Assembly (NCBI GenBank): GCA_028278645.1
Contig: JANQDZ010000013.1
Coordinates: 1-64,000, forward strand
Source of the DNA: Longimicrobiales bacterium
GTDB taxonomy: Bacteria > Gemmatimonadota > Gemmatimonadetes > Longimicrobiales > Gaopeijiaceae
Length of the DNA: 64,000 nucleotides
Direction of reading: 5' to 3'
Shown here: in pieces, positions 1 to 64,000 of the stretch
Layout: each line of letters begins with the position of its first letter
Position numbering within the stretch: the stretch's first letter is position 1
The notes under the pieces: generated by a model
What the model was told of the DNA's origin: nothing
What the model saw: the letters and a program-made list of their open reading frames with translations, nothing else
Database searches by the model: none
Translations under genes and position numbers: made by a program

Positions 1-1131
<1,131 letters not shown>

Positions 1132-1294
1132 CGCTCTTCCTCGCGCTTTTCCTCGTACGTTGGAAAGAAGCCACCCGGACCTGCGCCGTGATATTCAGGG
1201 CGCCTGTCCGGGAAAGGTCAGTTCCTTGTTCTGCTCAATTCGCCAGTCTGCTCTTCAAATCTGCTTCTCAAACCTGCTTCTTCAGGAGCAGGAG

Positions 1295-1366
<72 letters not shown>

Positions 1367-1425
1367 AACCACGCTGGCCTTTCGGCTCCGGCATTCCCCT
1401 TCCGGATCCCAGTCCAGGTATCAAG

Positions 1426-1499
1426 AGCGGGAGACGGGACTCGAACCCGCGACCCTCAGCTTGGAAGGCTGATGCTCTAGCCAACTGAGCTACTCCCGC
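1426..1499 (-). tRNA. tRNA-Gly(TCC)
   Basis: The minus strand gives acceptor arms GCGGGAG and CTCCCGC, anticodon loop CTTCCAA and T-loop TTCGAGT. The anticodon is TCC (Gly). It is the middle tRNA of the Tyr-Gly-Thr-tuf cluster. Confidence 0.97.
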
Positions 1500-1550
1500 G
1501 CCCTAAGTGCCTCCGATCACCCGAGGACCTCGGGATCGGAACCGGCCACA

Positions 1551-1632
1551 TGGTGGGGGGAGGATTCGAACCTCCGAAGGCTTAGCCAGCAGATTTACAG
1601 TCTGCCCCGTTTGACCGCTTCGGTACCCCACC
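1551..1632 (-). tRNA. tRNA-Tyr(GTA)
   Basis: This is an 82-nt class II tRNA with a long variable arm (about GGCTAAGCCTTC). The acceptor arms are GGTGGGG and CCCCACC, and the anticodon loop CTGTAAA gives GTA (Tyr). It is the first tRNA of the cluster in the direction of transcription. Confidence 0.97.
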
Positions 1633-1643
1633 CGAAGTCCTCA

Positions 1644-1685
1644 CTACGAACTCCCCAAAGCCGCAGCTTCGGGGAGGATTCGTAG
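1644..1685 (-). other. Long hairpin in the leader of the tRNA-Tyr-Gly-Thr-tuf transcript
   Basis: CTACGAA (1644-1650) and TTCGTAG (1679-1685) are exact inverted repeats. They enclose a second stem (CTCCCC-AAAGC with GCTTC-GGGGAG, one wobble pair). The hairpin sits 11 bases upstream of tRNA-Tyr. It could be an RNA-processing site or a leader control element; no U-tract follows it. Confidence 0.5.
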
Positions 1686-1695
1686 CGAGCTTGGT

Positions 1696-1724
1696 AAGCT
1701 AACTGTAACTAGGGGGTGTTTCAA
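1696..1724 (-). promoter_or_regulatory. Possible promoter of the tRNA-tuf operon
   Basis: On the minus strand TTGAAA (1724-1719) is followed after 17 bases by TAGCTT (1701-1696). The -35 is good and the -10 is poor. Transcription would start just before the leader hairpin. Nothing else is seen between here and the response-regulator stop at 1930. Confidence 0.3.
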
Positions 1725-1929
1725 GGGCGGATTCTGGCAAAAAAACTCCCTCGGCCCGGGCTAAGCGGAGGCACCGTTTCTTGGCGAGTGACCAACTCGC
1801 AAAACACCGAATGCCCGGTACCGAGGGAGAAGTCTTTCCAATCCCACGTCCAAAGGTACCGAGGCTCCTGGGCGGGGTGGTTGGGGTTAAGAAAGAACGG
1901 TGTCAGGAGGATGTCAGGAAAGCGGGGTT

Positions 1930-2625
1930 TTACGGCTGGAATCGATATCCGGCCTTATGGACAGTAAGGATGTGCTTGGGGTGAGACGGTTCCTCTTCGA
2001 GCTTTCGCCTGAGCTCCGACACGTGGGTGTCCACGGTCCGGCTCACTACCGCGGCCCGGTGGCCCCACACCTCCTGTAATAATTCCAGCCGGCTGGCCAC
2101 AGCCCCACGCCGGCGGATCAGAGCCAGGAGCAGATCGAGTTCCTTCGGCGTCAGGCCTACCTCCTCCCCGTCCCGAAGGACGGTGCGGGAACGGAGGTCG
2201 ATGCTCACCACCCCGAACTCTTCCCTCTCAACCTCGGCCTCCCCCTCGGCGTCGAGAGAGCCCTGGACTCTGCGGAGGATGGCCTCCACGCGGGCCAGGA
2301 GCTCCATGACTCCAAAGGGTTTGGTGACGTAGTCGTCGGCACCGAGGCGAAAACCGAGAACCTTGTCGGATTCCTCCCCCCGGGCGGTGAGGATGAGGAC
2401 CGGAGTCAGGACCCCCGACTTCCTGAGTTGCTGAAGCACTCGATAGCCGTCCAGATCCGGGAGCATGAGATCGAGGATGATGAGGTCAGGGCCCCATTCA
2501 TCGGTCTCTTTCAGCCCCGTCTCTCCGTTTTCGGCCACGCGTACATCGTAGCCTTCGATCTCCAGGTTGTTCTGGAGGCCGTAAGCCAGGTCTGTGTTGT
2601 CCTCTACCACCAACACGCGGGGCAT
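1930..2625 (-). CDS. OmpR/PhoB-family response regulator
   Basis: This is a two-component response regulator of 231 residues. The N-terminal receiver domain has the acidic pair E8/D9, the phosphoacceptor D52 in LDLMLPDLDG, the Thr of ILTARGEE and the Lys of YVTKPFG. The C-terminal half is a winged-helix DNA-binding domain (LTPKELDLLLALIRRRG, then RTVDTHVSELRRKLE). The length is normal. It lies 15 bases downstream of the histidine kinase on the same strand, so the two form an operon and a cognate pair. The signal and regulon cannot be read from sequence. Confidence 0.93.
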   Translation of the reverse strand: MPRVLVVEDNTDLAYGLQNNLEIEGYDVRVAENGETGLKETDEWGPDLIILDLMLPDLDGYRVLQQLRKSGVLTPVLILTARGEESDKVLGFRLGADDYVTKPFGVMELLARVEAILRRVQGSLDAEGEAEVEREEFGVVSIDLRSRTVLRDGEEVGLTPKELDLLLALIRRRGAVASRLELLQEVWGHRAAVVSRTVDTHVSELRRKLEEEPSHPKHILTVHKAGYRFQP

Positions 2626-2640
2626 TAGTCGGACCTCACG

Positions 2641-4293
2641 TTAGTCGCTGGAACCTTCGTCCCTGGGGAAGGCGACCACGAACCGTGCCCCCCCGCTGAC
2701 CGAGTCCTCCACACGGACCGATGCTCCCTGCCGCCGGGCCAACTCTTTGACCACAGCCAACCCGATACCCGACCCGGCCACTCCAGAGTCCCGATCCCGC
2801 TCGAGCCGGGAATACGGCGCAAAAATATCGGCCCGCTGGTCAGCCGGAATCCCCCTTCCTTCGTCCTCCACCAAAAGCTGCACCGTTCCTGCGGCACCCT
2901 TCCTGAGCCTTACGTCCACGATCTGGTCGGCGGGACCGTACTTCACGGCGTTCTCGAGCAGGTTCAGCAGGACCTGCCTGAAGGCCCCCGGGTCCACCCG
3001 GGCTTCCAGCGTCTCATCGAGGGAGGCTTCCACCCGGCATCCTTGGGCCTCAGCGAGGGGGCCAAAGCTCTCGAGGACCTCCGAGACCAGGGGAGCCAGC
3101 GTGGCCCTCTGGAGGCTCAGCGCAACCTCGCCCCGCTGGGCCCGGGAAAAATGGAGGACGTTGTCCACCTGGTGAGTAAGGCTCTGAGCCTCTTTTACGA
3201 TGATCTCCAGGGACCGCCGCTCCTCCTCCTCGCTCCGCACCCTCCCGAGTAAAAGGGTCTCTCCGAACATCCGGATCTGGGCCAAAGGGGTCCGGAGCTG
3301 ATGGGAGACGCTGGACACGAAGTCCGTCCTCAGCAGAGAAAGCTCCTGCTCCCGCCGAAGCTGGAAGAAAGCCACCAGCACCATGGCCGACGTGAGGGCC
3401 AGAAGACCGAGGATAGTCGGTAGCCGAGATTTTGGAAGGCCACCAATCACCAGGAGCTCGATGGCGTCGGGGTTGATCTGAACGGCACCTTCAAGGCCGC
3501 CCAAAGCGAGTCCCACCGGGCCCTTCTCCTGGATCTCGGGCGGGTACTTGGGATAGGAGGAGTAGACCTGCTTTCCCGAAGGTATGGAAACCGTGAAGGA
3601 AAGGAGCCTGGACTGATCAGCGCCGTCAGTGAGAGCCGGCGGAAGGAGGGGCGTATCCTTCGCTACCCGTTCCACCACCGCTTTCACCGGAGAAAGATCG
3701 GTCTGGAACCCGAAGGCGAGATAAGTGCCGCTGGCGGGATCGAACTTGAGTTCGTAAACCAGGACTCGCTCTTTCCCTGGCGGCCCATGGATCCTGATCC
3801 CAGCCGGGGGCCCCCTTTTTTCCGCTGGGCCTGCGGTGGCCAACTCCTTGAGGAAAACCACAAACCACTGATTTGCTTCGCCAACAGGTGGATCGTCACC
3901 GCGGAACTCCGGCTTTCCTTTCAGGAAGTCCATTCTGAAGATGAAATCGAACTTGGCGGCCCTGAACGTCCACCCGAAATCTTCGAGGAGTTTCTCGAAG
4001 GTCCGGAAGGGAGGGAGCGGGGCGTGTGGATGATTGGTGGCGGCTTTGTAGGAAGCGTCCAGCCCCTTTCTCAGAAGCTCAATGTGGAGTTCCCGGCCGA
4101 TGGCAGAGGTGAGCTCCCATGCAGCCGAAAGTGCATGGCCGGCGAGCGTCTTCTTGGCTATGCGCTCGTGGGACCGGGTGGCGTCCCAGGCCTGGTAGGC
4201 CATAACCCCGGCCAGGCCGAGGGTCAGAAACAAAAGGGACACCACGATGGCCGAGCGAGACGGAACTCTACGACGACGGCGAATTGGCACCAT
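2641..4293 (-). CDS. Membrane sensor histidine kinase
   Basis: This 550-residue sensor kinase has an Arg-rich N-terminus, a first membrane helix at about residues 14-35 and a periplasmic sensor region of about 260 residues without a recognised domain. A second helix lies near 293-312. The HisKA box follows, with the phosphoacceptor in SVSHQLRTPL (His near residue 331). The HATPase domain has an N box (LLENAVKYG), a G1 box (DEGRGIP) and a G2 box (GSGIGLAVV). It phosphorylates the response regulator encoded immediately downstream. No clear ribosome-binding site precedes the ATG, so the start is less certain than the gene. Confidence 0.92.
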   Translation of the reverse strand: MVPIRRRRRVPSRSAIVVSLLFLTLGLAGVMAYQAWDATRSHERIAKKTLAGHALSAAWELTSAIGRELHIELLRKGLDASYKAATNHPHAPLPPFRTFEKLLEDFGWTFRAAKFDFIFRMDFLKGKPEFRGDDPPVGEANQWFVVFLKELATAGPAEKRGPPAGIRIHGPPGKERVLVYELKFDPASGTYLAFGFQTDLSPVKAVVERVAKDTPLLPPALTDGADQSRLLSFTVSIPSGKQVYSSYPKYPPEIQEKGPVGLALGGLEGAVQINPDAIELLVIGGLPKSRLPTILGLLALTSAMVLVAFFQLRREQELSLLRTDFVSSVSHQLRTPLAQIRMFGETLLLGRVRSEEEERRSLEIIVKEAQSLTHQVDNVLHFSRAQRGEVALSLQRATLAPLVSEVLESFGPLAEAQGCRVEASLDETLEARVDPGAFRQVLLNLLENAVKYGPADQIVDVRLRKGAAGTVQLLVEDEGRGIPADQRADIFAPYSRLERDRDSGVAGSGIGLAVVKELARRQGASVRVEDSVSGGARFVVAFPRDEGSSD

Positions 4294-4394
4294 GGTCAGA
4301 AGCTAATACGCCCCTCGATCCAGGGGGATGAGGATTCGTCAGGGATTTGTCAGGTTTGGCGGGGCCTCCTGGCTCTTGGCTGGCCTTCGGCCTC

Positions 4395-5045
4395 CTACCC
4401 TCCCAAGGAAATACCGTATCCGATCCGGAAGGAGAACGCCCGGTGGTTTACCTCACGGCTGGTTCCGTCGGCACCAGGATCGATGTTGGTCAGCCCGTAG
4501 TTGTAGCGGCCACCGAAAATAATTGATCCAGGCCCTGCCCTGACCGAGAGCCCACCGCCGAGGACCACGCCAAAGTCTCTGGACTTGATTTCGACGTTCG
4601 ATTCATCGCAGTCGGTGCTGATGCCCGCGCCGTGCCCTTCCCCTTCGACCTTGCATGTGGTCCTCAACCCAAGAGCTGGGCCCACCAGGAAATACGGGAC
4701 AACACCACCCTCCTTTGGGATGTTAAAGCGCAGGAGAACGGGGATTTCGACGAAATCCCAGGCATAGGTGGATTCAAACCCGTCACCGGAGAGCCCGGTC
4801 CCCTTTTGGACGTAAAAAACTTCCGGTTGGATGGAAATGAAGTCCGTGACTGGCACCTCCAAGAACACCCCCAAACTGATCCCCTCCCGATAGCCGTGTT
4901 CATCGCCACCCAATTCTGAACCGGTCACAGAAATCTTGGCCAGGCTGAGCCCACTCTCAAATCCAAGTGTTTGTTGGGCTGGAAGACCGGAGGGGGAAAA
5001 GAGGAGAACCACATATCCGACCACAATAACCGAGAGCTTCCTCAA
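4395..5045 (-). CDS. Outer-membrane beta-barrel protein (PorT-like)
   Basis: The product (216 residues) is a secreted protein whose body alternates polar and hydrophobic residues and ends in paired strands, as in small outer-membrane barrels of the PorT/OmpW kind. I place the start at the TTG at 5045, because AGGAGG lies five bases upstream and the peptide then begins with a clean signal sequence (MRKLSVIVVGYVVLLF, cleavage near LPA-QQ). An upstream in-frame ATG would give a 28-residue extension with no signal character. It is transcribed away from the plug lipoprotein at 5345. The function is unknown. Confidence 0.75.
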   Translation of the reverse strand: MRKLSVIVVGYVVLLFSPSGLPAQQTLGFESGLSLAKISVTGSELGGDEHGYREGISLGVFLEVPVTDFISIQPEVFYVQKGTGLSGDGFESTYAWDFVEIPVLLRFNIPKEGGVVPYFLVGPALGLRTTCKVEGEGHGAGISTDCDESNVEIKSRDFGVVLGGGLSVRAGPGSIIFGGRYNYGLTNIDPGADGTSREVNHRAFSFRIGYGISLGG

Positions 5046-5344
5046 GAGGACCTCCTGGGTATAGGTAGGGCAGGATTTCTTGAAGGTGGTACAGGCTAGC
5101 CCCCGAATGGATCCCCCACACCCCGCCACCGGCCGTCCACGACGCTGCGGCCAACTGGTGTCCGTTTTTGGTGAATAAGCTGTCGCATTTGGAGGACAAT
5201 ACTCGGCGAGGTGGCGCTTTAGTCATGGCTCCGGCCCGGGCATACGGCTTGCATCTGGAAACCTTGTCTATCACGCCGGCGCAGGCTCACGCCATCGCAG
5301 GAAGATCGGCGAGTGTTCGGGGTCGGCCCAACGGAGGTGTTTCG
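5046..5344. other. Intergenic region between two divergent envelope genes
   Basis: These 299 bases separate the divergent outer-membrane barrel and plug-lipoprotein genes and must hold both promoters. I see the two ribosome-binding sites at its edges (AGGAGG for the barrel gene, GGAGGT for the lipoprotein) but no convincing -35/-10 pair. Confidence 0.5.
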
Positions 5345-5824
5345 ATGCAGATGCTCTCTGGATTCGTCCCTACCGGCTTCCGATCCTGGCTCTCCAGCGC
5401 GCTCGCCCTGCTGATACTGACGGGTTGTGCGACCACCCGACTGGCCGAGGAGGGGGAGCCATCGAGGAGTGAGACTCTGGATGTCGGTTACGGGACCATC
5501 CAACGAGATCATCGGGATGGCTCGGTCTCTACCGTGTATGCCGACGAAGTCCGAGTCATGCATCCCAGGACGATGATCGATCTACTGGCACGGCTACCGG
5601 GCGTACGGGTTAAGGAGAAAAATGGGTATCTCAATGTACTCGTTCGGGGATCCGGGCCGCTTTATGTAGTCGATGGTATGATCTTCAGAGGGAGCATTAA
5701 TAGCATTAACCCCAGTACCGTGGAATCCGTATCAGTCTTGAAGAACGCGGGGGAAACAGCCATCTACGGGAGTCAGGTCGGCCACGGCGGCGTCATCCTC
5801 ATCAAGACGAAGGGGGGAGGCTGA
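5345..5824 (+). CDS. Lipoprotein with a stand-alone TonB-receptor plug domain
   Basis: This 159-residue protein has a signal peptide ending in a lipobox (LILTGC, Cys28). About 110 residues follow that match the plug of TonB-dependent receptors: RTMIDLLARLPGVRV, a VLVRGSGPLYVVDG segment and the closing GVILIKTKGG. No barrel follows; the gene stops right after the plug. The ATG at 5345 has GGAGGT upstream and gives the correct signal peptide; the frame stays open further upstream without signal character. Such isolated plugs occur as SusC-like adaptors or decoys, but no partner receptor is in this window. Confidence 0.8.
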   Translation: MQMLSGFVPTGFRSWLSSALALLILTGCATTRLAEEGEPSRSETLDVGYGTIQRDHRDGSVSTVYADEVRVMHPRTMIDLLARLPGVRVKEKNGYLNVLVRGSGPLYVVDGMIFRGSINSINPSTVESVSVLKNAGETAIYGSQVGHGGVILIKTKGGG

Positions 5825-5883
5825 GGTCGGGGGGAGGAGAGTTCAGAGAGGTCTCACTCCCACTCCCGGACACCGAGAGCATC

Positions 5884-5930
5884 AAAACCAACCCCCACAA
5901 CCGGAAAAGGTTGTGGGGGTTGGTTTTTTT
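5884..5930. terminator. Strong bidirectional intrinsic terminator
   Basis: A 19-bp perfect stem (AAAACCAACCCCCACAACC and its complement) with a GGAAAA loop is followed by seven T on the plus strand and preceded by A on the other. It ends the plug-lipoprotein gene. On the minus strand it lies directly behind the tRNA-Thr fragment at 5932, so it was probably the original terminator of tRNA-Thr(TGT) before the island inserted. Confidence 0.9.
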
Positions 5931-5931
5931 C

Positions 5932-5976
5932 AGAGCTGACGATCGGACTCGAACCGATAACCTGCTGCTTACAAGG
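5932..5976 (-). repeat. attL: 45-bp duplicate of the tRNA-Thr(TGT) 3' half
   Basis: These 45 bases are identical to 21675-21719, which form the 3' half (anticodon loop to acceptor 3' end) of the intact tRNA-Thr(TGT). The match stops at 5976 and the rest of the tRNA is absent. This is the displaced 3' end left when an element integrates by site-specific recombination into a tRNA gene, and it marks the left end of the island. Confidence 0.93.
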
Positions 5977-6081
5977 ACTGTCCTAGAAGGGTCGAATTCG
6001 GGGGAATGCCCCCATTTACTGCACTTTTTCTACGGCTACCACCGGAATCCTGTTTCAAAAACCCGACTTTCACCGGATTCT

Positions 6082-6101
6082 GGGATACAAATGGGATACG
6101 G
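6082..6101 (+). repeat. Candidate integrase arm site, left
   Basis: GGGATACAAATGGGATACGG lies 106 bases inside the left att repeat. A near copy lies at 21599-21619, just inside the right att repeat, in the same orientation. A partial inverted copy is at 9514-9530. Paired short direct repeats flanking the cores are what arm-type integrase sites look like; binding is inference. Confidence 0.45.
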
Positions 6102-6140
6102 TTTTCCGACCGTGAGCGATGGGACTCAAAGGGTTCGTTT

Positions 6141-6160
6141 TGCACAACTACTGGCACAAG
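6141..6160 (+). repeat. TGGCACAA repeat pair, copy 1
   Basis: TGCACAACTACTGGCACAAG contains two [TG]GCACAA units 12 bases apart. A similar pair occurs at 7950-7970. The two copies bracket the J-domain and HPr-like genes. Confidence 0.35.
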
Positions 6161-6196
6161 GGATTTGAGTCACCGCCCACCAGGGGATCTGATTGG

Positions 6197-6556
6197 CTAA
6201 CCGTAATAGGTCAGGAAGTGGTAGGCGAGAAATAGGCCAAAAGCAACACAGGCCACTGTGAGGGTCCGTTCTAATGGCCCGAGGGTCGTTCGAATCAGCC
6301 TCCCATTCCAACCAACCGCCGGACGAGCTTCACTCAATACCTGCTTTACCTCCTGCCGCGTCGCATCCCCGACAAGGGTTTGATACGCATGGTTAATGAG
6401 TTGAGTCTGGCGGATCGCATCCGGGTAGGAAGCAGAGTCGGAGGGAAAGCGGTCGGGATGCCAGAGCTTCAGCATCCTAAGGTAGGCCGACCGTAACTCT
6501 GAAGAGGACGCTGTTGCATCCACTGCTAGGACTCGTCGGGCCTCGGGTTCGTTCAC
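6197..6556 (-). CDS. Short J-domain protein with C-terminal membrane anchor
   Basis: This 119-residue protein begins with a DnaJ-type J-domain: the helix II/III loop has the essential HPD (residues 33-35, in LKLWHPDRFPSD), followed by IRQTQLINHAYQTL. Residues 96-119 form one hydrophobic helix ending in HFLTYYG. J-domains recruit and stimulate Hsp70 (DnaK); the anchor would place this at the membrane. There is no Gly/Phe or zinc-finger region, so it is a specialised co-chaperone. It is the first gene inside the left end of the island and is transcribed outward, toward attL. Confidence 0.75.
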   Translation of the reverse strand: MNEPEARRVLAVDATASSSELRSAYLRMLKLWHPDRFPSDSASYPDAIRQTQLINHAYQTLVGDATRQEVKQVLSEARPAVGWNGRLIRTTLGPLERTLTVACVAFGLFLAYHFLTYYG

Positions 6557-7004
6557 GGAGTTGCTCTGGGTCCGGAAAGGTTTCTAGGCGGGAGCCATTC
6601 GCGCCCCAATGATACGCGAAGGCCGCGCTGACCGCACCCGTGCCTTTTGGCGATGAGTCTGCCCCCTTCCCTACGCCATCGGGGGGAAACCGCCGGCAAC
6701 CGCCAAAAACCGTGGGTAATAACACGGGTTTGGGCACGTTCGGGACCCTCCCCTAGCGGCCTATTCTCAACCGGGTTAATCTTTTTAATTCCCCACGAAA
6801 ACCAGAGCGTCCGGGCGGAGCGCAAAGGCTCCTCCCGCCTACCTTTGAAGGGGGCCGAAAATGCCAGGCAACGTGATCAGGTGGCCGGGTAGGTCGGCGA
6901 AGAGCTCCGTCCACTGGTTGGAAAGGCCCCCCTCTATCCGCAGCCTCCTCATCCCGGCGTTCACGGTGTTCTTGCCGACCGCATGTGCCGGTCCTGTCGC
7001 TGAA
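6557..7004. other. Non-coding or decayed stretch of the island
   Basis: These 448 bases hold no gene I can support. There is a 5-bp hairpin CCGTG...CACGG at 6710-6727 and an AT-richer patch near 6775-6800. An in-frame extension of the next gene back to 6861 reads like random sequence and lacks a ribosome-binding site. Confidence 0.4.
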
Positions 7005-7862
7005 ATGAGTGACCGACAGGTTGCTTTGCTTGTCCTTCTTTTTCTCTTCGGAGTGGCTGTAGCGCTGATGATGGCATACCAGCTGTGCAAGGTGGTGTAC
7101 TACTTCGCTTGGCGCGTGGTTGCTCCCGAAAGCTGGTACCTCAAGAACTTCAAGAAAGACCTCCTCGCCGAACGGCCAGGTGACATAAAACCTCTAAAGA
7201 GGTTTTATGCCCGGTACGGACAGACCAAGGCTTCAGACCTCTTGTTGTTTTACGTCTCTGGGGAGATAGGGAAGATGAACGCTTCAGCGCATACGTTCGT
7301 TGATGCGGACGAGGTGAATCTGGTTGCGGCTCTGATCAGGAATGCCGCAAAGGCCATAAAGGAGTACGGAGACGAGAAGAGCATCCGGCTTGCTGAAAAG
7401 GCATTCCGCATGGTGATGGGAATGATCCCGTCTGAAGCAAAAAGGGCGACAATGCTAATGGATATAGCCAAAGAGGAGATCGTATCATCCCATTCGACCA
7501 TCAATCCTCTCCAAAAGCCGATCCGAGATGCATTAGGAATTCTGACAGGAGTTGAGCTTCCTGAGATAGGAGGCCGAAAAGTAGAACGGACGGCAAGAAT
7601 TGTCATAGAGGGTGGAGTCACGAGAGATGTTGCCCAGGAGATTCCTGGGAAGGTAGGCGGTTTTGGTGCTGAGGTGTTTGTCACGAGGGAAGGTCTTGAA
7701 CCGATTGACGCGAAGACCTTTAGAATGTACGGCCTACGAGTTGAGAGGGGCGATGTAGTAAGGATATCAGCAGAAGGTGATGATGCCGAAGCTGCGGTAG
7801 ATGCCCTTTTGGGCTTCCGTTTTGAGGGTAAGGAGGTGTTTTCCCGGGTTCCCGATCCCTAG
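7005..7862 (+). CDS. Membrane-anchored protein with degenerate HPr-like C-terminal domain
   Basis: The product (285 residues from the ATG at 7005) opens with a membrane helix (VALLVLLFLFGVAVALMMAY, residues 5-24). A helical middle region of about 170 residues follows without a known domain. Residues 196-273 read like HPr, the phosphocarrier of the PTS: strand TARIVI, a GVTRD segment where HPr has GLHxRP, then EVFVTREG, DAKTFRMYGLRVERGDVV, RISAEGDDAEAAVDAL. The core and final helix match HPr closely, but the active-site His is Thr and the motif is one residue short, so phosphotransfer by the PTS is unlikely. The start is uncertain: no ribosome-binding site is visible and the frame is open back to 6861. 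The function is unknown; a regulatory or protein-binding role is inference. Confidence 0.7.
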   Translation: MSDRQVALLVLLFLFGVAVALMMAYQLCKVVYYFAWRVVAPESWYLKNFKKDLLAERPGDIKPLKRFYARYGQTKASDLLLFYVSGEIGKMNASAHTFVDADEVNLVAALIRNAAKAIKEYGDEKSIRLAEKAFRMVMGMIPSEAKRATMLMDIAKEEIVSSHSTINPLQKPIRDALGILTGVELPEIGGRKVERTARIVIEGGVTRDVAQEIPGKVGGFGAEVFVTREGLEPIDAKTFRMYGLRVERGDVVRISAEGDDAEAAVDALLGFRFEGKEVFSRVPDP

Positions 7863-7949
7863 TGATCGACGTGTCCCTCCTTCTTGGCCAGCTCCCGAGT
7901 CCTGCTGGTGTGCCTTCCCGTGGTCCCAACCGCCAGCAACCGCGGCTCA

Positions 7950-7970
7950 TGGCACAATTCCTGGCACAAC
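7950..7970 (+). repeat. TGGCACAA repeat pair, copy 2
   Basis: TGGCACAATTCCTGGCACAA (extended by one C) has two TGGCACAA units 12 bases apart, the same layout as 6141-6160. It lies 90 bases after the HPr-like gene stop. Confidence 0.35.
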
Positions 7971-7972
7971 CC

Positions 7973-8233
7973 CTACTTGGAAAACAGGACCCCCAGCAAC
8001 AGCCCTATTCTTCCCTTCGGCCCTAGGTCCGCCAGCAGGGGGTTGAAGGAGAGCCAGGGGACACCCACCATATTAGCAAATGCTGGGTGCGAAATCCCAT
8101 CGAAGCAATCCTGCAAGAGGTTTGTCGAGATACCGAGTCGTCCTGCAGTAGCGTTGTTGCCTTGTCCCACCAAGATTTCGTTGAACTGGTCTAGCCCGAG
8201 ACCAGCTTTCCGCGCGGCAGCGAGATATTCCAT
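7973..8233 (-). CDS. Small uncharacterised protein
   Basis: An 86-residue frame starts at the ATG at 8233, with AGGAGGG six bases upstream on the minus strand. This decides the start over a longer in-frame option at 8272. The protein has a short helical N-terminus (MEYLAAARKAGLGLDQFN), a Gly/Asn-rich middle and a hydrophobic end (RIGLLLGVLF). I do not recognise the family. It is convergent with the HPr-like gene and divergent from the 385-residue membrane protein at 8350. Confidence 0.5.
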   Translation of the reverse strand: MEYLAAARKAGLGLDQFNEILVGQGNNATAGRLGISTNLLQDCFDGISHPAFANMVGVPWLSFNPLLADLGPKGRIGLLLGVLFSK

Positions 8234-8349
8234 CCTACCCTCCTGTTCCCTTTCTCCATTGCCGGGATCCAATCAATCAGGTAACCTGCCTTTCCCCCCC
8301 ACAACATAGTCGCGATCCGAGACGCGTCCACCTCATAAGTGAGGTCGTT

Positions 8350-9507
8350 ATGACCGGAGAACCAACACCATTCCTTCAGGTTGATCTTGGGGAAGAGAAT
8401 GGGACCCGCGTCTTCCACTCCAAAGAAGAAGTCAAGAGGTGGATCGAGGCGGAGAAGAAATCCTGGAACTGGCTTTTGGGCTTGGGACGCCAGGTGTCAA
8501 ACACTGTGCAAACCTACTTCGACAACGTCACTGGGTACGTGAACGCCATCTCTGAGGAACCCACTCCTAACGAGGTTTCGAAGCTTCAGGGACGAATTGA
8601 ATCCGCATTCCAGGGAGAAGGTCTGCCGACGACCGAATCCCCCACAGGCCGGTTCCTGAAGGAATTGGGGGAAAGAGAACCCGCCGTCGGAGCAGGAGCG
8701 ACCTCTTTCTTTCTCCCCAAGGTCACCAATTTAGAGGTTTCTGATAAAGGGTTCTTCGAGGGTGCCCAGTTAGCCGTGTTATACGAACGGGGGATGTACG
8801 AGACCGCCGAAAGCGAGCGGGCGTCACTCCAAGCCCTTCGGAATCGCTGGGAGCAAACCTTAATTCAACAGGACGCAAGATTCCGTCAATCAGCGGATAG
8901 GGGGGACATCCTAACGAACTCCAGCGATGAAGCTGAGGTGGCTCGCGTAAAAACCTTCGATCGGTTTCTGGAAGAAGCTGTGGGAAAGAAAGACGCTTTT
9001 CTAAAGAAGGGGATCAAGGATCTAGAAGCCATCGCCAGTACTTATGACGAAAGGCTCTCACTCCAGGCCCCAGTCAAGTATTGGACGGACAAGAGCACCT
9101 ACCACGGAAGGTGGAGCAAAGTATTCGCCGCACTAACCGTCGTCGCGGCTGGTGGAGTCGTAACCGGATTAGTTTATGCATTCAATGCTTTCCTGGGAGA
9201 CGCCACCACCTATTCTCCAGCCGAGTTCTGGGAGATCGGTATCGTTGGTGCGCTCGCCGTGATCGGGGTTTGGTCCTTACGGATCCTAGTGCGAGTGATG
9301 CTCAGCCATCTCCACCTACAAGCCGACGCCGACGCCCGGGCGGTCATGGTCGAAGTCTTCCTTTCCCTGATTCGCAGTGAATCCGCCCTCGCTGACTCAG
9401 ACCGGCATCTGATCCTGAATGCCCTTTTCAAGCCGATCAGCACCGGCATCGTAAAAGACGACGCCGTCCCCACCTCCTTGCTGGACGTGGTCACCCGCTC
9501 GTCCTAG
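8350..9507 (+). CDS. Helical membrane protein, possibly DUF6161-like
   Basis: This is a 385-residue protein. Residues 1-240 are mostly charged helices, including a coiled-coil-like stretch (about 150-240, ending DLEAIASTYDERLSL). A conserved-looking APVKYWTDKSTYHGRW segment precedes two membrane helices (about residues 256-280 and 296-318). A basic/His-rich cytoplasmic tail follows. The arrangement (RWIEAE near the start, YWxxKxxxH before two helices) recalls DUF6161 from memory, which I cannot check. It lies alone on the plus strand of the island. A role is unknown. Confidence 0.65.
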   Translation: MTGEPTPFLQVDLGEENGTRVFHSKEEVKRWIEAEKKSWNWLLGLGRQVSNTVQTYFDNVTGYVNAISEEPTPNEVSKLQGRIESAFQGEGLPTTESPTGRFLKELGEREPAVGAGATSFFLPKVTNLEVSDKGFFEGAQLAVLYERGMYETAESERASLQALRNRWEQTLIQQDARFRQSADRGDILTNSSDEAEVARVKTFDRFLEEAVGKKDAFLKKGIKDLEAIASTYDERLSLQAPVKYWTDKSTYHGRWSKVFAALTVVAAGGVVTGLVYAFNAFLGDATTYSPAEFWEIGIVGALAVIGVWSLRILVRVMLSHLHLQADADARAVMVEVFLSLIRSESALADSDRHLILNALFKPISTGIVKDDAVPTSLLDVVTRSS

Positions 9508-9513
9508 AAGAAA

Positions 9514-9530
9514 CCTGTCCCATTTGTATA
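9514..9530 (-). repeat. Inverted partial copy of the candidate arm site
   Basis: On the minus strand this reads TATACAAATGGGACAGG, close to the 6082-6101 and 21599-21619 repeats. It lies just after the 385-residue membrane gene and before a stretch of broken genes, so it may be a scar of an earlier insertion. Confidence 0.3.
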
Positions 9531-9546
9531 TGATCGGCGGCTGCTG

Positions 9547-9867
9547 TTGGATGCCTTGGGAGATGCCTTCCTGAGAGGGTTCGTGTTCTTAGACATCAGC
9601 TACGACATCTACCTCAACCGGTATGAAGAAGCCGGAGAAGGCCGAGAACTTTTTTCGGAGGCGCGATTCAGGAAAATCCGGCAGAACCTCCAGTGGCCTG
9701 CCGAAACCGAGAGGTTCGAGAGGACCATCTTTGTCCGAATCGGCGCGGCGGATGAGTTTCCCAACTGGGAGAAGCCGCCAATTCAACTCCACGCGAAAGA
9801 CGATACTGAGTACAGGAGTGTGGTTTTCCCAAGGCTGATGGAGGCAGTTTGTGCGGGTTGGGTTTAG
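9547..9867 (+). CDS. Possible 3' fragment of an unknown gene
   Basis: The frame (106 residues from a TTG) has protein-like composition (FLDISYDIYLNRYEEAGEG, then FVRIGAADEFPNWEKPP) but no ribosome-binding site. The only start is a poor TTG. It begins right after a repeat scar at 9514-9530 and ends against a truncated minus-strand gene. It is more likely the tail of a gene whose front was lost than a complete gene. The family is not recognised. Confidence 0.35.
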   Translation: MDALGDAFLRGFVFLDISYDIYLNRYEEAGEGRELFSEARFRKIRQNLQWPAETERFERTIFVRIGAADEFPNWEKPPIQLHAKDDTEYRSVVFPRLMEAVCAGWV

Positions 9868-10210
9868 CCCTCGCCTCTTCTACCGCCTCGGCCCAGGCTT
9901 CAGGTTGTTCGTCGGGTGGGAGTACGGTGAGGGGTCGGGTTTGTTTCTCTGTAGTGGGCAAAACGTGGCCCGGGCCACGCCCACCACCAGCCAACCGCTG
10001 CCGGACCTCTGTTGAGCGGATCACCATTTGAACGGTCCCGCGCTCCAACCCCCACCGATCTTTGCAGTAACTAGCCCAGGTGGAGTGCGTTTCTTTGTAC
10101 AGGTCGTTGTCTCGGATGTAGCGGTACACTTCGCCCATTTCCCAGAACGACTTCAGGCACCGCTCGATGTCTGCCTCACACTCCGCCAGAGTGCGACAGG
10201 TCAGATGGGA
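9854..10210 (-). pseudogene. Truncated phage/ICE-type ParB-like gene fragment
   Basis: The minus strand encodes about 120 residues of a family I know from phage and integrative-element proteins: SFWEMGEVYRYIRDNDLYKE, THSTWASYCKDRWGLERGTV, then PTTEKQTRPLTVLPPDEQ and AWAEAVEEA. In intact members this is followed by several hundred more residues. Here the match ends at about 9854 and the frame continues into unrelated sequence. At its front it is joined near 10210 to the tail of another gene (10176-10388). It is a remnant bounded by two deletion junctions. Confidence 0.6.
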
Positions 10211-10388
10211 CTCCGGGCTCTTCGTCGACCTCCACAAGCACACTCACCTCGAACGGCAAAACCCCAAGCCCGTCTTTTGTCGACGATAGCTTTTGAAGGA
10301 GGTCCGTGATAGAGAACATCGTCGCGATTACCTTCGACTCGGTTTCGGGTGGTACGTACGCAACAATCGACAGCTTCGGTTTCGTCAT
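10176..10388 (-). CDS. Small protein coupled to the four-helix membrane gene, probably truncated
   Basis: A 70-residue frame begins at an ATG that overlaps the stop of the upstream membrane gene (ATGA at 10385-10388), so it is translationally coupled to it. The first 55 residues (MTKPKLSIVAYVPPETESK through VSVLVEVDEE) look like an alpha/beta N-terminus. The last 15 run into the frame-shifted start of the ParB-like remnant, so I suspect the original gene was longer and lost its end. The family is not recognised. Confidence 0.5.
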   Translation of the reverse strand: MTKPKLSIVAYVPPETESKVIATMFSITDLLQKLSSTKDGLGVLPFEVSVLVEVDEEPGVPSDLSHSGGV

Positions 10389-11194
10389 GCCGCAGCCTCA
10401 GTCAGAGGCTCCTGTACCTGAAGGGTTTGGAGGTATGCCGTCGCATGCCGCCCCTTCTTTATCCTGGCGATCCAGTAAGCGGGCACACAAACGGATGCCG
10501 AGATGATCGACAGGAAAAGAGCCGAAAAAAGGCCGACGGTTGAGTGCGGCCCGACGAGGGCACCTTCCGCGTACGCCTGGAATGCGATAGCCACAGAGCC
10601 AACGAATGACAGCATCACTAGTACAGCCAACACCAGATCGTGGGCTCGAAAGACCGCGTCATATGCTAAGCGTGCATAACTGGTCTGTGCACTTGTATCC
10701 GCCCGGCAGGCATGGTTGTACCCACCTATCAAGGTGTGGCTCGTCGGCAGTCCGAACTTCCTCAACTCTGCATCTATGAACTGGCATTCATGGAGGATCT
10801 TCACTCGCCTCATGCTCAGGTAGGTCGCATACGTGACTAGGTAGGCGATGAATAGAGGCGCAGCAGCTCCGAAGTGAAGGAGGGTTAACGTCTGTTCGAC
10901 GCCAAGAAGACTTACAGTGAAGGTCATACCGGGAGCTGAGATATAGAGCGTAAGGAATAGTACAGAAACACCAACGAGGAGGTGTCTCGCTCGCCGAGAT
11001 TTTTGGGCAATGCTCTCCCGAGCTTGCTCCCGGCGAATCAGGCAACCGGAGAGGAAAGCAAACTGGTCTGACGTGCAACGAACGACATCCAGCCCTCTTC
11101 GTTCCGGAACAGGGGGATTCCCGCCTCCCTTTCTCTTCTCTGGCTGATAGAATCCCGTCCCACCGTGTTTAAAGTAAACAGCCGTCAGAGCCAT
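10385..11194 (-). CDS. Four-helix membrane protein of unknown function
   Basis: This 269-residue protein has an about 70-residue N-terminal soluble part. It has four predicted membrane helices in two pairs (about residues 71-91 and 105-126, then 185-206 and 218-241), with a soluble loop between them containing ECQFIDAELRKFGLPT. The ATG at 11194 has AAAGGAG eight bases upstream. It overlaps the next gene by four bases, so the two are one operon. Paired-helix membrane proteins of this size occur as effectors in some defence loci (for example SLATT proteins), but I see no sequence motif that proves this. Confidence 0.6.
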   Translation of the reverse strand: MALTAVYFKHGGTGFYQPEKRKGGGNPPVPERRGLDVVRCTSDQFAFLSGCLIRREQARESIAQKSRRARHLLVGVSVLFLTLYISAPGMTFTVSLLGVEQTLTLLHFGAAAPLFIAYLVTYATYLSMRRVKILHECQFIDAELRKFGLPTSHTLIGGYNHACRADTSAQTSYARLAYDAVFRAHDLVLAVLVMLSFVGSVAIAFQAYAEGALVGPHSTVGLFSALFLSIISASVCVPAYWIARIKKGRHATAYLQTLQVQEPLTEAAA

Positions 11195-11960
11195 CTGATC
11201 TTCTCCTTTCCAGAGAATCCGTGTGGGTTAGCCAGTTACCTCAACAGTCCGTATTCGTCGCTCAAGCAGCCTCCAGCACTTCAATAGGATCAATCCCCAG
11301 CCGCTCCGGCGGGAAAGGCGGGGAGGGAGGTCAGAAAAAAGCGAAGAAAAGGACGTGCATCTAAGCCTGGCGTGCATTGCCCCTCGCGATCCACTCACCA
11401 GCCGCCCTGCCGTCTTCCCCTATCGTGTCGGAGATCCACCCGGGCAGATCGCCGAGAGAGTCGAAAACGTCTTTGGTCTGAATCACTACGGATAGGCGGT
11501 CGATGAAGGTGTGAAGGACACCTCCTCAGTCCCGATCGAGTTGCCAACGAAACGCGATGATCTGTCCCATAAAGAAATCCCCCCATTCCTCTATTCGAGT
11601 ACTCAGGGGGGGCTGGTCTTTCCGGCGTGCGGACAAGCTGGGAGGATCTTATCCTCCGCGCAAGTAGGTCGCCGGCGCTAACACTTCAATCCAGTCAGGC
11701 GTGTCTCCAGGCTCCCCCGAGTAAGATCACTTGCCAGCGTTCTGCCAAAAACACATTATAGGCGCAATCAAACAGACAGATTTGCATACCTCCATCCCCC
11801 CCGGAAGTTGACCATCGGATGTCAATCAGATCGATGGCCGGTGGGGGTGCTTCATTTTCATCCCTGCAGGACCTCCCCGGCCCAAGAGTAGAAGTTTCAA
11901 CGATGACGTTGAGGGCGGGCAAATTGCCCTCCCGAGGCAGGTCGGACCAAGGAGGTCATC
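11195..11960. other. Gap with decayed reading frames
   Basis: These 766 bases hold no intact gene. On the minus strand there is a gene tail ending at 11262 (residues ERLGIDPIEVLEAA then stop) without a body, and a 70-codon frame broken by a TGA (11361-11570, listed separately). A small hairpin GAGGGC...GCCCTC (11911-11931) lies in the leader of the protease gene. A 75-codon minus frame at 11695-11922 has no start signals and I do not call it. Confidence 0.45.
11361..11570 (-). pseudogene. Small gene interrupted by an in-frame TGA
   Basis: From an ATG at 11570 the frame reads MGQIIAFRWQLDRD, then TGA (codon 15), then 54 protein-like codons in the same frame (IDRLSVVIQTKDVFDSLGDL, later GRAAGEWIARGNARQA) to a TAG. 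Downstream of the TGA there is no usable in-frame start for about 15 codons. The simplest reading is a decayed gene with one nonsense mutation. The family is not recognised. Confidence 0.4.
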
Positions 11961-13283
11961 ATGCGACAGACCCTGGCCATCACACTTACCGTCCTAATGG
12001 CTGTCACACTTACTGGACCGGTGGCGGGTCCAGACGATGGGACCCCGATTAAAGGGGGCACCCCCACACAGCCGGGCGAATACGAAGCGGTTGGCACTGT
12101 TGGAGGTTGCACGGCAACGGCCATCACGAACACCCAGGTGTTGACCGCTGCACACTGCGTGTGCCCTACCGACTTCGGTACCACAGGGTGTGCGCCGACG
12201 GCCACCTTCAGGCTCCACGACGTATTCCCAGTCGACGACCCGGCTACCGCGGTGGATGAATCGAGTACCCGAACTGATTTGACCATCGCCGGTTCGGTCC
12301 GGGTACACCCCGAGTTTGGACAGCGGGGGTGGTTAAGGGATGACCTCGCAGTCATCGACCTGAACCAGCCCATCGACCAGGTTGCCCATGTGACACCGAT
12401 CCCTGTGGAGGCTCCCACCAACACGCCTTTTGAGGGTCACGCACTCGCGCTTGTTGGGTACGGAAGGACCGGCGAAAACTGCAGCGGACCCTCCGCCGGA
12501 AAGCGGAAGGTGACCATTCATGCCTCAAAAAGCGCCTGGGCAGTCATCAACTTCGACGATAAGCCGGCGTATGCGTGCCCAGGGGACTCTGGAGGCCCCC
12601 TGCTAAACACTGCCGGCCATGTTGTGGGGGTCGCCTCCTGGAATGACAACAACGGAGACAGCCACTACAGACCGACATCGTTCAGCTACAACTGGGTATT
12701 CAACCTTCCCCGACCGGGTTGGGCATGGTCTTCATGGGAAAAAGTGGAACAGGCGGGGATCAACAGCCACCAACCAGGCTCAGCCTGGTGTCCGGAAGGG
12801 ACTTTCATCGCGGGGTTTGATCTAGATGGGGACCGGGAAATCAGTTCGGCTGACGCTCCAGTAATCGGACAGGTTCTGTGCGCTGGTCTGGAGGAACCGG
12901 AGGCTTCCAGCTGGGGCTCGTGTTCCTGGGAACAGGTGGAAAAACAGGGCATCAACAGCCATCAACCCACTCCCTCGTGGTGCCCAGATGGCACCTATAT
13001 CACCCAGATTGATCTGGACCGTGATAGCGGAGCAAGTGCAAACGACTCTCCGGTTGTCGGCCAGGTCCGTTGTTGTTCCATGGCGGACGGCCATTCTCAG
13101 GAATGGGGATCGACCTATTGGATTGGCGTGGAAAAGGAGGGGATCAACAGCCACGGTTGGGGGCCACCTTGGTGCCAAGACGGGGCGTTCTTAACCCAAT
13201 TCGATCTCGACGGAGACCGCCGTCTTAGTGACTACGATGCGCCGGTCGTGGGCCGGGCCAAATGTAGCCGGCCGGGCGGCTGA
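11961..13283 (+). CDS. Secreted trypsin-like serine protease with three C-terminal repeats
   Basis: This 440-residue exported protein has a signal peptide (residues 1-22 or so) and an S1-family domain with a complete triad: His65 in LTAAHC, Asp128 in RDDLAVIDL and Ser210 in PGDSGGPLL. After about residue 253 come three repeats spaced 64 residues apart (254-307, 318-371, 382-435). Each has the pattern VExxGINSH, WCxDGxFxxxFDLDGD, DAPVVGxxxC, with an acidic Asp-rich loop like a calcium site. The repeats probably bind a ligand or surface. The ATG has AAGGAGG upstream. It sits alone in the island; the cargo protease may act outside the cell. Confidence 0.85.
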   Translation: MRQTLAITLTVLMAVTLTGPVAGPDDGTPIKGGTPTQPGEYEAVGTVGGCTATAITNTQVLTAAHCVCPTDFGTTGCAPTATFRLHDVFPVDDPATAVDESSTRTDLTIAGSVRVHPEFGQRGWLRDDLAVIDLNQPIDQVAHVTPIPVEAPTNTPFEGHALALVGYGRTGENCSGPSAGKRKVTIHASKSAWAVINFDDKPAYACPGDSGGPLLNTAGHVVGVASWNDNNGDSHYRPTSFSYNWVFNLPRPGWAWSSWEKVEQAGINSHQPGSAWCPEGTFIAGFDLDGDREISSADAPVIGQVLCAGLEEPEASSWGSCSWEQVEKQGINSHQPTPSWCPDGTYITQIDLDRDSGASANDSPVVGQVRCCSMADGHSQEWGSTYWIGVEKEGINSHGWGPPWCQDGAFLTQFDLDGDRRLSDYDAPVVGRAKCSRPGG

Positions 13284-13315
13284 CCTCGGAGAGTCCTGGA
13301 TCAGGCTTCCAGTAA

Positions 13316-14075
13316 GTAAGGGCGAACAAATCAAAAGTACTCACCAGAGAAGAGCTGTACGAAGCGGTCTGGACGAAACCTATGCGGACTTTGGCCTCTG
13401 AAAGGGGCCTCTCCGACGTCTGGTTGGCCAAGATCTGCAAGAGGGAGGGGATTCCGAGACCGGGGGTCGGGCACTGGGCAAAGGTGAAGCACGGGAGGAG
13501 TGTCTGCACAGTATTGGGACCGTGGCTGGATATCCATTTCGGTTCCCCCCAACCGACGGGTTAGTGAATCACGAAAAAGAAGCCTGGGCCTTTCGGTTAT
13601 TGGCAGGACCGAACGGTCTCCTCAGCTCGAACCCTGGAGGAAGTTGATTCTGGAATCCCGCATATCGGGAGCTCGGGTACCGATGGTGGCTCCGGTTTTG
13701 GCGGTTGCAGCGGTTGATTCATACGTGGAGTCTGCCACCGAAGAAGCCATCCACGGCAGACGACCTGACAGCTGGAATGGGGCTTTACGCAAATCATTTG
13801 GGATCCAGTTACCTGACCTCCTCGGCGAGGAAAACTACCGTCGCCTGGACCGAGTAAGGGGTGTGAGAAATGCTCTAGCCCACGGCGATAAGTTCCGTGA
13901 CACCCTCCCAGAAGATGTAAGAGACCAAGAGAGACGATTTGAGGAACACGCCGCCCTGATTGATCCTCGGCTGGCCCTTCCCCCCTATGTGGTTTTTTGT
14001 CTGTCTGAATCGCTTAGGGTCATCAGGAGTATCCGGCGGTTTCTTCGGTTAGGCCGGTGTCCCCAAGAGAGCTGA
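13316..14075 (+). pseudogene. Broken gene: TREELYxxVW domain plus HEPN-like domain
   Basis: The first frame (from 13316) encodes LTREELYEAVWTKPMRTLA, GLSDVWLAKICKREGIPRPG and HWAKVKHGR, an N-terminal domain common in uncharacterised bacterial proteins. It has no start codon before the motif; a stop lies at 13313. Near 13500 the reading frame shifts and continues for about 190 residues (13500-14075, possible GTG start at 13500). This part has a helical domain with VDSYVESATEEAI and RGVRNALAHGDKF. R-x4-H (Arg123, His128) with the following helix suggests a HEPN-type fold, often an RNase. Either the gene is decayed, or the HEPN half is now expressed alone. Confidence 0.55.
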
Positions 14076-14159
14076 GCAGCCCCACCATCCGTTAGGTAGC
14101 ATAAGTCCTGAGGTCCATCCCAGCAGTCCCAGCCGCGAGTGAGTTCGACCCACTGGCCA

Positions 14160-15431
14160 TCAATTCCCACCGCCAACCGATAGTTCAGGTAACCGGAAGA
14201 ACCTCTCCTCTCCCAGTTGGGCATTGCAAACTCTTTCTACATGCCGCCACCCAACCTGATTATTCTCGGCGTGCAGGAGCCTCCACGACCTGAGGTCGTT
14301 GGACGCGTGAACCTCCCAAGTATATGGTGCATGGCGACCTGTACAATTACTCACTCTTATCGCGTATTGCGTTAGTTGTTTTGGCTCAGCAAGCGATAGG
14401 GTGAGCGTTGCAGGGAAGGAATTCTGCACGAGCCATCCGTTCCCGTGGGCTGGACTCCCGTCAAGTGCCTTCCAGGCGGCCCACCCACCACTTACGCAGT
14501 CAGTGTCAGGATTGCTCGGTCGAACCTGAGCCCTTATCCCTCCGACTGTTCCTTCAGAACAGGAGGTCAAAGCGTTCGGCTGCCACTCACCGTCCCACTC
14601 GAATCGCATTTCGACGAGGACAAGCTGGTTTGGGCTCATAGGTGACGCACGCGGGAAGGAAAATCGGAAATGCTGGTATTCCGGTCTGGTCACCTCCCCC
14701 GAAGCCGGAGCAACACGCGTGGGCGGAGGGATCAGAACCTCACTGGTGATTGGCTCGGAACGGTCGAGGTTGAACAGCACTCTCCTGGTACGGGTGTCCT
14801 CATCCGGGCGGGTGCATGAGAGAGCTCGAACATTGGTGCCAGATGCTGATAGCATCACAGTTCTTTCTTTACATTCCACACCGGAACCGGGCTGGACGGA
14901 TACCGAGATCGCCTCGATTCCTGGGATGATCTTATAACGCAACAGAAGGCCGAACTCGGGACTATCCTCTGACTGGCTTAAGTAAGCATAGAAGCCCGGG
15001 CGGCGAACGCACTCTGCGACGACTTCTAATGCATCAGAATTGATGCGCTGGTAACGTTGCGATTCCCTGAACCTATCGAAGAACTCGCGCTGGGTATAAT
15101 CGGTGGAACTGCGCCTGAATGCCTCGAAACCGGAACTCGATGCTGAGAAGTTAAGAGGAACCAGAACCGCTTCGACGGGGATCACCGTTGAAACCCCCCC
15201 GGACAGGCTGGAAGAGTAAGTTGAACTGCTGTCGTACTTGTAGAAGCGCACCGCTCGCCGCCATTGCTCGTAGCCGATGTCTGCGGCCGCGACATCAGCC
15301 GGCCATCCGAGAGAGGCTATGGCCGAACATGGATCCATCTGGCCTGATGCTTCGGCAACTGTGCTGGCCATGCACAAGGCTACCGCAACGAAAATTGCTC
15401 GATTCTGCCGGATAGATTGAAACTGGTACAT
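14160..15431 (-). CDS. Secreted protein with C-terminal F5/8 type C (discoidin) domain
   Basis: This 423-residue exported protein has a signal peptide (IFVAVALCMASTVAEASG). An N-terminal domain of about 270 residues follows that I do not recognise. The C-terminal 120 residues look like a discoidin domain: DCVSGGWAAWKALDGSP, GWLVQNSFPATLTLSLAEPK, LTQYAIRVSN, PYTWEVHASNDLRSWRLL. Discoidin domains bind carbohydrates or surfaces. The ATG has AAGGAGG upstream. It is island cargo near the secreted protease, so both may be part of the same extracellular function. Confidence 0.75.
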   Translation of the reverse strand: MYQFQSIRQNRAIFVAVALCMASTVAEASGQMDPCSAIASLGWPADVAAADIGYEQWRRAVRFYKYDSSSTYSSSLSGGVSTVIPVEAVLVPLNFSASSSGFEAFRRSSTDYTQREFFDRFRESQRYQRINSDALEVVAECVRRPGFYAYLSQSEDSPEFGLLLRYKIIPGIEAISVSVQPGSGVECKERTVMLSASGTNVRALSCTRPDEDTRTRRVLFNLDRSEPITSEVLIPPPTRVAPASGEVTRPEYQHFRFSFPRASPMSPNQLVLVEMRFEWDGEWQPNALTSCSEGTVGGIRAQVRPSNPDTDCVSGGWAAWKALDGSPAHGNGWLVQNSFPATLTLSLAEPKQLTQYAIRVSNCTGRHAPYTWEVHASNDLRSWRLLHAENNQVGWRHVERVCNAQLGEERFFRLPELSVGGGN

Positions 15432-15959
15432 GCTGTTACCTCCTTACGGCCGCCCGGATCGGGAGAAGATAGCCGCGCTCTGGACCATGGAGTCCAACCC
15501 CTTCTTCTGGGGAAGGAAGCTCCTCGGAACTCGACCCGAGCTTACACTCGCAGTGATGGAGAACCGGGACCCGACTTCCCCGATGCATCCAAGTGAGATG
15601 GGTTTCTTCCAGAGGCGGGAAAACCCCGGCCGGTGGATCCGGCCGGCCACCACCAACCCGTGATTGGCTTGGATAAGCATCTAATCCGCCTATTTACCCG
15701 GTTAACTGTCAAGGGAAAAAATCGGTGGGCCGGAAAGCGGTGGACCGGAGGTTTGCAGCCCAACTCTCAATTCTACTGCCGGCCGCCTTTTCCCGTAACG
15801 AACCATTCGGTTCCCGGCCGGAGCCGGGCGCCTGGCTGCTTGCCCTTATCCTGCGGTCACCGCCCGGCGAGGTCCCGGAGGGGCGTTGACGGCGGTCTAC
15901 AAGGTGCTATGGGCTTGGGAGCCAAGAGTGGGGGTTGCCTTACTCTCCTGACTTCCCGG
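15432..15959. other. Gap without a recognisable gene
   Basis: I find no supportable gene in these 528 bases. There is a CCCGGC-CGGA-GCCGGG hairpin at about 15815-15830 without a T-tract and a GC-rich inverted patch around 15627-15648. Confidence 0.4.
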
Positions 15960-16388
15960 TCAGGTCTCCACTTGGACCGTATAGGTAAACCGGACCGGCT
16001 CGCTGTTGGCTATCCCCGGACCAATGCCCTCACCTATCACTGCCACCTCCCAATCCCCGGCCTCGCTCAAATCGACTGTCGTTAGATGCTCGAAGGTGAG
16101 GAGTATGTCGGCACAAATACGATCCCGCTGTTCCCAGTCGAACGGGGAAAATTCCACGCTTCGCGCCCCGTTGTCTACTGAAACGCGGACTTCCCCTTTG
16201 GACCGGCATGCGTTCCCGTAGCTATGAATCTCGACCGTGAGGGTGGAGCCGGTGAGTGCGAGCGTGATACGTGGGTCGTCGTCGTTGAATCCGGAGATGA
16301 GAGCCGGCGCTAAGTCCGGTCCCGGATCGGTCGGGCCACTACACCCGACTATCAGGAGGGCAACCACGATAGGAGCCGTCAATCTCAT
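15960..16388 (-). CDS. Small lipoprotein of unknown function
   Basis: This is a 142-residue exported protein. I start it at the ATG at 16388, which has GGAGGA seven bases upstream and gives a lipoprotein signal (APIVVALLIVGC, Cys at about residue 16). The in-frame extension upstream to 16502 has no signal character. The mature part is rich in beta strands (ITLALTGSTLTVEIHSYG, then WEVAVIGEG and RFTYTVQVET), which suggests an Ig-like fold. The family is not recognised. Confidence 0.6.
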   Translation of the reverse strand: MRLTAPIVVALLIVGCSGPTDPGPDLAPALISGFNDDDPRITLALTGSTLTVEIHSYGNACRSKGEVRVSVDNGARSVEFSPFDWEQRDRICADILLTFEHLTTVDLSEAGDWEVAVIGEGIGPGIANSEPVRFTYTVQVET

Positions 16389-16423
16389 TTCGGATATCCT
16401 CCGTGTTGGCCGGTCTGCTCTCC

Positions 16424-16630
16424 CTAGGAACGACCCAGACTCAAGAAATGTGTCACGGCCCGGGACCGAGTTGCAAGGATAAGCGCAATGCTCCGGACAC
16501 ACGCTTGCATCCCCTCCACATACCGATAGGTCCCATCGGAAAACCGTGCGTGGACTTGCCCGAAAGCGTCTTCATCGCCGGCCTGGCATCGCATGACGAT
16601 GATTCGGGGGCGAAGGCTAGCTCGGGTCAT
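16424..16630 (-). pseudogene. Remnant of an ECF sigma factor N-terminus
   Basis: The minus strand from 16630 reads IIVMRCQAGDEDAFGQVHAR, then FSDGTYRYVEGM. This is the start of region 2 of ECF sigma-70 factors (pattern RCQAGDxxAFxxLxxRYxxxxYRYV). After about 40 residues the match ends and no region 2.3-4 follows, so only a fragment remains, just upstream of the small lipoprotein. Confidence 0.4.
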
Positions 16631-16683
16631 TGATCCATCCGTGGCGACTCCAATGGAAGTGAACAGCCTGTCTTCAACTCTAG

Positions 16684-16736
16684 GGACACGACAAAGGCCC
16701 GGGAGGGTCTTGTTACCTCCGGGCCCTGACGTGTCC
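16684..16736. repeat. 53-bp extended inverted repeat
   Basis: GGACACG (16684-16690) pairs with CGTGTCC (16730-16736), and inside it GGCCCGGGAGG pairs with CCTCCGGGCC with a one-base bulge. It lies between the sigma remnant and the Ymh-like gene. No T-tract follows in either direction, so it is either a decayed terminator or a protein-binding/cruciform site. Confidence 0.5.
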
Positions 16737-16899
16737 TCAATCGACGTGACGGTGGGTTGCTGGAGGCGCCTACCTCTCCACCACCTGAAAACCAGGGTGG
16801 CTCTCGCGGTACTCGGGTTCACGGGGGAGTCTGTTTCCAGTCGGTGGACCTATAGAGGTCAGCATCTCCGCGAACTTGACCTTTTCGAAACGATCCGTT

Positions 16900-17613
16900 T
16901 TACGTGGTTTCCGCGGTGAGACCCGTTATCAAGTCGATGGCTTTTCGGCCTTCTTGCGTCAGGTGGAAGGAAGAAAAAGTGTCGAACTCGGGATCGCGCG
17001 ATGGGCTTTGGTCGATTTCCAGAAGGCCGGTTTCCACAAGAACAGACATCTGATCATCCGAGATACCCGCCTCCGCCAGTCTCTCGAAGAACCCATCCAC
17101 GACGTCGTCTACGAACCATTCCCCGTCTAATGCACGAAGAGCCGCCACAAAAGACTCAGGTTCTCCAAATTTGGACGCAATCAAACGCTCCAACCCCTCC
17201 CTCCCTCGAATGTACCTTTCCGAGGCACCGAGCATGTCCAACATCTCGCTCGCCAGGATCAAAACACGGCCTGCGCCAGTTCCGGTAATGTTGCGCCCAT
17301 CATGGGCTGCGTAGTTCCGGTAATACCGGAATGCACCCTCAAATAGCATCCGGCCCGCTTCCTGCTGTTTCGGATCAAGCGAAAGGTGGAGGTAGAGGCC
17401 CTTTTCTTGATCTAAAACCTTCCGAACCAGACGGACTCCAAACTCATTCGGCGATCCGCCTGAGTGATCCCGAAGGGCCACTTCGACCTGTTCCATGGCT
17501 TCCAAAGCCGCCTGGGAGAAGAACCCCGAATCGAAGAGGTCAAGACATTCTTTAAGAATCCGAGGGTGCAAGAATGCATCAATTCGGCTGGAGGCCCGTG
17601 TTGATTGGTTCAC
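16900..17613 (-). CDS. Ymh-family (TIGR02391-like) HEPN protein
   Basis: This 237-residue protein's first 130 residues match the TIGR02391/Ymh pattern: HPRILKECLDLFDSGFFSQA, ALEAMEQVEVALRD, EFGVRLVRKVLD, EGAFRYYRNYAAHDGRNI and VLILASEMLDML. RNYAAH (Arg99, His104) is the R-x4-H motif of HEPN RNases. A C-terminal winged-helix-like tail (LVETGLLEID, FHLTQEGRKAIDLITGL) follows. The start is a GTG. It lies 55 bases downstream of the XRE repressor on the same strand, so the two may form a regulated operon. Ymh proteins are frequent on mobile elements; their function is not established. Confidence 0.7.
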   Translation of the reverse strand: MNQSTRASSRIDAFLHPRILKECLDLFDSGFFSQAALEAMEQVEVALRDHSGGSPNEFGVRLVRKVLDQEKGLYLHLSLDPKQQEAGRMLFEGAFRYYRNYAAHDGRNITGTGAGRVLILASEMLDMLGASERYIRGREGLERLIASKFGEPESFVAALRALDGEWFVDDVVDGFFERLAEAGISDDQMSVLVETGLLEIDQSPSRDPEFDTFSSFHLTQEGRKAIDLITGLTAETT

Positions 17614-17668
17614 TGGGGATGCCGCCGCTGATTTGGTGTGAGGATTTGAGCTTCTGTCACGGTTGAGG

Positions 17669-18286
17669 TCAGGTTGGAGGACCGGTCCCCCGCATCACTT
17701 CTCGCCAGATTCCGGCCATCTCTTTTATGGAGCTTCCGTCCCCCGGCTCCGGGATGATCGCTTGAATCGCAGCGAGGAGGGCCTGGAAATAGGCCATCCG
17801 CTGATTCCAGCCCACCCCCTCGGGATCAATGGCCTTCAGCGGTGCCAACACCCAACGGGCCACTTCGTCAGCGAGCTGCGAAAGGTCGTCCGGGAGACCT
17901 TCAGACCACTCGGCGGGGGAGGCAGCCCCCACGTGCACGAGAAGCGAAGACAGTTTCCCGTAGGCATCTGGATGAACTCCATCTAACTCAGGATGAGCGG
18001 CCTTGAGGTCCAGCATGAACCTCTCCAATTCCCCCCGCTCTTCCTGCATCTCCGCCCATCTGGATCCTTCTCCTGTTACTAACCAAACCAGGGAAACACC
18101 AATGCAACTGGAAACCCTAGCCAGGTAGGAGACGGTAGGTTCTCTGTCCTGGTGGTATTGCCGAACGCTCTCGTACGACAGATCGAAATCGCCGCCCTCT
18201 CTGAGCCTCTGCCACCAGGCACGGAGAGAGATGCCGACAGTCTCTCGCACATCTTCAAGCCGTTTCGCGTACTCGCTCTGTTTCAC
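17669..18286 (-). CDS. XRE-type phage/island repressor
   Basis: This is a 205-residue protein. Residues 1-75 form a helix-turn-helix of the CI/XRE type (LSYESVRQYHQDREPTVSYL and ARVSSCIGVSLVWLVTGEG, the classic VSLxWLLTGEG end). The C-terminal part is helical without a visible LexA-type peptidase site. The start is a GTG at 18286. It is divergent from the ribbon-helix-helix gene at 18399, with a palindromic operator between them, the layout of a lysogeny or excision switch. Confidence 0.75.
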   Translation of the reverse strand: MKQSEYAKRLEDVRETVGISLRAWWQRLREGGDFDLSYESVRQYHQDREPTVSYLARVSSCIGVSLVWLVTGEGSRWAEMQEERGELERFMLDLKAAHPELDGVHPDAYGKLSSLLVHVGAASPAEWSEGLPDDLSQLADEVARWVLAPLKAIDPEGVGWNQRMAYFQALLAAIQAIIPEPGDGSSIKEMAGIWREVMRGTGPPT

Positions 18287-18313
18287 TTTTCCGCGTTACC
18301 GTTCCCAGGATAC

Positions 18314-18351
18314 TTGACATAGCCAGGATGCGGGGTAGTACTACCAGCATC
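18314..18351 (+). promoter_or_regulatory. Divergent control region with palindromic operator
   Basis: TTGACA (18314-18319) is followed after 16 bases by TAGTAC. This -10 lies inside a perfect 12-bp palindrome GGTAGTACTACC (18334-18345), flanked by GATGC (18327-18331) and GCATC (18347-18351), giving a 25-bp imperfect palindrome. It drives the plus-strand ribbon-helix-helix gene and is well placed for repression by the divergent XRE protein or by the RHH protein itself. Confidence 0.5.
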
Positions 18352-18398
18352 CGTGTAGGTGTTACTCCGTTCCTGGAAACCTAGGCCAGAGGAGACAG

Positions 18399-18566
18399 AT
18401 GACACAAGGCAAACGGAAACAAGAACCTGTATGGACGTTTCGAGCATCGAACGCTGTGACGGACCGAGCCAACGACGCAGCCGAAGGGCTCGGCATTAAC
18501 CGCAGCGAATTCATCCGGAGGGCGATCCAGGCGGCAGCTGATCGGTTGGCGAAAAAAGCAGCCTAA
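18399..18566 (+). CDS. Ribbon-helix-helix (CopG/Arc-type) DNA-binding protein
   Basis: A 55-residue gene begins at an ATG with AGAGGAG upstream. The product is a typical small RHH protein: a basic N-terminus, strand PVWTFRAS, helix NAVTDRANDAAEGLG, turn INRSEF, helix IRRAIQAAADRLAKKAA. Such proteins act as dimeric repressors or excision-control factors. It is divergent from the XRE repressor and lies about 570 bases upstream of the integrase on the same strand. Confidence 0.75.
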   Translation: MTQGKRKQEPVWTFRASNAVTDRANDAAEGLGINRSEFIRRAIQAAADRLAKKAA

Positions 18567-18689
18567 CGAATCAAGCCCGCCGCTTCCCCCCTTCCAAGGT
18601 TCCGCGACGGGCAAAGTACCACGACCCCGAGGGATCGCGCCAAAAGGGTATGCGCGCTGCCTCTCTGGGGCAAGAGACTGGAGCCGAGT

Positions 18690-19139
18690 ATGGTGGACCT
18701 CTTTTCCCCTCAATTCAGGATGTTTGATCTGACACCTAATCCAATCGATGGGCGCGGTTTTCGCGAAACGCCCCGGGCCATAGAGGATATCCCAGACTGC
18801 GGGATTTCTGAGGGTGATTGGGTGGTGCATGCCTATTCTGCGCAGAAGCGTCACCTCAAAAGGATTCGTGTCCCCTTCACCCAACTACCTCGAACGAAGT
18901 ACCAGGCTCTTTTGGACGGTTTCAACTCACTCCAGCTGGTCGCCCGGTTCAGCCCACACCGGACCCTTCGCCGAAACCTGAAGAACAGCATGGCACAACG
19001 CGGCAAACAGCCTGGCCCCGTGGTCATCGTTCGTCCGCTCTGGAGTGGTGTCTCTGAACCGATCCACGCTGCCTCGGCGGAGGCTGCAATCTTCGAGTTA
19101 ATCCGGCCTGTCGGCTGTCGGATGCCGAAGGAGGTGTGA
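18690..19139 (+). CDS. Uncharacterised protein upstream of the integrase
   Basis: A 149-residue frame starts at an ATG with GGAG six bases upstream. It ends in a TGA at 19137-19139, two bases before the integrase ATG, so the two would be coupled. The sequence is basic in its second half (LPRTKYQALLDGFNSLQL, then PHRTLRRNLKNSMAQRG) and matches nothing I know. It occupies the place where an excisionase is often found, but there is no recognisable helix-turn-helix. Confidence 0.45.
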   Translation: MVDLFSPQFRMFDLTPNPIDGRGFRETPRAIEDIPDCGISEGDWVVHAYSAQKRHLKRIRVPFTQLPRTKYQALLDGFNSLQLVARFSPHRTLRRNLKNSMAQRGKQPGPVVIVRPLWSGVSEPIHAASAEAAIFELIRPVGCRMPKEV

Positions 19140-19141
19140 CG

Positions 19142-20371
19142 ATGGCAAAACGAAAGAAGCTTTGGTCGAAGCAGATCGAGGAGGCTGGACTTTCGATCCG
19201 GTTGTTCGAGCGGACGACGGGCGGCGTAATCTCGTTGTCCATCGTGACCGGCAGGAAGGACGGGGAGGCCCAGAAGTACGTGAAGTCCACCGGGCTCAGA
19301 AACAAATCCGATGCCGAAGAGAAGGCCCGGGCTGTCGCCAGGAGCGTGGCCAAACTGATCATCAACGCCGAGGACCTCCAGTCCCTTACCTTGGGCCAGG
19401 TCCTCCAAAAGTTCTTCGCCGAAAAAGCGCCGTCATATACCGAACGGTGGAGGAAGCACGCCGAGACCCGCAGGAACCTGTTTATAGCAGCTTGGGGTGT
19501 TGATAAACGGGTTGAGGACATAGGACAGTCAGATGTGGACCGCTACGCCTCACAGAGGCGCTCAGGGGCGTTAAAGCCACCGGGCTCCAGGGTGAAAGCT
19601 GTCCGTGACGGGACGATCGAAGCCGACCTCCGGTGGCTTGCGTCAGTGTTCAATTGGGCGAAGGGCGTGAAGGTCAACCGGAAGAGACTCTTGGCCTCAA
19701 ATCCTCTGACTGGTCTAAGACGGCCCAGGGAGGAGAATCCCAGACGGCCCGTCGCATCCCATGACCGCTACCTGAAAACTCTGGCGAAGTGTGATGAAGT
19801 CGATCCCGAAGGGCGGCTCCAGTGTATGCTCGCCCTCGCACGCTTCACGGGTCGCAGGGAGGGTGCGATATGCCAACTCAGGGCCGACGACGTTCTGAGG
19901 GGAAAGCAAGACGTCAGAGCGGCGCTGGCAGCCCTGGGCCTCGATGAAAACGCCGCTGACCATTTCCCTAACGGCGGCATCCGATGGAGGGCCGAAACCG
20001 ACAAGGTCGGACTCGATTCCATCACGCCGCTGAATGGCCAGGCGAGGGAAGAGATGGACCGCTACCTGGAGAGGAACCCCCGTATCGGGAACACGCCCCT
20101 CTTCCCTTCTCCAAAGGATCCAGCGAAGCCTTTCCGGGGCGACATCGCCTCCAAGTGGCTCGTGAAGGCTGAGAAGCGCGCAAAGCTTCCGAAGCTGGCG
20201 GGCGGGATCTTCCACCCCTATCGGCGGCTGTTCGCCATCGAGTTGAGAGCACTGCCTGTTCATGACGTAGCCGCTGTTGGTGGATGGAGAAGCGTCCGGA
20301 CTGTACAGCAGATTTACCAGCGTGCAGAACCAGCGGGAGTCCTAGGAGCGATCGAACAAGTGGGAAGCTAA
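19142..20371 (+). CDS. int: Tyrosine recombinase / integrase of the island
   Basis: This 409-residue site-specific recombinase has an N-terminal arm-binding region, a core-binding SAM-like domain (LTLGQVLQKFFAEKAPSYTE, about residues 80-180) and a catalytic domain. The catalytic domain has Arg in FTGRREGAICQL, HPYRR (H-x-x-R), Trp in GGWRS (often His) and the nucleophile Tyr in VQQIYQRA. I start it at the ATG at 19142, with GGAGG seven bases upstream; a GTG two codons earlier is possible. It lies 1.3 kb from the intact tRNA-Thr(TGT), the usual position for the enzyme that inserted the element there. Confidence 0.92.
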   Translation: MAKRKKLWSKQIEEAGLSIRLFERTTGGVISLSIVTGRKDGEAQKYVKSTGLRNKSDAEEKARAVARSVAKLIINAEDLQSLTLGQVLQKFFAEKAPSYTERWRKHAETRRNLFIAAWGVDKRVEDIGQSDVDRYASQRRSGALKPPGSRVKAVRDGTIEADLRWLASVFNWAKGVKVNRKRLLASNPLTGLRRPREENPRRPVASHDRYLKTLAKCDEVDPEGRLQCMLALARFTGRREGAICQLRADDVLRGKQDVRAALAALGLDENAADHFPNGGIRWRAETDKVGLDSITPLNGQAREEMDRYLERNPRIGNTPLFPSPKDPAKPFRGDIASKWLVKAEKRAKLPKLAGGIFHPYRRLFAIELRALPVHDVAAVGGWRSVRTVQQIYQRAEPAGVLGAIEQVGS

Positions 20372-20421
20372 GCCTTGGGCGGATGATTCATCACTCTACT
20401 GTCGAAACCAGCCCTCAAAAT

Positions 20422-20463
20422 ACAGCTTATCGTTGCTCCTGATCTGGAGGGAGGATAAGCTGT
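20422..20463. repeat. Perfect 10-bp-arm inverted repeat after the integrase
   Basis: ACAGCTTATC (20422-20431) and GATAAGCTGT (20454-20463) are exact inverted repeats with an inner CTCC/GGAG pairing. No T-tract follows. It lies 51 bases after the integrase stop and could be a terminator remnant or a protein-binding site. Confidence 0.5.
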
Positions 20464-20531
20464 GTCCATAGAAGGAACGATCGGCCTTTTCCTCACCTTC
20501 AGGCATCGTATCCAAGACCGAGGGGAGTAGG

Positions 20532-21509
20532 ATGACCCGTTTGCTGAGGAACAACATCACGTCCGCGCTTGCTGGTATCGGGGCCGCGGGGCTCATAGCT
20601 CAAGAAGGGTTAGACCGATTCCCGGGGTCCTCTCCGGAACTGGCTCTGGCCATCGGCCTGGGTCCAGCACTTGTCTTGGTTATTTATGGGCTGGTGAGGG
20701 CTCGGAAAAGTGCTGGGAAGGAGGCGGAAGAAGAAGGGACTGACCAACAAGAGGGATGGAAGCCTGAGTACCCAGCCGCAGTCCTTGGATTCGCTGCGGT
20801 GTTCGTTTTGCGGGCCGTGGCTGGATTCGCACCTCAGGTACTCCTCGGGTCCCCCAGTTTCGGGTGGGAGCGCGGAGGACAAGTGGCGGTTCTGAGTGTG
20901 CCGGTCCTGAACAACGGTGATTTCCCGGTCCACCTGGAACGCATAATTGTCGACGTTCAGTCGGGCAGCGCCGGTGCATGCTTTCCCCCACTTTCGGACA
21001 GGGTGGACTATGCACTCATCGATAGTGTCACCATCGCCGAATTCGACCTTCGGGGAGTTCAGGGCACGCTACCGATCGAATCGTTGTTGGACTCCATACA
21101 ACCCATTCGGGTCGCCACCGTGTCGGTCGAGGGTACGACCCGTGCGGAGTGTCCTCTGTCTCGGGTTGAGCTTAGCGTGCCCGTGGACGCGATTGTTGGT
21201 GATAATGGCCTAATGTTCCAGTTACACATTCCGACCGAGTTCCGGATAATCGAGAGTGACTCATCCCTCGCCAAGCGGCACCGCCTTATCCCCACCCTCC
21301 GTGAAGACACCGTTCAGATGGCCATCTATGGTTTCGATTCAAACCTCCACCGCCTGCTTGACTCCACGCGTTGGGTTGATACGCTGACCTGGTACCCTCC
21401 TATGTCCGGTTCGCCGTCAACCAATGGCAGAAGCACCCTGATCATCTTGACTGCGGAAACAAACGTAGGCCCCTCCCGACCTGTCACTCTCGCCGATCCC
21501 TGGTATTGA
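20532..21509 (+). CDS. Membrane protein of unknown function at the right island end
   Basis: This 325-residue protein has membrane helices near residues 8-25, 35-56 and 82-103. An extracytoplasmic beta-rich domain of about 200 residues follows (PVLNNGDFPVHLERIIVDVQ, then CPLSRVELSVPVDAIVGD and QLHIPTEFRIIE). The ATG at 20532 has GAGGGGAG upstream. It is the last gene before attR. The family is not recognised; the domain resembles an Ig-like sensor. Confidence 0.6.
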   Translation: MTRLLRNNITSALAGIGAAGLIAQEGLDRFPGSSPELALAIGLGPALVLVIYGLVRARKSAGKEAEEEGTDQQEGWKPEYPAAVLGFAAVFVLRAVAGFAPQVLLGSPSFGWERGGQVAVLSVPVLNNGDFPVHLERIIVDVQSGSAGACFPPLSDRVDYALIDSVTIAEFDLRGVQGTLPIESLLDSIQPIRVATVSVEGTTRAECPLSRVELSVPVDAIVGDNGLMFQLHIPTEFRIIESDSSLAKRHRLIPTLREDTVQMAIYGFDSNLHRLLDSTRWVDTLTWYPPMSGSPSTNGRSTLIILTAETNVGPSRPVTLADPWY

Positions 21510-21598
21510 CGGTGTTGGGGAACACCCGGGTTTAGCGCCTATTGTCGCGGGTCGAACCCCAGAACGGGCCGGCAGCCAGTGTACTTATTCTTCCGCAC

Positions 21599-21619
21599 GG
21601 GACACAAACGGGATACAGG
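21599..21619 (+). repeat. Candidate integrase arm site, right
   Basis: GGGACACAAACGGGATACAG (plus one G) is a near copy of 6082-6101, in the same orientation, and ends 55 bases before the right att repeat. Confidence 0.45.
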
Positions 21620-21630
21620 TCGGTTCAAGC

Positions 21631-21662
21631 AAAAACACCGCAGGCCGGAAATGCTTGCGGTG
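21631..21662 (-). terminator. Terminator of tRNA-Thr(TGT), brought by the island
   Basis: On the minus strand CACCGCA and TGCGGTG form a 7-bp stem followed by TTTTT. It lies 14 bases beyond the tRNA 3' end, inside the island, and would replace the original terminator at 5884-5930. Confidence 0.65.
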
Positions 21663-21674
21663 CTTGGCTTTCTT

Positions 21675-21719
21675 AGAGCTGACGATCGGACTCGAACCGA
21701 TAACCTGCTGCTTACAAGG
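21675..21719 (-). repeat. attR: 45-bp core in the intact tRNA-Thr(TGT)
   Basis: These bases are identical to 5932-5976. They form the tRNA 3' half, which the element regenerates on integration so that the tRNA stays functional. Confidence 0.93.
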
Positions 21720-21749
21720 CAGCTGCTCTGCCAATTGAGCTACGTCAGC
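21677..21749 (-). tRNA. tRNA-Thr(TGT), island integration target
   Basis: The minus strand folds as a full 73-nt tRNA: acceptor GCTGACG/CGTCAGC, anticodon loop CTTGTAA, T-loop TTCGAGT. The anticodon is TGT (Thr). It is the equivalent of thrU of E. coli, which heads the Thr-Tyr-Gly-Thr-tuf cluster there; here it lies 20 kb upstream of tRNA-Tyr on the same strand. Confidence 0.97.
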
Positions 21750-21788
21750 ATATGTGGCGAATGTCCCGTTGGGCCGGCCATCCTCCAG

Positions 21789-21807
21789 GACTACCTTCAA
21801 GGTAGTC
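21789..21807. promoter_or_regulatory. Perfect palindrome, possible operator
   Basis: GACTACCTT and AAGGTAGTC are exact inverted arms around one base. The site lies 40 bases upstream of tRNA-Thr(TGT) and 80 bases upstream of the promoter of the Cys-rich gene, so it could control either. Confidence 0.4.
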
Positions 21808-21886
21808 TCATCATCAGCATGCTGGTAGATCCCTTCCACCAGGGAGGCCCTGCGTCAACTACAAAGGAGACCCTCGATTTTCCCCT

Positions 21887-21915
21887 TTGACGGTCTACAC
21901 GCCGCGAACTATAAT
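21887..21915 (+). promoter_or_regulatory. Near-consensus sigma-70 promoter of the export cluster
   Basis: TTGACG (21887-21892), a 17-base spacer and TATAAT (21910-21915). Transcription should start near 21921-21922, at or next to the ATG at 21921. Confidence 0.7.
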
Positions 21916-21920
21916 TTTTT

Positions 21921-22331
21921 ATGACCTTGAAGACCCACAGAGTCTCGGAAACCTCGCTCCGGCATCGCGTTATGTCGGCGGTCCTAGTCGTTACCGTCGT
22001 CCTCCTGACGGGACCCGCCATGACCTGCTTGGCCAGCGCTGACGTGGGCTGTTCCCCGTTGCACGCTGGGCCGGTGGCAGCGAACGACGGTTGCTGCGAC
22101 GGGGAAACTCCGGCCACCGACATTCCGGTCTGTTGTGTTCCGATGGACCTACCGCCCACGCTGGGGAAAAATACCGGGGCACCGGTCCAGCTGGTATCCG
22201 CCATCGGTGTGGCCTCACCGCTCCCGGCCGAGGAGTCCACAAACGGACGCTGGCTGATTCCTCCTCTTCTCAACGGCCGGACATCAGCGCCGGTCCCTGC
22301 TCACATCCAATTCTGCTGCCCTCTGGCCTAG
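21921..22331 (+). CDS. Secreted Cys-rich small protein at head of export cluster
   Basis: This 136-residue protein has a basic n-region (LRHRV), a hydrophobic helix (SAVLVVTVVLLTG) and a mature part with three vicinal Cys pairs (residues 58-59, 71-72, 132-133) plus Cys36 and Cys44. The last ten residues are HIQFCCPLA-like. The ATG at 21921 lies five bases beyond the TATAAT, which would make a leaderless mRNA; an internal ATG at 21972 is the other option, but it lacks a ribosome-binding site and loses the basic n-region. The Cys pairs and position before an adaptor/ABC/TolC set suggest metal or thiol stress, as inference. Confidence 0.65.
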   Translation: MTLKTHRVSETSLRHRVMSAVLVVTVVLLTGPAMTCLASADVGCSPLHAGPVAANDGCCDGETPATDIPVCCVPMDLPPTLGKNTGAPVQLVSAIGVASPLPAEESTNGRWLIPPLLNGRTSAPVPAHIQFCCPLA

Positions 22332-22412
22332 ACCTGTCTCCATAGTCGCGTCTCGTTCCGTCTGACAGGGCCCGTCTGCGCCCGGTCACACCGCGTCACT
22401 GAGCAGGTCACC

Positions 22413-23726
22413 ATGAATCAGAAGGAGCAATTGGAATCCCTCAGCCGCTCGGGCCCCACTTCCCGCGGCGGCAGGAAACGGAACCTGGGCAGCCTCCTGT
22501 TGCTGCTGGCCTTCGTGGCCGGAGTGTCCCTGGTTTTTCTTCTGGTCTTCGGCAACCGGCTGCGACCCCGCGTCCCGGTCACGGTTGTCTCGGCAGTCCT
22601 ACTCGAGTCTGACGAAGCCGTGGCGGAAGCCGCCCCGGAGGGGACGGGCAGCATGCTGGCCCAAGCCTCCGGCTGGATAGAACCCGATCCCTTCCCGATC
22701 CATGTGCCGGTCAAGGTCGATGGTTTCGTGGAGGAGGTATTCGTCTACGCGGGCGACGCCGTCGAAGAGGGCCAACTGCTGGCTACCCTCGACCCGACCA
22801 ACTTCGTGCTACGCGTGGAAAGGCTGACCGCGTCTCTGGAAGAGGCGCTGAGCGATCGCACCATGGCCGAGGCGGAGATGACCACCGCCCAGGCCCGTCA
22901 CCACGAGGCAGATGACCGGCTGAGACGGATTCGAACCCTGGATCCCGGCGATGTCTCGGAAGTGGAAATCGTCGCGGCGGAGCGCGCCGAAACCGAGACC
23001 CGCTCCACGCTGGAAGCCCGCCTCGCGGATCTGGCCGGCCGCGAAGCGCAGGTGGCTACCATACGGGCCGAGCTCGCCCAGGCGAAGGTGGACCTCGACC
23101 GTACGACGGTCGCCTCGCCGATGGACGGCATCGTGCTCCGGCGATTCGCGGCCCCGGGCATGAAACGCATGACCCAGGGGCTCGACATCGAGAGCGCAAC
23201 GATCCTCTCCCTCTATGATCCGGAACGCCTGCAGGTCCGGGTAGACGTCCCGCTCTCGGACGCCGGGCGCCTGTTCCCGGGCATGTCCGCCCGTGTGGTG
23301 ACGGCTGCGCTGGCCGGGCAGACCTTCGCGGGGCACATCACCCGGATTACCGGGGAGGCCGACATCACCCGCAACACCCTCCAGGTGAAGGTTGCCCTCG
23401 AAGAGCCGGATCCTGCGTTGCGCCCAGAGATGCTGTGCCGCGTCGAGTTCTTCGAGTCCCCCGCGGGTGGGGTGAGAACCGCGGGTAGAGGCAGGCAGGT
23501 CTGGTTGCCCGAGGAGGCACTGGGCGACGGCTCGGAGGGGATGGTCACCGTTTGGGTCGTGGACCCGGTCAACGAGACGGTTTCACCCCGAGAGATCGAA
23601 GTGGGGGCCGCGAGGCGTAACGGTTTTCGTGTGATTCACAACGGCCTCAGGGCCGGCGAACAGGTCGTCGTGGACGACAACGGCCGCCTCCGGCCCGGGT
23701 CCCTCGTGACCGTTAGGGAGGACTGA
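22413..23726 (+). CDS. HlyD/MacA-type periplasmic adaptor
   Basis: This 437-residue membrane-fusion protein has an N-terminal anchor (about residues 26-46) and a biotinyl-lipoyl-like half (VKVDGFVEEVFVYAGDAVEE). A long coiled-coil hairpin (about 130-225, ASLEEALSDRTMAEAEM onward) follows, then the second lipoyl half (VASPMDGIVLRRFAAPG) and beta-barrel and membrane-proximal domains. It links an inner-membrane ABC transporter to an outer-membrane channel, both encoded downstream in the same direction. Confidence 0.88.
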   Translation: MNQKEQLESLSRSGPTSRGGRKRNLGSLLLLLAFVAGVSLVFLLVFGNRLRPRVPVTVVSAVLLESDEAVAEAAPEGTGSMLAQASGWIEPDPFPIHVPVKVDGFVEEVFVYAGDAVEEGQLLATLDPTNFVLRVERLTASLEEALSDRTMAEAEMTTAQARHHEADDRLRRIRTLDPGDVSEVEIVAAERAETETRSTLEARLADLAGREAQVATIRAELAQAKVDLDRTTVASPMDGIVLRRFAAPGMKRMTQGLDIESATILSLYDPERLQVRVDVPLSDAGRLFPGMSARVVTAALAGQTFAGHITRITGEADITRNTLQVKVALEEPDPALRPEMLCRVEFFESPAGGVRTAGRGRQVWLPEEALGDGSEGMVTVWVVDPVNETVSPREIEVGAARRNGFRVIHNGLRAGEQVVVDDNGRLRPGSLVTVRED

Positions 23727-23796
23727 GGGTGAGAAGCATAGACAACCGGTTTTTTCGGACTGCTCTACGGAATTCGCACTAACCGAATCGGACCGA

Positions 23797-24492
23797 ATGA
23801 GTACTTCAAACGACATCCTGGTCCGTTGCCGAGGGGTAACGAAACAGTACAAGAAGGGTGAGACGCTGGTCACGCCGCTGGAATCGCTGGACCTGGACGT
23901 CCCGCGCGGGGACTTCCTTGCGATGATGGGACCCTCGGGCTCCGGTAAGACCACGCTGCTCAACCTGCTCTCCGGAATCGATCAACCGACCTCCGGTACC
24001 ATCGAGTTCGACGGTATGGAGATCCAGGACCTCCCGCGCCGCAAACTCGCCGGTTGGCGGGCGCGTCATGTGGGATACATCTTCCAGCTCTACCACCTCG
24101 TCCCGGTTCTCACCGCTTTCGAGAACGTGGAGCTCCCCCTTCTTCTTGACGACATGAGTCGGCGCGACCGGCGGGAACGGGTCGAGGCCGCCCTTTCCCT
24201 TGTGGGGTTGGCCGACCGCGTCCACCACTATCCTCGGGAACTCTCCGGCGGACAGGAACAGCGCGTGGCCATTGCCCGAGCCCTGGTAGCCGACCCCGCA
24301 CTGCTGGTGGCCGACGAACCCACCGGCGATCTCGACCGCGAGGCCGCCGACGCAATCCTCGGGCTCCTCCAAACCCTCGTCCGCGAGCAGCACAAGACCG
24401 TCGTTATGGTGACGCACGATCCGCGGGCCGCCGACGCGGCGATGCGCATACTGCACCTTGAAAAGGGACGCCTCCAGGAGGCTGCGGTATGA
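23797..24492 (+). CDS. ABC transporter ATPase (LolD/MacB-like)
   Basis: The 231-residue ATPase has Walker A GPSGSGKTTLLN, Q-loop, signature ELSGGQEQRVAIARAL, Walker B LLVADEPTGDLD and the switch His in VMVTHDPRA. The length and TGDLD match the LolD/MacB class that powers FtsX-type permeases. Its stop overlaps the start of the next gene (ATGA at 24489-24492). Confidence 0.92.
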   Translation: MSTSNDILVRCRGVTKQYKKGETLVTPLESLDLDVPRGDFLAMMGPSGSGKTTLLNLLSGIDQPTSGTIEFDGMEIQDLPRRKLAGWRARHVGYIFQLYHLVPVLTAFENVELPLLLDDMSRRDRRERVEAALSLVGLADRVHHYPRELSGGQEQRVAIARALVADPALLVADEPTGDLDREAADAILGLLQTLVREQHKTVVMVTHDPRAADAAMRILHLEKGRLQEAAV

Positions 24493-25643
24493 GTCTAAGG
24501 GTCCTGCTCAACCTCGTGCCGCTTGCCGCGAAGCAACTTTACCGTCACCGCATACGCACCCTTTTGACTGTCGCCGGGATCGGCGCGGGAATGTTTCTCT
24601 TCTCCCTGGTCGAGAGCATGCAACAGGCCGTTGCCGGGGCTACGGAGGCCAACGCGGAAGACGTCACGCTCGTGGTGTACCGCGAGAACCGGTTCTGCCC
24701 CTCGACCAGCCGGCTCCCCATCTACTATGAGGACGAGATCCGCAAGATCCCCGGTGTGCGGGAGGTGATTCCGATCCAGATCACCGTCAACAACTGCGGC
24801 GCCAGCCTGGACATCATCACCTTTCGGGGAGTACCACCCAACCGGCTCCCCAGCTACGCTCCCGAAATTGAGGTAATAGCCGGGTCGCTCGAGGAATGGG
24901 GACGCATCGACGACGGGGCACTCGTGGGACGGACCTTCGCCCAAAAGCGCGGTCTGGCTCCCGGCGAAGCCTTCGAAGCCGCCGGGGTGCGGGTCCGGGT
25001 GGCGGGCATCATCGACTCCCCATATCCGCAGGACAACAACGTGGCATACGTGCACCTGCCCTTCCTCCAGCAGGCCTCCCGGCGCGGGCTCGGGGAAGTC
25101 ACCCAGTTCAACGTGCGCGTTTCCAACGCAGAACAGGTGGAACGTGTGGCCAACGCCATCGACGAACGCTTCGCCTCGTCAGAAGAACCGACCCACACCC
25201 AACCGGAGAAAGCGTTCTTCGCCCAGACGGCCCGGGAGTTGATCGAACTGACCGGGTTCACCCGGTGGATCGGCCTGGGAGCGGTAATCGCGGTATTGGG
25301 CCTTGTGGCCAACGCGGTGCTGCTCGTAGTACGGACGCGCATTCGCGAGAACGCGGTGCTGCAGACTCTGGGCTACCCGGATCCGGCGGTAGGATGGCTG
25401 GTGCTGCTGGAGGGCATGCTGCTCGGCATGGCCGGTGGCCTACTCGGGACCGGGGGCGCCATGGGCTTCCTTGCCGCCGCACGTATCACGTTCGGCAACG
25501 AAGGGCAGGTCCTCGCCGTCCTGGCCGATCCGACGATCCTGGTCCGCGGTCTTCTACTCGCGCTCGGCCTGGGTGCCCTCGCCGCCCTCTATCCCGCGTG
25601 GATCGCCGTCCGAAACCCAATCGTAGAAAGCCTGAGGAGTTAA
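24489..25643 (+). CDS. FtsX/MacB-type ABC permease 1
   Basis: This 384-residue permease has an N-terminal membrane helix (about residues 23-45), a large periplasmic domain with a conserved-looking Cys pair (Cys61 and Cys98), and three C-terminal helices (about 258-280, 300-330, 350-372). It is translationally coupled to the ATPase and pairs with the second permease downstream. Confidence 0.88.
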   Translation: MSLRVLLNLVPLAAKQLYRHRIRTLLTVAGIGAGMFLFSLVESMQQAVAGATEANAEDVTLVVYRENRFCPSTSRLPIYYEDEIRKIPGVREVIPIQITVNNCGASLDIITFRGVPPNRLPSYAPEIEVIAGSLEEWGRIDDGALVGRTFAQKRGLAPGEAFEAAGVRVRVAGIIDSPYPQDNNVAYVHLPFLQQASRRGLGEVTQFNVRVSNAEQVERVANAIDERFASSEEPTHTQPEKAFFAQTARELIELTGFTRWIGLGAVIAVLGLVANAVLLVVRTRIRENAVLQTLGYPDPAVGWLVLLEGMLLGMAGGLLGTGGAMGFLAAARITFGNEGQVLAVLADPTILVRGLLLALGLGALAALYPAWIAVRNPIVESLRS

Positions 25644-25648
25644 CGGTT

Positions 25649-26794
25649 TTGCTTCCCTTTGGATATGCCGTTCGCAACCTGTACCGCAACAAGACGCGGC
25701 TGGCCCAGACATTGGCCGGGAGCGCGCTGGTGGTGCTCCTCGTCATGGGCGCGCAGGCCCTGAACGCAGGCATGCGGAGGACCCTGAACGCATCCGGTTC
25801 GCCCGACAACGTGATGCTCCTCGGCGCCGGCAGTGAGGAGAGCGTGCAGCGCAGCGAAGTCAGCGAGCAGGCCGCAGGTATCGCCGAAGCCAGCCTCGCC
25901 GGCGTGGCCACCGTCATGGATACTCGAGCGGTCTCCCCCGAGATCTTCCACATGGCCTATCTCGAGATGCCCGACGGGTCGATATCGCGCGGCATGGTGC
26001 GCGGCGTTACGCATCGAGCCCTCCTCACGCACCGCAGGGTCTCAATCCAGGAAGGGATTTTTCCTGGCCCCGGCCAGATGATGGTGGGCCGATTGGCATG
26101 GAAGAGGCTCGGCGTAACGCCGGACGCCTTGGAGCCCGGGACGACGATCCTCCTCGACGAGATTCCCTTCACCCTCTCTGGGATCTTCGCCGCACCGGGG
26201 ACAGTCATGGAGTCCGAAGTATGGATGGACCTCAACGACTTACGCACCGCCGCGCAACGCGAAACGGTCAGCAGCGTTGTGGTGAGGCTCGAAAGCGGGG
26301 AGCGGGAGGACGTGGAGATCTTCGCGCGCCAGCGCCTCGACCTGGAGCTCAGCCCGATTGGCGAGAAGGAATACTACGAACGCCTGGCCGCTTTCTACGC
26401 CCCCGTGCGGAGCATGACATGGATAACCGCCGTGCTCATTGCTACGGCCGCCATATTCGCCGGGTTTAACACACTCTATGCCGCCTTCGCCTCGCGGGTC
26501 CGCGAGATCGCCACCTTGCAGGCCATCGGTTTTCGGCGGAGCGCCGTCCTCGTCTCGCTGATCCAGGAATCGATGATGACTTCTCTCCTCGGAGCCCTGC
26601 TGGGCTCAGTCCTGGCCAGCATCCTCTTGACTGACCGGTTGATTCACCTCAGCACGGGCACCTTTCGGCTCACGGTGGGTCCCGAGACCCTTTTTGCCGG
26701 CATCATCACCGGCGTAATCCTGGGGATCGTGGGCGCACTGCCCCCGGCCTTCCGTTGTCTAAAACCAAGCCTCCCGCAGGCATTGCGGGACTAG
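25649..26794 (+). CDS. FtsX/MacB-type ABC permease 2
   Basis: This 381-residue permease has the same layout as the one upstream: a first helix at about 21-40, a periplasmic domain and three C-terminal helices (ITAVLIATAAIFAGFNTLYA onward). I choose the TTG at 25649, with GAGGAG nine bases upstream and only five bases after the previous stop; the open frame upstream to 24896 is antiparallel noise over permease 1. Two different permeases imply a heterodimer. Confidence 0.85.
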   Translation: MLPFGYAVRNLYRNKTRLAQTLAGSALVVLLVMGAQALNAGMRRTLNASGSPDNVMLLGAGSEESVQRSEVSEQAAGIAEASLAGVATVMDTRAVSPEIFHMAYLEMPDGSISRGMVRGVTHRALLTHRRVSIQEGIFPGPGQMMVGRLAWKRLGVTPDALEPGTTILLDEIPFTLSGIFAAPGTVMESEVWMDLNDLRTAAQRETVSSVVVRLESGEREDVEIFARQRLDLELSPIGEKEYYERLAAFYAPVRSMTWITAVLIATAAIFAGFNTLYAAFASRVREIATLQAIGFRRSAVLVSLIQESMMTSLLGALLGSVLASILLTDRLIHLSTGTFRLTVGPETLFAGIITGVILGIVGALPPAFRCLKPSLPQALRD

Positions 26795-26811
26795 AACAAA
26801 AAGGAGCACAC

Positions 26812-27354
26812 ATGAAGACGATCAGAACCCTCGCCGCGGTGGTGGCGGCCCCGTTCATTCTGGCCGGTTGCGGCAATAGCGGCGAACAGTCCTCTGAAGC
26901 CTCGGCGCCTGCTGAGGTGCCGGCGGCCATAGCCGAGGTTTTCGCCGACGTGGCAGCGCCGGAGGCATTGCTGCCGATCCCCGAGTTGCGCCTAGCGGCC
27001 AAGCCCGGCGACGAAGTCGTCCTGGAAGCGAAAGTGATGGGTACCGTTGAACCGTTCGTCGAGAACCGCGCCATTTTTGTCGTGGGGGATGAAGGGACGC
27101 TGACCTCCTGTGACCTTCTCCCTGGATCGGAATGTTCTACCCCATGGGACAACTGCTGCAACGATCCCGAGTTGGTGCTCGCTGGCACCGCGACCATACA
27201 GGTCGTGGATGCGGACGGGAACATCCTCCGCCACGGGATCAAGGGCGTGTCCGGGTTGAAGGAACTCTCGCGCCTGCGTATCGCTGGTGTCGTGGCGCCC
27301 AACTCGACCGAGGCCGCCCTAATCGTCAACGCAACGAAGATCGAAGTGTTGTGA
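26812..27354 (+). CDS. Lipoprotein with CSTPWDNCC motif
   Basis: This 180-residue lipoprotein has lipobox FILAGC (Cys20). An Ala/Glu-rich linker is followed by a beta-rich domain (EVVLEAKVMGTVEPFVENRA, then LAGTATIQVVDADGN), OB-fold-like. A Cys cluster, C100 and CSTPWDNCC (C108, C115, C116), sits in a loop. I remember similar CxTPWDxCC lipoproteins beside such transporters in other phyla but cannot name the family. AAGGAG precedes the ATG. It is probably a periplasmic metal- or thiol-binding part of the export system. Confidence 0.7.
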   Translation: MKTIRTLAAVVAAPFILAGCGNSGEQSSEASAPAEVPAAIAEVFADVAAPEALLPIPELRLAAKPGDEVVLEAKVMGTVEPFVENRAIFVVGDEGTLTSCDLLPGSECSTPWDNCCNDPELVLAGTATIQVVDADGNILRHGIKGVSGLKELSRLRIAGVVAPNSTEAALIVNATKIEVL

Positions 27355-27394
27355 AGACAGGGTTGCTCGACGAGCGGCCGCTAGAAGGTCCAAC

Positions 27395-28681
27395 ATGAGA
27401 GAGCTCTTTTCAGCAGGAATGCTCATAGCTGCGCTGATGGGTCCGGTCCATGCCCAGGGCGTTCAGCCATGGTGGGAAGCCTTCGGGCACCCAGGTTTGA
27501 CGGCGGCCATTGAGCAGGGCCTCTCGTCACACCCGACCATGGGCTCCGCGCTGGCCCGTCTCGGCGGCGCCGAGGCGGGCGTCGCCCTGGCCCGCTCAGG
27601 CCGCCGGCCTGAATTGGGCGTGCGCGCCGGCTATCGCTCAGGTCGCGAACAAACCATGGAGACCGGTGGGGTCGAGGATGACATCGACCCACTCTTCGCT
27701 TCCGCGCGTTTGTCTTGGGAGCTCGACATTTTCCGAAAGACCGGGGCTGCCATCGACGCCGCGTCCGCCCGCGTCGGACAGTCTGAGGCCGATTTCGCCG
27801 GCGTTCGCTTGCTCCTATCGCTCGAGATTGCACGTTCCTACGTCGCCCTTGCGCATTTGAACGAGCAGGCCCGCTGGAACCGCGAGGAAGCGGAAGATGC
27901 GTGGGCCATCTACGAGCGAGCGAGGCGACGCACGGAAGCTGGGCTCGAACCGGACACCGCCCGCGCCCGGGCCCTGGCAACATTGGAACAGGCAGAGCAT
28001 ACACTGGCGCGGACCGTGACCGAACGCGACAAGGAACGGGCACGGCTGACCAGCCTCGTCGGGGGAACACCCCTCGGGGAAGAACCAACGTCCCTGGCCG
28101 GGTTCACGCTGCCGCCGCAGCCAGACCTCGACCTTGAAGGACGTTTGGTGGGACGCCCGGATGTGGTGCAGGCACATTACGCCTGGCTGGAGGCGCAAGG
28201 AGAAGCCGTCGCCGCCGCCCGCACGCGACTGCCATCTTTGTCTCTCGTCGTTTCTGCAGCGGGGGACGGAAGCGACGCGGGCGACCCGGAAAGCTGGGCC
28301 GCCTGGGCGGGACCGGTCGTATCGCTGCCGGTCTGGAACCCCGGCTACCAGGCGCAAAGCAGGTGGGCCCGAGCCCGGGAGGAAGCGGCGGAAGAGACAC
28401 TACGCGCGGTCAGTCTCCGGGCAGTTGAGGAGATCGACCGGGCATGGGTGGAACGCAGCCGGTCTGAAGAAATGGTCGGGCAGATGCAAGCCCGGTACCA
28501 AGCACTGTCGTCTATCGCGGAAGCTGAGGCCCGCAAACGCGCCGCAGGGCTGATCCAAGAAGATGCCCTCCGCAGGTCTAGACGAAATGCCGCCCGGGCG
28601 GCTCGCGAGGAACTTGAGTGGCGCGCCGCTGCACTGCGGGCCCACCTCGACCTCATCGCGTCCCTCGGCGGCGACAGCTAA
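27395..28681 (+). CDS. TolC-like outer-membrane efflux channel
   Basis: This 428-residue protein has a signal peptide (LFSAGMLIAALMGPVHAQG) and two repeats of long helices typical of the outer membrane efflux family. These include LGGAEAGVALARSGRRPELG in the first half and LEAQGEAVAAARTRLPSLSL in the second. It closes the tripartite system with the adaptor and ABC parts upstream and lies 40 bases after the lipoprotein. Confidence 0.85.
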   Translation: MRELFSAGMLIAALMGPVHAQGVQPWWEAFGHPGLTAAIEQGLSSHPTMGSALARLGGAEAGVALARSGRRPELGVRAGYRSGREQTMETGGVEDDIDPLFASARLSWELDIFRKTGAAIDAASARVGQSEADFAGVRLLLSLEIARSYVALAHLNEQARWNREEAEDAWAIYERARRRTEAGLEPDTARARALATLEQAEHTLARTVTERDKERARLTSLVGGTPLGEEPTSLAGFTLPPQPDLDLEGRLVGRPDVVQAHYAWLEAQGEAVAAARTRLPSLSLVVSAAGDGSDAGDPESWAAWAGPVVSLPVWNPGYQAQSRWARAREEAAEETLRAVSLRAVEEIDRAWVERSRSEEMVGQMQARYQALSSIAEAEARKRAAGLIQEDALRRSRRNAARAAREELEWRAAALRAHLDLIASLGGDS

Positions 28682-28703
28682 AAGATGTGATGGACTTCAC
28701 CGA

Positions 28704-28751
28704 GAAGGTGGTCCTGGTTCTTTAACGAACCAGCACCTACTTCACCACCTT
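28704..28751. terminator. Inverted repeat between convergent genes
   Basis: GAAGGTGGT and ACCACCTTC (outer arms) enclose CTGGTTC/GAACCAG (28714-28720, 28727-28733). It separates the TolC-like gene from convergent cysS and covers the cysS stop. There is no T-tract, so its terminator strength is doubtful. Confidence 0.4.
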
Positions 28752-30173
28752 CCACCTGGTCCCTTCAGGGGAGTCCTCCAGGACTACGCCTCGGTCGGCG
28801 AGCTCATCCCTGATGGCGTCGGCGGCTGCGAAATCTCTACCCTTCCGGGCCTCCTCCCGGAGCCGGATCTGTTCCTCGATCCAGTCTCCGGTGGTGTCAT
28901 CCACCTCACGAGCTTCCCGGGCCAATTCCAGAAGCCCCAACACCTCGTCCATGCTGTTCAGGGCTTCCAGGGCCGCCGTCCGGTCGGAGGTTCGAACCGT
29001 CTGACCGACTTTGTCCAGCTCGGCGTTTGCTTCGTTCAGGAAGATGAAGACGGCGGCCAGGGCTTCTGCAGAATTCAGGTCGTCATCCATCCCCTCCCGA
29101 AATCGGTCCAGACCGGCCTGGGCCAGCTCCGGAAGCCGGGTGGACGGAGCCCCTTCTTCAACCGTCAGTTGGGAAAGGCGGGCTTCGAAGTCCAGGAGGC
29201 GTTGAACCGCTTTGGCTGAGCCCTCCAGGCCTTCCATGGTGAAGTTCAGCTCCCTCCGGTACTGGGCCGAGATGAGCTGATGACGGATCGCTGCGGGCTC
29301 GTGCCCATGGGCTACGAGCTCTCCCACTGAGACCGTGTTCCCGATGGACTTGGACATCTTCTGTCCTTCGAGACGAAGGTGCTTCACGTGTAACCAGTAC
29401 CGGACGAACGGTTTCCCGGTGGCGCCTTCCGATTGGGCGATCTCGTCTTCGTGGTGCGGGAAGATGAGGTCCTCACCACCGAGGTGGATGTCCAGAGTTT
29501 CACCGAGCTCGGCGATGCTCATGACCGAGCACTCCAGGTGCCACCCCGGCCGTCCCCTACCCCATGGTGAATCCCACGCCGCCCCAGCCTCCTCGTCTTC
29601 CGGCTTCGCGGCCTTCCACAGAGCGAAGTCCCGGACATCCTCCTTCGCATAGTCGTCCATGGAAACCCGGGCCCCGGGCTTGATGGCTTCCGGGTCCACC
29701 CTGGAAAGACGCCCGTACTCGGGGAACCCCGAAGTGGAGAAGTAGACCGAGCCATCCTCGGCCTGGTAGGCCAACCCCTTTCCCTCCAGGCGACGGACGA
29801 ACTCCACCATCGCCTCGACATAATCGGTGGCCTTCGGGTACAGGTCGGCGGGCCGGATTCCGAGGACTTGGCAGTCGGCCAGGAAGGCATCCCCGTAGGG
29901 GGCCGTGAACTCACGGATGCTGATTCCCTCGGCCAGCGCTCCGTTGATGACCTTGTCGTCGACGTCGGTCAGGTTGTTCACGAACCTGACTTCGTACCCA
30001 CTCCATTCCAGATACCGATGGAGGAGATCGAAGGCGATGAACGACCGGAAGTTCCCAACGTGGGGGTAGTCGTAGATGGTGGGCCCGCACCCGTAGACGA
30101 GGGCCTTACCGGGAACCAACGGTACGAACTCCTCCAGCTGTCTGGATAGGGTGTTGTAGAGGCTGAGCGTCAT
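28737..30173 (-). CDS. cysS: Cysteinyl-tRNA synthetase
   Basis: This 478-residue class I aminoacyl-tRNA synthetase charges tRNA-Cys. It has the HIGH-type motif PHVGN with zinc Cys in YGCGPTIYDYPHVGNF, further zinc ligands around LECSVMS, and KMSKSIGN. The C-terminal anticodon-binding domain follows. I start at the ATG at 30173, whose A is the last base of the upstream stop (TGATG), over an in-frame extension to 30206. It ends an operon with the DUF4783-like gene, an amidase and smpB. Confidence 0.97.
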   Translation of the reverse strand: MTLSLYNTLSRQLEEFVPLVPGKALVYGCGPTIYDYPHVGNFRSFIAFDLLHRYLEWSGYEVRFVNNLTDVDDKVINGALAEGISIREFTAPYGDAFLADCQVLGIRPADLYPKATDYVEAMVEFVRRLEGKGLAYQAEDGSVYFSTSGFPEYGRLSRVDPEAIKPGARVSMDDYAKEDVRDFALWKAAKPEDEEAGAAWDSPWGRGRPGWHLECSVMSIAELGETLDIHLGGEDLIFPHHEDEIAQSEGATGKPFVRYWLHVKHLRLEGQKMSKSIGNTVSVGELVAHGHEPAAIRHQLISAQYRRELNFTMEGLEGSAKAVQRLLDFEARLSQLTVEEGAPSTRLPELAQAGLDRFREGMDDDLNSAEALAAVFIFLNEANAELDKVGQTVRTSDRTAALEALNSMDEVLGLLELAREAREVDDTTGDWIEEQIRLREEARKGRDFAAADAIRDELADRGVVLEDSPEGTRWKVVK

Positions 30174-30607
30174 CAGTAAAGGACCCGGATCTCTGTCACA
30201 GTCCAACGTCCATCAGCTTGGACGAAACCAACGAAGACGGTGAAGATAACAGCATCGGAGAGCCCAGGTGAGCTGGTTCTCCATCTGATCTCGGCGAAGC
30301 CCTTCTCCCCCGCCCCTCCCGAAAGAGACACCCGCGAGACGGCCACTGCACCGGCTCCGTACCGCCCGAGGAAAGAGGAGATGGCAGCCCGGGCTTGCCT
30401 CGGGCTGATCTTGGCATGCTCCTCATCCGGCAAATGGAGGCGGATGCCGTCCTCCGCCAGAAGCCCCGCCAAGGCCTCTACGTCTTTTTCCGACCAGGCG
30501 TAAGCGACCTTTTCCGCCTCCCCTTCCAACACCGTCTGGTGGAAAGAAGCCGCCGCGGGGAAAGAACCCGCCGTGAGGCTGGCCAAAGCCATCAATAGGA
30601 TTGTCAT
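30173..30607 (-). CDS. Exported DUF4783/SnoaL-like protein
   Basis: This 144-residue protein has a signal peptide (LLMALASLTAGSFPAAASF) and an NTF2-like fold (AYAWSEKDVEALAGLLAEDG, then FTVFVGFVQADGRWTVTEI). The DUF4783 label is from pattern memory. Its start overlaps the amidase stop by four bases and its own stop overlaps cysS by one, so it is translated as part of that operon. Confidence 0.7.
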   Translation of the reverse strand: MTILLMALASLTAGSFPAAASFHQTVLEGEAEKVAYAWSEKDVEALAGLLAEDGIRLHLPDEEHAKISPRQARAAISSFLGRYGAGAVAVSRVSLSGGAGEKGFAEIRWRTSSPGLSDAVIFTVFVGFVQADGRWTVTEIRVLY

Positions 30608-31830
30608 GGCCTGATCCCTGGGGGAGAGGGGGCCTGCTCCTGCCCGGCATACCGACGGAGGAACTCTCTCACCGCCGCCGCCAATGCCGTGGCCGTGTTG
30701 TCCTGAAAGGCCTCGTCAGTCAGCAACGCCTCCTCCTCCGGGTTCGTGAGGAACCCGACCTCCACCAGGACCCCCGGCATGAGAGCGTTGGTGATCACTG
30801 CCAACATCCCCTGCTTCACCCCACGATTCGGGCCCGGGTGAAAGTTACCGAGCTGCTCTTGAACCAACTCGGCCAACAGCAGGGACCAGTGCTGATGGTC
30901 GAGTCTCCGCAAATCGGTGAGCATAAAGCTCAGATCAGACCCGTTGGGGGCCCGCTCGTCCTCAGCTTCGAATTCCTGGGCCGCGTTCTCCAAGGCCTGG
31001 GTTCGCCTCTCGTGCTCGTCCGTGGCTTCCCCGAGAGAAAAAGTCTCGTACCCACGGGTAGATCTGGAGTTTGGTACGGCGTTGGCGTGAATAGAGATGA
31101 ATACACCCGGGTGGTCACCCCTCCAGGCCGTGGCCATCTCGCCGCGCTTCCAAATGGGGATCAGCGTGTCGGAGTCCCGGGTCAGATAGACATCCAGGTC
31201 GGGATAAACCTCCAGCTTCCGGGCGAGGGCCAACCCGATGGCCAGGACCACATCTTTTTCCAGCGTCCCCCCCCGCCCCCTGGTCCCAGGGTCCCTGCCT
31301 CCGTGGCCCGGATCGATGACGACCACCCTTACCGGATCAAACGGAACGCTCCCCGATGGGGCGGCCTCTGAGACGGTGAGTGTTCGAGTAGTCGGATTGA
31401 ACCGGTAGTTGTTCGGCAGCTTCCAAGGGAGGATATCAATGAGAAACTGGAGGGGGATGAACAATCTCCCCGACGCTCGGTAGGACGGTTCGGCCAAATG
31501 CACGCCCTGGCCGGCCCAGGACAAAAATGGGTTGTCCGGTCGAAACACCACCCGGGGAGAGCCCCCCCTCCAGCTGGCCACGGTCTCTCGATCCGAATCC
31601 GAGACGGTCCATCCGAGGCGGGTCAGTTCTCCCGCCGGCACGGCCGGGTATCCCGCCACCGTCACGATGTCCAACCCGGGATCGAGACGCCCCTCGGACG
31701 TCTGGACCCTCACCGATACTGTCTCCTGTCCTGACTTTTCCTCGGTCGGCGTCAGGAGCGGGGCTCCAGATGCATACAGGGGTAGAAACGCCAAAACGGC
31801 GCTTGTCTGGAAAGGGATCCTGACTTTCAT
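30604..31830 (-). CDS. N-acetylmuramoyl-L-alanine amidase
   Basis: This 408-residue exported enzyme cleaves the amide bond between MurNAc and the peptide in peptidoglycan. It has a signal peptide and an N-terminal beta-rich (AMIN/copper-amine-oxidase-N-like) region. Its Amidase_3 domain has the zinc site: His in DPGHGGRDPG, Glu in TLEKDVVL, His in SIHANA and the catalytic Glu in VEVGFLTNPEE. It overlaps smpB by four bases upstream and the DUF4783-like gene downstream. Confidence 0.92.
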   Translation of the reverse strand: MKVRIPFQTSAVLAFLPLYASGAPLLTPTEEKSGQETVSVRVQTSEGRLDPGLDIVTVAGYPAVPAGELTRLGWTVSDSDRETVASWRGGSPRVVFRPDNPFLSWAGQGVHLAEPSYRASGRLFIPLQFLIDILPWKLPNNYRFNPTTRTLTVSEAAPSGSVPFDPVRVVVIDPGHGGRDPGTRGRGGTLEKDVVLAIGLALARKLEVYPDLDVYLTRDSDTLIPIWKRGEMATAWRGDHPGVFISIHANAVPNSRSTRGYETFSLGEATDEHERRTQALENAAQEFEAEDERAPNGSDLSFMLTDLRRLDHQHWSLLLAELVQEQLGNFHPGPNRGVKQGMLAVITNALMPGVLVEVGFLTNPEEEALLTDEAFQDNTATALAAAVREFLRRYAGQEQAPSPPGIRP

Positions 31831-32294
31831 CGGTAGGGATCCATGGCTTTTCGAGCCTCGTCTTCCTGTGTCTTTCTCTTGAGCTTTTCTCTCTTGTCGT
31901 AGGTTTTCCTCCCACGAGCCAGGGCGAGGGTGAGCTTCGCATACCCCTTTCGGAAGTAGATGTCCAACGGGACCAGCGTGAGGCCTTTTTCCTCCACCTT
32001 TCCGATCAAACGACGGATCTCGTGGCGGTTGAGGAGGAGTTTCCTCGGGCGAAGCGGGTCTTCGTTATACCGGTTCGCTTGTTCATAGGGGGAAATGTGG
32101 AGGCTGTGGAGCCAGACCTCACCCCCCTCTACTCGGGCATACGCATCCTGGAATCCCACCTTTCCCTCCCGAAGGGATTTTGCCTCCGGACCCTTCAGGA
32201 CCAGACCGGCCTCGAAGGTCTCGAGGATCTCGTATTCGTGGCGAGCCTTTCGGTTCGTGGCTACCACTTTCTTCTTATCAGAAGAGTCAGCCAT
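31827..32294 (-). CDS. smpB: SsrA-binding protein
   Basis: SmpB binds tmRNA and rescues stalled ribosomes. The 155-residue sequence has the family core: RKARHEYEILETFEAGLVLKG, GPEAKSLREGKV, SPYEQAN, LLLNRHEI, KGYAKLTLALARGRKTYDKR and the basic tail. The start overlaps the YihY gene end. I do not see the tmRNA gene (ssrA) in the window. Confidence 0.97.
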   Translation of the reverse strand: MADSSDKKKVVATNRKARHEYEILETFEAGLVLKGPEAKSLREGKVGFQDAYARVEGGEVWLHSLHISPYEQANRYNEDPLRPRKLLLNRHEIRRLIGKVEEKGLTLVPLDIYFRKGYAKLTLALARGRKTYDKREKLKRKTQEDEARKAMDPYR

Positions 32295-33225
32295 TGACCG
32301 GAGTTACGGGATTCGAAGCGTGGAGCCGCCTGGTGCGACTCATCGTATAAACCTGCGCCACCTCACCACCAAGAATAAACACTATGGCGCTGTTATAGAT
32401 CCAGAAAAACAGGATCGCGGCGCTGGCCAATCCACCGTACACCGTACTGTAGTTGGCCGCGCTGGTGAGGTACCACGAAAAGAGGTACTTCGTCACTTCG
32501 AAGAGAAGGCCGGTGAAGGTTGCCGCGGTGAGGGCGGTCCGCCACGGGATCCGCCTCGGCGGGAAGTACCGATAGACCAGAACGAACAGGACCCAGATGA
32601 AGCCGAAGGCCAGAAGCTGGGCAACCGTTTGTCGGAACATGCTCAAACCCTGACCCTCCAACCCGACCAACCCGATCCCGAATTCCTCCACTGCCTCCAC
32701 GAGCACGGTGATCCCGATGTTCACGACGAAGAACAAGCCCCCCACCACCACCATGACCGCGTCGAACAGTTTCCCGCGGACGATCCCCCTGCCATGAGGA
32801 AAATCAAAGATCTCCCGAAGGGCCGTTCGTAGGGTTCCCACCAACCGTGTGGAGATCCAGACAAAAACGAGGAACCCCACGAGGCTAAAGCCTGCCCGCT
32901 CGGCAAGGAGCGACTCGATCACTCCCTGGACCCGGGCTACCAGGTCCACCTCGCCACCAACCGTCGGGAGGTTTCCGAGAAGGAAAGGAACCAGCACCGA
33001 TGCTGGGTCCGGGAATCTGGACGTGAGGACAAAACCCGAGATACCGATGAAGAGAAGAATGAGAGGAACCAGGGCCACCAGGAGGTTGAAGGTGATGGCC
33101 CCGGCCATGAAGAAGATGTTGTCCTCGTCAGCCTTCGAGACGACCCGGAAAACGAAATTCCGAAGACGCCTGGCCCAGCCCGGGTCAGGGGGAAGGACGG
33201 GGGCTTTGCCGCGAGAATCGGTCAT
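32287..33225 (-). CDS. YihY/BrkB-family membrane protein
   Basis: This 312-residue protein has six membrane helices and the family signatures AGAITFNLLVALVPLILLFI near the start and ANYSTVYGGLASAAILFFWIYNSA near the end. Annotated historically as RNase BN, but the function of this membrane family is not established. It overlaps smpB by eight bases. Confidence 0.9.
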   Translation of the reverse strand: MTDSRGKAPVLPPDPGWARRLRNFVFRVVSKADEDNIFFMAGAITFNLLVALVPLILLFIGISGFVLTSRFPDPASVLVPFLLGNLPTVGGEVDLVARVQGVIESLLAERAGFSLVGFLVFVWISTRLVGTLRTALREIFDFPHGRGIVRGKLFDAVMVVVGGLFFVVNIGITVLVEAVEEFGIGLVGLEGQGLSMFRQTVAQLLAFGFIWVLFVLVYRYFPPRRIPWRTALTAATFTGLLFEVTKYLFSWYLTSAANYSTVYGGLASAAILFFWIYNSAIVFILGGEVAQVYTMSRTRRLHASNPVTPVNG

Positions 33226-33258
33226 CTAAGGTCTCGCCCCCCTTGAGAAGAGATGTCC

Positions 33259-33708
33259 CTAACCCTCCACCACCTCCTCGTTAGCCTCGATCTCTTCCAC
33301 TAGGTCCTCTCCCGCTTCCGCCCCCACCTCTCGGGCCGCTTCGATTCCGGCACGGTAGGCAGCCTTGGACCGCTCCAACTTCTTCTCCAACTCACCCCTG
33401 GCTTCCACGGCCGCTTGGCGCCCGGATTCCACCGCTTCCCGAACCGACTCCACCCTGGCCTGAACGTGCTCTCTGGCGGTGGTGAGCCGGCCTTCGATGT
33501 TCTCCTGGGCCCCCCTGACCTGCTCCTTGGCGGCGTCCCGAAACTTCAAGGCCCTGGCCTTGATCTCTTCCTGAGTCTCCTCCCCGGACTGGGGGGCGAA
33601 GAGGAGTGCCAGGCCCGCACCCACCAGGGCCCCCAGAATGAAGGACCCGAGACCACCTCCGCCTTCCCGTTCAACAACGAGATAGGGCACATCGTCATGA
33701 TCGCGCAT
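33259..33708 (-). CDS. YtxH-domain protein
   Basis: This 149-residue protein has one membrane helix (GSFILGALVGAGLALLFAPQ) with the YtxH signature LLFAPQSGEETQEEIK. A long Ala/Glu-rich coiled coil follows. The ATG at 33708 has AAGGAGAG upstream; a longer in-frame start at 33798 is not supported. It is a stress-associated family of unknown role. Confidence 0.85.
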   Translation of the reverse strand: MRDHDDVPYLVVEREGGGGLGSFILGALVGAGLALLFAPQSGEETQEEIKARALKFRDAAKEQVRGAQENIEGRLTTAREHVQARVESVREAVESGRQAAVEARGELEKKLERSKAAYRAGIEAAREVGAEAGEDLVEEIEANEEVVEG

Positions 33709-33794
33709 GAGACTCTCCTTGAGTGGGAAGACTTGAGGCGAACGCGCCCAAGTCGGCCCTTGATTCCCGATTTTCCTAAGGTAATCTCCTGCCT

Positions 33795-35186
33795 TCATAC
33801 CCTCCAGTCGTTCGACCCGGTCCCCAGATCGGGCCGCTCGTACCCTTCCCTACCGAGAAGACCGTAGGTGAGTTTCTTGCTCAGTTCCACGCCGGGCTGG
33901 TCCAAGGGATCGATGCCGTAGAGGGCCGCGGCGAAAACCGTGGCGGTCTCGAAGAGCATGAACAGCTCCCCCATGGCCCTCGGAGTGAGGTCCTCCACCT
34001 CTAGGGAGAGGTTCGGGCGTCCTTGTTGGCGGAGGGCCTCCATGGTCGACCGTCGCTCCGTATCCAGGAGCTCGTGAAGCGAATGCCCCCCCAGATAGCT
34101 CAAAGCCGAAAACTCCTGCCGGATCGCTGGGATCTCGACTGAATCGTCACCCGGTCCGACCCCGAGAAAAACGACCACCTTGTCCCGAGGGCCCTCCATG
34201 AGGAGTTGAAGGAGCGAATGTTGGTCCGTTGCTCCGACAGCCGGTAATGGGGTGGGCCCCACGTTTACTTCCCGCCCATCCCGAGTCTTGGCTTTTCCTA
34301 GAGACTCGCCCCAGAGCTGCTGGAACCAGGCCGCAAACGACCGCAATCGATCGGAGTACGGCATCAGAACGTGGATCGGAGCTCCCTGGACGGTGTCGGA
34401 ATGGTGAAGAAGGGTGGCCAGCAGCCCGGCCGGGTTGTCTTTGAGGACCGGCGTGCGGCACCGCTGGCCCATGGCTCTCGCGCCTTCGAGAACCTCGGTT
34501 ATGTCGATCCCAGCGACCGCGGCTGGGAGGAGACCCACGGCCGAAAGAACCGAAAACCGCCCTCCGACGTTCCCCGGCACCTCCAGGGACGGGACCCCTT
34601 CCTCGTCGGCGATCTGCCTCAGGATCCCCCGCTCAGGGTCCGTCGTGAACAGAAAGTGCCCCCTGGTGGGTTCCTCCCCGAGAAGCTCGTGAAGCCGCCC
34701 CTCAACCACCATGTATTGTGACATGGTCTCTGCGGTGGATCCGGACTTGGATACCACGTTGAACAACGTCCGCCCCAGATCCAAGCGCCCCAGGAGGGCG
34801 GAGACCGACCTGGGATCGACGTTATCCAGGACAAACAGCCGGGGGTAGTGGTCTCGCGCCTCGTCGTCCAGCTCATTCCAATGGGGACCGAGGAGGGAGT
34901 CCCTCAACGTGGTGGTGCCGAGGGCTGAACCCCCGATACCCAAAACCACCAGATTCTCAAACCATTGGCCGAACCCATCTGCCAGTTCCTGGACCGCCGA
35001 CGCGGCTTCCCGGGCATCCGGCAAGTGGAAAAAACCCATCTCGCCGGACTCGATCCTGGCGTCCACATCCTCGAAGGCATTTCGGAAGGTCTCGGCCCAG
35101 GTTCCCTCGAGATCGGCTGGCTCGACCCCCCCACCGCCCAGGTTGGGAGAAAGCATGTTGGCGTAATCCAACGTCACAGATTTCAT
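33795..35186 (-). CDS. pgi: Glucose-6-phosphate isomerase
   Basis: This 463-residue enzyme interconverts glucose 6-phosphate and fructose 6-phosphate. It belongs to the short bacterial form. Motifs: LGIGGSALGTTTLRD, VVSKSGSTAETMSQYM (phosphate-binding SIS fold), GGRFSVLSAVGLLP with the catalytic Arg, and the catalytic His in QHSLLQLLMEGP region. It is single in its neighbourhood and reads on the same strand as YtxH. Confidence 0.95.
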   Translation of the reverse strand: MKSVTLDYANMLSPNLGGGGVEPADLEGTWAETFRNAFEDVDARIESGEMGFFHLPDAREAASAVQELADGFGQWFENLVVLGIGGSALGTTTLRDSLLGPHWNELDDEARDHYPRLFVLDNVDPRSVSALLGRLDLGRTLFNVVSKSGSTAETMSQYMVVEGRLHELLGEEPTRGHFLFTTDPERGILRQIADEEGVPSLEVPGNVGGRFSVLSAVGLLPAAVAGIDITEVLEGARAMGQRCRTPVLKDNPAGLLATLLHHSDTVQGAPIHVLMPYSDRLRSFAAWFQQLWGESLGKAKTRDGREVNVGPTPLPAVGATDQHSLLQLLMEGPRDKVVVFLGVGPGDDSVEIPAIRQEFSALSYLGGHSLHELLDTERRSTMEALRQQGRPNLSLEVEDLTPRAMGELFMLFETATVFAAALYGIDPLDQPGVELSKKLTYGLLGREGYERPDLGTGSNDWRV

Positions 35187-35223
35187 CGGGGATACTCCCT
35201 CTCAACTTCCATCAATTTCTTTT

Positions 35224-36009
35224 TTAGTCTTCAGGTATCTCGACCGTGAGTCCGTCGTATGCCGGTTCCACACCCGGGGGAAGCACATCCAACAGCTGCT
35301 GATGCCCAACTTCATGGGTCATGTGCGTCAAGAACGTCCGGTCCGCGCCGACCTCTTGAGCAGCCTCCACCGCCTCCTCCACGTTGAAGTGCGTCGGATG
35401 GGGATTCCCGAGCCAAAGAGCGTTCAGAACCAGGATCTCAACACCTTCCAGAGCCTCGAGAGTGGGAGGAGGTAGGCTCTTGGCGTCGGTGATGTAACCA
35501 AGCCTGCCGACCCGGAATCCGTAAACCGTTGCCGGCCCGTGGGGCGTCGGCAGGGGAAGGAACGTCCTTCCGAAAATCGTCTGAGGCTCGAAGCCTTTGT
35601 AGCCGTAGAGGCGGAACTGGGGAATTGTGCTCCCGGGCGGCGGATTGATGGCGTCGTCGAAGATGTAGGGAAACCGCCTGAGGAGCTCGTGATGAGACCC
35701 TTCTGGACAAAACACCGGCATGTCTTTCCTTGCCCGGAACCGGAAGATCCTCAGGTCGTCCGCACCATGGACGTGGTCGGCATGGAGGTGGGTTACCCAC
35801 ACCGCGTCGACATGGTCAACCCCGGCCGCCACCAGCTGTAGCCTGAGTTCGGGGGGCATATCGACCAAAAGGCGCCCCTCTGGGAAAGTCAGGAGGGCCC
35901 CATGCCGAGACCGACGATCCCTGGGATCCGGCGACGTACACCGGCGGCAGTGGCAACCGATAACCGGCACGCCGAAGGAAGTACCTGTCCCGAGAAAGGT
36001 GAGTCTCAC
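35224..36009 (-). CDS. Metallo-beta-lactamase-fold hydrolase (PhnP-like)
   Basis: This 261-residue hydrolase opens with LTFLGTGTSFGVPVIGC and a CHCRRC metal knuckle, then carries the metal motif THLHADHVHG and later His in LTHMTHEVGH. The knuckle and size match the PhnP-type phosphodiesterase subgroup. The substrate is not determinable. It is divergent from rnd across about 200 bases. Confidence 0.85.
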   Translation of the reverse strand: MRLTFLGTGTSFGVPVIGCHCRRCTSPDPRDRRSRHGALLTFPEGRLLVDMPPELRLQLVAAGVDHVDAVWVTHLHADHVHGADDLRIFRFRARKDMPVFCPEGSHHELLRRFPYIFDDAINPPPGSTIPQFRLYGYKGFEPQTIFGRTFLPLPTPHGPATVYGFRVGRLGYITDAKSLPPPTLEALEGVEILVLNALWLGNPHPTHFNVEEAVEAAQEVGADRTFLTHMTHEVGHQQLLDVLPPGVEPAYDGLTVEIPED

Positions 36010-36215
36010 ACTTGGCTCCTGGGGCGTCCGCCGCTACAACTCGTCCTTTGGGGTAGATTCAACGAGGTACTCCTGGCATCGTATGGGTACCAGGGTCGGT
36101 ACGGAAGGGGTTCGTGATTCGGTTCGAACCAATACCGTCGGGCCCCTGACGAGCTCTGGCCGAGTGGTTCGAGCTTATTAACCAGATCTTTCCCCCAGGA
36201 GCGCATCGGGGAGCA

Positions 36216-37346
36216 ATGACATATCGCTTTGTCGCGAACCACTCCGACCTTCGTGAAGTTTCCCCAGGACTGAAGGACCATCCCAGGGTCGCCCTGGATT
36301 GTGAGGCCGCTGGATTCCATCGGTATACCGATAGGCTTTGCCTGGTTCAGCTCTCCACGACTTCGGACACATACCTATTCGATCCTCTGGCGGTGGACCC
36401 CTCCGAGATTTTGAGGCCGGTCCTGGAAGACCCGGACGTGCAAGTCGTCATGCATGGTGCGGACTTCGATCTCCGTCTCTTACGCAGGGATCTCCGTATA
36501 GGGGTCCGGGGCCTATTCGATACCCAATCGGCGGCTAGTCTTCTCGGCGCAGGGTCAATCGGCCTGGCTTCCCAACTGGAAGAGCACCTCCAGGTGTCCA
36601 TGTCGAAAAAGCACCAGAGGGCCGATTGGGCGCGGAGGCCCCTCACGGAGGAACTCCTGGATTATGCAGCCGCTGATACCAGACACCTGATTCCGCTTTG
36701 CGACATCCTGGCCTCAAAGCTGGCCAGCGCCGGGAGGTCGGACTGGGCGGCCGAAGAGTTCCGCGTCCTGGAAGACACGCGGTGGAAGGAAGATCAAGCC
36801 GACCCCGTTACCCGCTTCAAAGGTGCTCGGCACCTTCCACCCAGGGACCTCCAAGCTCTAAGAGTCGCCCTAACGTGGAGGGATCGAATCGCCAAGGCCA
36901 GGGACAGGGCGCCATTCAGGGTCGTCGGCGACCCGACTCTGTTCTCCATCGCAACGAGCTGGCCTTCGAGCGTCGAGGCCCTGACTGCCATCAAGGGCAT
37001 GTCCCCACGTCTGGCCGAGACCGAAGGACCGAGGCTTCTCGCCCAGCTCCAGGCCGTGGCCGGATTGCCCGATTCGGAGCTCGAGCCCTACCCCCGCAGT
37101 AGCCGGAATGGGCCTGGGCGCCTCACCCCCGAGGAGGAGGACCGGGCCGAAGGTATTCGTGCGCTCAGGGCAGAAAAAGCCGAGGAGCTTGGTTTGGACA
37201 AAGGCGTGCTTCTTTCCAACACCCAAATCCAAGAGATCGTTCGGTCGGCTCCAAGATCCGTCGGAGACCTCGAAGGACTCCCGGGGATGAGAACGTGGCA
37301 AGCGGAGATCCTCGGAGCCGGGATTCTCGACCTCCTAAAGACCTGA
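36216..37346 (+). CDS. rnd: Ribonuclease D
   Basis: This 376-residue 3'-5' exoribonuclease of the DEDDy type acts in tRNA and stable RNA maturation. Exo motifs: LDCEAAGFHR (D, E), HGADFDLRLLRRDL (D) and DYAAADTRHL (Y, D). Two HRDC-like domains follow (about residues 215-290 and 305-376). It is divergent from the MBL hydrolase. Confidence 0.93.
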   Translation: MTYRFVANHSDLREVSPGLKDHPRVALDCEAAGFHRYTDRLCLVQLSTTSDTYLFDPLAVDPSEILRPVLEDPDVQVVMHGADFDLRLLRRDLRIGVRGLFDTQSAASLLGAGSIGLASQLEEHLQVSMSKKHQRADWARRPLTEELLDYAAADTRHLIPLCDILASKLASAGRSDWAAEEFRVLEDTRWKEDQADPVTRFKGARHLPPRDLQALRVALTWRDRIAKARDRAPFRVVGDPTLFSIATSWPSSVEALTAIKGMSPRLAETEGPRLLAQLQAVAGLPDSELEPYPRSSRNGPGRLTPEEEDRAEGIRALRAEKAEELGLDKGVLLSNTQIQEIVRSAPRSVGDLEGLPGMRTWQAEILGAGILDLLKT

Positions 37347-37398
37347 CCTCGGGTTCCTCAGGACCTGACCTCGGGTTTCTAAGAACCTGACCTCGGGA
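37341..37398. repeat. 22-bp tandem repeat overlapping the rnd stop
   Basis: ACCTGACCTCGGG recurs at 37341, 37363 and 37385: two 22-bp units and a partial third. The rnd stop codon is inside the first unit. Confidence 0.7.
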
Positions 37399-37412
37399 CC
37401 TGGTCGGAACCC

Positions 37413-37452
37413 AAAAAAAAGCGGGCTCTGGCTCTGTCAGCCAGGGCCCGCT
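37413..37452 (-). terminator. Terminator of the dksA-like gene
   Basis: On the minus strand AGCGGGCCCTGGCT pairs with AGCCAGAGCCCGCT (one wobble) and runs into eight T. It lies 40 bases after the DksA-type gene. Confidence 0.85.
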
Positions 37453-37491
37453 CGCTTCACGGGACCGCCACGCGGTATTGACCGAGGACCC

Positions 37492-37875
37492 CTAAGCGGC
37501 GTCCTCCTCTTCCTTCACTTTACAGTCGATGCAATACCGGGCGTGGGGAAGAGCGTCCAACCGTTCGAACCCAACCTCAGCGCCACAGGTATGACACGTT
37601 CCGAAGTTTTTCGGGTCGTTATAAAGGCGGCGGAGTGCCTCCTCGAGACGATAGAGGTATCTACCCTCCTTCGTCGCGAACAGGGCCGCTTTCTCCCGCT
37701 CCATCGCTTCGGTCCCCTGATCAGCCATGTGATCGGTATACGCCGAAAGCGCCGAGTCTCCCGATTCGCGGTCCGCCTTCGCCATCTGGTCGAAAAGCCC
37801 CAGGGCCTTTTGGGCCCTGTCGCGCTCGTCCAGGAGCCTTTTCTCGATGTGCTCGAGCTGTTTCTTGGTGAGCAT
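37492..37875 (-). CDS. DksA/TraR-family zinc-finger regulator
   Basis: This 127-residue protein has a coiled-coil N-terminal half (KKQLEHIEKRLLDERDRAQK, then SAYTDHMADQGTEAMEREKA) and a C4 zinc finger (CHTCGAEV, CIDCK). Family members bind RNA polymerase in its secondary channel; the acidic tip residues needed for a DksA-like role are not clearly identifiable here. Confidence 0.9.
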   Translation of the reverse strand: MLTKKQLEHIEKRLLDERDRAQKALGLFDQMAKADRESGDSALSAYTDHMADQGTEAMEREKAALFATKEGRYLYRLEEALRRLYNDPKNFGTCHTCGAEVGFERLDALPHARYCIDCKVKEEEDAA

Positions 37876-38096
37876 TCTGATTCTAAACCGTGGATGTTAG
37901 GAGCTTGGTTCCAGTTCCCCTAGCCGCGTTCCTGGTGGCCATTAGTATCTGGAAGCCAATAAAACTAACGACGCCTTTATGAAGCGTCTACCCGCCCTCG
38001 GGTCCCTTGGTTCTACGCCTTGACGGAGGGACGGGTTCTTGGAGTTTTATCCTTCTGCAGGAAACCCGAAGCAGTCCCTGTAACAAGAAGGTGCTC

Positions 38097-38375
38097 GTGG
38101 ATACGATTCGATGTACTCGCTGTAAGAAGGACGCCCCTAAGCTGGAAAAGGCTCCCTTTCGGAATTCCATTGGGGACCGGGTCCACGAAGCGATTTGTCA
38201 GGATTGCTGGGCCGATTGGCTGGAACACCAGACGCTGCTCATCAACCACTATGGGCTGGATCCCCGGGATCCGAAGGCTCGCCAGTTTCTCTATTCGCAG
38301 GTCGAAACGGTCTTGTTGAAGGGGGAGAGTGGGGAGCGGGTAGACACGTCGCAGAAGGGGAACATCGAGTTCTAG
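38097..38375 (+). CDS. YggX-like Fe(II)-trafficking protein
   Basis: The protein (92 residues) carries two CxxC pairs: IRCTRCKK at the N-terminus and AICQDCWADWLEHQTLLIN. CWxxWLxxQTxLIN is the YggX signature, whose members protect iron-sulfur clusters, although YggX itself usually has a single N-terminal Cys. The start is a GTG at 38097 (GAAGG five bases upstream); GTG at 38091 is the alternative. Confidence 0.8.
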   Translation: MDTIRCTRCKKDAPKLEKAPFRNSIGDRVHEAICQDCWADWLEHQTLLINHYGLDPRDPKARQFLYSQVETVLLKGESGERVDTSQKGNIEF

Positions 38376-38531
38376 CCCGGCATCCCGGCTGCGCTTCTGG
38401 CGCGTACCCTCCCGGCTGACCGTCCGACACCTGAATCGTTCTGTGTGCGCGTAGGGAATCGATCCGGGGGATGGCCTTTTCTCCCCGCCTTGTCTGATGC
38501 CCCTTTTCAGATGGAAAGTTCTATGCGGCGA

Positions 38532-39497
38532 TCACTCGTCATCCCGGTTCAAATCCACCGGGACCGAGGGCTCCTGATTCACCCTGAGGTGGAAGACATC
38601 CGGTCGAGCGTAGTGCCCCGTGGCATCGAAGTCGAATTTGCTCCGAGGGATTTCGCCCAGATCGAGGTCGGCGAAGAGGATTCCCTCCTCGCCCCATAGG
38701 GGGCCCGCGAGAAGGTCGCCCAGGGGTCCGTAGACCGCGCTTCCTCCCCGGCAGAGGGTGTCTGGCCATGCATCCAGTTCGTCCTCGATCTCCAGGTCGT
38801 CGGGGTACATGTCCCGGGTGACGTATTGGTTACACCCGAGAACGAAGCACCGGCCCTCCAGGGCGATGTGCTGCAGGGTGGACTGCCAGCGATCCCGGGC
38901 ATCTGCTGTGGGAGCCAGGTAGATCTCCACACCTTTCCCGTACATTGTCATCCGGGCCAGAGGCATGTAGTTCTCCCAGCATATCAACCCCCCGATTCGC
39001 CCGAAGGGGGCGGCTACCACGGGCATCGTGCTCCCGTCTCCCTCCCCCCAGATCAACCGTTCGGCTGCCGTGGGTTTCAGCTTCCGGTGTTTGCCCAGCA
39101 GGGTTCCGCCCGGCCCGAAGTAGAGAAGGGTGCAGTACAGGGTCCCCCGGCTATACGTGGTATCCCGCTCGACGATCCCGACCGCCAGATAGACTCCCGC
39201 TTCCCGGGCCGCCTCTCCCATTCGGCCGGTCTCCCGCCCGGGAACGTCGATGGCACTCTCCCAATACCGTTCCCAGGTCCTCCGGCCGGCAGGGCTCCGC
39301 CCCCCAACCGAAGTACCAAAGGCGAGACCCCAGGGATAACCGCCCACATAAGCCTCGGGAAAGAGGGCCAGTTCCGCGCCGCCTCCCCCCGCTTCGGCCG
39401 TCATCCGAACCACCTTCTCCACAGTTCCTTCCCTGTCGAAGAAAAGCGGAGCTCCCTGGATCACTGCGACTTTCACTTTTTCTGGCGTTGAGCTCAT
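38532..39497 (-). CDS. Nitrilase-family carbon-nitrogen hydrolase
   Basis: This 321-residue enzyme has the triad Glu (LFPEAYVGGYP), Lys (HRKLKPT) and Cys (GLICWENYMPLAR). The WENYMPL context and RLIWGEGDGS segment match true nitrilases (nitrile to acid), not amidases. The substrate is unknown; it may act on nitriles or cyanide derivatives. It is a single gene between convergent or unrelated neighbours. Confidence 0.88.
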   Translation of the reverse strand: MSSTPEKVKVAVIQGAPLFFDREGTVEKVVRMTAEAGGGGAELALFPEAYVGGYPWGLAFGTSVGGRSPAGRRTWERYWESAIDVPGRETGRMGEAAREAGVYLAVGIVERDTTYSRGTLYCTLLYFGPGGTLLGKHRKLKPTAAERLIWGEGDGSTMPVVAAPFGRIGGLICWENYMPLARMTMYGKGVEIYLAPTADARDRWQSTLQHIALEGRCFVLGCNQYVTRDMYPDDLEIEDELDAWPDTLCRGGSAVYGPLGDLLAGPLWGEEGILFADLDLGEIPRSKFDFDATGHYARPDVFHLRVNQEPSVPVDLNRDDE

Positions 39498-39535
39498 GGT
39501 CGTGTCCCGTTGGCGTTTAAGGACCTCAACCTATC

Positions 39536-39569
39536 AAAAAAAAAGCCCCGCTGGCCAGGCCAGCGGGGC
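39536..39569 (-). terminator. Terminator of nrdJ
   Basis: On the minus strand GCCCCGCTGGCC and GGCCAGCGGGGC form a 12-bp perfect stem followed by nine T. It lies just beyond the nrdJ stop. Confidence 0.9.
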
Positions 39570-39623
39570 CGGTGCCCTCAGGGCGGTGGGTTCCCCCTGG
39601 AGGGCGGACATTTCACACCGGAT

Positions 39624-42161
39624 CTAACCACACTCGCTGTAGCCACATACGTGGCACTTCACGCATCCTTCTTCGAACGCCAGCTGGCCCGAGCCGCAAT
39701 CAGGGCAACTCCCCATGAAGGGTTCGTGGAGGCCGTGGTAGTTGTTTGTCATGGGTTTAGGCTCAGTGCCACCCTGGGAAACCGGAGCGGGCACCTCCAT
39801 GGGAAGCTCCTCCTGGATGCCTGCCTGCTCCTCCAGGTACCGCTCGATGGCTTGTCCGATGGCATCCGGCGCGGAGAGGACCTTGTTGGGTCCCACCCCC
39901 ACGGCCCGATCCGAGGAAATCCCCCGGATCTGGTCCCGCAGCGCCGTGATGGGCACCCCGGAGCGGAGGGCCAGCGACATGAGGCGACCCATGGCTTCGG
40001 CGTGGGCGAAGGCGGAACCGCCTGCCTTCCCAAGAGTGCAGAAAACTTCGAACGGGCGCCCCGCATCGTCCTCGTTGATCGTGACGTACATGTCCCCAAG
40101 GGGGGAGTTCATCTTGAGGGTCCGGCCCTTGAGCATGGGCGGACGCTGCCGCTTCTTTCTGGCCGAGGCCGCCGTGAGGTCCCTGTCCTCCAGTTCGGCC
40201 TTGGCCTGCTCGAGCTCACCGTGCAGGCGATGCAGCTCTTCCCTCGTATCCGCCAACTCTTGCTCCAGCTCCTCCCGGCGTGCCAGGGCTTCGGGATCTT
40301 CCTCCGCCTGGGTGGTCTTCCCGGTGGAAAGGACCTGCTCCGGCCTGGAACCGTCGCGGTAGACCGTTACTCCCTTGCACCCCAGGGAGAAAGCCAGCTC
40401 ATAGATCTCACGGACGTCTTCCTCCGTGGCCTCTTTTGCGAAGTTGGTGGTCTTGGAGATGGCCGAATCGGTGTGTTCCTGGAAGGCGGCCTGCATCCGG
40501 ACGTGCCATTCCGGTGTGATATCGTGGGAGGTGACAAAAACCTTCTGGATTTCCTCTGGGACGCCGGGGAAGTGGATGTGTCCCTCCGTGGCGATTCGCT
40601 CGATCAGCTCCTCGGAGTACCATCCCTGAGCCTTCGCGATCCGGACAAAATCCGGATTGACGTCGGGCATCATGGTCCCGGCCTGATTCCTCATGAACGC
40701 CACGGCGAACAGCGGTTCGATGCCCCCGGAACATCCAGCAAAAATCGAGATGGTGCCGGTAGGGGCCACCGTAGTGAGGTTACAGTTCCGAAGCTTCCGC
40801 TCAGGCCGGATCCGCTCCCCGTCCTCAGCGCGGGCACACGATTCATCCGGACCCCACATGGACTGCTCCCACTCGGTATAGGTGCCCCTCACCTCGGCGA
40901 GCCTCTCCGAAGCCACCCGGGCTTCTTCGTTCAGGAAGCCCATGACCCGGCGGCCCATCTCAACCCCTTCCGGGCTGTTGTATGGGATCCCCAACCGAAC
41001 CAGCATATCGGCCCAACCCATCACCCCCAAGCCCACTCGGCGAATCTTTTGGGCAAGATCGGTGATCTCAGGCAGAGGGTACCGGTTCGCGTCGATCACG
41101 TTGTCCAGGAAATGGGTGGACAGATGAACCACCTGCCGGAGCCCGTCCCAGTCCACGCCGCTCTCCGGGTCGTCTCCCCACTGAAAGCCCTGTTTGACAA
41201 AGATCCCGAGGTTGATGCTGCCGAGATTACAGACGTCGTAAGGCAGAAGGGGCTGCTCTCCACAGGGGTTGGTGGCCTCGTAGGATCCCAGGTGCGGTAC
41301 CGGGTTGAACTCGTTCGCCCGATCGATGAAAAAGACACCGGGCTCTCCGGTTGCCCAGGCGCCTTTGACAATGAGGTCGAAGATCTCCTGGGCACTTTCG
41401 GTCCCCATGACCTCGCCGGTCTTCGGGCTCACCAGCTCGTACTCCCTGCCAGCTGCCAAGGCGCTCATGAAGGCGTCGGTGATGGCCACGGAGATGTTGA
41501 AGTTCGTGATCTTCGAGGTGTCCGCTTTACAGGTGATGAACTCCCGGATATCGGGGTGGTCCACCCGAAGGATGCCCATGTTGGCCCCTCGACGGGTCCC
41601 GCCCTGTTTTACGACTTCCGTGGAAGAGTCGTAGAGGGTCATGAAGGACACCGGTCCCGATGCCACTCCCATGGTGGAACGGACGGTGGACCCGGTGGGT
41701 CGGAGGCGGGAGAACCCGAAACCGGTGCCCCCACCGGACTGATGAACCAACGCCATGGATTTTAGCGTGTCGTAGATCCCGCTCTGGCCGTTGGAAAGAG
41801 CGTCATCCACCGGGAGCACAAAACATGCGGAAAGCTGTCCAAGGGGCCGGCCCGCGTTCATCAGAGTGGGGGAGTTGGGTTCGAACTTCCCATTGATCAT
41901 GAGGTCGTAGAACTGCCGTGCCACCTCTTCCACCGCGGCTTCGGAGGCTCCGAAGCGTGCATCCTCTTTTGCGATCGTGTAGGCAACCCGCCAGAACATG
42001 ACCTCCGGCTCTTCGACCGGAGTCCCTTCGGCGTCTTTCTTCAGATACCGTTTCTCAAGGACAATTCTCGCGTTTTCGGTCAATTCCGGGATGGGCAGAT
42101 CGTTGGGAGTCTGATCGTCGAAGATGAAAGGCTCGTTCGAACGCCCGGCGGAGTCGGTCAT
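39624..42161 (-). CDS. nrdJ: Adenosylcobalamin-dependent ribonucleotide reductase
   Basis: This class II ribonucleotide reductase makes deoxyribonucleotides using coenzyme B12. It has 845 residues from the ATG at 42161 (GGAGA upstream), which replaces a longer in-frame option. The catalytic core shows LSACFVLPV (first active-site Cys), TNPCGEQPLLPYDVCNLGS (NxCxE radical site) and APTGTISIFAGCSGG. The C-terminal part has a TSCPD-type domain (KGRTLKMNSPLGDMYVTINE), and the end is a zinc-ribbon-like tail (CPDCGSG, CHVCGYSEC) that re-reduces the active site. It is preceded by a promoter and two NrdR-like boxes. Confidence 0.95.
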   Translation of the reverse strand: MTDSAGRSNEPFIFDDQTPNDLPIPELTENARIVLEKRYLKKDAEGTPVEEPEVMFWRVAYTIAKEDARFGASEAAVEEVARQFYDLMINGKFEPNSPTLMNAGRPLGQLSACFVLPVDDALSNGQSGIYDTLKSMALVHQSGGGTGFGFSRLRPTGSTVRSTMGVASGPVSFMTLYDSSTEVVKQGGTRRGANMGILRVDHPDIREFITCKADTSKITNFNISVAITDAFMSALAAGREYELVSPKTGEVMGTESAQEIFDLIVKGAWATGEPGVFFIDRANEFNPVPHLGSYEATNPCGEQPLLPYDVCNLGSINLGIFVKQGFQWGDDPESGVDWDGLRQVVHLSTHFLDNVIDANRYPLPEITDLAQKIRRVGLGVMGWADMLVRLGIPYNSPEGVEMGRRVMGFLNEEARVASERLAEVRGTYTEWEQSMWGPDESCARAEDGERIRPERKLRNCNLTTVAPTGTISIFAGCSGGIEPLFAVAFMRNQAGTMMPDVNPDFVRIAKAQGWYSEELIERIATEGHIHFPGVPEEIQKVFVTSHDITPEWHVRMQAAFQEHTDSAISKTTNFAKEATEEDVREIYELAFSLGCKGVTVYRDGSRPEQVLSTGKTTQAEEDPEALARREELEQELADTREELHRLHGELEQAKAELEDRDLTAASARKKRQRPPMLKGRTLKMNSPLGDMYVTINEDDAGRPFEVFCTLGKAGGSAFAHAEAMGRLMSLALRSGVPITALRDQIRGISSDRAVGVGPNKVLSAPDAIGQAIERYLEEQAGIQEELPMEVPAPVSQGGTEPKPMTNNYHGLHEPFMGSCPDCGSGQLAFEEGCVKCHVCGYSECG

Positions 42162-42286
42162 TGACAATGTTCTCCTTGGAAACTGGATCGAGGTTCGGTG
42201 GAAAAAAGACATCCAAAGTGTTAAAAACCGGCGAAAGGCCTGCTCGCCAGCGGCACATCGGTGTGGAAAACCGAAACTGGCCGAAA

Positions 42287-42334
42287 CCACAAAATCTTGC
42301 GGCCCTCACATATTAGGACCACTAGATATAGTAG
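42287..42334 (-). promoter_or_regulatory. Two NrdR-like boxes upstream of nrdJ
   Basis: Box A (42287-42302) reads CCACAAAATCTTGCGG and box B (42319-42334) CCACTAGATATAGTAG. Both resemble the NrdR consensus (ACACWATATATWGTGT; box A 11 of 14 core positions). Their centres are 32 bases apart, the usual three-turn spacing of NrdR pairs. Box B lies between the -35 and -10 of the nrdJ promoter and box A just beyond the -10, which suits repression. Confidence 0.65.
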
Positions 42335-42339
42335 GTCAA
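42310..42339 (-). promoter_or_regulatory. Promoter of nrdJ
   Basis: TTGACC (42339-42334) and TAATAT (42315-42310) are separated by 18 bases on the minus strand. Transcription would begin near 42302, leaving a leader of about 140 bases in which I see no cobalamin riboswitch. Confidence 0.6.
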
Positions 42340-42371
42340 GGTTTCTGGACGGATTGTGGGCAAACGAGGTG

Positions 42372-42396
42372 TCCGGGGCCGGGAGAAGGCCCCGGA
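42372..42396 (-). terminator. Hairpin after the peptidase/propeller/barrel gene
   Basis: TCCGGGGCC and GGCCCCGGA form a perfect 9-bp stem 7 bases beyond the stop of the large minus-strand gene. No strong T-tract follows, so it may act as a GC-rich terminator. Confidence 0.5.
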
Positions 42397-42402
42397 GGGA
42401 TC

Positions 42403-45400
42403 CTAGAAGGACGACCCCAGACGGATATAGGAACGTGTCCCCGCGTCACCCACCATAGGGAACGCCACTCCGGCCCGGAGGTCGAACTCGGAGAACCAGA
42501 GGGGTAAGGTCCGTATCACCATCTCCGCCCCAGTGGAATAAAGTGCGTCCCGAACGGGGTTTTCGAAGCCTCTGATCCCCAGTTCCGGCCCCCAGGCATT
42601 CCCACCGTCGAAGAAGAGGACTCCGGAGATCCAGTCCAGATGGAGAGGAAAAAGCCCGGCCCCCCGGTTCACGAGCTTGATGGGAAACCGGTATTCCACG
42701 GACGCGGACCATGCATACCGACCCCACCTACTCGCCGTGGGATACCCTCGTACGGGGAAGAAGAGGCCCTGGCCCAAGTCGATGAATTCCACTGGGAGGT
42801 TGGCCCCAGAGGCACCGCCCACCTCGAAATGGAACGCATCGGCACCGGGTCCCCCAGCCACCCCCCCGGTAGCCCGGATACCCAGCACGTGGTTCCCGAA
42901 GCCTGGAGCCCGAAGCCCCTTGTAGGCCGCGAATCGGCCGATGAGGTCGGTGAAAGAACGATCCCATCCCGCCACATCATCCAGGGAATCGGCCAAGGTG
43001 AGGTCCTTCCTGGCTCGGGCCCGCAGGAAGAAACCAACGCCGTCCTCTGGGCTCACGGAAAACGGAAACCGGCGAGCGTTCCCGAACGACAAGGTGGACC
43101 GGACCTCAGCCAGGCGAACATCGGGATTGCCCAACCTGAACCGGTTGCTCTCCTCCAGGTCCTCCTCCAGGAAGAACCGCTCCTCCCAGATATGGGAAGC
43201 ACCGAAGCTCAAAGTGGTACTGGTTCGGTGCCGTCTCCGGACCAGAGCGACGCTGGCCCCAACCGCCCGTTCCCGTTCCACGAGAAAAATCGGCACGGTG
43301 TCCCCGGCTTCGGTGATCCCTGCCCAGGGCTGGCTCCCTGCGTCGTAAAATTGGCTGGCCGAAAGGCCGAAGAGAGGGTTCTCCAGCCCGCCGTATGAGT
43401 AGGAACCGAACCCGCTGAATGAAGCGGCCCCGCCGGAATAGGTCCCCGAGAACGAATACGAGTGCCGGCTCACCAGGTCTTCACCCGACGTGGAGAGGCC
43501 ATACCCGGGCCCTAGGACCTCCACATCCCCGGCGTGATCCCCCTCCCTGTACGTGGGCGCCCAATAGGTCGGGAGGAGGGACGGCAATGGGTTGTAAGGT
43601 TGCCCCTCGGCGTCGATGGTACTCTGAAGGTGTGTCGTTTCTACGCCGGAGGCGAAGCGGGGGTGAAGCGGGAGGGGCTGGAACCACTGGCCGGGATCGA
43701 ACGGGATCCTCTCCACCCCCCAACCGTCCGAGTGATATCCCGAGTAATAGATCCACTCCCCGGCAGGGTCCACCGAGGGGAAGGCTCCGCCGCCCATGAA
43801 GTTGGTGATCTGGCGGAGGTCACCCGGACGGGCGGTCTCAGGATCTACGGAGACCGCAAAGAGGTTCGGGATGCCGCTTCGGTCGGACGACCAAAGCAGC
43901 CACCGGCCATCCGGGCTCCAAGCCGGCGCGTTGTCCACCCCACGGTCATGGGTCACCTCCCACAAAACCTCACCCTGGTGGTCCATGAGGACCACGTCGA
44001 AGAAGGCGCCAGGCCGCCAACGTGATGCCGCGATCCATCGGCCGTCGGGGGACCACCGGGGGTAGGACCAGAGGGCCTCCACGTGAAACTCCGTCAGGGG
44101 GGTCACTGAACCCTCAGCCAGGTCCACCATCACCAGCCGGTTCGTCCCGTCCCCTTCCTGTACCGCCACGGCCCGGCCACCGTCCGGGGACACGTCCGGG
44201 TGGTCCAACCGCCGGGTCAGGGTGACTCGGCTCGTTTCACCCTCCGGGCCAGAGAGAAACAGGTCCCCCCGCCGCCGGTACGAATCGACAAATTCTACCT
44301 GTGAAAAGAGGATTCCCCCGGAAGGCGTCCAGGAGAACTGGGACAAGTTGTTGGTCCGGACCAGCTTATTCTCCTGGCCCGTTTTGAGGTCCAGTACTCT
44401 GATCTGCGGGTCGCTTCGGCCGTCTATCCTGGCAAACGCCAGGTGTTGCCCATCCGGAGAGGGTTCGGGGCTCCATGCGTAATAACCGTCCTCCGTCAGG
44501 GGCTCGCCCACTGTCAGGGGAGCCACACGAGCCAGGGAATCCCGGAGGGCGGCGTATTTTTCCTCCAGAACCCCCTCCCACTCCTTCCATGCATCCGAGA
44601 ACGAGACCCCGAAAGCTTCTCGCGCCGCAGAATCCAGGCGGTAAGGAATCCACTGCCCCGCCACCGCCTCCACGAAGGCTCCCATGGCGTCTTCGCCCTG
44701 AGAGTCCATTAAGTATTTGAGGAAGAGGGAGCCGTAGATGTAGTACCTCTGGCCACCAGGCCAAACCGGTGAGTTCCCCGAGGACTGATCGATGCTTTCG
44801 AATTTCCCTTCCAGGATCGCCGTCCTGACGACCATCTCGTGAAAGCTCCCCCGAACCCGCCCAGCCTGGGTCAATTCCGACTCGTAGTAGACCGCCATCC
44901 CTTCTTCCGTCCAGGCAGGAGTGGCCGATCCCGGGAAAAAGGGCCATTCGAGGGGGACGCGCCCGAAGATCTTCCTGAGGAACCCGCCGAGATTCCGGGC
45001 TCGATCCTGGTGAAACGTGTGCACGAGCTCGTGCGTCACCACCAGCTCCAACCACTCGTCCATAAAAGGCAACCCAAACCCATCGACCGGCGGTGGTGCA
45101 AAAACCACGATCCTATTGGACGGAAAAACCCGCGTGAATCCGTTGGAAATGTCCGCGTGGTCGGTGATGAGGAGGTCAACCCTCTTTTTTGGCGGCTCCA
45201 CCAGTACCTCGGAGAGGGCCGTCCATGCCCGCTCGGCCCTCTCTCCCGCACGTTGGGCAAGGGGGAGGAGCTCGCTCGGATAGGTTACCCTGAAATGTTC
45301 CGTCTCGAGCGTCCTCCAGTCCTCCCCGGGGGGTGCCTGGGCAGAAACGATGGAAGGGACGGTGGAAACGAAGAAGGCCACAGCAAAGACCCAGAGCGGC

Positions 45401-45435
45401 CGTCGTCGAGCAACCATCTTGTCAAATCGAGCCAT
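42403..45435 (-). CDS. Large envelope protein: peptidase-like, propeller and barrel domains
   Basis: This is a 1010-residue protein with signal peptide. An N-terminal peptidase-like domain carries HELVH (His135, Glu136, His139) and the later TEEGMAVYYES, as in peptidase MA/M48-like families. Residues about 330-650 are a TolB/WD40-like propeller (repeats such as PDVSPDGGRAVAV, SYPRWSPDGRWIAASRW, NAPAWSPDGRWLLW). The last 300 residues are a BamA/D15-like beta-barrel (GLGQGLFFPVRGYP region, EYRFPIKL, terminal Phe). I start at the ATG at 45435, directly before the signal peptide; an extension to 45861 has no sense. It probably sits in the outer membrane with its peptidase in the periplasm. Confidence 0.78.
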   Translation of the reverse strand: MARFDKMVARRRPLWVFAVAFFVSTVPSIVSAQAPPGEDWRTLETEHFRVTYPSELLPLAQRAGERAERAWTALSEVLVEPPKKRVDLLITDHADISNGFTRVFPSNRIVVFAPPPVDGFGLPFMDEWLELVVTHELVHTFHQDRARNLGGFLRKIFGRVPLEWPFFPGSATPAWTEEGMAVYYESELTQAGRVRGSFHEMVVRTAILEGKFESIDQSSGNSPVWPGGQRYYIYGSLFLKYLMDSQGEDAMGAFVEAVAGQWIPYRLDSAAREAFGVSFSDAWKEWEGVLEEKYAALRDSLARVAPLTVGEPLTEDGYYAWSPEPSPDGQHLAFARIDGRSDPQIRVLDLKTGQENKLVRTNNLSQFSWTPSGGILFSQVEFVDSYRRRGDLFLSGPEGETSRVTLTRRLDHPDVSPDGGRAVAVQEGDGTNRLVMVDLAEGSVTPLTEFHVEALWSYPRWSPDGRWIAASRWRPGAFFDVVLMDHQGEVLWEVTHDRGVDNAPAWSPDGRWLLWSSDRSGIPNLFAVSVDPETARPGDLRQITNFMGGGAFPSVDPAGEWIYYSGYHSDGWGVERIPFDPGQWFQPLPLHPRFASGVETTHLQSTIDAEGQPYNPLPSLLPTYWAPTYREGDHAGDVEVLGPGYGLSTSGEDLVSRHSYSFSGTYSGGAASFSGFGSYSYGGLENPLFGLSASQFYDAGSQPWAGITEAGDTVPIFLVERERAVGASVALVRRRHRTSTTLSFGASHIWEERFFLEEDLEESNRFRLGNPDVRLAEVRSTLSFGNARRFPFSVSPEDGVGFFLRARARKDLTLADSLDDVAGWDRSFTDLIGRFAAYKGLRAPGFGNHVLGIRATGGVAGGPGADAFHFEVGGASGANLPVEFIDLGQGLFFPVRGYPTASRWGRYAWSASVEYRFPIKLVNRGAGLFPLHLDWISGVLFFDGGNAWGPELGIRGFENPVRDALYSTGAEMVIRTLPLWFSEFDLRAGVAFPMVGDAGTRSYIRLGSSF

Positions 45436-45481
45436 GACCCTCACCCTAACGGGGGATACCATTCGCATTGGCCACCGAAAG

Positions 45482-46135
45482 ATGCAGACGAAAGAGAATC
45501 TCTGGTACCGAGTGGGGTACGCGCTAGAGACGGTACGGACCCACCTCCCTGCACCAAAAGGGGATGGACAGGACGCGGCTCCGTCCGAGGAGGGGTCCTC
45601 AACCCCCTCCAAACCGTCCTCCAGGGGAACCCTTGGATTAACCCCCGAAGTGTCGAACAAGGTCCTAGACACTCTCCTCACCGTGGGCGCCGGGTCGCTC
45701 CTGACCCGGGCATTTTCCCTCTGGCCCAGCCGACGGGGTCCCGGCCTCTTCCGGTTGTTCCGGGCCGGGGCGGCCGGAGCTGCCGCTGCATTCCTGGCAG
45801 AGCTGGTTCGGCCCGCCCTCACCGGGAAAAAAGCAGCTTCCCCCATCGAAGAAGAGATCACGGACGTCCTCCTGGCGGGAGCCGGTCGCGGGCTCCTCTA
45901 CGCCGCTCTCGTCGAGCCACGGATCCCTGGACACCCCGTCCTTCAAGGGGCGGTTTATGGTGGCCTGGAATACGCCCTTTCTCCGTGGGGCGGCTTGAGC
46001 GAGCTGGCCGGGTCCCATTCGCCCCAGGGGAAGATCCCGGCTCTGGGCGTTCTCCTCAAGGACAGAGGCGCGGACGAGCAGCTGGTGGAACAGATCGCCT
46101 TCGGTGTAGCACTGGCTTTGCTCTACACCCGCTAG
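45482..46135 (+). CDS. Membrane protein of unknown function
   Basis: The frame encodes 217 residues from the ATG at 45482. Its Ala/Gly-rich hydrophobic stretches (LFRAGAAGAAAAFLAELV, then LLAGAGRGLLYAALVEP and QIAFGVALALLYTR) suggest two or three membrane helices. It is divergent from the large envelope gene and convergent with the glycosyltransferase-like gene. The family is not recognised; it has no minus-strand rival of better quality. Confidence 0.6.
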   Translation: MQTKENLWYRVGYALETVRTHLPAPKGDGQDAAPSEEGSSTPSKPSSRGTLGLTPEVSNKVLDTLLTVGAGSLLTRAFSLWPSRRGPGLFRLFRAGAAGAAAAFLAELVRPALTGKKAASPIEEEITDVLLAGAGRGLLYAALVEPRIPGHPVLQGAVYGGLEYALSPWGGLSELAGSHSPQGKIPALGVLLKDRGADEQLVEQIAFGVALALLYTR

Positions 46136-46143
46136 GGAGCAAC

Positions 46144-47805
46144 TCACCAAACCAGTAGCGGGATCTCCCATCCCTCCACCGGCCCAGTATCCCTGGGCTC
46201 TGTCAGCATCATCTCCGGTGGACACCGGGATAGGCCCGGCTCCGAGTCCTGGGTGGTCGGTCCCGGACCTATGGCGGGAAGGCCCAAGAGACGGGTGCCG
46301 AGCTGTCCAACCTCTACAAGCCCGCAAAACTCGGTGGTTCGGCTCTGTAGAGCCGGGTACACGTAATATCCAGATACCGCGTCGAGCAGGTCGAGAGACA
46401 CGTACTCGCTCCCTGATGTCCTCACCCGCTCCAGGAAAAGGTCCGTATCCGCCTCCAACGGGATCGAGTGTGCCTTCACACCACTCATCACGAAGAAAAT
46501 CCGCGGCTTTCTGGTTGTGACCGAAGCCCCGGCCGGGAGGTTTCGGCCAGTCCACTCGGCTAGGGTGAAATACTCCCCCTGAGCCACGGAGAGGCATTCC
46601 CTCTCCCGTCCCTCCTGGCTCAAACCCCTACAGGCACCGGCACTCTCGGCCACACGTCCCAGCTGGAACGCAGCCGGGAGGATCAGTCCCACCACCACGG
46701 CCGAAACCAGAACCCCACGGACCCGCTCCGAAAAGGAACTCAGCAACCACTGGAGGGCCGTACCGGAATAGAAGAACAGGAGTGGGATGAGTGGGAGTGC
46801 GAACCGATCCCCCGACCAGGCCTCGGGCCAAAGGAGGATCAGTCCCAGGTAAAAGGGAAGGAAAAGCTCAGCTGGCCCCAGCTCCTCCCGGAGAGCCCTG
46901 ATCCACCCCACGAGAGCGACCAAAGCCAACCCGATCCCGACGGAAACCCTCGCGAACTCTGGGACGTCATCGCCAACGATCCCGGCGGGAATGATGGAGA
47001 GGATGTAGGCGCTCAGGTTCCCGCCGACGCGATCCAACAGGCCCCCGAGTCCCACCATTCCCAGGTGGGGCTGGTAGGGATTGACCATCCAGAACTCTGA
47101 CACATACTCGCTCCCGCCCAGGGTCTTTCCCCGGAGCCACCACAGGAAGGCAGGGACCCCGAACAACGCAGCGAACCCCAGGACCGCCTTCCATCTTCTC
47201 CGCCAAGTGAGCCAAAGGGCCGTTGCGGCGGCCAGCGGCAACCCGGCCGATCGGGTGAAATAGGCCAAAACGACCAACCCCATCCCTAGGGCCAGCCAGT
47301 AAAAGTTCGCCCCCCTCTCCTCTTCGGGAGGCCCCACGGACGAGCTTCTCTGCAACGCCCAGAGAGCTGCAAGTGTGAGGGCCAGGAAAGTCGGGTCAGA
47401 GAGGATCCACTGGCTGTAATACACGACACTCTCGGAGATACCCAGTAGGAGCGCGACGGCCAGGCCCGTGGTTAGCCCCTTCCGATCCCGTGCCCATAGG
47501 AACGTGAAGGCCACCGCAAGCACCACGGAAAAGGCCGGCAGCAGCTTCAGGGCTCCCCAGCTCTTTGCACCCACCAGGACGGTCAACGCCAAGAGGGCCG
47601 GAAAAACAGGAGGGTACTTGGTGTGGGGTGGCTCGGCCGGGTCCCAAAGCTCCTGATAGGACCCTCTCTCCAGGATCGAATGGGCCAGCGTGACATACCC
47701 GGCGTTGTCTCCCCCGCTATGGGGCTGAGGAGTGAAGACCAACGCCACCGCGATGCTCTGGAGGATCAGGAGGCCCCCCAACACCAGGAGCGTCTTACGG
47801 TTCAC
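46144..47805 (-). CDS. GT39/ArnT-like membrane glycosyltransferase
   Basis: This 553-residue protein has about ten membrane helices. The first loop reads GGDNAGYVTLAHSILERGSY, YxxLAxxxxxxG with an acidic residue, as in GT-C fold enzymes of the dolichol-phosphate-mannose/ArnT group. These use polyprenyl-phosphate sugars. Its start overlaps anmK by four bases. Acceptor and sugar are unknown. Confidence 0.8.
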   Translation of the reverse strand: MNRKTLLVLGGLLILQSIAVALVFTPQPHSGGDNAGYVTLAHSILERGSYQELWDPAEPPHTKYPPVFPALLALTVLVGAKSWGALKLLPAFSVVLAVAFTFLWARDRKGLTTGLAVALLLGISESVVYYSQWILSDPTFLALTLAALWALQRSSSVGPPEEERGANFYWLALGMGLVVLAYFTRSAGLPLAAATALWLTWRRRWKAVLGFAALFGVPAFLWWLRGKTLGGSEYVSEFWMVNPYQPHLGMVGLGGLLDRVGGNLSAYILSIIPAGIVGDDVPEFARVSVGIGLALVALVGWIRALREELGPAELFLPFYLGLILLWPEAWSGDRFALPLIPLLFFYSGTALQWLLSSFSERVRGVLVSAVVVGLILPAAFQLGRVAESAGACRGLSQEGRERECLSVAQGEYFTLAEWTGRNLPAGASVTTRKPRIFFVMSGVKAHSIPLEADTDLFLERVRTSGSEYVSLDLLDAVSGYYVYPALQSRTTEFCGLVEVGQLGTRLLGLPAIGPGPTTQDSEPGLSRCPPEMMLTEPRDTGPVEGWEIPLLVW

Positions 47806-49019
47806 GAGCCCCCTCTCCCACCCCCGGGCGTCAAAGAACCCAAGACTCGCAGCCCTTGGGAGCCGGTGGCTTCAGGGACGTTGGCCGGAATCCGCCTCAT
47901 GTGAGCCCACGCAAGCAGCGCGAAGGCGGCGGCCTCCCTCGCATCAGGATTCATCCCCAGGGATTCCCCGGAACGGACGGGCACTGGCGACAACTCCTCC
48001 TCAATGGCCAGGAAGAGGGCCGGGTTTCTAGACCCTCCCCCCATCAGGAACACTTCGTCCACGCCCCTGGGGATCACCCACCTACGGTAGGCGTCTCCCA
48101 CTGATTTGGCCGTAAGAGCCGTCAGCGTGGCCAGGACGTCCGGCCATCCTTCGGCGGACCGGCCGGGCTGGAGATCAACGCCGATGCCCCGAGCCACCTC
48201 CTCCGACAGGTCGTGGACCATGCCGGCCCCGAACAGTTCCCGGCCGGTGGAGCGAGGTGGCGGTTGCCTGAAGAACGGGTGAGCCAGGACCCGGGCCACC
48301 ACTTCTTCGTGGACCTTCCCTGCCCTGCTCAAATCGCCGTCTTCATCGAAGGCTTTTTCGCCACCTGTCGCCAGCTCCGCCGCAGCATCTAGGAGAGCCA
48401 CCCCGGGACCGGTGTCGAATGCCAGAACAGGGGTGGGATCTCCCTCCATCGGAAGCCATGTGACATTGGCCATGCCTCCCAGGTTCTGGATGGCCCTTGG
48501 TCCTCCCTGGGAGGAGAAGAAGATCCGGTCCGCCCAGGGGACCAAAGGAGCCCCGTGTCCACCGGCGGCCAGGTCCTTCGACCGGAAGTCGCTGACTACA
48601 TCGATCTTGGTCCTCTCGGCGAGGGTTGCGGGGCACCCGAGCTGGAACGAGCTACCCCTGACGCCCTGGTGTGGGGGTTCATGCCAGATGGTCTGGCCAT
48701 GGGATCCAAGCGCCGAAATAGACTCCGACGAAACCCCGATCCTCTCCAAGAACTCCAGGGTAGCCTCAGCGAACCACTCCCCAAGGGCCGTATGAAGAAG
48801 GGCCAAATCCCTGGCATTCCCCGAGGCGATCCCCTCCTGGATCTGGGCCCTCCGAGTTGGGTCGTAGATTCGAGTCCCGAACGCCAGAAGCTCCCATGTG
48901 GGGGATTGGAGAAGGCGGGAAGGTTGGGACCCCACATATGGACGCGGGTCACCCACTTCCATAAGAGCGAGGTCGATCCCGTCCAAGGAGGTTCCGGACA
49001 TCAATCCGAGGACTTTCAC
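47802..49019 (-). CDS. anmK: Anhydro-N-acetylmuramic acid kinase
   Basis: This 405-residue enzyme phosphorylates and opens 1,6-anhydroMurNAc in peptidoglycan recycling. Motifs: LGLMSGTSLDGIDLALME (ATP-binding), GSHGQTIWH, QNLGGMANVTWL and FDTGPG. It overlaps murQ by four bases; AnmK and MurQ act in sequence, so this is a recycling operon. Confidence 0.95.
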   Translation of the reverse strand: MKVLGLMSGTSLDGIDLALMEVGDPRPYVGSQPSRLLQSPTWELLAFGTRIYDPTRRAQIQEGIASGNARDLALLHTALGEWFAEATLEFLERIGVSSESISALGSHGQTIWHEPPHQGVRGSSFQLGCPATLAERTKIDVVSDFRSKDLAAGGHGAPLVPWADRIFFSSQGGPRAIQNLGGMANVTWLPMEGDPTPVLAFDTGPGVALLDAAAELATGGEKAFDEDGDLSRAGKVHEEVVARVLAHPFFRQPPPRSTGRELFGAGMVHDLSEEVARGIGVDLQPGRSAEGWPDVLATLTALTAKSVGDAYRRWVIPRGVDEVFLMGGGSRNPALFLAIEEELSPVPVRSGESLGMNPDAREAAAFALLAWAHMRRIPANVPEATGSQGLRVLGSLTPGGGRGGS

Positions 49020-49915
49020 GGGAGGTCCCCCACTACCCTGCCCACCTGCCCCTCGGCCTCCTCCAACAACCTGACCGCTTCTTCCCGGTTTACATCGAGC
49101 CGGCCCATTACGATAGCGGCCTTGACGCTCCCTTTGGCTTCCTCCAACAGCACCTCGGCGGCCTTCCTACGAAGGCCGAGGGTTTCCATGAGGATCCGCT
49201 CCCCTCGGTCCTTCAGCTTGGCGCACGTGACCTGAAGGTCGACCATCAGGTTCCCGAAGACCTTCCCCATCCTGACCATTGCCCCGGTGGTAATCGTGTT
49301 CAGGACCAATTTCGTGGCGGTCCCGGCCTTCATTCGGGTCGAACCTGTGATGACCTCCGGCCCCACGAGGGGCGCGACAACCACATCGTGGCCTTTGACC
49401 AACTCCTCTGGCGGGGGGGTGCAGAGGAGAATGCCCGTGGTCGCCCCGAACGATCGAGCCTTTTCCAACGCGCCATGTACGAAGGGCGTTGTTCCGGAAG
49501 AGGCGATCCCAAACACAAAGTCCTTTGAACCGACCGCCAGCGCCTCGAGGGCTTTTCCGCCTTCTTCGGGGGAGTCTTCGGCGCCTTCTTGAGCCTCGAC
49601 CAGGGCCGGAAGGCCTCCGGCCATCACTCCTCGCACCATCTCGGGATCGGTCCCGAACGTGGGGGGCATCTCCGCCGCATCCAGGACTCCCAGCCGACCT
49701 GAAGTCCCGGCGCCAACGTAGATCAGACGACCTCCCTTCCTGAAGGCAGCCACGGCAAGGTCCATGGCGAGGGCAATCGTCTCGCGCTCTTTTCCCACCG
49801 CCTCCGAGACCAGCCGGTCCTCGGAGTTGATGAGGTCTACGATCTCCACGGACGAAAGAAGGTCGATGCCGGAAGATTTGGGGTTCCGCTGTTCCGTTAG
49901 TCGTTTGTCCTGCAT
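49016..49915 (-). CDS. murQ: N-acetylmuramic acid 6-phosphate etherase
   Basis: This 299-residue enzyme splits lactate from MurNAc-6-phosphate, the product of AnmK. The SIS fold and motif GAGTSGRLGVLDAAEMPPTFG identify it, with GIASSGTTPFVHGAL and MKAGTATKLVLNTITTG. I start at the ATG at 49915 (MQDKRLTEQRNP, the family N-terminus); a GTG at 49951 is possible. Confidence 0.95.
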   Translation of the reverse strand: MQDKRLTEQRNPKSSGIDLLSSVEIVDLINSEDRLVSEAVGKERETIALAMDLAVAAFRKGGRLIYVGAGTSGRLGVLDAAEMPPTFGTDPEMVRGVMAGGLPALVEAQEGAEDSPEEGGKALEALAVGSKDFVFGIASSGTTPFVHGALEKARSFGATTGILLCTPPPEELVKGHDVVVAPLVGPEVITGSTRMKAGTATKLVLNTITTGAMVRMGKVFGNLMVDLQVTCAKLKDRGERILMETLGLRRKAAEVLLEEAKGSVKAAIVMGRLDVNREEAVRLLEEAEGQVGRVVGDLP

Positions 49916-50031
49916 ACTCAGGAAGTTAGAGGAGAGTTGGAACTTTTTCACGGTTTGGCACCAGAAGGAGACTTCTGCCTGAGGTATGTCCCAGGGCTTT
50001 TTCGGAGCCCGCCGATGTTAACCGGAAGTCC

Positions 50032-51792
50032 ATGAACGAACTAATAACAGTCCTCCCCTTCGTTCGACCGTACCGTAAGGAAATCGGCCTCGGACTTCTG
50101 ATGGTGTTGATCTCCAACGTTTTCACCATCGCCGGGCCCTACCTCATGAAACTGGCCCTTGACGGCCTCAACGATCCCGATGTTACCGCCCGAATGATCG
50201 GGTCTTACGCCGGTCTCATCGTCCTGGCGGCGGTCTTGGGAGGGGCCGCCAAGTTCGGGATGCGCCAGATCATGAACGGCACCAGCCGGCGGATCGAGTG
50301 TGACCTCAGGGACCGGTTCTTCCAGCATCTCCTCCGATTGGACGCATCGTTCTTCGGCCGCACGCGAACGGGGGACCTGATGAGCCGAGCCACCAACGAC
50401 ACGTTGGCGGTTCGAATGGCCACCGGGCCGGCCGTGATGTACTCAGTGAATACGGTCGTGAGCTTCTCCTTCTCTTTGGCTCTCATGATCTGGATCAGCC
50501 CGCGACTGACCGTCGTCGCTCTGATCCCGATGTTGATCCTCCCCCCCATCGTCATCGGGTTCGGGCGGGTGATCCACGCCCGGTATGAAAAGATCCAGGA
50601 ACAACTCGCCACCCTCTCCACCATGGTCCAGGAGAACCTCACAGGCCTCCGGATCGTTCGAGCCTATGTCCAAGAGAACGAGCAGGAGGAACAGTTCGAT
50701 CTCCTGAATGCCGACTACATGGACCGGAACATGGGGCTGGTGAGGGCCTCCGGGTTTTTCTTCCCCCTCCTCATGTTGGTTGCCGGGATAGCCATGGTGG
50801 TGGTCCTCTGGTACGGCGGAATCCAGGTCATGGACGGGAGAATTACCGTTGGAGACTTCGTTGCCTTCACCTTCTACCTGGCTCTTCTCACCTGGCCAAT
50901 GATCGCCTTGGGGTGGGTGGTGAATCTCTTCCAGCGGGGAGCGGCCTCCATGGGCCGGCTCAACAGGATCCTCTCCACCGAGGCGGAAGTGAAGCCCCCG
51001 GCGGCACCCTCACCTCCTCCGAGCCACCAGGGGGAGATCGAATTCGAGGGCGTGGCTTTCCGGTACCCTGGGACCGATCGGGATGTTCTATGGGACGTCT
51101 CGTTCGTGGCTAAGCCTGGAGAAACGGTGGCTATCGTGGGGCCGACCGGATCGGGGAAGAGCAGCCTCGTGTCGCTGATTCCCAGGATCTTTGATCCGAC
51201 GGAGGGCCAAGTCCGTTTGGACGGCACTCCCCTCGACCGGCTGGACCCGGAGGTTCTGAGGGAGCTCATCGGGATGGTGCCCCAGGACACGTTCCTCTTT
51301 TCGGACACGATCGAAGCCAACATCGCGCTGGGGCTGGGGGACCGTGACCTCGACCGGACCTACGAAGCTGCCGAGGTGGCCCAGATCCACGAGACCATCG
51401 TGGACTTCCCGGACGGGTACTCCACTCTCCTCGGTGAACGGGGGATCAACCTCTCCGGGGGGCAAAAGCAGCGCACGGCCTTGGCCCGAGCATTGGCTCG
51501 AAGGCCGGTGATCCTCATCCTGGACGACGCCCTGAGCGCCGTGGACACGCACACCGAGGCGAAGATCCTCAAGGACCTGAAGACCGTATTGGCTGGCCGG
51601 ACCTCGTTCATTATCAGCCACCGCGTTTCGGCGGTCATGAACGCGGATCAGATTTTGGTGCTGGACGAGGGTCGGATCGTGGAGCGCGGTACCCACGACG
51701 TCCTGCTGGCAAGGGGCGGTACCTACGCCACCCTACTTCGGAGACAGCTTCTGGAGCAGGAACTGGAAAAGGAGGAGGCTACCGCCTCTTAG
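50032..51792 (+). CDS. ABC exporter (membrane and ATPase domains fused)
   Basis: This 586-residue half-transporter has six membrane helices (residues 1-300) and a nucleotide-binding domain: Walker A GPTGSGKSSLVSL, signature NLSGGQKQRTALARAL, Walker B VILILDDALSAVD and the switch His in IISHRVS. It forms a homodimer or pairs with another half. The MsbA-like lipid/drug-exporter type fits; the substrate is unknown. It is divergent from murQ. Confidence 0.92.
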   Translation: MNELITVLPFVRPYRKEIGLGLLMVLISNVFTIAGPYLMKLALDGLNDPDVTARMIGSYAGLIVLAAVLGGAAKFGMRQIMNGTSRRIECDLRDRFFQHLLRLDASFFGRTRTGDLMSRATNDTLAVRMATGPAVMYSVNTVVSFSFSLALMIWISPRLTVVALIPMLILPPIVIGFGRVIHARYEKIQEQLATLSTMVQENLTGLRIVRAYVQENEQEEQFDLLNADYMDRNMGLVRASGFFFPLLMLVAGIAMVVVLWYGGIQVMDGRITVGDFVAFTFYLALLTWPMIALGWVVNLFQRGAASMGRLNRILSTEAEVKPPAAPSPPPSHQGEIEFEGVAFRYPGTDRDVLWDVSFVAKPGETVAIVGPTGSGKSSLVSLIPRIFDPTEGQVRLDGTPLDRLDPEVLRELIGMVPQDTFLFSDTIEANIALGLGDRDLDRTYEAAEVAQIHETIVDFPDGYSTLLGERGINLSGGQKQRTALARALARRPVILILDDALSAVDTHTEAKILKDLKTVLAGRTSFIISHRVSAVMNADQILVLDEGRIVERGTHDVLLARGGTYATLLRRQLLEQELEKEEATAS

Positions 51793-51828
51793 GTCAGCCG
51801 TCCCTCCATATCCGATCCAACCGTCCCT

Positions 51829-52557
51829 TCAAATCCGGTTCAGGATGAACTCCGGAGTGAATCGGCTCAGGTAACCTGTCAGAGCCCCGAAGGTGCCCGT
51901 CACCAGGAATAATCCAAGGACGATCAGGAGGATCCCTGAGAGGATCTGGACCGCTGGGAGGAACCGGCGGAACCGGGAAAACGTCCTAAGGAACGCATCC
52001 AGGGCCAGGGCGGAAAGGAGAAACGGCACCGCCATCCCCAGCGAGTAGACGAAGAGGAGGCCGACACCGGACCAGAACTGCTCCTGGGACGCCGCAAATG
52101 TGAGGATTGCTCCAAGCACCGGCCCGATGCACGGCGTCCAACCGGCGCCAAAAGCCGCCCCTACCCCCACCGTCCCCAGGTACCCGGCCGGCTTGTCGTG
52201 AAGGTGGACCCTCTTTTCACGCATCAGAGGCGTCAGCCGGAACGCTCCCGCCAGATGGAGGCCCAGGATGATGATGATGATCCCGCCTACCCGGGCGATC
52301 CATTCCTCGTATAACCGAAGGAACTGACCCAGGAACGAGGCCGAGGCGCCCAGAATCAGGAAAATCCCCGTAAACCCGGCAACAAACAGGAGGGAGTGGA
52401 TCAGCGTGGCTCTTCGATCCACTCCGTCCTGGAGGTCCTCCAGCGACATTCCGGAAACGAAGGTCAGATAACTGGGGACCAGAGGAAGGACGCAGGGAGA
52501 GAGGAAGGACAAGATTCCAGCACCAAATGCGATGGCAATCCCGATAGACTCAGTCAA
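51829..52557 (-). CDS. ccdA: CcdA-type thiol-disulfide membrane protein
   Basis: This 242-residue protein has six membrane helices. It carries the paired Cys in FLSPCVLPLVPSYLTF and GWTPCIGPVLGAIL that carry electrons across the membrane for cytochrome c maturation or disulfide reduction. It overlaps the downstream PLD gene start by four bases, so the two are cotranscribed. Confidence 0.93.
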   Translation of the reverse strand: MTESIGIAIAFGAGILSFLSPCVLPLVPSYLTFVSGMSLEDLQDGVDRRATLIHSLLFVAGFTGIFLILGASASFLGQFLRLYEEWIARVGGIIIIILGLHLAGAFRLTPLMREKRVHLHDKPAGYLGTVGVGAAFGAGWTPCIGPVLGAILTFAASQEQFWSGVGLLFVYSLGMAVPFLLSALALDAFLRTFSRFRRFLPAVQILSGILLIVLGLFLVTGTFGALTGYLSRFTPEFILNRI

Positions 52558-54122
52558 CGAATCTCCTCTCCCTCATCATTCTCACCTACCTCCTCCGAGC
52601 TGGGCTCCTCCGGGTCCTCTAAAAGCCTCCTGGCTCGGCGGGCTTGCAGGAACGCCCTGACCCCGAGGACAATTCCGAACCAGCCAGCAACCGATGCCAC
52701 GAACCAGCCGACGATAACCGGGAAAAACCCTGCGACCAAGGCTATCAGAAGAATCAGCCCAGCCACTGTGCCCAGAACCGTTCGGTCCTCCCGGCCAAGG
52801 GTCCTATGGCCAGCGATGGCGTCTCCGAGGCTGGATCCGGCCCTCACCAAAGCCGGCACACCCCAGGGCGCCGTGGCACCGGTTCCGGTTCTCAGACGCT
52901 CGAATCTCTCCTGAAGGGTCCGGCCTGGATCCAGTGTAGCCTTCGTCGGTTCGTCCCCTTCCTCCCGGGGCGGAAGTGGAAGACTGATCTGGGAGGCCAG
53001 CCTGGGGGGAAGCACGATTTCAGTCGCGGATGTCAGATCAGCCAGGTAGAGGCCTTCCATCTGGCCGGCGAGCCGCTCATCCAAAACGCCCACGTCGATT
53101 TCCCAGTTCCCCAGGAGACTGGCCGAGTTCATGTTGCTGGAGCCCACCCTCGACCAAATGCCGTCGGCAACCATGGTCTTGGCGTGGATCATTGGCCCTT
53201 GCCACTCAAAAAGCCTCACTCCGGCTTCAAGAAGCCCCCTGTATCCACCCCTGGAGAGACTGCCGACCAGGGGCCAGTTGTTGTGGGCCGGCAACAGGAT
53301 ACGAACGTCCACCCCGTCCCTGGCTGCAGCCGTCAGGGCCTCTGCCATGGGAAACGGAGCAACAAAATAAGGGTCCGTGATCCAGATCCGTTCCCTGGCG
53401 GAGGCAGCTATCAGTTGGGTTTCCCGGTACACCCGGGACCTCCAGGGCTCCCCCTCGATGATCCATACCGGGGTTTCCCCCACGGCTTCGATCTCGGCCG
53501 GGTCCCGCCGGGCACGGTGGGAGACCGGGTCACCGATCTGCCCCCAGATCCGCTCGAAGGCGCCCGCACAAACAGCCGCGGCCGGTCCCCTGATCTCCAC
53601 CCCGGTGTCTCGCCACGGGGGATTCTTCCCGTCACCGGCCCACTCTTCCCCAACGCAGAACCCTCCGATAAAGGCCACGGCTCCGTCCACGCAGACCATC
53701 TTCCGGTGGTCCCGCTGCAGCACACCGAACGGATTCCGTATTGAGGGAGGGTTGAATGCCCTCACCTGGACTCCGGCCTCTCTGAACGGTTTCCAGAACC
53801 GGCGTCCGGTGGCCCAGGAGCCCATCCAGTCGTAGAGAACCCTCACCTCGATCCCCTCTTTGGCCTTCTTGACCAACGCATCGCGGAAGACTCTTCCGAC
53901 CCTGTCGTCTCGAAGGATGTAGTTCTCGAAATGGACAAAACCCCTGGCCCCATCGATGGCCTCAATCCAGGCGTCGAAGGTGAACGGTCCGTCGAACTGC
54001 AGACGGAGGGCGTTCCCCTCCACGCGGGAAGCCCCCGTGGCCCTTTTCAGGACCCAATCGGGGAGTTCCCTCCGGAGGCCAGGGACCGGGCTCCGTTCCT
54101 CGGGGAAGTGGGATGTGCTCAT
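52554..54122 (-). CDS. Cardiolipin synthase-like phospholipase D
   Basis: This 522-residue protein has two HKD motifs: QRDHRKMVCVDGAVAFIGG and PMIHAKTMVADGIW, with GSSNMNSASLLGNWEID in between the usual distance. A C-terminal pair of membrane helices follows (VLGTVAGLILLIALVAGFFP onward). The N-terminal placement of HKD motifs with C-terminal helices is the reverse of ClsA. The reaction is probably phosphatidyl transfer to make cardiolipin. Confidence 0.88.
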   Translation of the reverse strand: MSTSHFPEERSPVPGLRRELPDWVLKRATGASRVEGNALRLQFDGPFTFDAWIEAIDGARGFVHFENYILRDDRVGRVFRDALVKKAKEGIEVRVLYDWMGSWATGRRFWKPFREAGVQVRAFNPPSIRNPFGVLQRDHRKMVCVDGAVAFIGGFCVGEEWAGDGKNPPWRDTGVEIRGPAAAVCAGAFERIWGQIGDPVSHRARRDPAEIEAVGETPVWIIEGEPWRSRVYRETQLIAASARERIWITDPYFVAPFPMAEALTAAARDGVDVRILLPAHNNWPLVGSLSRGGYRGLLEAGVRLFEWQGPMIHAKTMVADGIWSRVGSSNMNSASLLGNWEIDVGVLDERLAGQMEGLYLADLTSATEIVLPPRLASQISLPLPPREEGDEPTKATLDPGRTLQERFERLRTGTGATAPWGVPALVRAGSSLGDAIAGHRTLGREDRTVLGTVAGLILLIALVAGFFPVIVGWFVASVAGWFGIVLGVRAFLQARRARRLLEDPEEPSSEEVGENDEGEEIR

Positions 54123-54208
54123 CGCCTGTGAAAGCTCAATACGGTGGGGCTCCCGGGCAACCTTCTTTGGGCCCGGGACGGACCGTTTCCCTTAGGGGTG
54201 GAGCCGGG

Positions 54209-55222
54209 TTAGGCAAAAAAACGGTAAGCAAGAAGCTTATAGACGAGCTTGGCCGCCAGGAAATCGGGAGCGGGCATACCAGGGATTGGCGCAAGTTCCA
54301 CCACGTCACAGGCCAAGACAGTTCTCTCGGCGAACACCCTCCTCAAAAACCGTAGGGTTCGGTACCAATCTCCCCCGCCGGGCTCGGGGGTCCCGGTTGC
54401 GGGCATCATGGCCGGATCCAGGAAGTCCACGTCGAAGGAGATATAAACCGGGTCCCCCAGGGACTCAATGGCGCGGTCCATCCAGGAGTCATCTTCCCAC
54501 ATCTCGTCAGCGTAGATCAGGGTGACCCCGGGTTCGTCCTCCGCCACCCCCATTTCCTCTTGGCTGATGCCTCGGATCCCGATGCCCACCAGGTCCGCCA
54601 CGTGGAGTACCCGTCTCATGGCCGAAGCGTGGGAGGCCGGGGTCCCCTCATAGGTGCCCCTGAGGTCGGCGTGAGCATCGAGCTGGAGGACGGTGAGTCT
54701 GGCTTCGGCCCGGGATGCCACCGCGCGGATGGCGGGGGCCGAAACGGAATGCTCTCCGCCCAACATCACGAGGAACCGATCCCCGGAGGCGTCCAACACT
54801 TTCCCGTAGGCCTCTTCCAGCTCCTCCATCGCCGGCTCGGCTCCCGCTCGAGTCAGCTCGAGAGCGGGAAGGGTGTGGATACCCACGGTGGACGGATCGA
54901 CCCTCAGCTCTTGGTCCCAAAGCTCCACATATCGAGAAGCGTGGAGGATGGCCCCAGGCCCAGCTTGGGTCCCTCCACCCCAGCTGGTGGTGGACTCGTA
55001 CGGAACCGGCAGAAGAACGGCTCGGGCTTCATCGAATGCAGAAGCTTCCTCGTCCAGGCCCAGGAATGTGCCCGGTAACTCCCAGGGAAGGTCCAACCGG
55101 CCCACCGGTCCGGCCCCCTCCCGGCCACCCGGGGGAACGGGGCCGTCCGGGTGGGGTGTGAGATCACCTTCCGCCCGGCCGGCTCCCCTTCCCCTTGCGC
55201 TATCCGATCTGCGGTTCGGCAT
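54209..55222 (-). CDS. Agmatinase/arginase-family ureohydrolase
   Basis: This is a 337-residue enzyme with binuclear manganese ligands: GGEHSVSAP, LQLDAHADLRGTYEG and SFDVDFLDPAMMPATGTPEPGG. It hydrolyses agmatine, arginine or a related guanidino compound to urea. The ATG at 55222 clears the upstream fur gene; the frame open to 55435 would overlap fur and is not used. Confidence 0.85.
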   Translation of the reverse strand: MPNRRSDSARGRGAGRAEGDLTPHPDGPVPPGGREGAGPVGRLDLPWELPGTFLGLDEEASAFDEARAVLLPVPYESTTSWGGGTQAGPGAILHASRYVELWDQELRVDPSTVGIHTLPALELTRAGAEPAMEELEEAYGKVLDASGDRFLVMLGGEHSVSAPAIRAVASRAEARLTVLQLDAHADLRGTYEGTPASHASAMRRVLHVADLVGIGIRGISQEEMGVAEDEPGVTLIYADEMWEDDSWMDRAIESLGDPVYISFDVDFLDPAMMPATGTPEPGGGDWYRTLRFLRRVFAERTVLACDVVELAPIPGMPAPDFLAAKLVYKLLAYRFFA

Positions 55223-55251
55223 AGAACGTTCCGTTCGACAATCCTGGCGGG

Positions 55252-55752
55252 TTAAACCGTTTCGATTGGGCAGGTCAACCCATCGTCGGGCAGCTCGACG
55301 CCAGCCTCCTGGCAGGGTCTGCACAGGCCGTAGATCTCCAGCTTGTGACGGATGGGCCGGAACCCGTGTTCTTGAGTGACCTTGGTCTTCACCTCCTGGA
55401 CTTCCCAGCTCTCGAACTCGGTGACGCTTCCACACTCGAGGCAGATAAGGTGCTCGAAGGCCGATCCTTGAGAGAGCCGGTGCTCGTACCGCTTAAAACC
55501 CTCTCCGAAATCATGCTCAACCACCAAGCGGCTTCGCACCAGGAGGTCCAGGGTGCGGTAGATGGTGGCCTTCCCGATTCGGTCCCCCGTTGATCGTAGG
55601 CGGCCTTCCATGTCCTCCACGGACAAGTGTTCGGCAGAGGCAAATACGACCTGGGCGATGGCTTCCCGCTGGTGGGTGACCGGGAGGCCCTGCTCCTTCA
55701 GGTACCGTCGAAACAAGCGCTGGGACGGAGACATCTCAACCATACTCTTCAC
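55252..55752 (-). CDS. Fur-family metal-dependent repressor
   Basis: This 166-residue protein has a winged-helix N-terminus (THQREAIAQVVFASAEHLSV, GKATIYRTLDLLVRSRL) and a C-terminal dimerisation domain with CLECG and CRPC zinc sites. Where classical Fur has the HHHDHLIC cluster, this protein has GSAFEHLIC. Several regulatory-site His are therefore missing, so metal specificity may differ from Fur. Confidence 0.9.
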   Translation of the reverse strand: MKSMVEMSPSQRLFRRYLKEQGLPVTHQREAIAQVVFASAEHLSVEDMEGRLRSTGDRIGKATIYRTLDLLVRSRLVVEHDFGEGFKRYEHRLSQGSAFEHLICLECGSVTEFESWEVQEVKTKVTQEHGFRPIRHKLEIYGLCRPCQEAGVELPDDGLTCPIETV

Positions 55753-56208
55753 TCAACTCACCGCCGGTTCTTCCGGCGGTTCCTTCCAACCGTGCTCTCT
55801 AAGGAGGTCCAGGAACTTGTCCGAATCTCCCCCAATCCTCACCTCACGAGGGACTCCGAGTTGAAGATCGCTTCTACGGACTACCCCGTCCATGACCGAT
55901 GGGAGCCTCTCCTTCGGGGCGGATCCTTCCGACATGAACTCGGGCTCGAACGTTATCCCTTTTCCGGTCATCTCAGCCGTATATCGCCCGGTCACCAGGC
56001 TTCTTAGCGTCCCCGAGTCCTCCATGCAGCTAGCCGCCACCAAACCCCACTCCTTCCGACCCTTTACGAGAGGCGGAAAGATCCAAATGCGGTCTATGGA
56101 CGCAGGCGCCACCCTTCTGGCCAACATCTCCAGCACTCGGCCGAGAGCTTCCGGAACGGGGGATTCCGACGAGGCCCCGCCGGTGGAGGTCTTCTTCCCC
56201 TCAAGCAT
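55753..56208 (-). CDS. Uncharacterised 151-residue protein
   Basis: The sequence (RIWIFPPLVKGRKEWGLVAA, then GKGITFEPEFMSEGSAPKER) has alternating strands and helices and no signal peptide. I do not recognise the family. It overlaps the nrnA gene stop by eight bases and lies one base upstream of fur, suggesting coexpression. Confidence 0.6.
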   Translation of the reverse strand: MLEGKKTSTGGASSESPVPEALGRVLEMLARRVAPASIDRIWIFPPLVKGRKEWGLVAASCMEDSGTLRSLVTGRYTAEMTGKGITFEPEFMSEGSAPKERLPSVMDGVVRRSDLQLGVPREVRIGGDSDKFLDLLREHGWKEPPEEPAVS

Positions 56209-57226
56209 CTCCGCTCCCCTTTTGAATGGCCTCCCGTACGGCCTCCAGGACTTCTGCCCTGACCTCCTGGATGGGGCGCTCGACCAAGGCTCCCGAGGCC
56301 TTCACGTGGCCCCCTCCCCCAAATCGTCGGGCCAGGGCGTTTACATCCACGTCACCATTCGATCGGAAAGAGACCTTGGTGAACCCTTTGACGGTTTCCC
56401 TGAAAAGCAGGCCCACCTCCACTCCCTGAATGTCCCTTGGATAATCGACCAGTCCCTCCATGTCGTCCGCCGTGGCGCCTGTTTCGTCCAGGGCGTTCTC
56501 CGGAACCGTCATCCAGGCCAACCTGCCCTCCGCATCCATCTCGAGTTCGCCCAGAGCAGCGTGAAGGAGTCGGAGCTTCCTGAGAGGGGCGTTCCCATAC
56601 GCCAGGCGGTAAAGAGCCTCGGGTTCCGCGCCATGTTCGATCAAGAATGCGACGATCCGATGGGCATCGGACGACGTGTTCCCGAACCTGAACCCACCGG
56701 TATCGGTCAAGATAGCCACATAAAGGCCTCGGACCGACTCGGGCGGCCACGGCCCGCCGGCCTCTGTCATCAGGTCAAAAACCAACTCCCCGGTGGCGCA
56801 CGCCGCTGGATCTCGCATGGACACGCCTGCCAGAGGCGCAGGGCCGGGGGGGTGATGATCGACCACAATCTTGGGGGTGTCCTCGATCAACTCCGAGACT
56901 CCCCCGATCCTGGGCACCTCTCCGGTGTCCAGCACAACAGCCAGATCCGCCCGTGCCGCCCATTCCCTTCCGGCCTCGCTCCCGGAATCCAGGACCCACG
57001 ATCGATCAGGAACCAGAAAACCCAGCGGTTCGGGAAACGGTGTCGGATTGACGATTCGCGCTTGTTTCCCGGTCTCGTGGAGCCAGGCGGCCAAAGCCAC
57101 CTCGCTCCCGGCTCCGTCCCCATCCGCATTGATATGGGTGGTCAGGAGGATCCGTTCCGCCTCGCCAAGAGCCTCTAGGGCTTCCAAGACGGATTGTCGC
57201 CTGGACAGGGGAGTTTCGTAGGTCAT
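56201..57226 (-). CDS. nrnA: NrnA-type DHH nuclease/pAp phosphatase
   Basis: This 341-residue cytoplasmic enzyme degrades nanoRNAs and 3'-phosphoadenosine 5'-phosphate. Motifs: LLTTHINADGDGAGSEVAL (DxD metal site), VLDTGEVPRIGG, IVVDHHPPG (DHH) and the DHHA1-domain FGGGGHVKASG. Its stop overlaps the next gene by eight bases. Confidence 0.92.
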   Translation of the reverse strand: MTYETPLSRRQSVLEALEALGEAERILLTTHINADGDGAGSEVALAAWLHETGKQARIVNPTPFPEPLGFLVPDRSWVLDSGSEAGREWAARADLAVVLDTGEVPRIGGVSELIEDTPKIVVDHHPPGPAPLAGVSMRDPAACATGELVFDLMTEAGGPWPPESVRGLYVAILTDTGGFRFGNTSSDAHRIVAFLIEHGAEPEALYRLAYGNAPLRKLRLLHAALGELEMDAEGRLAWMTVPENALDETGATADDMEGLVDYPRDIQGVEVGLLFRETVKGFTKVSFRSNGDVDVNALARRFGGGGHVKASGALVERPIQEVRAEVLEAVREAIQKGSGDA

Positions 57227-57316
57227 GGGCTGGAGAAGGTTAGAGACTGGCGTTTCCCATCGTCAAGCCGGAGCAGTTGCTGGAAGGGTTCTCCCAAAAA
57301 GAGGTGCGACACCTAC

Positions 57317-57988
57317 CTAACCCGGGATCACTTTCCTGATTTTCGCCCAGGTGGACGCGAGGTGAATCCAGAGCGGAGCCGTGCGTCCGGAAACATGGGC
57401 TTTCTCAAGGGCGTGCATCAGCGCCTGAGGCTCGTTCTCATGAGTGGGCAGCTCTACCCAGGCTCCTGCCGCTTCGCGAAGGCTATGGGCGTCGGACCCG
57501 GCTCCTCTCAGTTTTCCATGTGAGGCCGCTAGGCTCTCGGCCGGTTCGTTCAAGCGCCCCGGGTGAAGGCGGGCGTTGAACACCTCGATCACGTCCACGT
57601 GAGGAGCCATGGATTCAGCGTGTTTCCCGCGTCCACCTTTCCCGGGCGCGAAGGGGTGTGGCAAGTACACCAGGCCTCCGTCCTCCCGGATGAGCTCGCA
57701 AGCTTCTCGAGCCGGCGTCCCTCTGGGGATCTCCTTTTTCAGGTAAAGGCCTATGAGGTCGAAACCCTCCCCGGTCTTGACCTCCTCCCCCGGGATGATC
57801 CGATCCGGATGCCGCTCGAACATCTGCAAAGCCACGCTGAGGCGGTTGTGGTCGGTGATGGCGATCCGGTCGAGACCTCTTTCCAGCGCCCGGTTCAGAA
57901 GAGCCTCGGGGTCGGAGAGGCAATCGAACGATCCATTCGTGTGGTTGTGGAGGTCCACTCGTATCGTGGGCTTCGGAGGCGTGGTCAA
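57317..57988 (-). CDS. PHP-domain metal-dependent phosphoesterase
   Basis: This 223-residue protein opens with VDLHNHTNGSFDC and carries RIAITDHNRLS, YLPHPFAPGKGG and GAGSDAHSLREA, the four metal-binding motifs of PHP domains. It is single-domain, so it is probably a phosphoesterase rather than polymerase-associated. Its stop overlaps coaE by four bases. Confidence 0.85.
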   Translation of the reverse strand: MTTPPKPTIRVDLHNHTNGSFDCLSDPEALLNRALERGLDRIAITDHNRLSVALQMFERHPDRIIPGEEVKTGEGFDLIGLYLKKEIPRGTPAREACELIREDGGLVYLPHPFAPGKGGRGKHAESMAPHVDVIEVFNARLHPGRLNEPAESLAASHGKLRGAGSDAHSLREAAGAWVELPTHENEPQALMHALEKAHVSGRTAPLWIHLASTWAKIRKVIPG

Positions 57989-58602
57989 CCGAGGTCCCCC
58001 TTCCGGGCTCGAGCTCTCAGTAGGTCGAGCAAAGCGAGGGCACGAACTTCCAAGTCCTCCAAGGTGGTACCGTTCTCCACGACATAGTCGGCCCGAGGCA
58101 GCTTCTCCTCCTGCGGAATCTGAGCGGAGAGTATTCGAGAGGCCTCCCTTGCCTCCAATCCCCGATCCTCCGTCAGTCTCCTAAGGCACTCCTCCGGGGG
58201 GGCTGCCACCAAAACGACGACGGAGAAATCCCCGTCCAGCCCAGCCTCAAAAAGAAGCGGGATCTCCGCGACCACCAAACTTGCTCCGGATTCCTTCTGC
58301 CGACTCACCCATGCGTTTCGTTCGGCCTCGATGAGGGGGTGAAGGATCTCCTCGAGCAACCGGCGGTCGTCATCGACCCTGAACACCCGGTCCCGCAGCT
58401 TGCCCCTGTCCAACGCACCGTCCGCCCCCAGGAGCCCGGCGCCGAAGGCCTCCAACACCCTCGCCAGGCCCTCGGTCCCCGGCGCCACGACCTCCCTTGC
58501 CAGGTCATCCGCCCGAACCACCGGGACTCCTGCAGCTGCCCAAATCCCGGCAACCGTCGACTTTCCGGAAGCCGCATTCCCGGTTAGGGCAATGGTCAGC
58601 AT
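57985..58602 (-). CDS. coaE: Dephospho-CoA kinase
   Basis: This 205-residue enzyme performs the last step of coenzyme A biosynthesis. P-loop GNAASGKSTVAGIW, then AREVVAPGTEGLARVLEAFG, LDRGKLRDRVF and PLLFEAGLDGDFSVVVLVAA match the family. Its end is coupled to the PHP gene. Confidence 0.95.
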   Translation of the reverse strand: MLTIALTGNAASGKSTVAGIWAAAGVPVVRADDLAREVVAPGTEGLARVLEAFGAGLLGADGALDRGKLRDRVFRVDDDRRLLEEILHPLIEAERNAWVSRQKESGASLVVAEIPLLFEAGLDGDFSVVVLVAAPPEECLRRLTEDRGLEAREASRILSAQIPQEEKLPRADYVVENGTTLEDLEVRALALLDLLRARARKGDLG

Positions 58603-58781
58603 CGGTAATAGCTCCTACCTGGTATACGGTTTCGAAGGAAACGGCCCAGGGTCGGGGGTTCTCCGCTCCTTCCCCATCCACGACATTGTACGTGGCGGGT
58701 GTGCGACGTCCAAAGCTCTGGTAGCCGTGACTCAAAGAAGCTGGCGCCGAGAAGACGGTTCGCCAAGGAGAAGGGATCGAG

Positions 58782-59342
58782 ATGGAAGAAGCTGGAACAG
58801 GCTTCAAGAAAAAAACCTTCGTCGTCTGGCTCCTGGTGGTGGCGGTGGTCCTCACCCTCTACCTGACAAACCAGGACCGAATCGATGTGGACTGGATCCG
58901 AGGTGTCGTCCACGACAACCGAGTCCTCATCGTCCCGTTCTATCTCCTTCTCCTCTCCCTTCTGGGCCTCACGTTCATTCCTTCTACACCCTTCGCCATC
59001 GCCGGCGTGTTTCTCTTTGACCCCACCTTTGCCTACCTCCTGAACTTGGTGGGAATCATCACCTCATCCACCATCGTATATCACTTCGCCGGATTCCTGG
59101 GGCTTCGGGAGGCATTCGAGAATAGGTACCCGGAAAAGGTGGCAAGAGTCCGGAGTGCATTGGACCGAAAAGAGCTCCCCATCATCGTGGGTTGGAGCTT
59201 CTTCCCGGTGGTCCCCACGGACCTGATCATCTACGTGGCGAGCACCCTGAAGATCCCCTTATGGAAGTGCCTCTTGGGCGTCCTTATCGGGGAGGGTGCC
59301 TTGAATGCTTTTTACATCTTTTCCGTCAACGCTGCCCTGTGA
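58782..59342 (+). CDS. TVP38/TMEM64 (VTT/DedA-like) membrane protein
   Basis: This 186-residue protein has about five membrane helices and the VTT-domain centre: FIPSTPFAIAGVFLFDPTFA, ITSSTIVYHFAGFLG and VVPTDLIIYVASTLKIP. Family members scramble lipids; the role here is inference. Confidence 0.85.
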   Translation: MEEAGTGFKKKTFVVWLLVVAVVLTLYLTNQDRIDVDWIRGVVHDNRVLIVPFYLLLLSLLGLTFIPSTPFAIAGVFLFDPTFAYLLNLVGIITSSTIVYHFAGFLGLREAFENRYPEKVARVRSALDRKELPIIVGWSFFPVVPTDLIIYVASTLKIPLWKCLLGVLIGEGALNAFYIFSVNAAL

Positions 59343-59442
59343 CCCCACAAGAAGAAAGCCCTCCCGTCCAGGAGAGCTTCAGTTGGTTCAGGACTGTTCG
59401 GGGTTTGGACGCCCAGCGACCGAACGGGGGCTGAGGAGTCCG

Positions 59443-59832
59443 TTACGGGCCGTCTCGGCGACGTTGTCTCATGACCAATTGGGTGAGGTCGTCCGCCGTC
59501 CCGAGCTGCTTGTCCGGCCCGTTTGACACCACCAACAGTTGGTCACGGTTGACTTTAAGGGTGTACTCGACACCCCACGCATCGGTTTTGGCCCCGCCAA
59601 AGAACTGCCGCTCCATCCACCGATGAAACCGGTCACCCGGGGTCGGAAGGGTCGTTCCTTGCTCGTTCATTGCCTGGAGCTCCCGAACGATCCGGTCCAT
59701 CTCTCCGTTCGTCTGCCAGGTCAAGACCGGATTGATCACCGGGCCCAGGGTTTCCACCACCGTGGGTCGAGTCTGGGGAAAATACAGGGCCGCTCCCAGG
59801 AGGACTAAGAGCATGAAAATGATTTTTAGCAA
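59443..59832 (-). CDS. Small membrane-anchored protein of unknown function
   Basis: The product (129 residues) has one N-terminal helix (MLKIIFMLLVLLGAALYF) and a periplasmic part with VNRDQLLVVSNGPDKQLGT, reminiscent of a type II secretion pseudopilin-like end, GPDxxxGTxDDL. I choose the TTG at 59832, with GGAGGG seven bases upstream. Confidence 0.65.
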   Translation of the reverse strand: MLKIIFMLLVLLGAALYFPQTRPTVVETLGPVINPVLTWQTNGEMDRIVRELQAMNEQGTTLPTPGDRFHRWMERQFFGGAKTDAWGVEYTLKVNRDQLLVVSNGPDKQLGTADDLTQLVMRQRRRDGP

Positions 59833-60045
59833 CGAGATACCCTCCGTCCCTTCGCCAAAGTAGGCCAGGTCGAAGCGGGAGTAGGAGAGCACTCCCCGCC
59901 TGGCCTATTTCTTAATCTAGATCTGAGCGAATCGGTGAACAACGATCATACAAAGCCGATCGGGCGAAAGAGGGGACGGACGCGGACCTCTGGCGATAAA
60001 GGGGAGTAGTGGTGTGGGACGCGTCACCCTCACTCAGGAGACTCT

Positions 60046-62172
60046 GTGGCAAACCGCCTGGCAAAAGAGACCAGCCCCTACCTCCAACAACATGCCGAAA
60101 ACCCGGTGGACTGGTTTCCATGGGACGACGAGGCCCTCTCAAAGGCCCGGGAAGAGGACAAGCCCATTCTCCTCTCAATCGGCTACTCAGCCTGCCATTG
60201 GTGCCACGTCATGGAGAGAGAGTCTTTTGAAGACGAGGGGACCGCCGCTTTGATGAACCAACACTTCGTGAACATCAAAGTGGACCGGGAAGAACGGCCT
60301 GACCTGGACTCCATATACATGAGGGCTCTGCAGGCTACCATGGGTCGGGGTGGCTGGCCCCTCACTGCCTTCCTCACCCCCGACGGTCGTTTTTTTTATG
60401 GCGGAACTTACTTCCCGCCCGAACCCCGATTCGGGATGCCCTCCTTCAAGCAGGTCCTCGCCACCATCAGTAGCGCTTTCCGGACCCGGCGCCAGGAGAT
60501 CGAGGAGGGATCCGACAAGCTCCTTGGGGTACTGAGGGGGACCCCGCCCGGTGTAGGCCGAATACCGGAAGACCGAGAGCCGTCTATCTCCTCGGGGGGC
60601 AGGGGCGGGGAGGGAGTCGAGAATCTCCTTCAGAAGGAGGGGCCGGGGCTGCTGGACCAAGCGGCCAGGTATCTGGCCAGCCAGTTCGACCCAACACACG
60701 GAGGGTTCGGACCAGCACCGAAGTTCCCCCAACCAGTCACGCTGGAGTTCCTCCTTCGGTACCACGACCGAACCAGTGACCCGAAGGCTCTCGAAATGGT
60801 GTTGACTACGCTGCGGTGCATGGGCAGAGGGGGGATGCGTGACCACCTGGGGGGAGGGTTCCACCGATACTCGGTGGACGAACGTTGGCTTGTACCCCAC
60901 TTCGAGAAGATGCTCTACGACAACGGCCTCCTGGCCCGAATCTATCTCCACGCTTTCCAGATCACCCGTGACCCGGAATTCCGGGACTTCGTCACCTCCA
61001 CCCTGGACTATCTTCTCACCGACCTCCGGGATCCAGCCGGCGGGTTCTATTCCGCACGAGACGCCGACTCGGAAGGAGAGGAAGGACTCTTCTACATCTG
61101 GCGCCCGAACGAGGTCAACTCGGTTATCGGAGAGGAGGAAGCCGGCCTCTTCTGCCGATCCTACGACGTGACTGAAAGCGGCAACTTCGAGGGCCAGAAC
61201 ATCCTCCACCTACCCCGAAGCTTCGACTCTCTTTCCGAGTCGGCGGGGGTCCCGGTGGAGGAAATCCGGGAGCGCCTTGAGCAGAGCCGAGAAGCGTTGA
61301 GGATCGAACGGGAAGGCCGAGAACATCCGTTCAGGGACGAGAAGGTCCTGGTTTCCTGGAACAGCTTTGTGCTCAGATCTTTGGCCGAAGCTGCCCTTGC
61401 CCTGGACAGACCGGATTACCTGGAGGCGGCCCTGGAAACGGCCGGATTCCTCCTGGAATTCCTTCGGAAAGACGGCCGGCTCCTACGGAGTTGGAAGGAC
61501 GGCAAGAGCAAGATCCCGGCTTTCCTCGAGGACTATGCCGGCCTCGGAAACGCCCTCCTCACCCTCTACGAAGCCACCCTGGATCCACGCTGGCTATCGG
61601 AGGGTCGAGATCTCGCCAACCAGGTAGTGAACCTCTTCTGGGAGGAAGAAGAAGGGCTTTTCTTCGACTCCGCCAAAGACGGGGAAAGATTGGTGGTTCG
61701 CCCCCGGGAGGCCATGGACAATGCCACACCATCGGGGAATTCCATGGCGGTGGAGCTTCTCCTGAGGACATCCTCATTCTTCGGGTCGGACGATCACCGT
61801 CGGATTGCGGTGCGAGCCCTTCTGGCCGAGTTCGAAGCCGCCTCCCGGTTTCCGTCGGCCTTCGGACGGTTCCTGTCGGCCACGGCCACCGCTCTGACGC
61901 CCCCCACAGAGGTGGTCATCCTGGGAGATCCCAAAAGCGAGGAGATGGCTGAGTGGCTCTCGATCACGTACCAGCGCTACCTCCCTGCCAAGGTCGTGGC
62001 GGGGGGGAATCCCGCTAACCTCCCGTCTCTCCCGCTCCTGGAAGGCCGGGAACCGGCTGACGGGCGGCCGGTGGCCTACGTCTGCAAGGACTTCACATGC
62101 TCCCTCCCATTGACGGATTCCGAAGAGTTGGCAGCGGAGCTGGAGCGGGCGACCGGCACCACCCGAGGATGA
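60046..62172 (+). CDS. YyaL-type thioredoxin-domain (DUF255) protein
   Basis: This 708-residue protein opens with the family start ([20 protein letters not shown]), a thioredoxin-like domain with CxxC in [16 protein letters not shown], then [13 protein letters not shown]. An alpha/alpha barrel of glycosidase type follows ([40 protein letters not shown]). The GTG has AGGAG upstream. The function is unknown despite wide conservation. Confidence 0.92.
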
Positions 62173-62310
62173 CTCGGGCTGGCAGGAGGAACCTACACGC
62201 AGAATCCCCCAGGGGGGTGGCGAAACGGGAAGTATCGCTATCTTTTTTTCTACTGCCCATCGCCATTTTACCGCACACCCTTAGCACCCTTGCGTGCCAG
62301 GAGGGGCAAA

Positions 62311-64000
62311 TTGGGGCCTGAAAACCTACCAGGAGATCTCCGGCCTGAAGACCTTCTTCGGATGTACCGAACCATGGTTACGGCCCGAAGGTTGGACGAC
62401 CGAGAGATCAGCCTCAAAAGACAAAACAAGATCTTCTTCCAGATATCGGGCGCCGGCCATGAGGCCATACAGGTAGCCATGGCAGCCCAGCTCCGGCCTG
62501 GGCATGACTGGTTCTACCTGTATTACCGGGACAGGGCTTTCAGCCTCGGTTTGGGGATGCCGCCCCTCGCCCAACTCCTCCAAGCGGTTGGAGCGGCGGA
62601 CTGTCCTCAAACCGGCGGTAGGCAGATGCCCGGTCACCCGACCAGCGTCGAGCTTCAGATCCCGAGCTCCTCCTCCCCAACGGGCACCCAATTCCTCCAG
62701 GCGGTGGGGGCGGCCGAGGCGGGATATCGGGGACTGCTGCAAACCGAGCTGGGTGAACGGGTGACGAACCTCCAACCTGATTCGGTGACCGTGGCCACCT
62801 CCGGTGACGGTACCACATCCCAGGGGGAGTTCTGGGAGGCCCTGAACACGGCCTGCACCCTGAAACTCCCGGTCATCTTCCTCATCGAAGACAACGGCTA
62901 CGCCATCTCTGTCCCGGTGGAGGTTCAAACCCCGGGCGGGAGCATCTCGAAGGTGCTGGCCGGCATGCCGGGGCTGTTCGTGAAGGAGTGTGACGGCACG
63001 AATCTGCTGGCCAGTTATGAGGCGGCCGGGGAGGTCGCGGCCCATTGCCGGTCCGGTAAAGGACCTGCCCTCCTTCACGCCCACACCACCAGGCCGTACT
63101 CCCACTCCATGTCCGACGACGAACGGATGTACCGGACCCAGGAGGAACGAGACGAGCAGGATCGAAGGGACCCCCTGACCCGAACTCGGGCCACCATCCT
63201 CGAGCTCGGAATCGCGTCGGAAGAGGAGCTGGACAAGCTGGAAGAGGAGGTCGTCAAAGAGGTAGCCGACGCGGCCGACGAAGCGGTGAAACATCCCCAA
63301 CCGGAACCGGAAACGGCTCTCCTCCACCTCTACTCCGAAACCGTGGACCCCACGGGCCCGGAGTTCGACACGGAAGAGGCTCCGTTCTATCAGGAGGACG
63401 GGAAACTCCTCACCATGGTGGATCTCTTGAATGCCTGCCTCCAGGACGAGATGGCGCGGGACCCTGGGATCGTGGTGTTCGGGGAGGACGTGGCGGACGC
63501 CTCACGGTCAGAGGCTCTGGAGGAGGTGTCAGGAAAAGGCGGCGTATTCAAGGTCACCCATGGGCTACAACGCCGTTTTGGCGGCACGAGGGTTTTTAAT
63601 TCCCCCTTGGCCGAAGCCAACATCGTAGGCCGAGCCATCGGCATGGCGGCCAGGGGTTTGAAGCCCGTCGTAGAGATCCAGTTTTTTGACTACATCTGGA
63701 CGGCCTTTATGCAGCTCCGGGACGAGCTCGCCATGATTCGGTACCGCTCCAACGGGACCTTCTCCGCCCCGGTGGTGGTCCGGGTCACATACGGGGGATA
63801 TCTGAAGGGTGGCGGGCCTTACCATTCCCAAACGGGTGAAACCCTTTTCACACATACACCCGGACTCCGGGTCGTCCTCCCCTCCACCGCTGAAGACGCC
63901 AACGGACTCCTGAGGACGGCAATCCGGTGTGAGGATCCAGTCATCTTCCTGGAACACAAACACCTGTACCGGCAGGTCTACAACAAAGGAAGGCATCCCG
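62311..64000 (+). CDS. Fused E1 alpha/beta 2-oxoacid dehydrogenase, 3' end outside window
   Basis: The frame is open from 62311 to the window end (563 codons). The TTG at 62311 has AGGAGG six bases upstream. The first part is an E1 alpha subunit with the thiamine diphosphate motif [14 protein letters not shown]...IEDN. Around residue 368 an E1 beta-like part begins ([31 protein letters not shown]-like) without a stop, so both subunits are fused. It decarboxylates a branched-chain or other 2-oxoacid in a multienzyme complex. Confidence 0.9.

Follow-up and report, generated by a model that had tools for sequence, protein, structure and literature searches.

A predicted membrane-anchored HPr-like domain that has lost both phosphorylation sites, carried by an integrative element of a Longimicrobiales bacterium

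HPr is among the best-studied bacterial phosphocarriers. All of the HPr relatives compared here are either phosphocarriers or small proteins that lack the phospho-histidine and carry Ser46. In FPr, FruB and DhaM, as in the protein described below, HPr forms one domain of a larger polypeptide (a larger PTS protein in those three cases; PMC2405797). Mobile-element products that act on the mannose-PTS proteins ManYZ against phage are also known: DicB, from the Qin prophage of Escherichia coli, acts on ManYZ and blocks phage (PMC6832061), and the membrane nuclease SNIPE associates with ManYZ (PMC13190303). Within the portion of the literature on histidine-less HPr proteins, HPr-like domains and phage inhibitors of the PTS that our search covered, no membrane-tethered HPr was found.

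Here, we describe such a protein from a window of 64,000 nucleotides (the whole stretch of DNA that was analysed). The preliminary description of this locus had placed an HPr-like domain at positions 7590–7823, corresponding to residues 196–273 of a 285-residue product, and its frame, coordinates and quoted residues are correct. The gene and its parts, together with a candidate upstream extension, are as follows.

7005–7862, + strand: gene for the 285-residue membrane protein (transmembrane helix, helical region, HPr-like domain)
6861–7004, + strand: upstream in-frame extension with a candidate alternative start (333 residues in all), AAGGGGG ahead of it
7014–7100, + strand: transmembrane helix, residues about 4–32, strongly hydrophobic
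7120–7565, + strand: helical region, residues about 39–187 (roughly 150 residues), helices predicted at low confidence
7581–7811, + strand: HPr-like domain (PF00381), residues 193–269, from Pfam and the structure model

The start codon is uncertain between ATG 7005 and the in-frame ATG 6861; the latter has the better ribosome-binding sequence but the less coding-like composition (codon-position G+C of 0.52/0.60/0.79 for 6861–7004; 7575–7862 has a coding-like 0.68/0.44/0.46), and would add 48 residues, including a weakly hydrophobic segment. No promoter-like site was found upstream of the gene. The tether to a membrane helix that had been proposed from the sequence is supported by a single N-terminal membrane helix, with a mean Kyte–Doolittle hydropathy of up to 2.9 over 19 residues, and because the roughly 40 residues that follow it contain 10 lysines or arginines versus 4 aspartates or glutamates, the C-terminal part with the HPr-like domain is predicted to lie in the cytoplasm. 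The helical region had no family match of note in Pfam, NCBIfam or PADLOC. A single-sequence AlphaFold2 model of the whole protein (mean pLDDT 57) was too uncertain to assign this region a fold and had no PDB match at E ≤ 0.001, with HPr among its weak matches (TM 0.48 on the target). A defence-family identity for the protein was considered and rejected, the best PADLOC match (E = 0.023) being unrelated.

Sequence comparison and the predicted fold together show that the C-terminal domain descends from HPr. PF00381 (PTS-HPr) was matched at 37.6 bits (cut-off 23; E = 2.4 × 10−9), or 40.6 bits for the domain alone, and was the sole Pfam family in the whole protein, with no fused EIIA or EI domain; the score stayed below the NCBIfam cut-offs for HPr equivalogs and subfamilies. 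The solved E. coli HPr matched the domain at E of about 2 × 10−5, and a hidden Markov model built from 20 other HPr sequences scored it at 51.8 bits, compared with a best of 11.2 bits among 5,000 shuffles, and gave no score to any other open reading frame of the window. An AlphaFold2 model of residues 189–285 reached a pLDDT of 88 and a pTM of 0.81, from an alignment whose 20 HPr rows bias it towards HPr. When this model was searched against the PDB, the top 39 matches were all HPr, Crh or NPr, the best being HPr (probability 1.00) with an r.m.s.d. of mostly 1.2–1.7 Å and Crh and NPr following further down. Structure prediction and structure search, which had been suggested as a check, thus returned the HPr topology and no different fold, in agreement with the profile matches. 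In the model, helix C is shortened, and a brief additional beta segment comes after it.

The alignment of the domain to HPr is ungapped internally and confirms that the phospho-histidine is missing, as the preliminary description had noted: the GLHxRPA site reads GVTRDVA at residues 204–210, with His15 replaced by Thr206, Arg17 by Asp208 and Pro18 by Val. The loss of Ser46 had not been part of that description. The corresponding residue is Lys in the ungapped alignment and Thr in a gapped one (Ser in neither), and IDAKTFRM stands where the host HPr has NGKSIMGV. Read from the alignment, then, neither phosphorylation site survives in the element protein; histidine-phosphocarrier activity is not expected, since both His15 and Arg17 are replaced, and the domain differs from Crh-type regulatory HPr proteins, which have Ser46 without His15. 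Among 80 HPr sequences taken from named genomes, 78 have a GLHxR-type site with its histidine. The two exceptions have Gln (a Crh-type protein) or Ala (a protein from Saccharofermentans) in its place; both are small and both have Ser46. The latter, encoded at positions 2426–2686 of sequence L082 from a Saccharofermentans metagenome-assembled genome, is a free-standing HPr-like protein that reads DALAMKA, lacks the phospho-histidine and keeps Ser46.

We also assessed whether the changes are spread evenly over the domain, using a list of 19 HPr positions that we take to contact EI, EIIA, HprK or CcpA in known complexes. Departure from the HPr family was measured in BLOSUM units and compared between these positions and the rest by 20,000 position permutations. 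The loss was 3.21 units at the interface versus 0.91 elsewhere (P = 0.0003), and 2.11 versus 0.92 (P = 0.03) in the gapped alignment, which is the one most favourable to conservation. The histidine-less Saccharofermentans protein, used as a control, revealed no interface bias (1.17 versus 1.01; P = 0.36). Of seven HPr control rows, one (L030) likewise showed the greater loss at the interface (−1.66 versus −0.53). The pattern thus occurs outside the element protein too, and is good, though not decisive, evidence for specific rewriting. Few of the 19 positions are conserved (the residues aligned with 15, 16, 17, 20, 24, 45, 46 and 54 differ), and there is a Pro-Gly within helix A; the position of E. 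coli Lys27 is Gly, as it also is in the host HPr, to which the domain is only about 27% identical. The HPr core and the F48-like and L53-like residues are kept. These comparisons show that the core of HPr was retained, and the case they make for a specific rewriting of its PTS-facing surface is good without being conclusive. They give no support to the earlier proposal that the domain senses or sequesters a PTS partner, as the positions that contact EI, EIIA and HprK have changed far more than the rest; of the original interpretation as a whole, the fold, the missing histidine and the tether are supported, and the PTS-partner function finds no support in the sequence.

No relative of residues 1–190 was found in 395 genomes across the phylum or 154 genomes of the order, and no full-length relative was found in pattern scans of genome contigs and viral contigs or among phage and plasmid records. 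The membrane-HPr protein is therefore a singleton, for which purifying selection cannot be shown. Weaker HPr matches in related genomes were considered as candidates and proved to be ordinary HPr genes with GLHARPA, GMHARPA or GFHARPA sites. HPr was present in 93 of the 121 genomes of the family, with the element domain as the only weak second copy. The host itself encodes, on one contig, hprK, a mannose-type EIIA/EIIB/EIIC/EIID set (gene names that we assign from our own reading of the open reading frames), ptsH with a normal GLHARPA site and ptsI; with HPr, EI and HprK intact on the chromosome, the host has no need of the element copy for phosphate transfer.

The genomic setting, which likewise goes beyond the preliminary description, is an integrative element of 15.7 kb (window positions 5932–21719) that carries the membrane-HPr gene as cargo. 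Its relevant features are listed below.

5932–5976, no strand: left 45-bp attachment repeat, an exact match to the 3′ end of tRNA-Thr
21675–21719, no strand: right attachment repeat, 45 bp, at the 3′ end of an intact tRNA-Thr(TGT) at 21676–21749 (− strand)
19136–20371, + strand: tyrosine recombinase (integrase) of the element (PF00589, E = 6 × 10−7)
8350–9507, + strand: adjoining cargo, a DUF6161/AbiZ-like membrane protein (PF19658, E = 7 × 10−22; PADLOC AbiZ, E = 9 × 10−16, residues 220–381)

The two attachment repeats are direct repeats that match perfectly over their 45 bp. A sister species within the genus lacks the element: there, tRNA-Thr comes immediately after the left flank (up to window position 4353), and an insert peculiar to that genome separates the tRNA from cysS (window position 28736 onward). 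The repeats, the integrase and these element-free flanks identify the gene as mobile-element cargo. Segment 4395–5824, which separates this flank from the left repeat, is also missing from the sister species and may be a second, separate insertion; its open reading frames look outer-membrane-like and TonB-plug-like by eye. In a genome of another genus, the same tRNA-Thr adjoins a different element of approximately 7.4 kb (positions 8165–15600 of sequence L121), whose integrase is homologous but whose cargo is unrelated; the tRNA therefore looks like an insertion hotspot. AbiZ, which the neighbouring cargo protein resembles, is reported to speed holin-driven phage lysis in Lactococcus (PMC6356687). 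We considered DUF6161 as a fixed partner of the membrane-HPr protein, but the family was found in only one of 298 genomes of the phylum, namely this one. Other cargo includes a secreted trypsin-like protease, a Hypoth_Ymh protein and a DnaJ-domain membrane protein, and several open reading frames have no family. The trypsin-like protein (11961–13283) contains three 26-bp repeats spaced 192 bp apart (window positions 12744–13153), which represent tandem modules of about 64 residues in its C-terminal part.

What, then, might an HPr without phosphorylation sites do at the membrane? The element protein is probably a reused binding module and not a phosphate carrier, and the rewritten PTS-facing surface, combined with the kept core, makes it the most likely reading that the HPr fold was retooled to serve the mobile element as its membrane-anchored binding module, to which we would give about an even chance. 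The domain would bind, at the membrane, a partner other than the usual partners of HPr, and the module would serve survival of the element in its host, for example through anti-phage defence or control of host physiology; the adjoining AbiZ-like gene counts in favour. Against retooling, the gene could be decaying, that is, a recently acquired orphan or degenerating cargo with no function in this host and an active site changed by drift. The protein's status as a singleton, the several cargo genes without family, the ambiguous start codon and the lack of a promoter-like site upstream all point that way, but the frame is unbroken over 285 codons with a coding-like codon pattern, the hydrophobic core and HPr fold appear intact in the model, and the substitutions cluster on one surface and are not evenly spread, and we therefore regard decay as a doubtful, if serious, alternative.

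Nearly as doubtful is a dominant-negative decoy, unphosphorylatable and membrane-tethered, that would still bind EI, EIIA-Man or HprK and thereby block the mannose-type PTS of the host or shift its location; it could hinder phages that enter via ManYZ-type proteins, much as DicB does in E. coli. The host has the requisite mannose-family operon, HPr, EI and HprK, the precedents of DicB and SNIPE exist, and the HPr core with its F48-like and L53-like residues is kept; however, the interface-concentrated substitutions count against a simple decoy role, as do the Pro-Gly in helix A and the low identity to the host HPr. Action at the mannose PTS, as a decoy or in superinfection exclusion, is thus possible but unproven, and the fuller proposal, that the element deploys such an HPr mimic against this PTS either to stop competing phages for which it is the entry channel or to reset host carbon signalling, strikes us as improbable. 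Least probable is a phosphorylatable, Crh-like regulator in which Thr206, Asp208 or the Thr near Ser46 accepts phosphate from HprK or EI: the host encodes HprK, the gapped alignment places a Thr at position 46 and Crh is a precedent for HPr without His15, but Crh retains the Ser46 that the element domain lacks, the ungapped alignment has Lys there, and little of the surrounding NGKSIMGV stretch survives. Returning to the retooled binding module, an HPr copy that held on to its core and gained an anchor, but gave up its two phosphorylation sites and most of the surface that meets partners, would show the HPr fold reused outside phosphotransfer. Were the mannose PTS indeed its target, the protein would tie cargo of the element to an established route of phage entry and, as an HPr mimic, would represent a class of PTS-targeting exclusion protein undescribed in the literature searched.

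Together, these results indicate that the membrane-HPr observation is real and unusual, and that it concerns a single sequence. Set beside DicB and SNIPE, which are mobile-element or defence proteins at mannose-PTS membrane proteins, the element protein offers a functional analogy only, with no sequence relation shown. Crh of Bacillus and the Saccharofermentans protein resemble the element domain in having the HPr fold without the phospho-histidine but, unlike the element protein, are small and free-standing, with Ser46 and the greater part of the surface retained. The HPr domains of FPr, FruB and DhaM are phosphocarriers fused to EIIA or EI, whereas the element HPr has a membrane anchor and no active site. 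HPr (PtsH) of the E. coli and Vibrio type (1poh, 7x7h_B) has the same fold (TM 0.83 on 7x7h_B, r.m.s.d. 1.6 Å) and is about 32% identical over 77–79 residues; the element domain differs from it in lacking His15, Arg17 and Ser46, in its shortened helix C and short extra beta segment, and in forming the C-terminal part of a fusion with a membrane helix and a helical region.

Follow-up and report, generated by a model that had tools for sequence, protein, structure and literature searches.

We identified, in a 64,000-nucleotide stretch of DNA from a Longimicrobiales bacterium (hereafter the window), a gene whose 440-residue product appears to unite export, proteolysis and an attached three-repeat domain in one protein, a combination that its sequence supports well. 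The repeat module has no named domain at threshold; its probable remote relative among named families is VOMI, the family of the hen egg protein VMO-I. The gene is rare and patchy in distribution and lies within a tRNA-associated genomic island.

A chymotrypsin-fold protease with a signal-peptide-like start

The features of the gene are as follows; domain residues are numbered from position 12720.

11961..13283, + strand: S1 protease gene with three C-terminal repeats (open reading frame, 440 aa)
11961..12029, + strand: signal-peptide-like N-terminus MRQTLAITLTVLMAVTLTGPVAG (hydrophobic segment, judged by eye)
12048..12713, + strand: chymotrypsin-fold catalytic domain (Pfam match; alignment to solved chymotrypsins)
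12153-12155, 12342-12344 and 12588-12590: catalytic triad His65, Asp128 and Ser210, respectively (alignment to solved chymotrypsins)
12720..12881, + strand: repeat 1, Cys pair 24-54 of the domain, EF-like loop 12819-12854
12912..13076, + strand: repeat 2, Cys pair 88-118, second Cys pair 68/119, EF-like loop 13011-13046
13104..13265, + strand: repeat 3, Cys pair 152-182, EF-like loop 13203-13238

An earlier note on this DNA had described the product as a secreted protease, and this description is borne out by the signal-peptide-like start, by a complete triad and by a strong match to Trypsin in the Pfam scan (PF00089; E 2.3e-21, residues 30-236, 77.1 bits vs. a cut-off of 20.6). The triad motifs TAAHC, DDLAVIDL and GDSGG align with those of solved chymotrypsins, and all three triad residues are kept in a Marinobacter homologue. 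Counting six residues before the active Ser places Tyr at the specificity position of the window protease and Asn at that of the Marinobacter enzyme, and the protease is therefore not trypsin-like. The window protein shares the fold, the His-Asp-Ser triad and the GDSGG motif with S1 chymotrypsin-like proteases, but differs from them in this specificity residue and in its three-repeat C-terminal tail. Matches of the protein to the PADLOC families RT-Protease and LmuA were rejected as generic trypsin-domain matches.

Three repeats with probable Cys pairing and an EF-hand-type loop

The tail is built from repeats that advance in exact 64-residue steps, with GINSH at domain residues 13/77/141, WC at 23/87/151, DLD at 34/98/162 and V(V/I)G at 48/112/176. 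Repeat-to-repeat alignments scored 163-185 vs. at most 59 in shuffles (z 29-33; 2000 shuffles per pair), and a 192-nt spacing is still detectable in the DNA of the repeats. The interval 12720-13265 opens at the first Trp of repeat 1 and ends with the final Cys of repeat 3, so that the earlier note was right about the three 64-residue-spaced repeats and about their coordinates. Its motif descriptions are right as well, with slight deviations in individual repeats (DAPVIG in repeat 1; DLDRD and DSPVVG in repeat 2; WCQDG in repeat 3).

Nine repeats could be compared, three each from the window, Marinobacter similis and a second Marinobacteraceae genome (L012); since the two Marinobacter sequences are closely related, these do not represent nine independent events. 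Invariant across the nine are W, V, G, S-H, W-C, G, D-L, D, P, G and C. Two invariant Cys occur in each repeat at a spacing of 30 residues, or of 28 in the third Marinobacter repeat. A second pair, with one Cys immediately preceding the repeat's first conserved Trp and the other directly after the closing Cys, is present in 5/9 repeats and absent from 4/9, its two members thus keeping company in 9/9, counted over a set in which two sequences are close relatives. The proposal that the Cys are paired agrees with both patterns: disulfide stapling of the repeats is strongly suggested, and the co-occurring extra Cys bear, just as strongly, the mark of an optional second disulfide inside the repeat.

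All three window repeats (3/3), and 7/9 overall, also match DxDxD-x6-D, the spacing of an EF-hand-type loop. In the window, Asp is found at loop positions 1, 3 and 5 and an acidic residue at position 12; one of the seven matching loops has E at position 3, and position 6 is Arg or Ser, not the usual Gly. The third Marinobacter repeat has lost the Asp loop and kept the Cys pair. The likeness of the Asp-rich loop to a calcium site, which had been pointed out before, is well founded as a matter of spacing, and it suggests that the loops may bind Ca2+.

A probable remote relationship to the VOMI family

Nothing in Pfam, NCBIfam, PHROGs or PADLOC matched the repeats above any cut-off. The best Pfam match over the window repeats was VOMI (PF03762; E 3.3e-4, 21.2 bits vs. 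a gathering cut-off of 25), in which residues 22-124 (repeats 1-2) align to profile positions 16-115 with the Cys register kept. The M. similis tail matched the same model below the 25-bit cut-off (E 3.2e-3, 18.0 bits), and the tail of the second Marinobacteraceae protein gave no VOMI match in the Pfam scan. The earlier statement that no named domain shows this pattern is hence correct insofar as Pfam and NCBIfam models all stay under their cut-offs, but it passes over a sub-threshold match to VOMI in Cys register.

Two true bacterial VOMI proteins (127 and 122 bits), relatives of egg VMO-I, were found in a single Pseudomonadota genome out of 229 sampled (genes at L014 1291-1992 and L016 1501-1986, the latter on the - strand). 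Against an HMM built from 1VMO and these two proteins, the window domain beat 4998/5000 shuffles and both Marinobacter domains beat 5000/5000; in the reverse search with repeat profiles, the two bacterial VOMI proteins beat 4998-5000/5000 shuffles. 1VMO alone was not significant against the repeats (149-194/5000 shuffles equally good). An unrelated CPxG fragment, used as a control, also scored slightly (6-13/5000 shuffles equally good), and part of the VOMI signal is therefore that of a generic motif. Profile-profile comparison with VOMI gave E 0.0013-0.0027 for a single comparison, at low probability.

VMO-I has a beta-prism fold and three pseudo-symmetric repeats, each of which opens with CPxG and ends its Cys pair 31 residues further on. 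Its structure consists of three Greek-key sheets around a three-fold axis that match its internal repeats, with disulfides at the base; it binds GlcNAc oligosaccharides and heparin (PMC9363672). The tail resembles it in being secreted, in its predicted beta structure and in its three tandem repeats, which are present in 3/3 homologues. It also shares the CPxG start and a closing Cys 30-32 residues on: the Cys-Cys spacing is 30 in the window, 31 in 1VMO and 32 in bacterial VOMI (31-34 over VOMI repeats in general, excluding the divergent third repeat of 1VMO), and the register CPxG...F.L...D...C is kept. In contrast, the tail repeats are 64 residues long vs. about 53 in VOMI, the VOMI signature DDTALN is replaced by D(A/S)P(V/I/Y)VG, the score stays below the Pfam cut-off, and the EF-like Asp loop, the invariant Ser-His and the fusion to an S1 protease belong to the tail only. 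Taken at the twilight level at which these comparisons operate, a remote kinship of the tail with VOMI is probable, though unproven.

Predicted structures, which left L012 aside, were consulted alongside. An AlphaFold model of all three repeats, from a two-row alignment, was poor (pLDDT 41); a model of repeats 1-2, built on a six-row alignment in shifted register, was nearly all beta (pLDDT 70, pTM 0.65). Single and profile sequence searches of the PDB with the repeats returned nothing credible, and a Foldseek search of solved structures with the two-repeat model returned none with E < 1, VOMI not being among the matches, an absence compatible with the kinship. A structural second look yielded a sole chain with Z of at least 2, namely PCSK9 531-682 (Z 2.2, rmsd 4.6 over 94).

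Other origins for the tail

The strongest competitor, which we judge a good deal short of probable but to be taken seriously, holds that the tail is a new, small, Cys-stapled beta repeat unrelated to VOMI, arranged as a three-bead or three-fold tail, and that its likeness to CPxG...C reflects convergence on a common disulfide-hairpin motif. It would account for a VOMI match that stays under its cut-off, for a generic CPxG control that scores somewhat too, and for solved structures that match neither by sequence nor by fold. It sits less well with a homologue about 45% identical that shares the three-repeat count, the Cys register and the best Pfam match, and with profiles including bacterial VOMI that beat nearly all shuffles in both directions. 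The PCSK9 modules bear on this point as well: they form another Cys-rich three-module tail, and they do not beat shuffles. PCSK9 is likewise a protease with three tail modules, and the structural hit noted above could be taken to mean that the tail is a PCSK9-type Cys/His-rich C-terminal domain of resistin-like modules. This we consider highly improbable: the tool itself notes that a Z of 2.2 does not exceed chance, and the repeat profiles scored PCSK9 no better than 933-3362/5000 shuffles, a shuffle-level result on which the relation was dropped. PCSK9 also has three disulfides per module and a subtilisin catalytic domain. What is common to both is three Cys-rich modules on a secreted protease; they differ in disulfide number and protease clan, with no detectable sequence relation.

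The Asp loops invite a further explanation, in which the loop is the functional core of an EF-hand or dockerin-like calcium module and the tail docks the enzyme as cellulosomal dockerins do. Besides the loops in 3/3 window repeats, there is a weak match to Dockerin_1 (E 0.0066) and one to the EF-hand (E 3.7). The former reaches 17.1 bits vs. 22.9 for Dockerin type I (PF00404) and covers the loop only (15 residues). Dockerins are helical and have two loop repeats, each about 22-24 residues long, and we know of no conserved disulfide in them; the tail shares the DxDGDxxLxxxD loop with them and with EF-hands, but its repeats are 64 residues long, three in number, Cys-stapled and predicted beta, with almost no predicted helix. 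Moreover, the third Marinobacter repeat dispenses with the loop and retains the Cys pair. We regard this explanation as improbable.

A rare gene on a tRNA-Thr island

To find relatives, 84,980 genomes were scanned with exact peptide-pattern seeds, an approach that favours near relatives; it returned one, in M. similis, and a family-level search added the second, in L012. The M. similis protein is 43% identical to the window protein over its full length, and the architecture is conserved between the window genome and Marinobacter, with a protease and exactly three repeats in 3/3 homologues. The architecture turned up in none of 395 sampled genomes of the window's phylum and in none of 121 genomes of its family; around Marinobacter, 369 gammaproteobacterial genomes and 391 of the same order yielded no relative beyond the two, and plasmids, phages and viral contigs held no credible relative. 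Even for the catalytic domain, neither 97 relatives nor the rest of its own genome gave a match at E 1e-10. Two further hits from the genome searches, L009 and L011, were read and then judged to be chance.

At both Marinobacter loci, the gene next after that of the protease encodes a pentapeptide-repeat protein with an N-terminal hydrophobic segment (L012 2068-2937; L001 5517-6349), which in M. similis (L001) is frame-broken into two ORFs; no pentapeptide-repeat gene follows the protease gene in the window. No tRNA lies within about 19 kb of the Marinobacter loci.

In the window, the protease gene lies inside a 15.8-kb tRNA-Thr genomic island, whose borders and integrase are these:

5932..5976, + strand: attL, an exact 45-bp copy of the tRNA-Thr 3' end
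21675..21719, + strand: attR, the matching end, inside and adjoining the tRNA-Thr
21676..21749, - strand: tRNA-Thr (TGT), the island integration site
19136..20371, + strand: tyrosine (phage-type) integrase (PF00589 E 6e-7)

The GC content is 0.572 inside the island vs. 0.609 and 0.622 outside. The histidine kinase gene that stands to the left of the island lies, in a same-genus genome, about 200 bp from the matching tRNA-Thr, and the tRNA flank therefore appears to have received insertions in the window. Between this kinase and attL, at 4395-5824, are a gene for an outer-membrane barrel and a short ORF for a TonB-receptor plug; the sister genome leaves no room for them between kinase and tRNA, and they are perhaps an older insertion at the same tRNA. 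Within the island, the cargo includes a DUF6161 protein that also matches PADLOC AbiZ, a phage-resistance family (8350-9507; E 9e-16), a weak HEPN-like match (13500-14075) and Hypoth_ymh (16900-17613), which together suggest a defence-type island. The cargo at 6861-7862 is a protein of 333 aa that carries a PTS HPr domain at its C-terminus and matches nothing in Pfam over its N-terminal part.

A possible role for the tail

The reading that we prefer, and to which we give about an even chance in its entirety, is that of an exported S1 protease, borne on an island, whose VOMI-like, Ca2+-looped three-repeat beta-prism tail docks on a surface or glycan. The C-terminal 190 residues would form one domain of three tandem all-beta repeats, each stapled by the invariant WC...C disulfide (Cys 30 residues apart) and some by a second disulfide as well. 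Together the three repeats may fold up into a beta-prism-like domain with three-fold symmetry that is very remotely related to hen VMO-I; in this domain, the EF-hand-type Asp loop of each repeat would probably bind Ca2+ and stiffen the domain; the VOMI kinship, the beta-prism and the calcium loop are each suggested by the comparisons above. The tail would then tether the protease, close to its substrate, to a target surface or glycan. The gene itself is accessory, being carried as cargo by an island integrated at tRNA-Thr. Docking, in line with the surface- or substrate-binding role that the earlier note thought possible, is inferred because of what such tails and VOMI domains do elsewhere, and the tail most likely serves to anchor the protease by binding a surface or glycan; its ligand and target are a guess. 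In rotifers, VOMI domains are fused to lectin domains (PMC8878817).

A bolder proposal, which we think rather unlikely, is that the tail stands for an undescribed family of disulfide-stapled, calcium-loop beta-prisms (or for an unrelated three-fold fold) that docks mobile-island proteases on a specific glycan or cell-surface target, possibly against competing microbes.

Should the kinship with VOMI be true, the lectin-like fold of an animal egg coat also exists in bacteria, joined to a protease and borne on a mobile island. This would provide a family model for a repeat for which no Pfam model reaches threshold, and it would also connect targeted proteolysis with glycan binding by a beta-prism, in a way open to testing.
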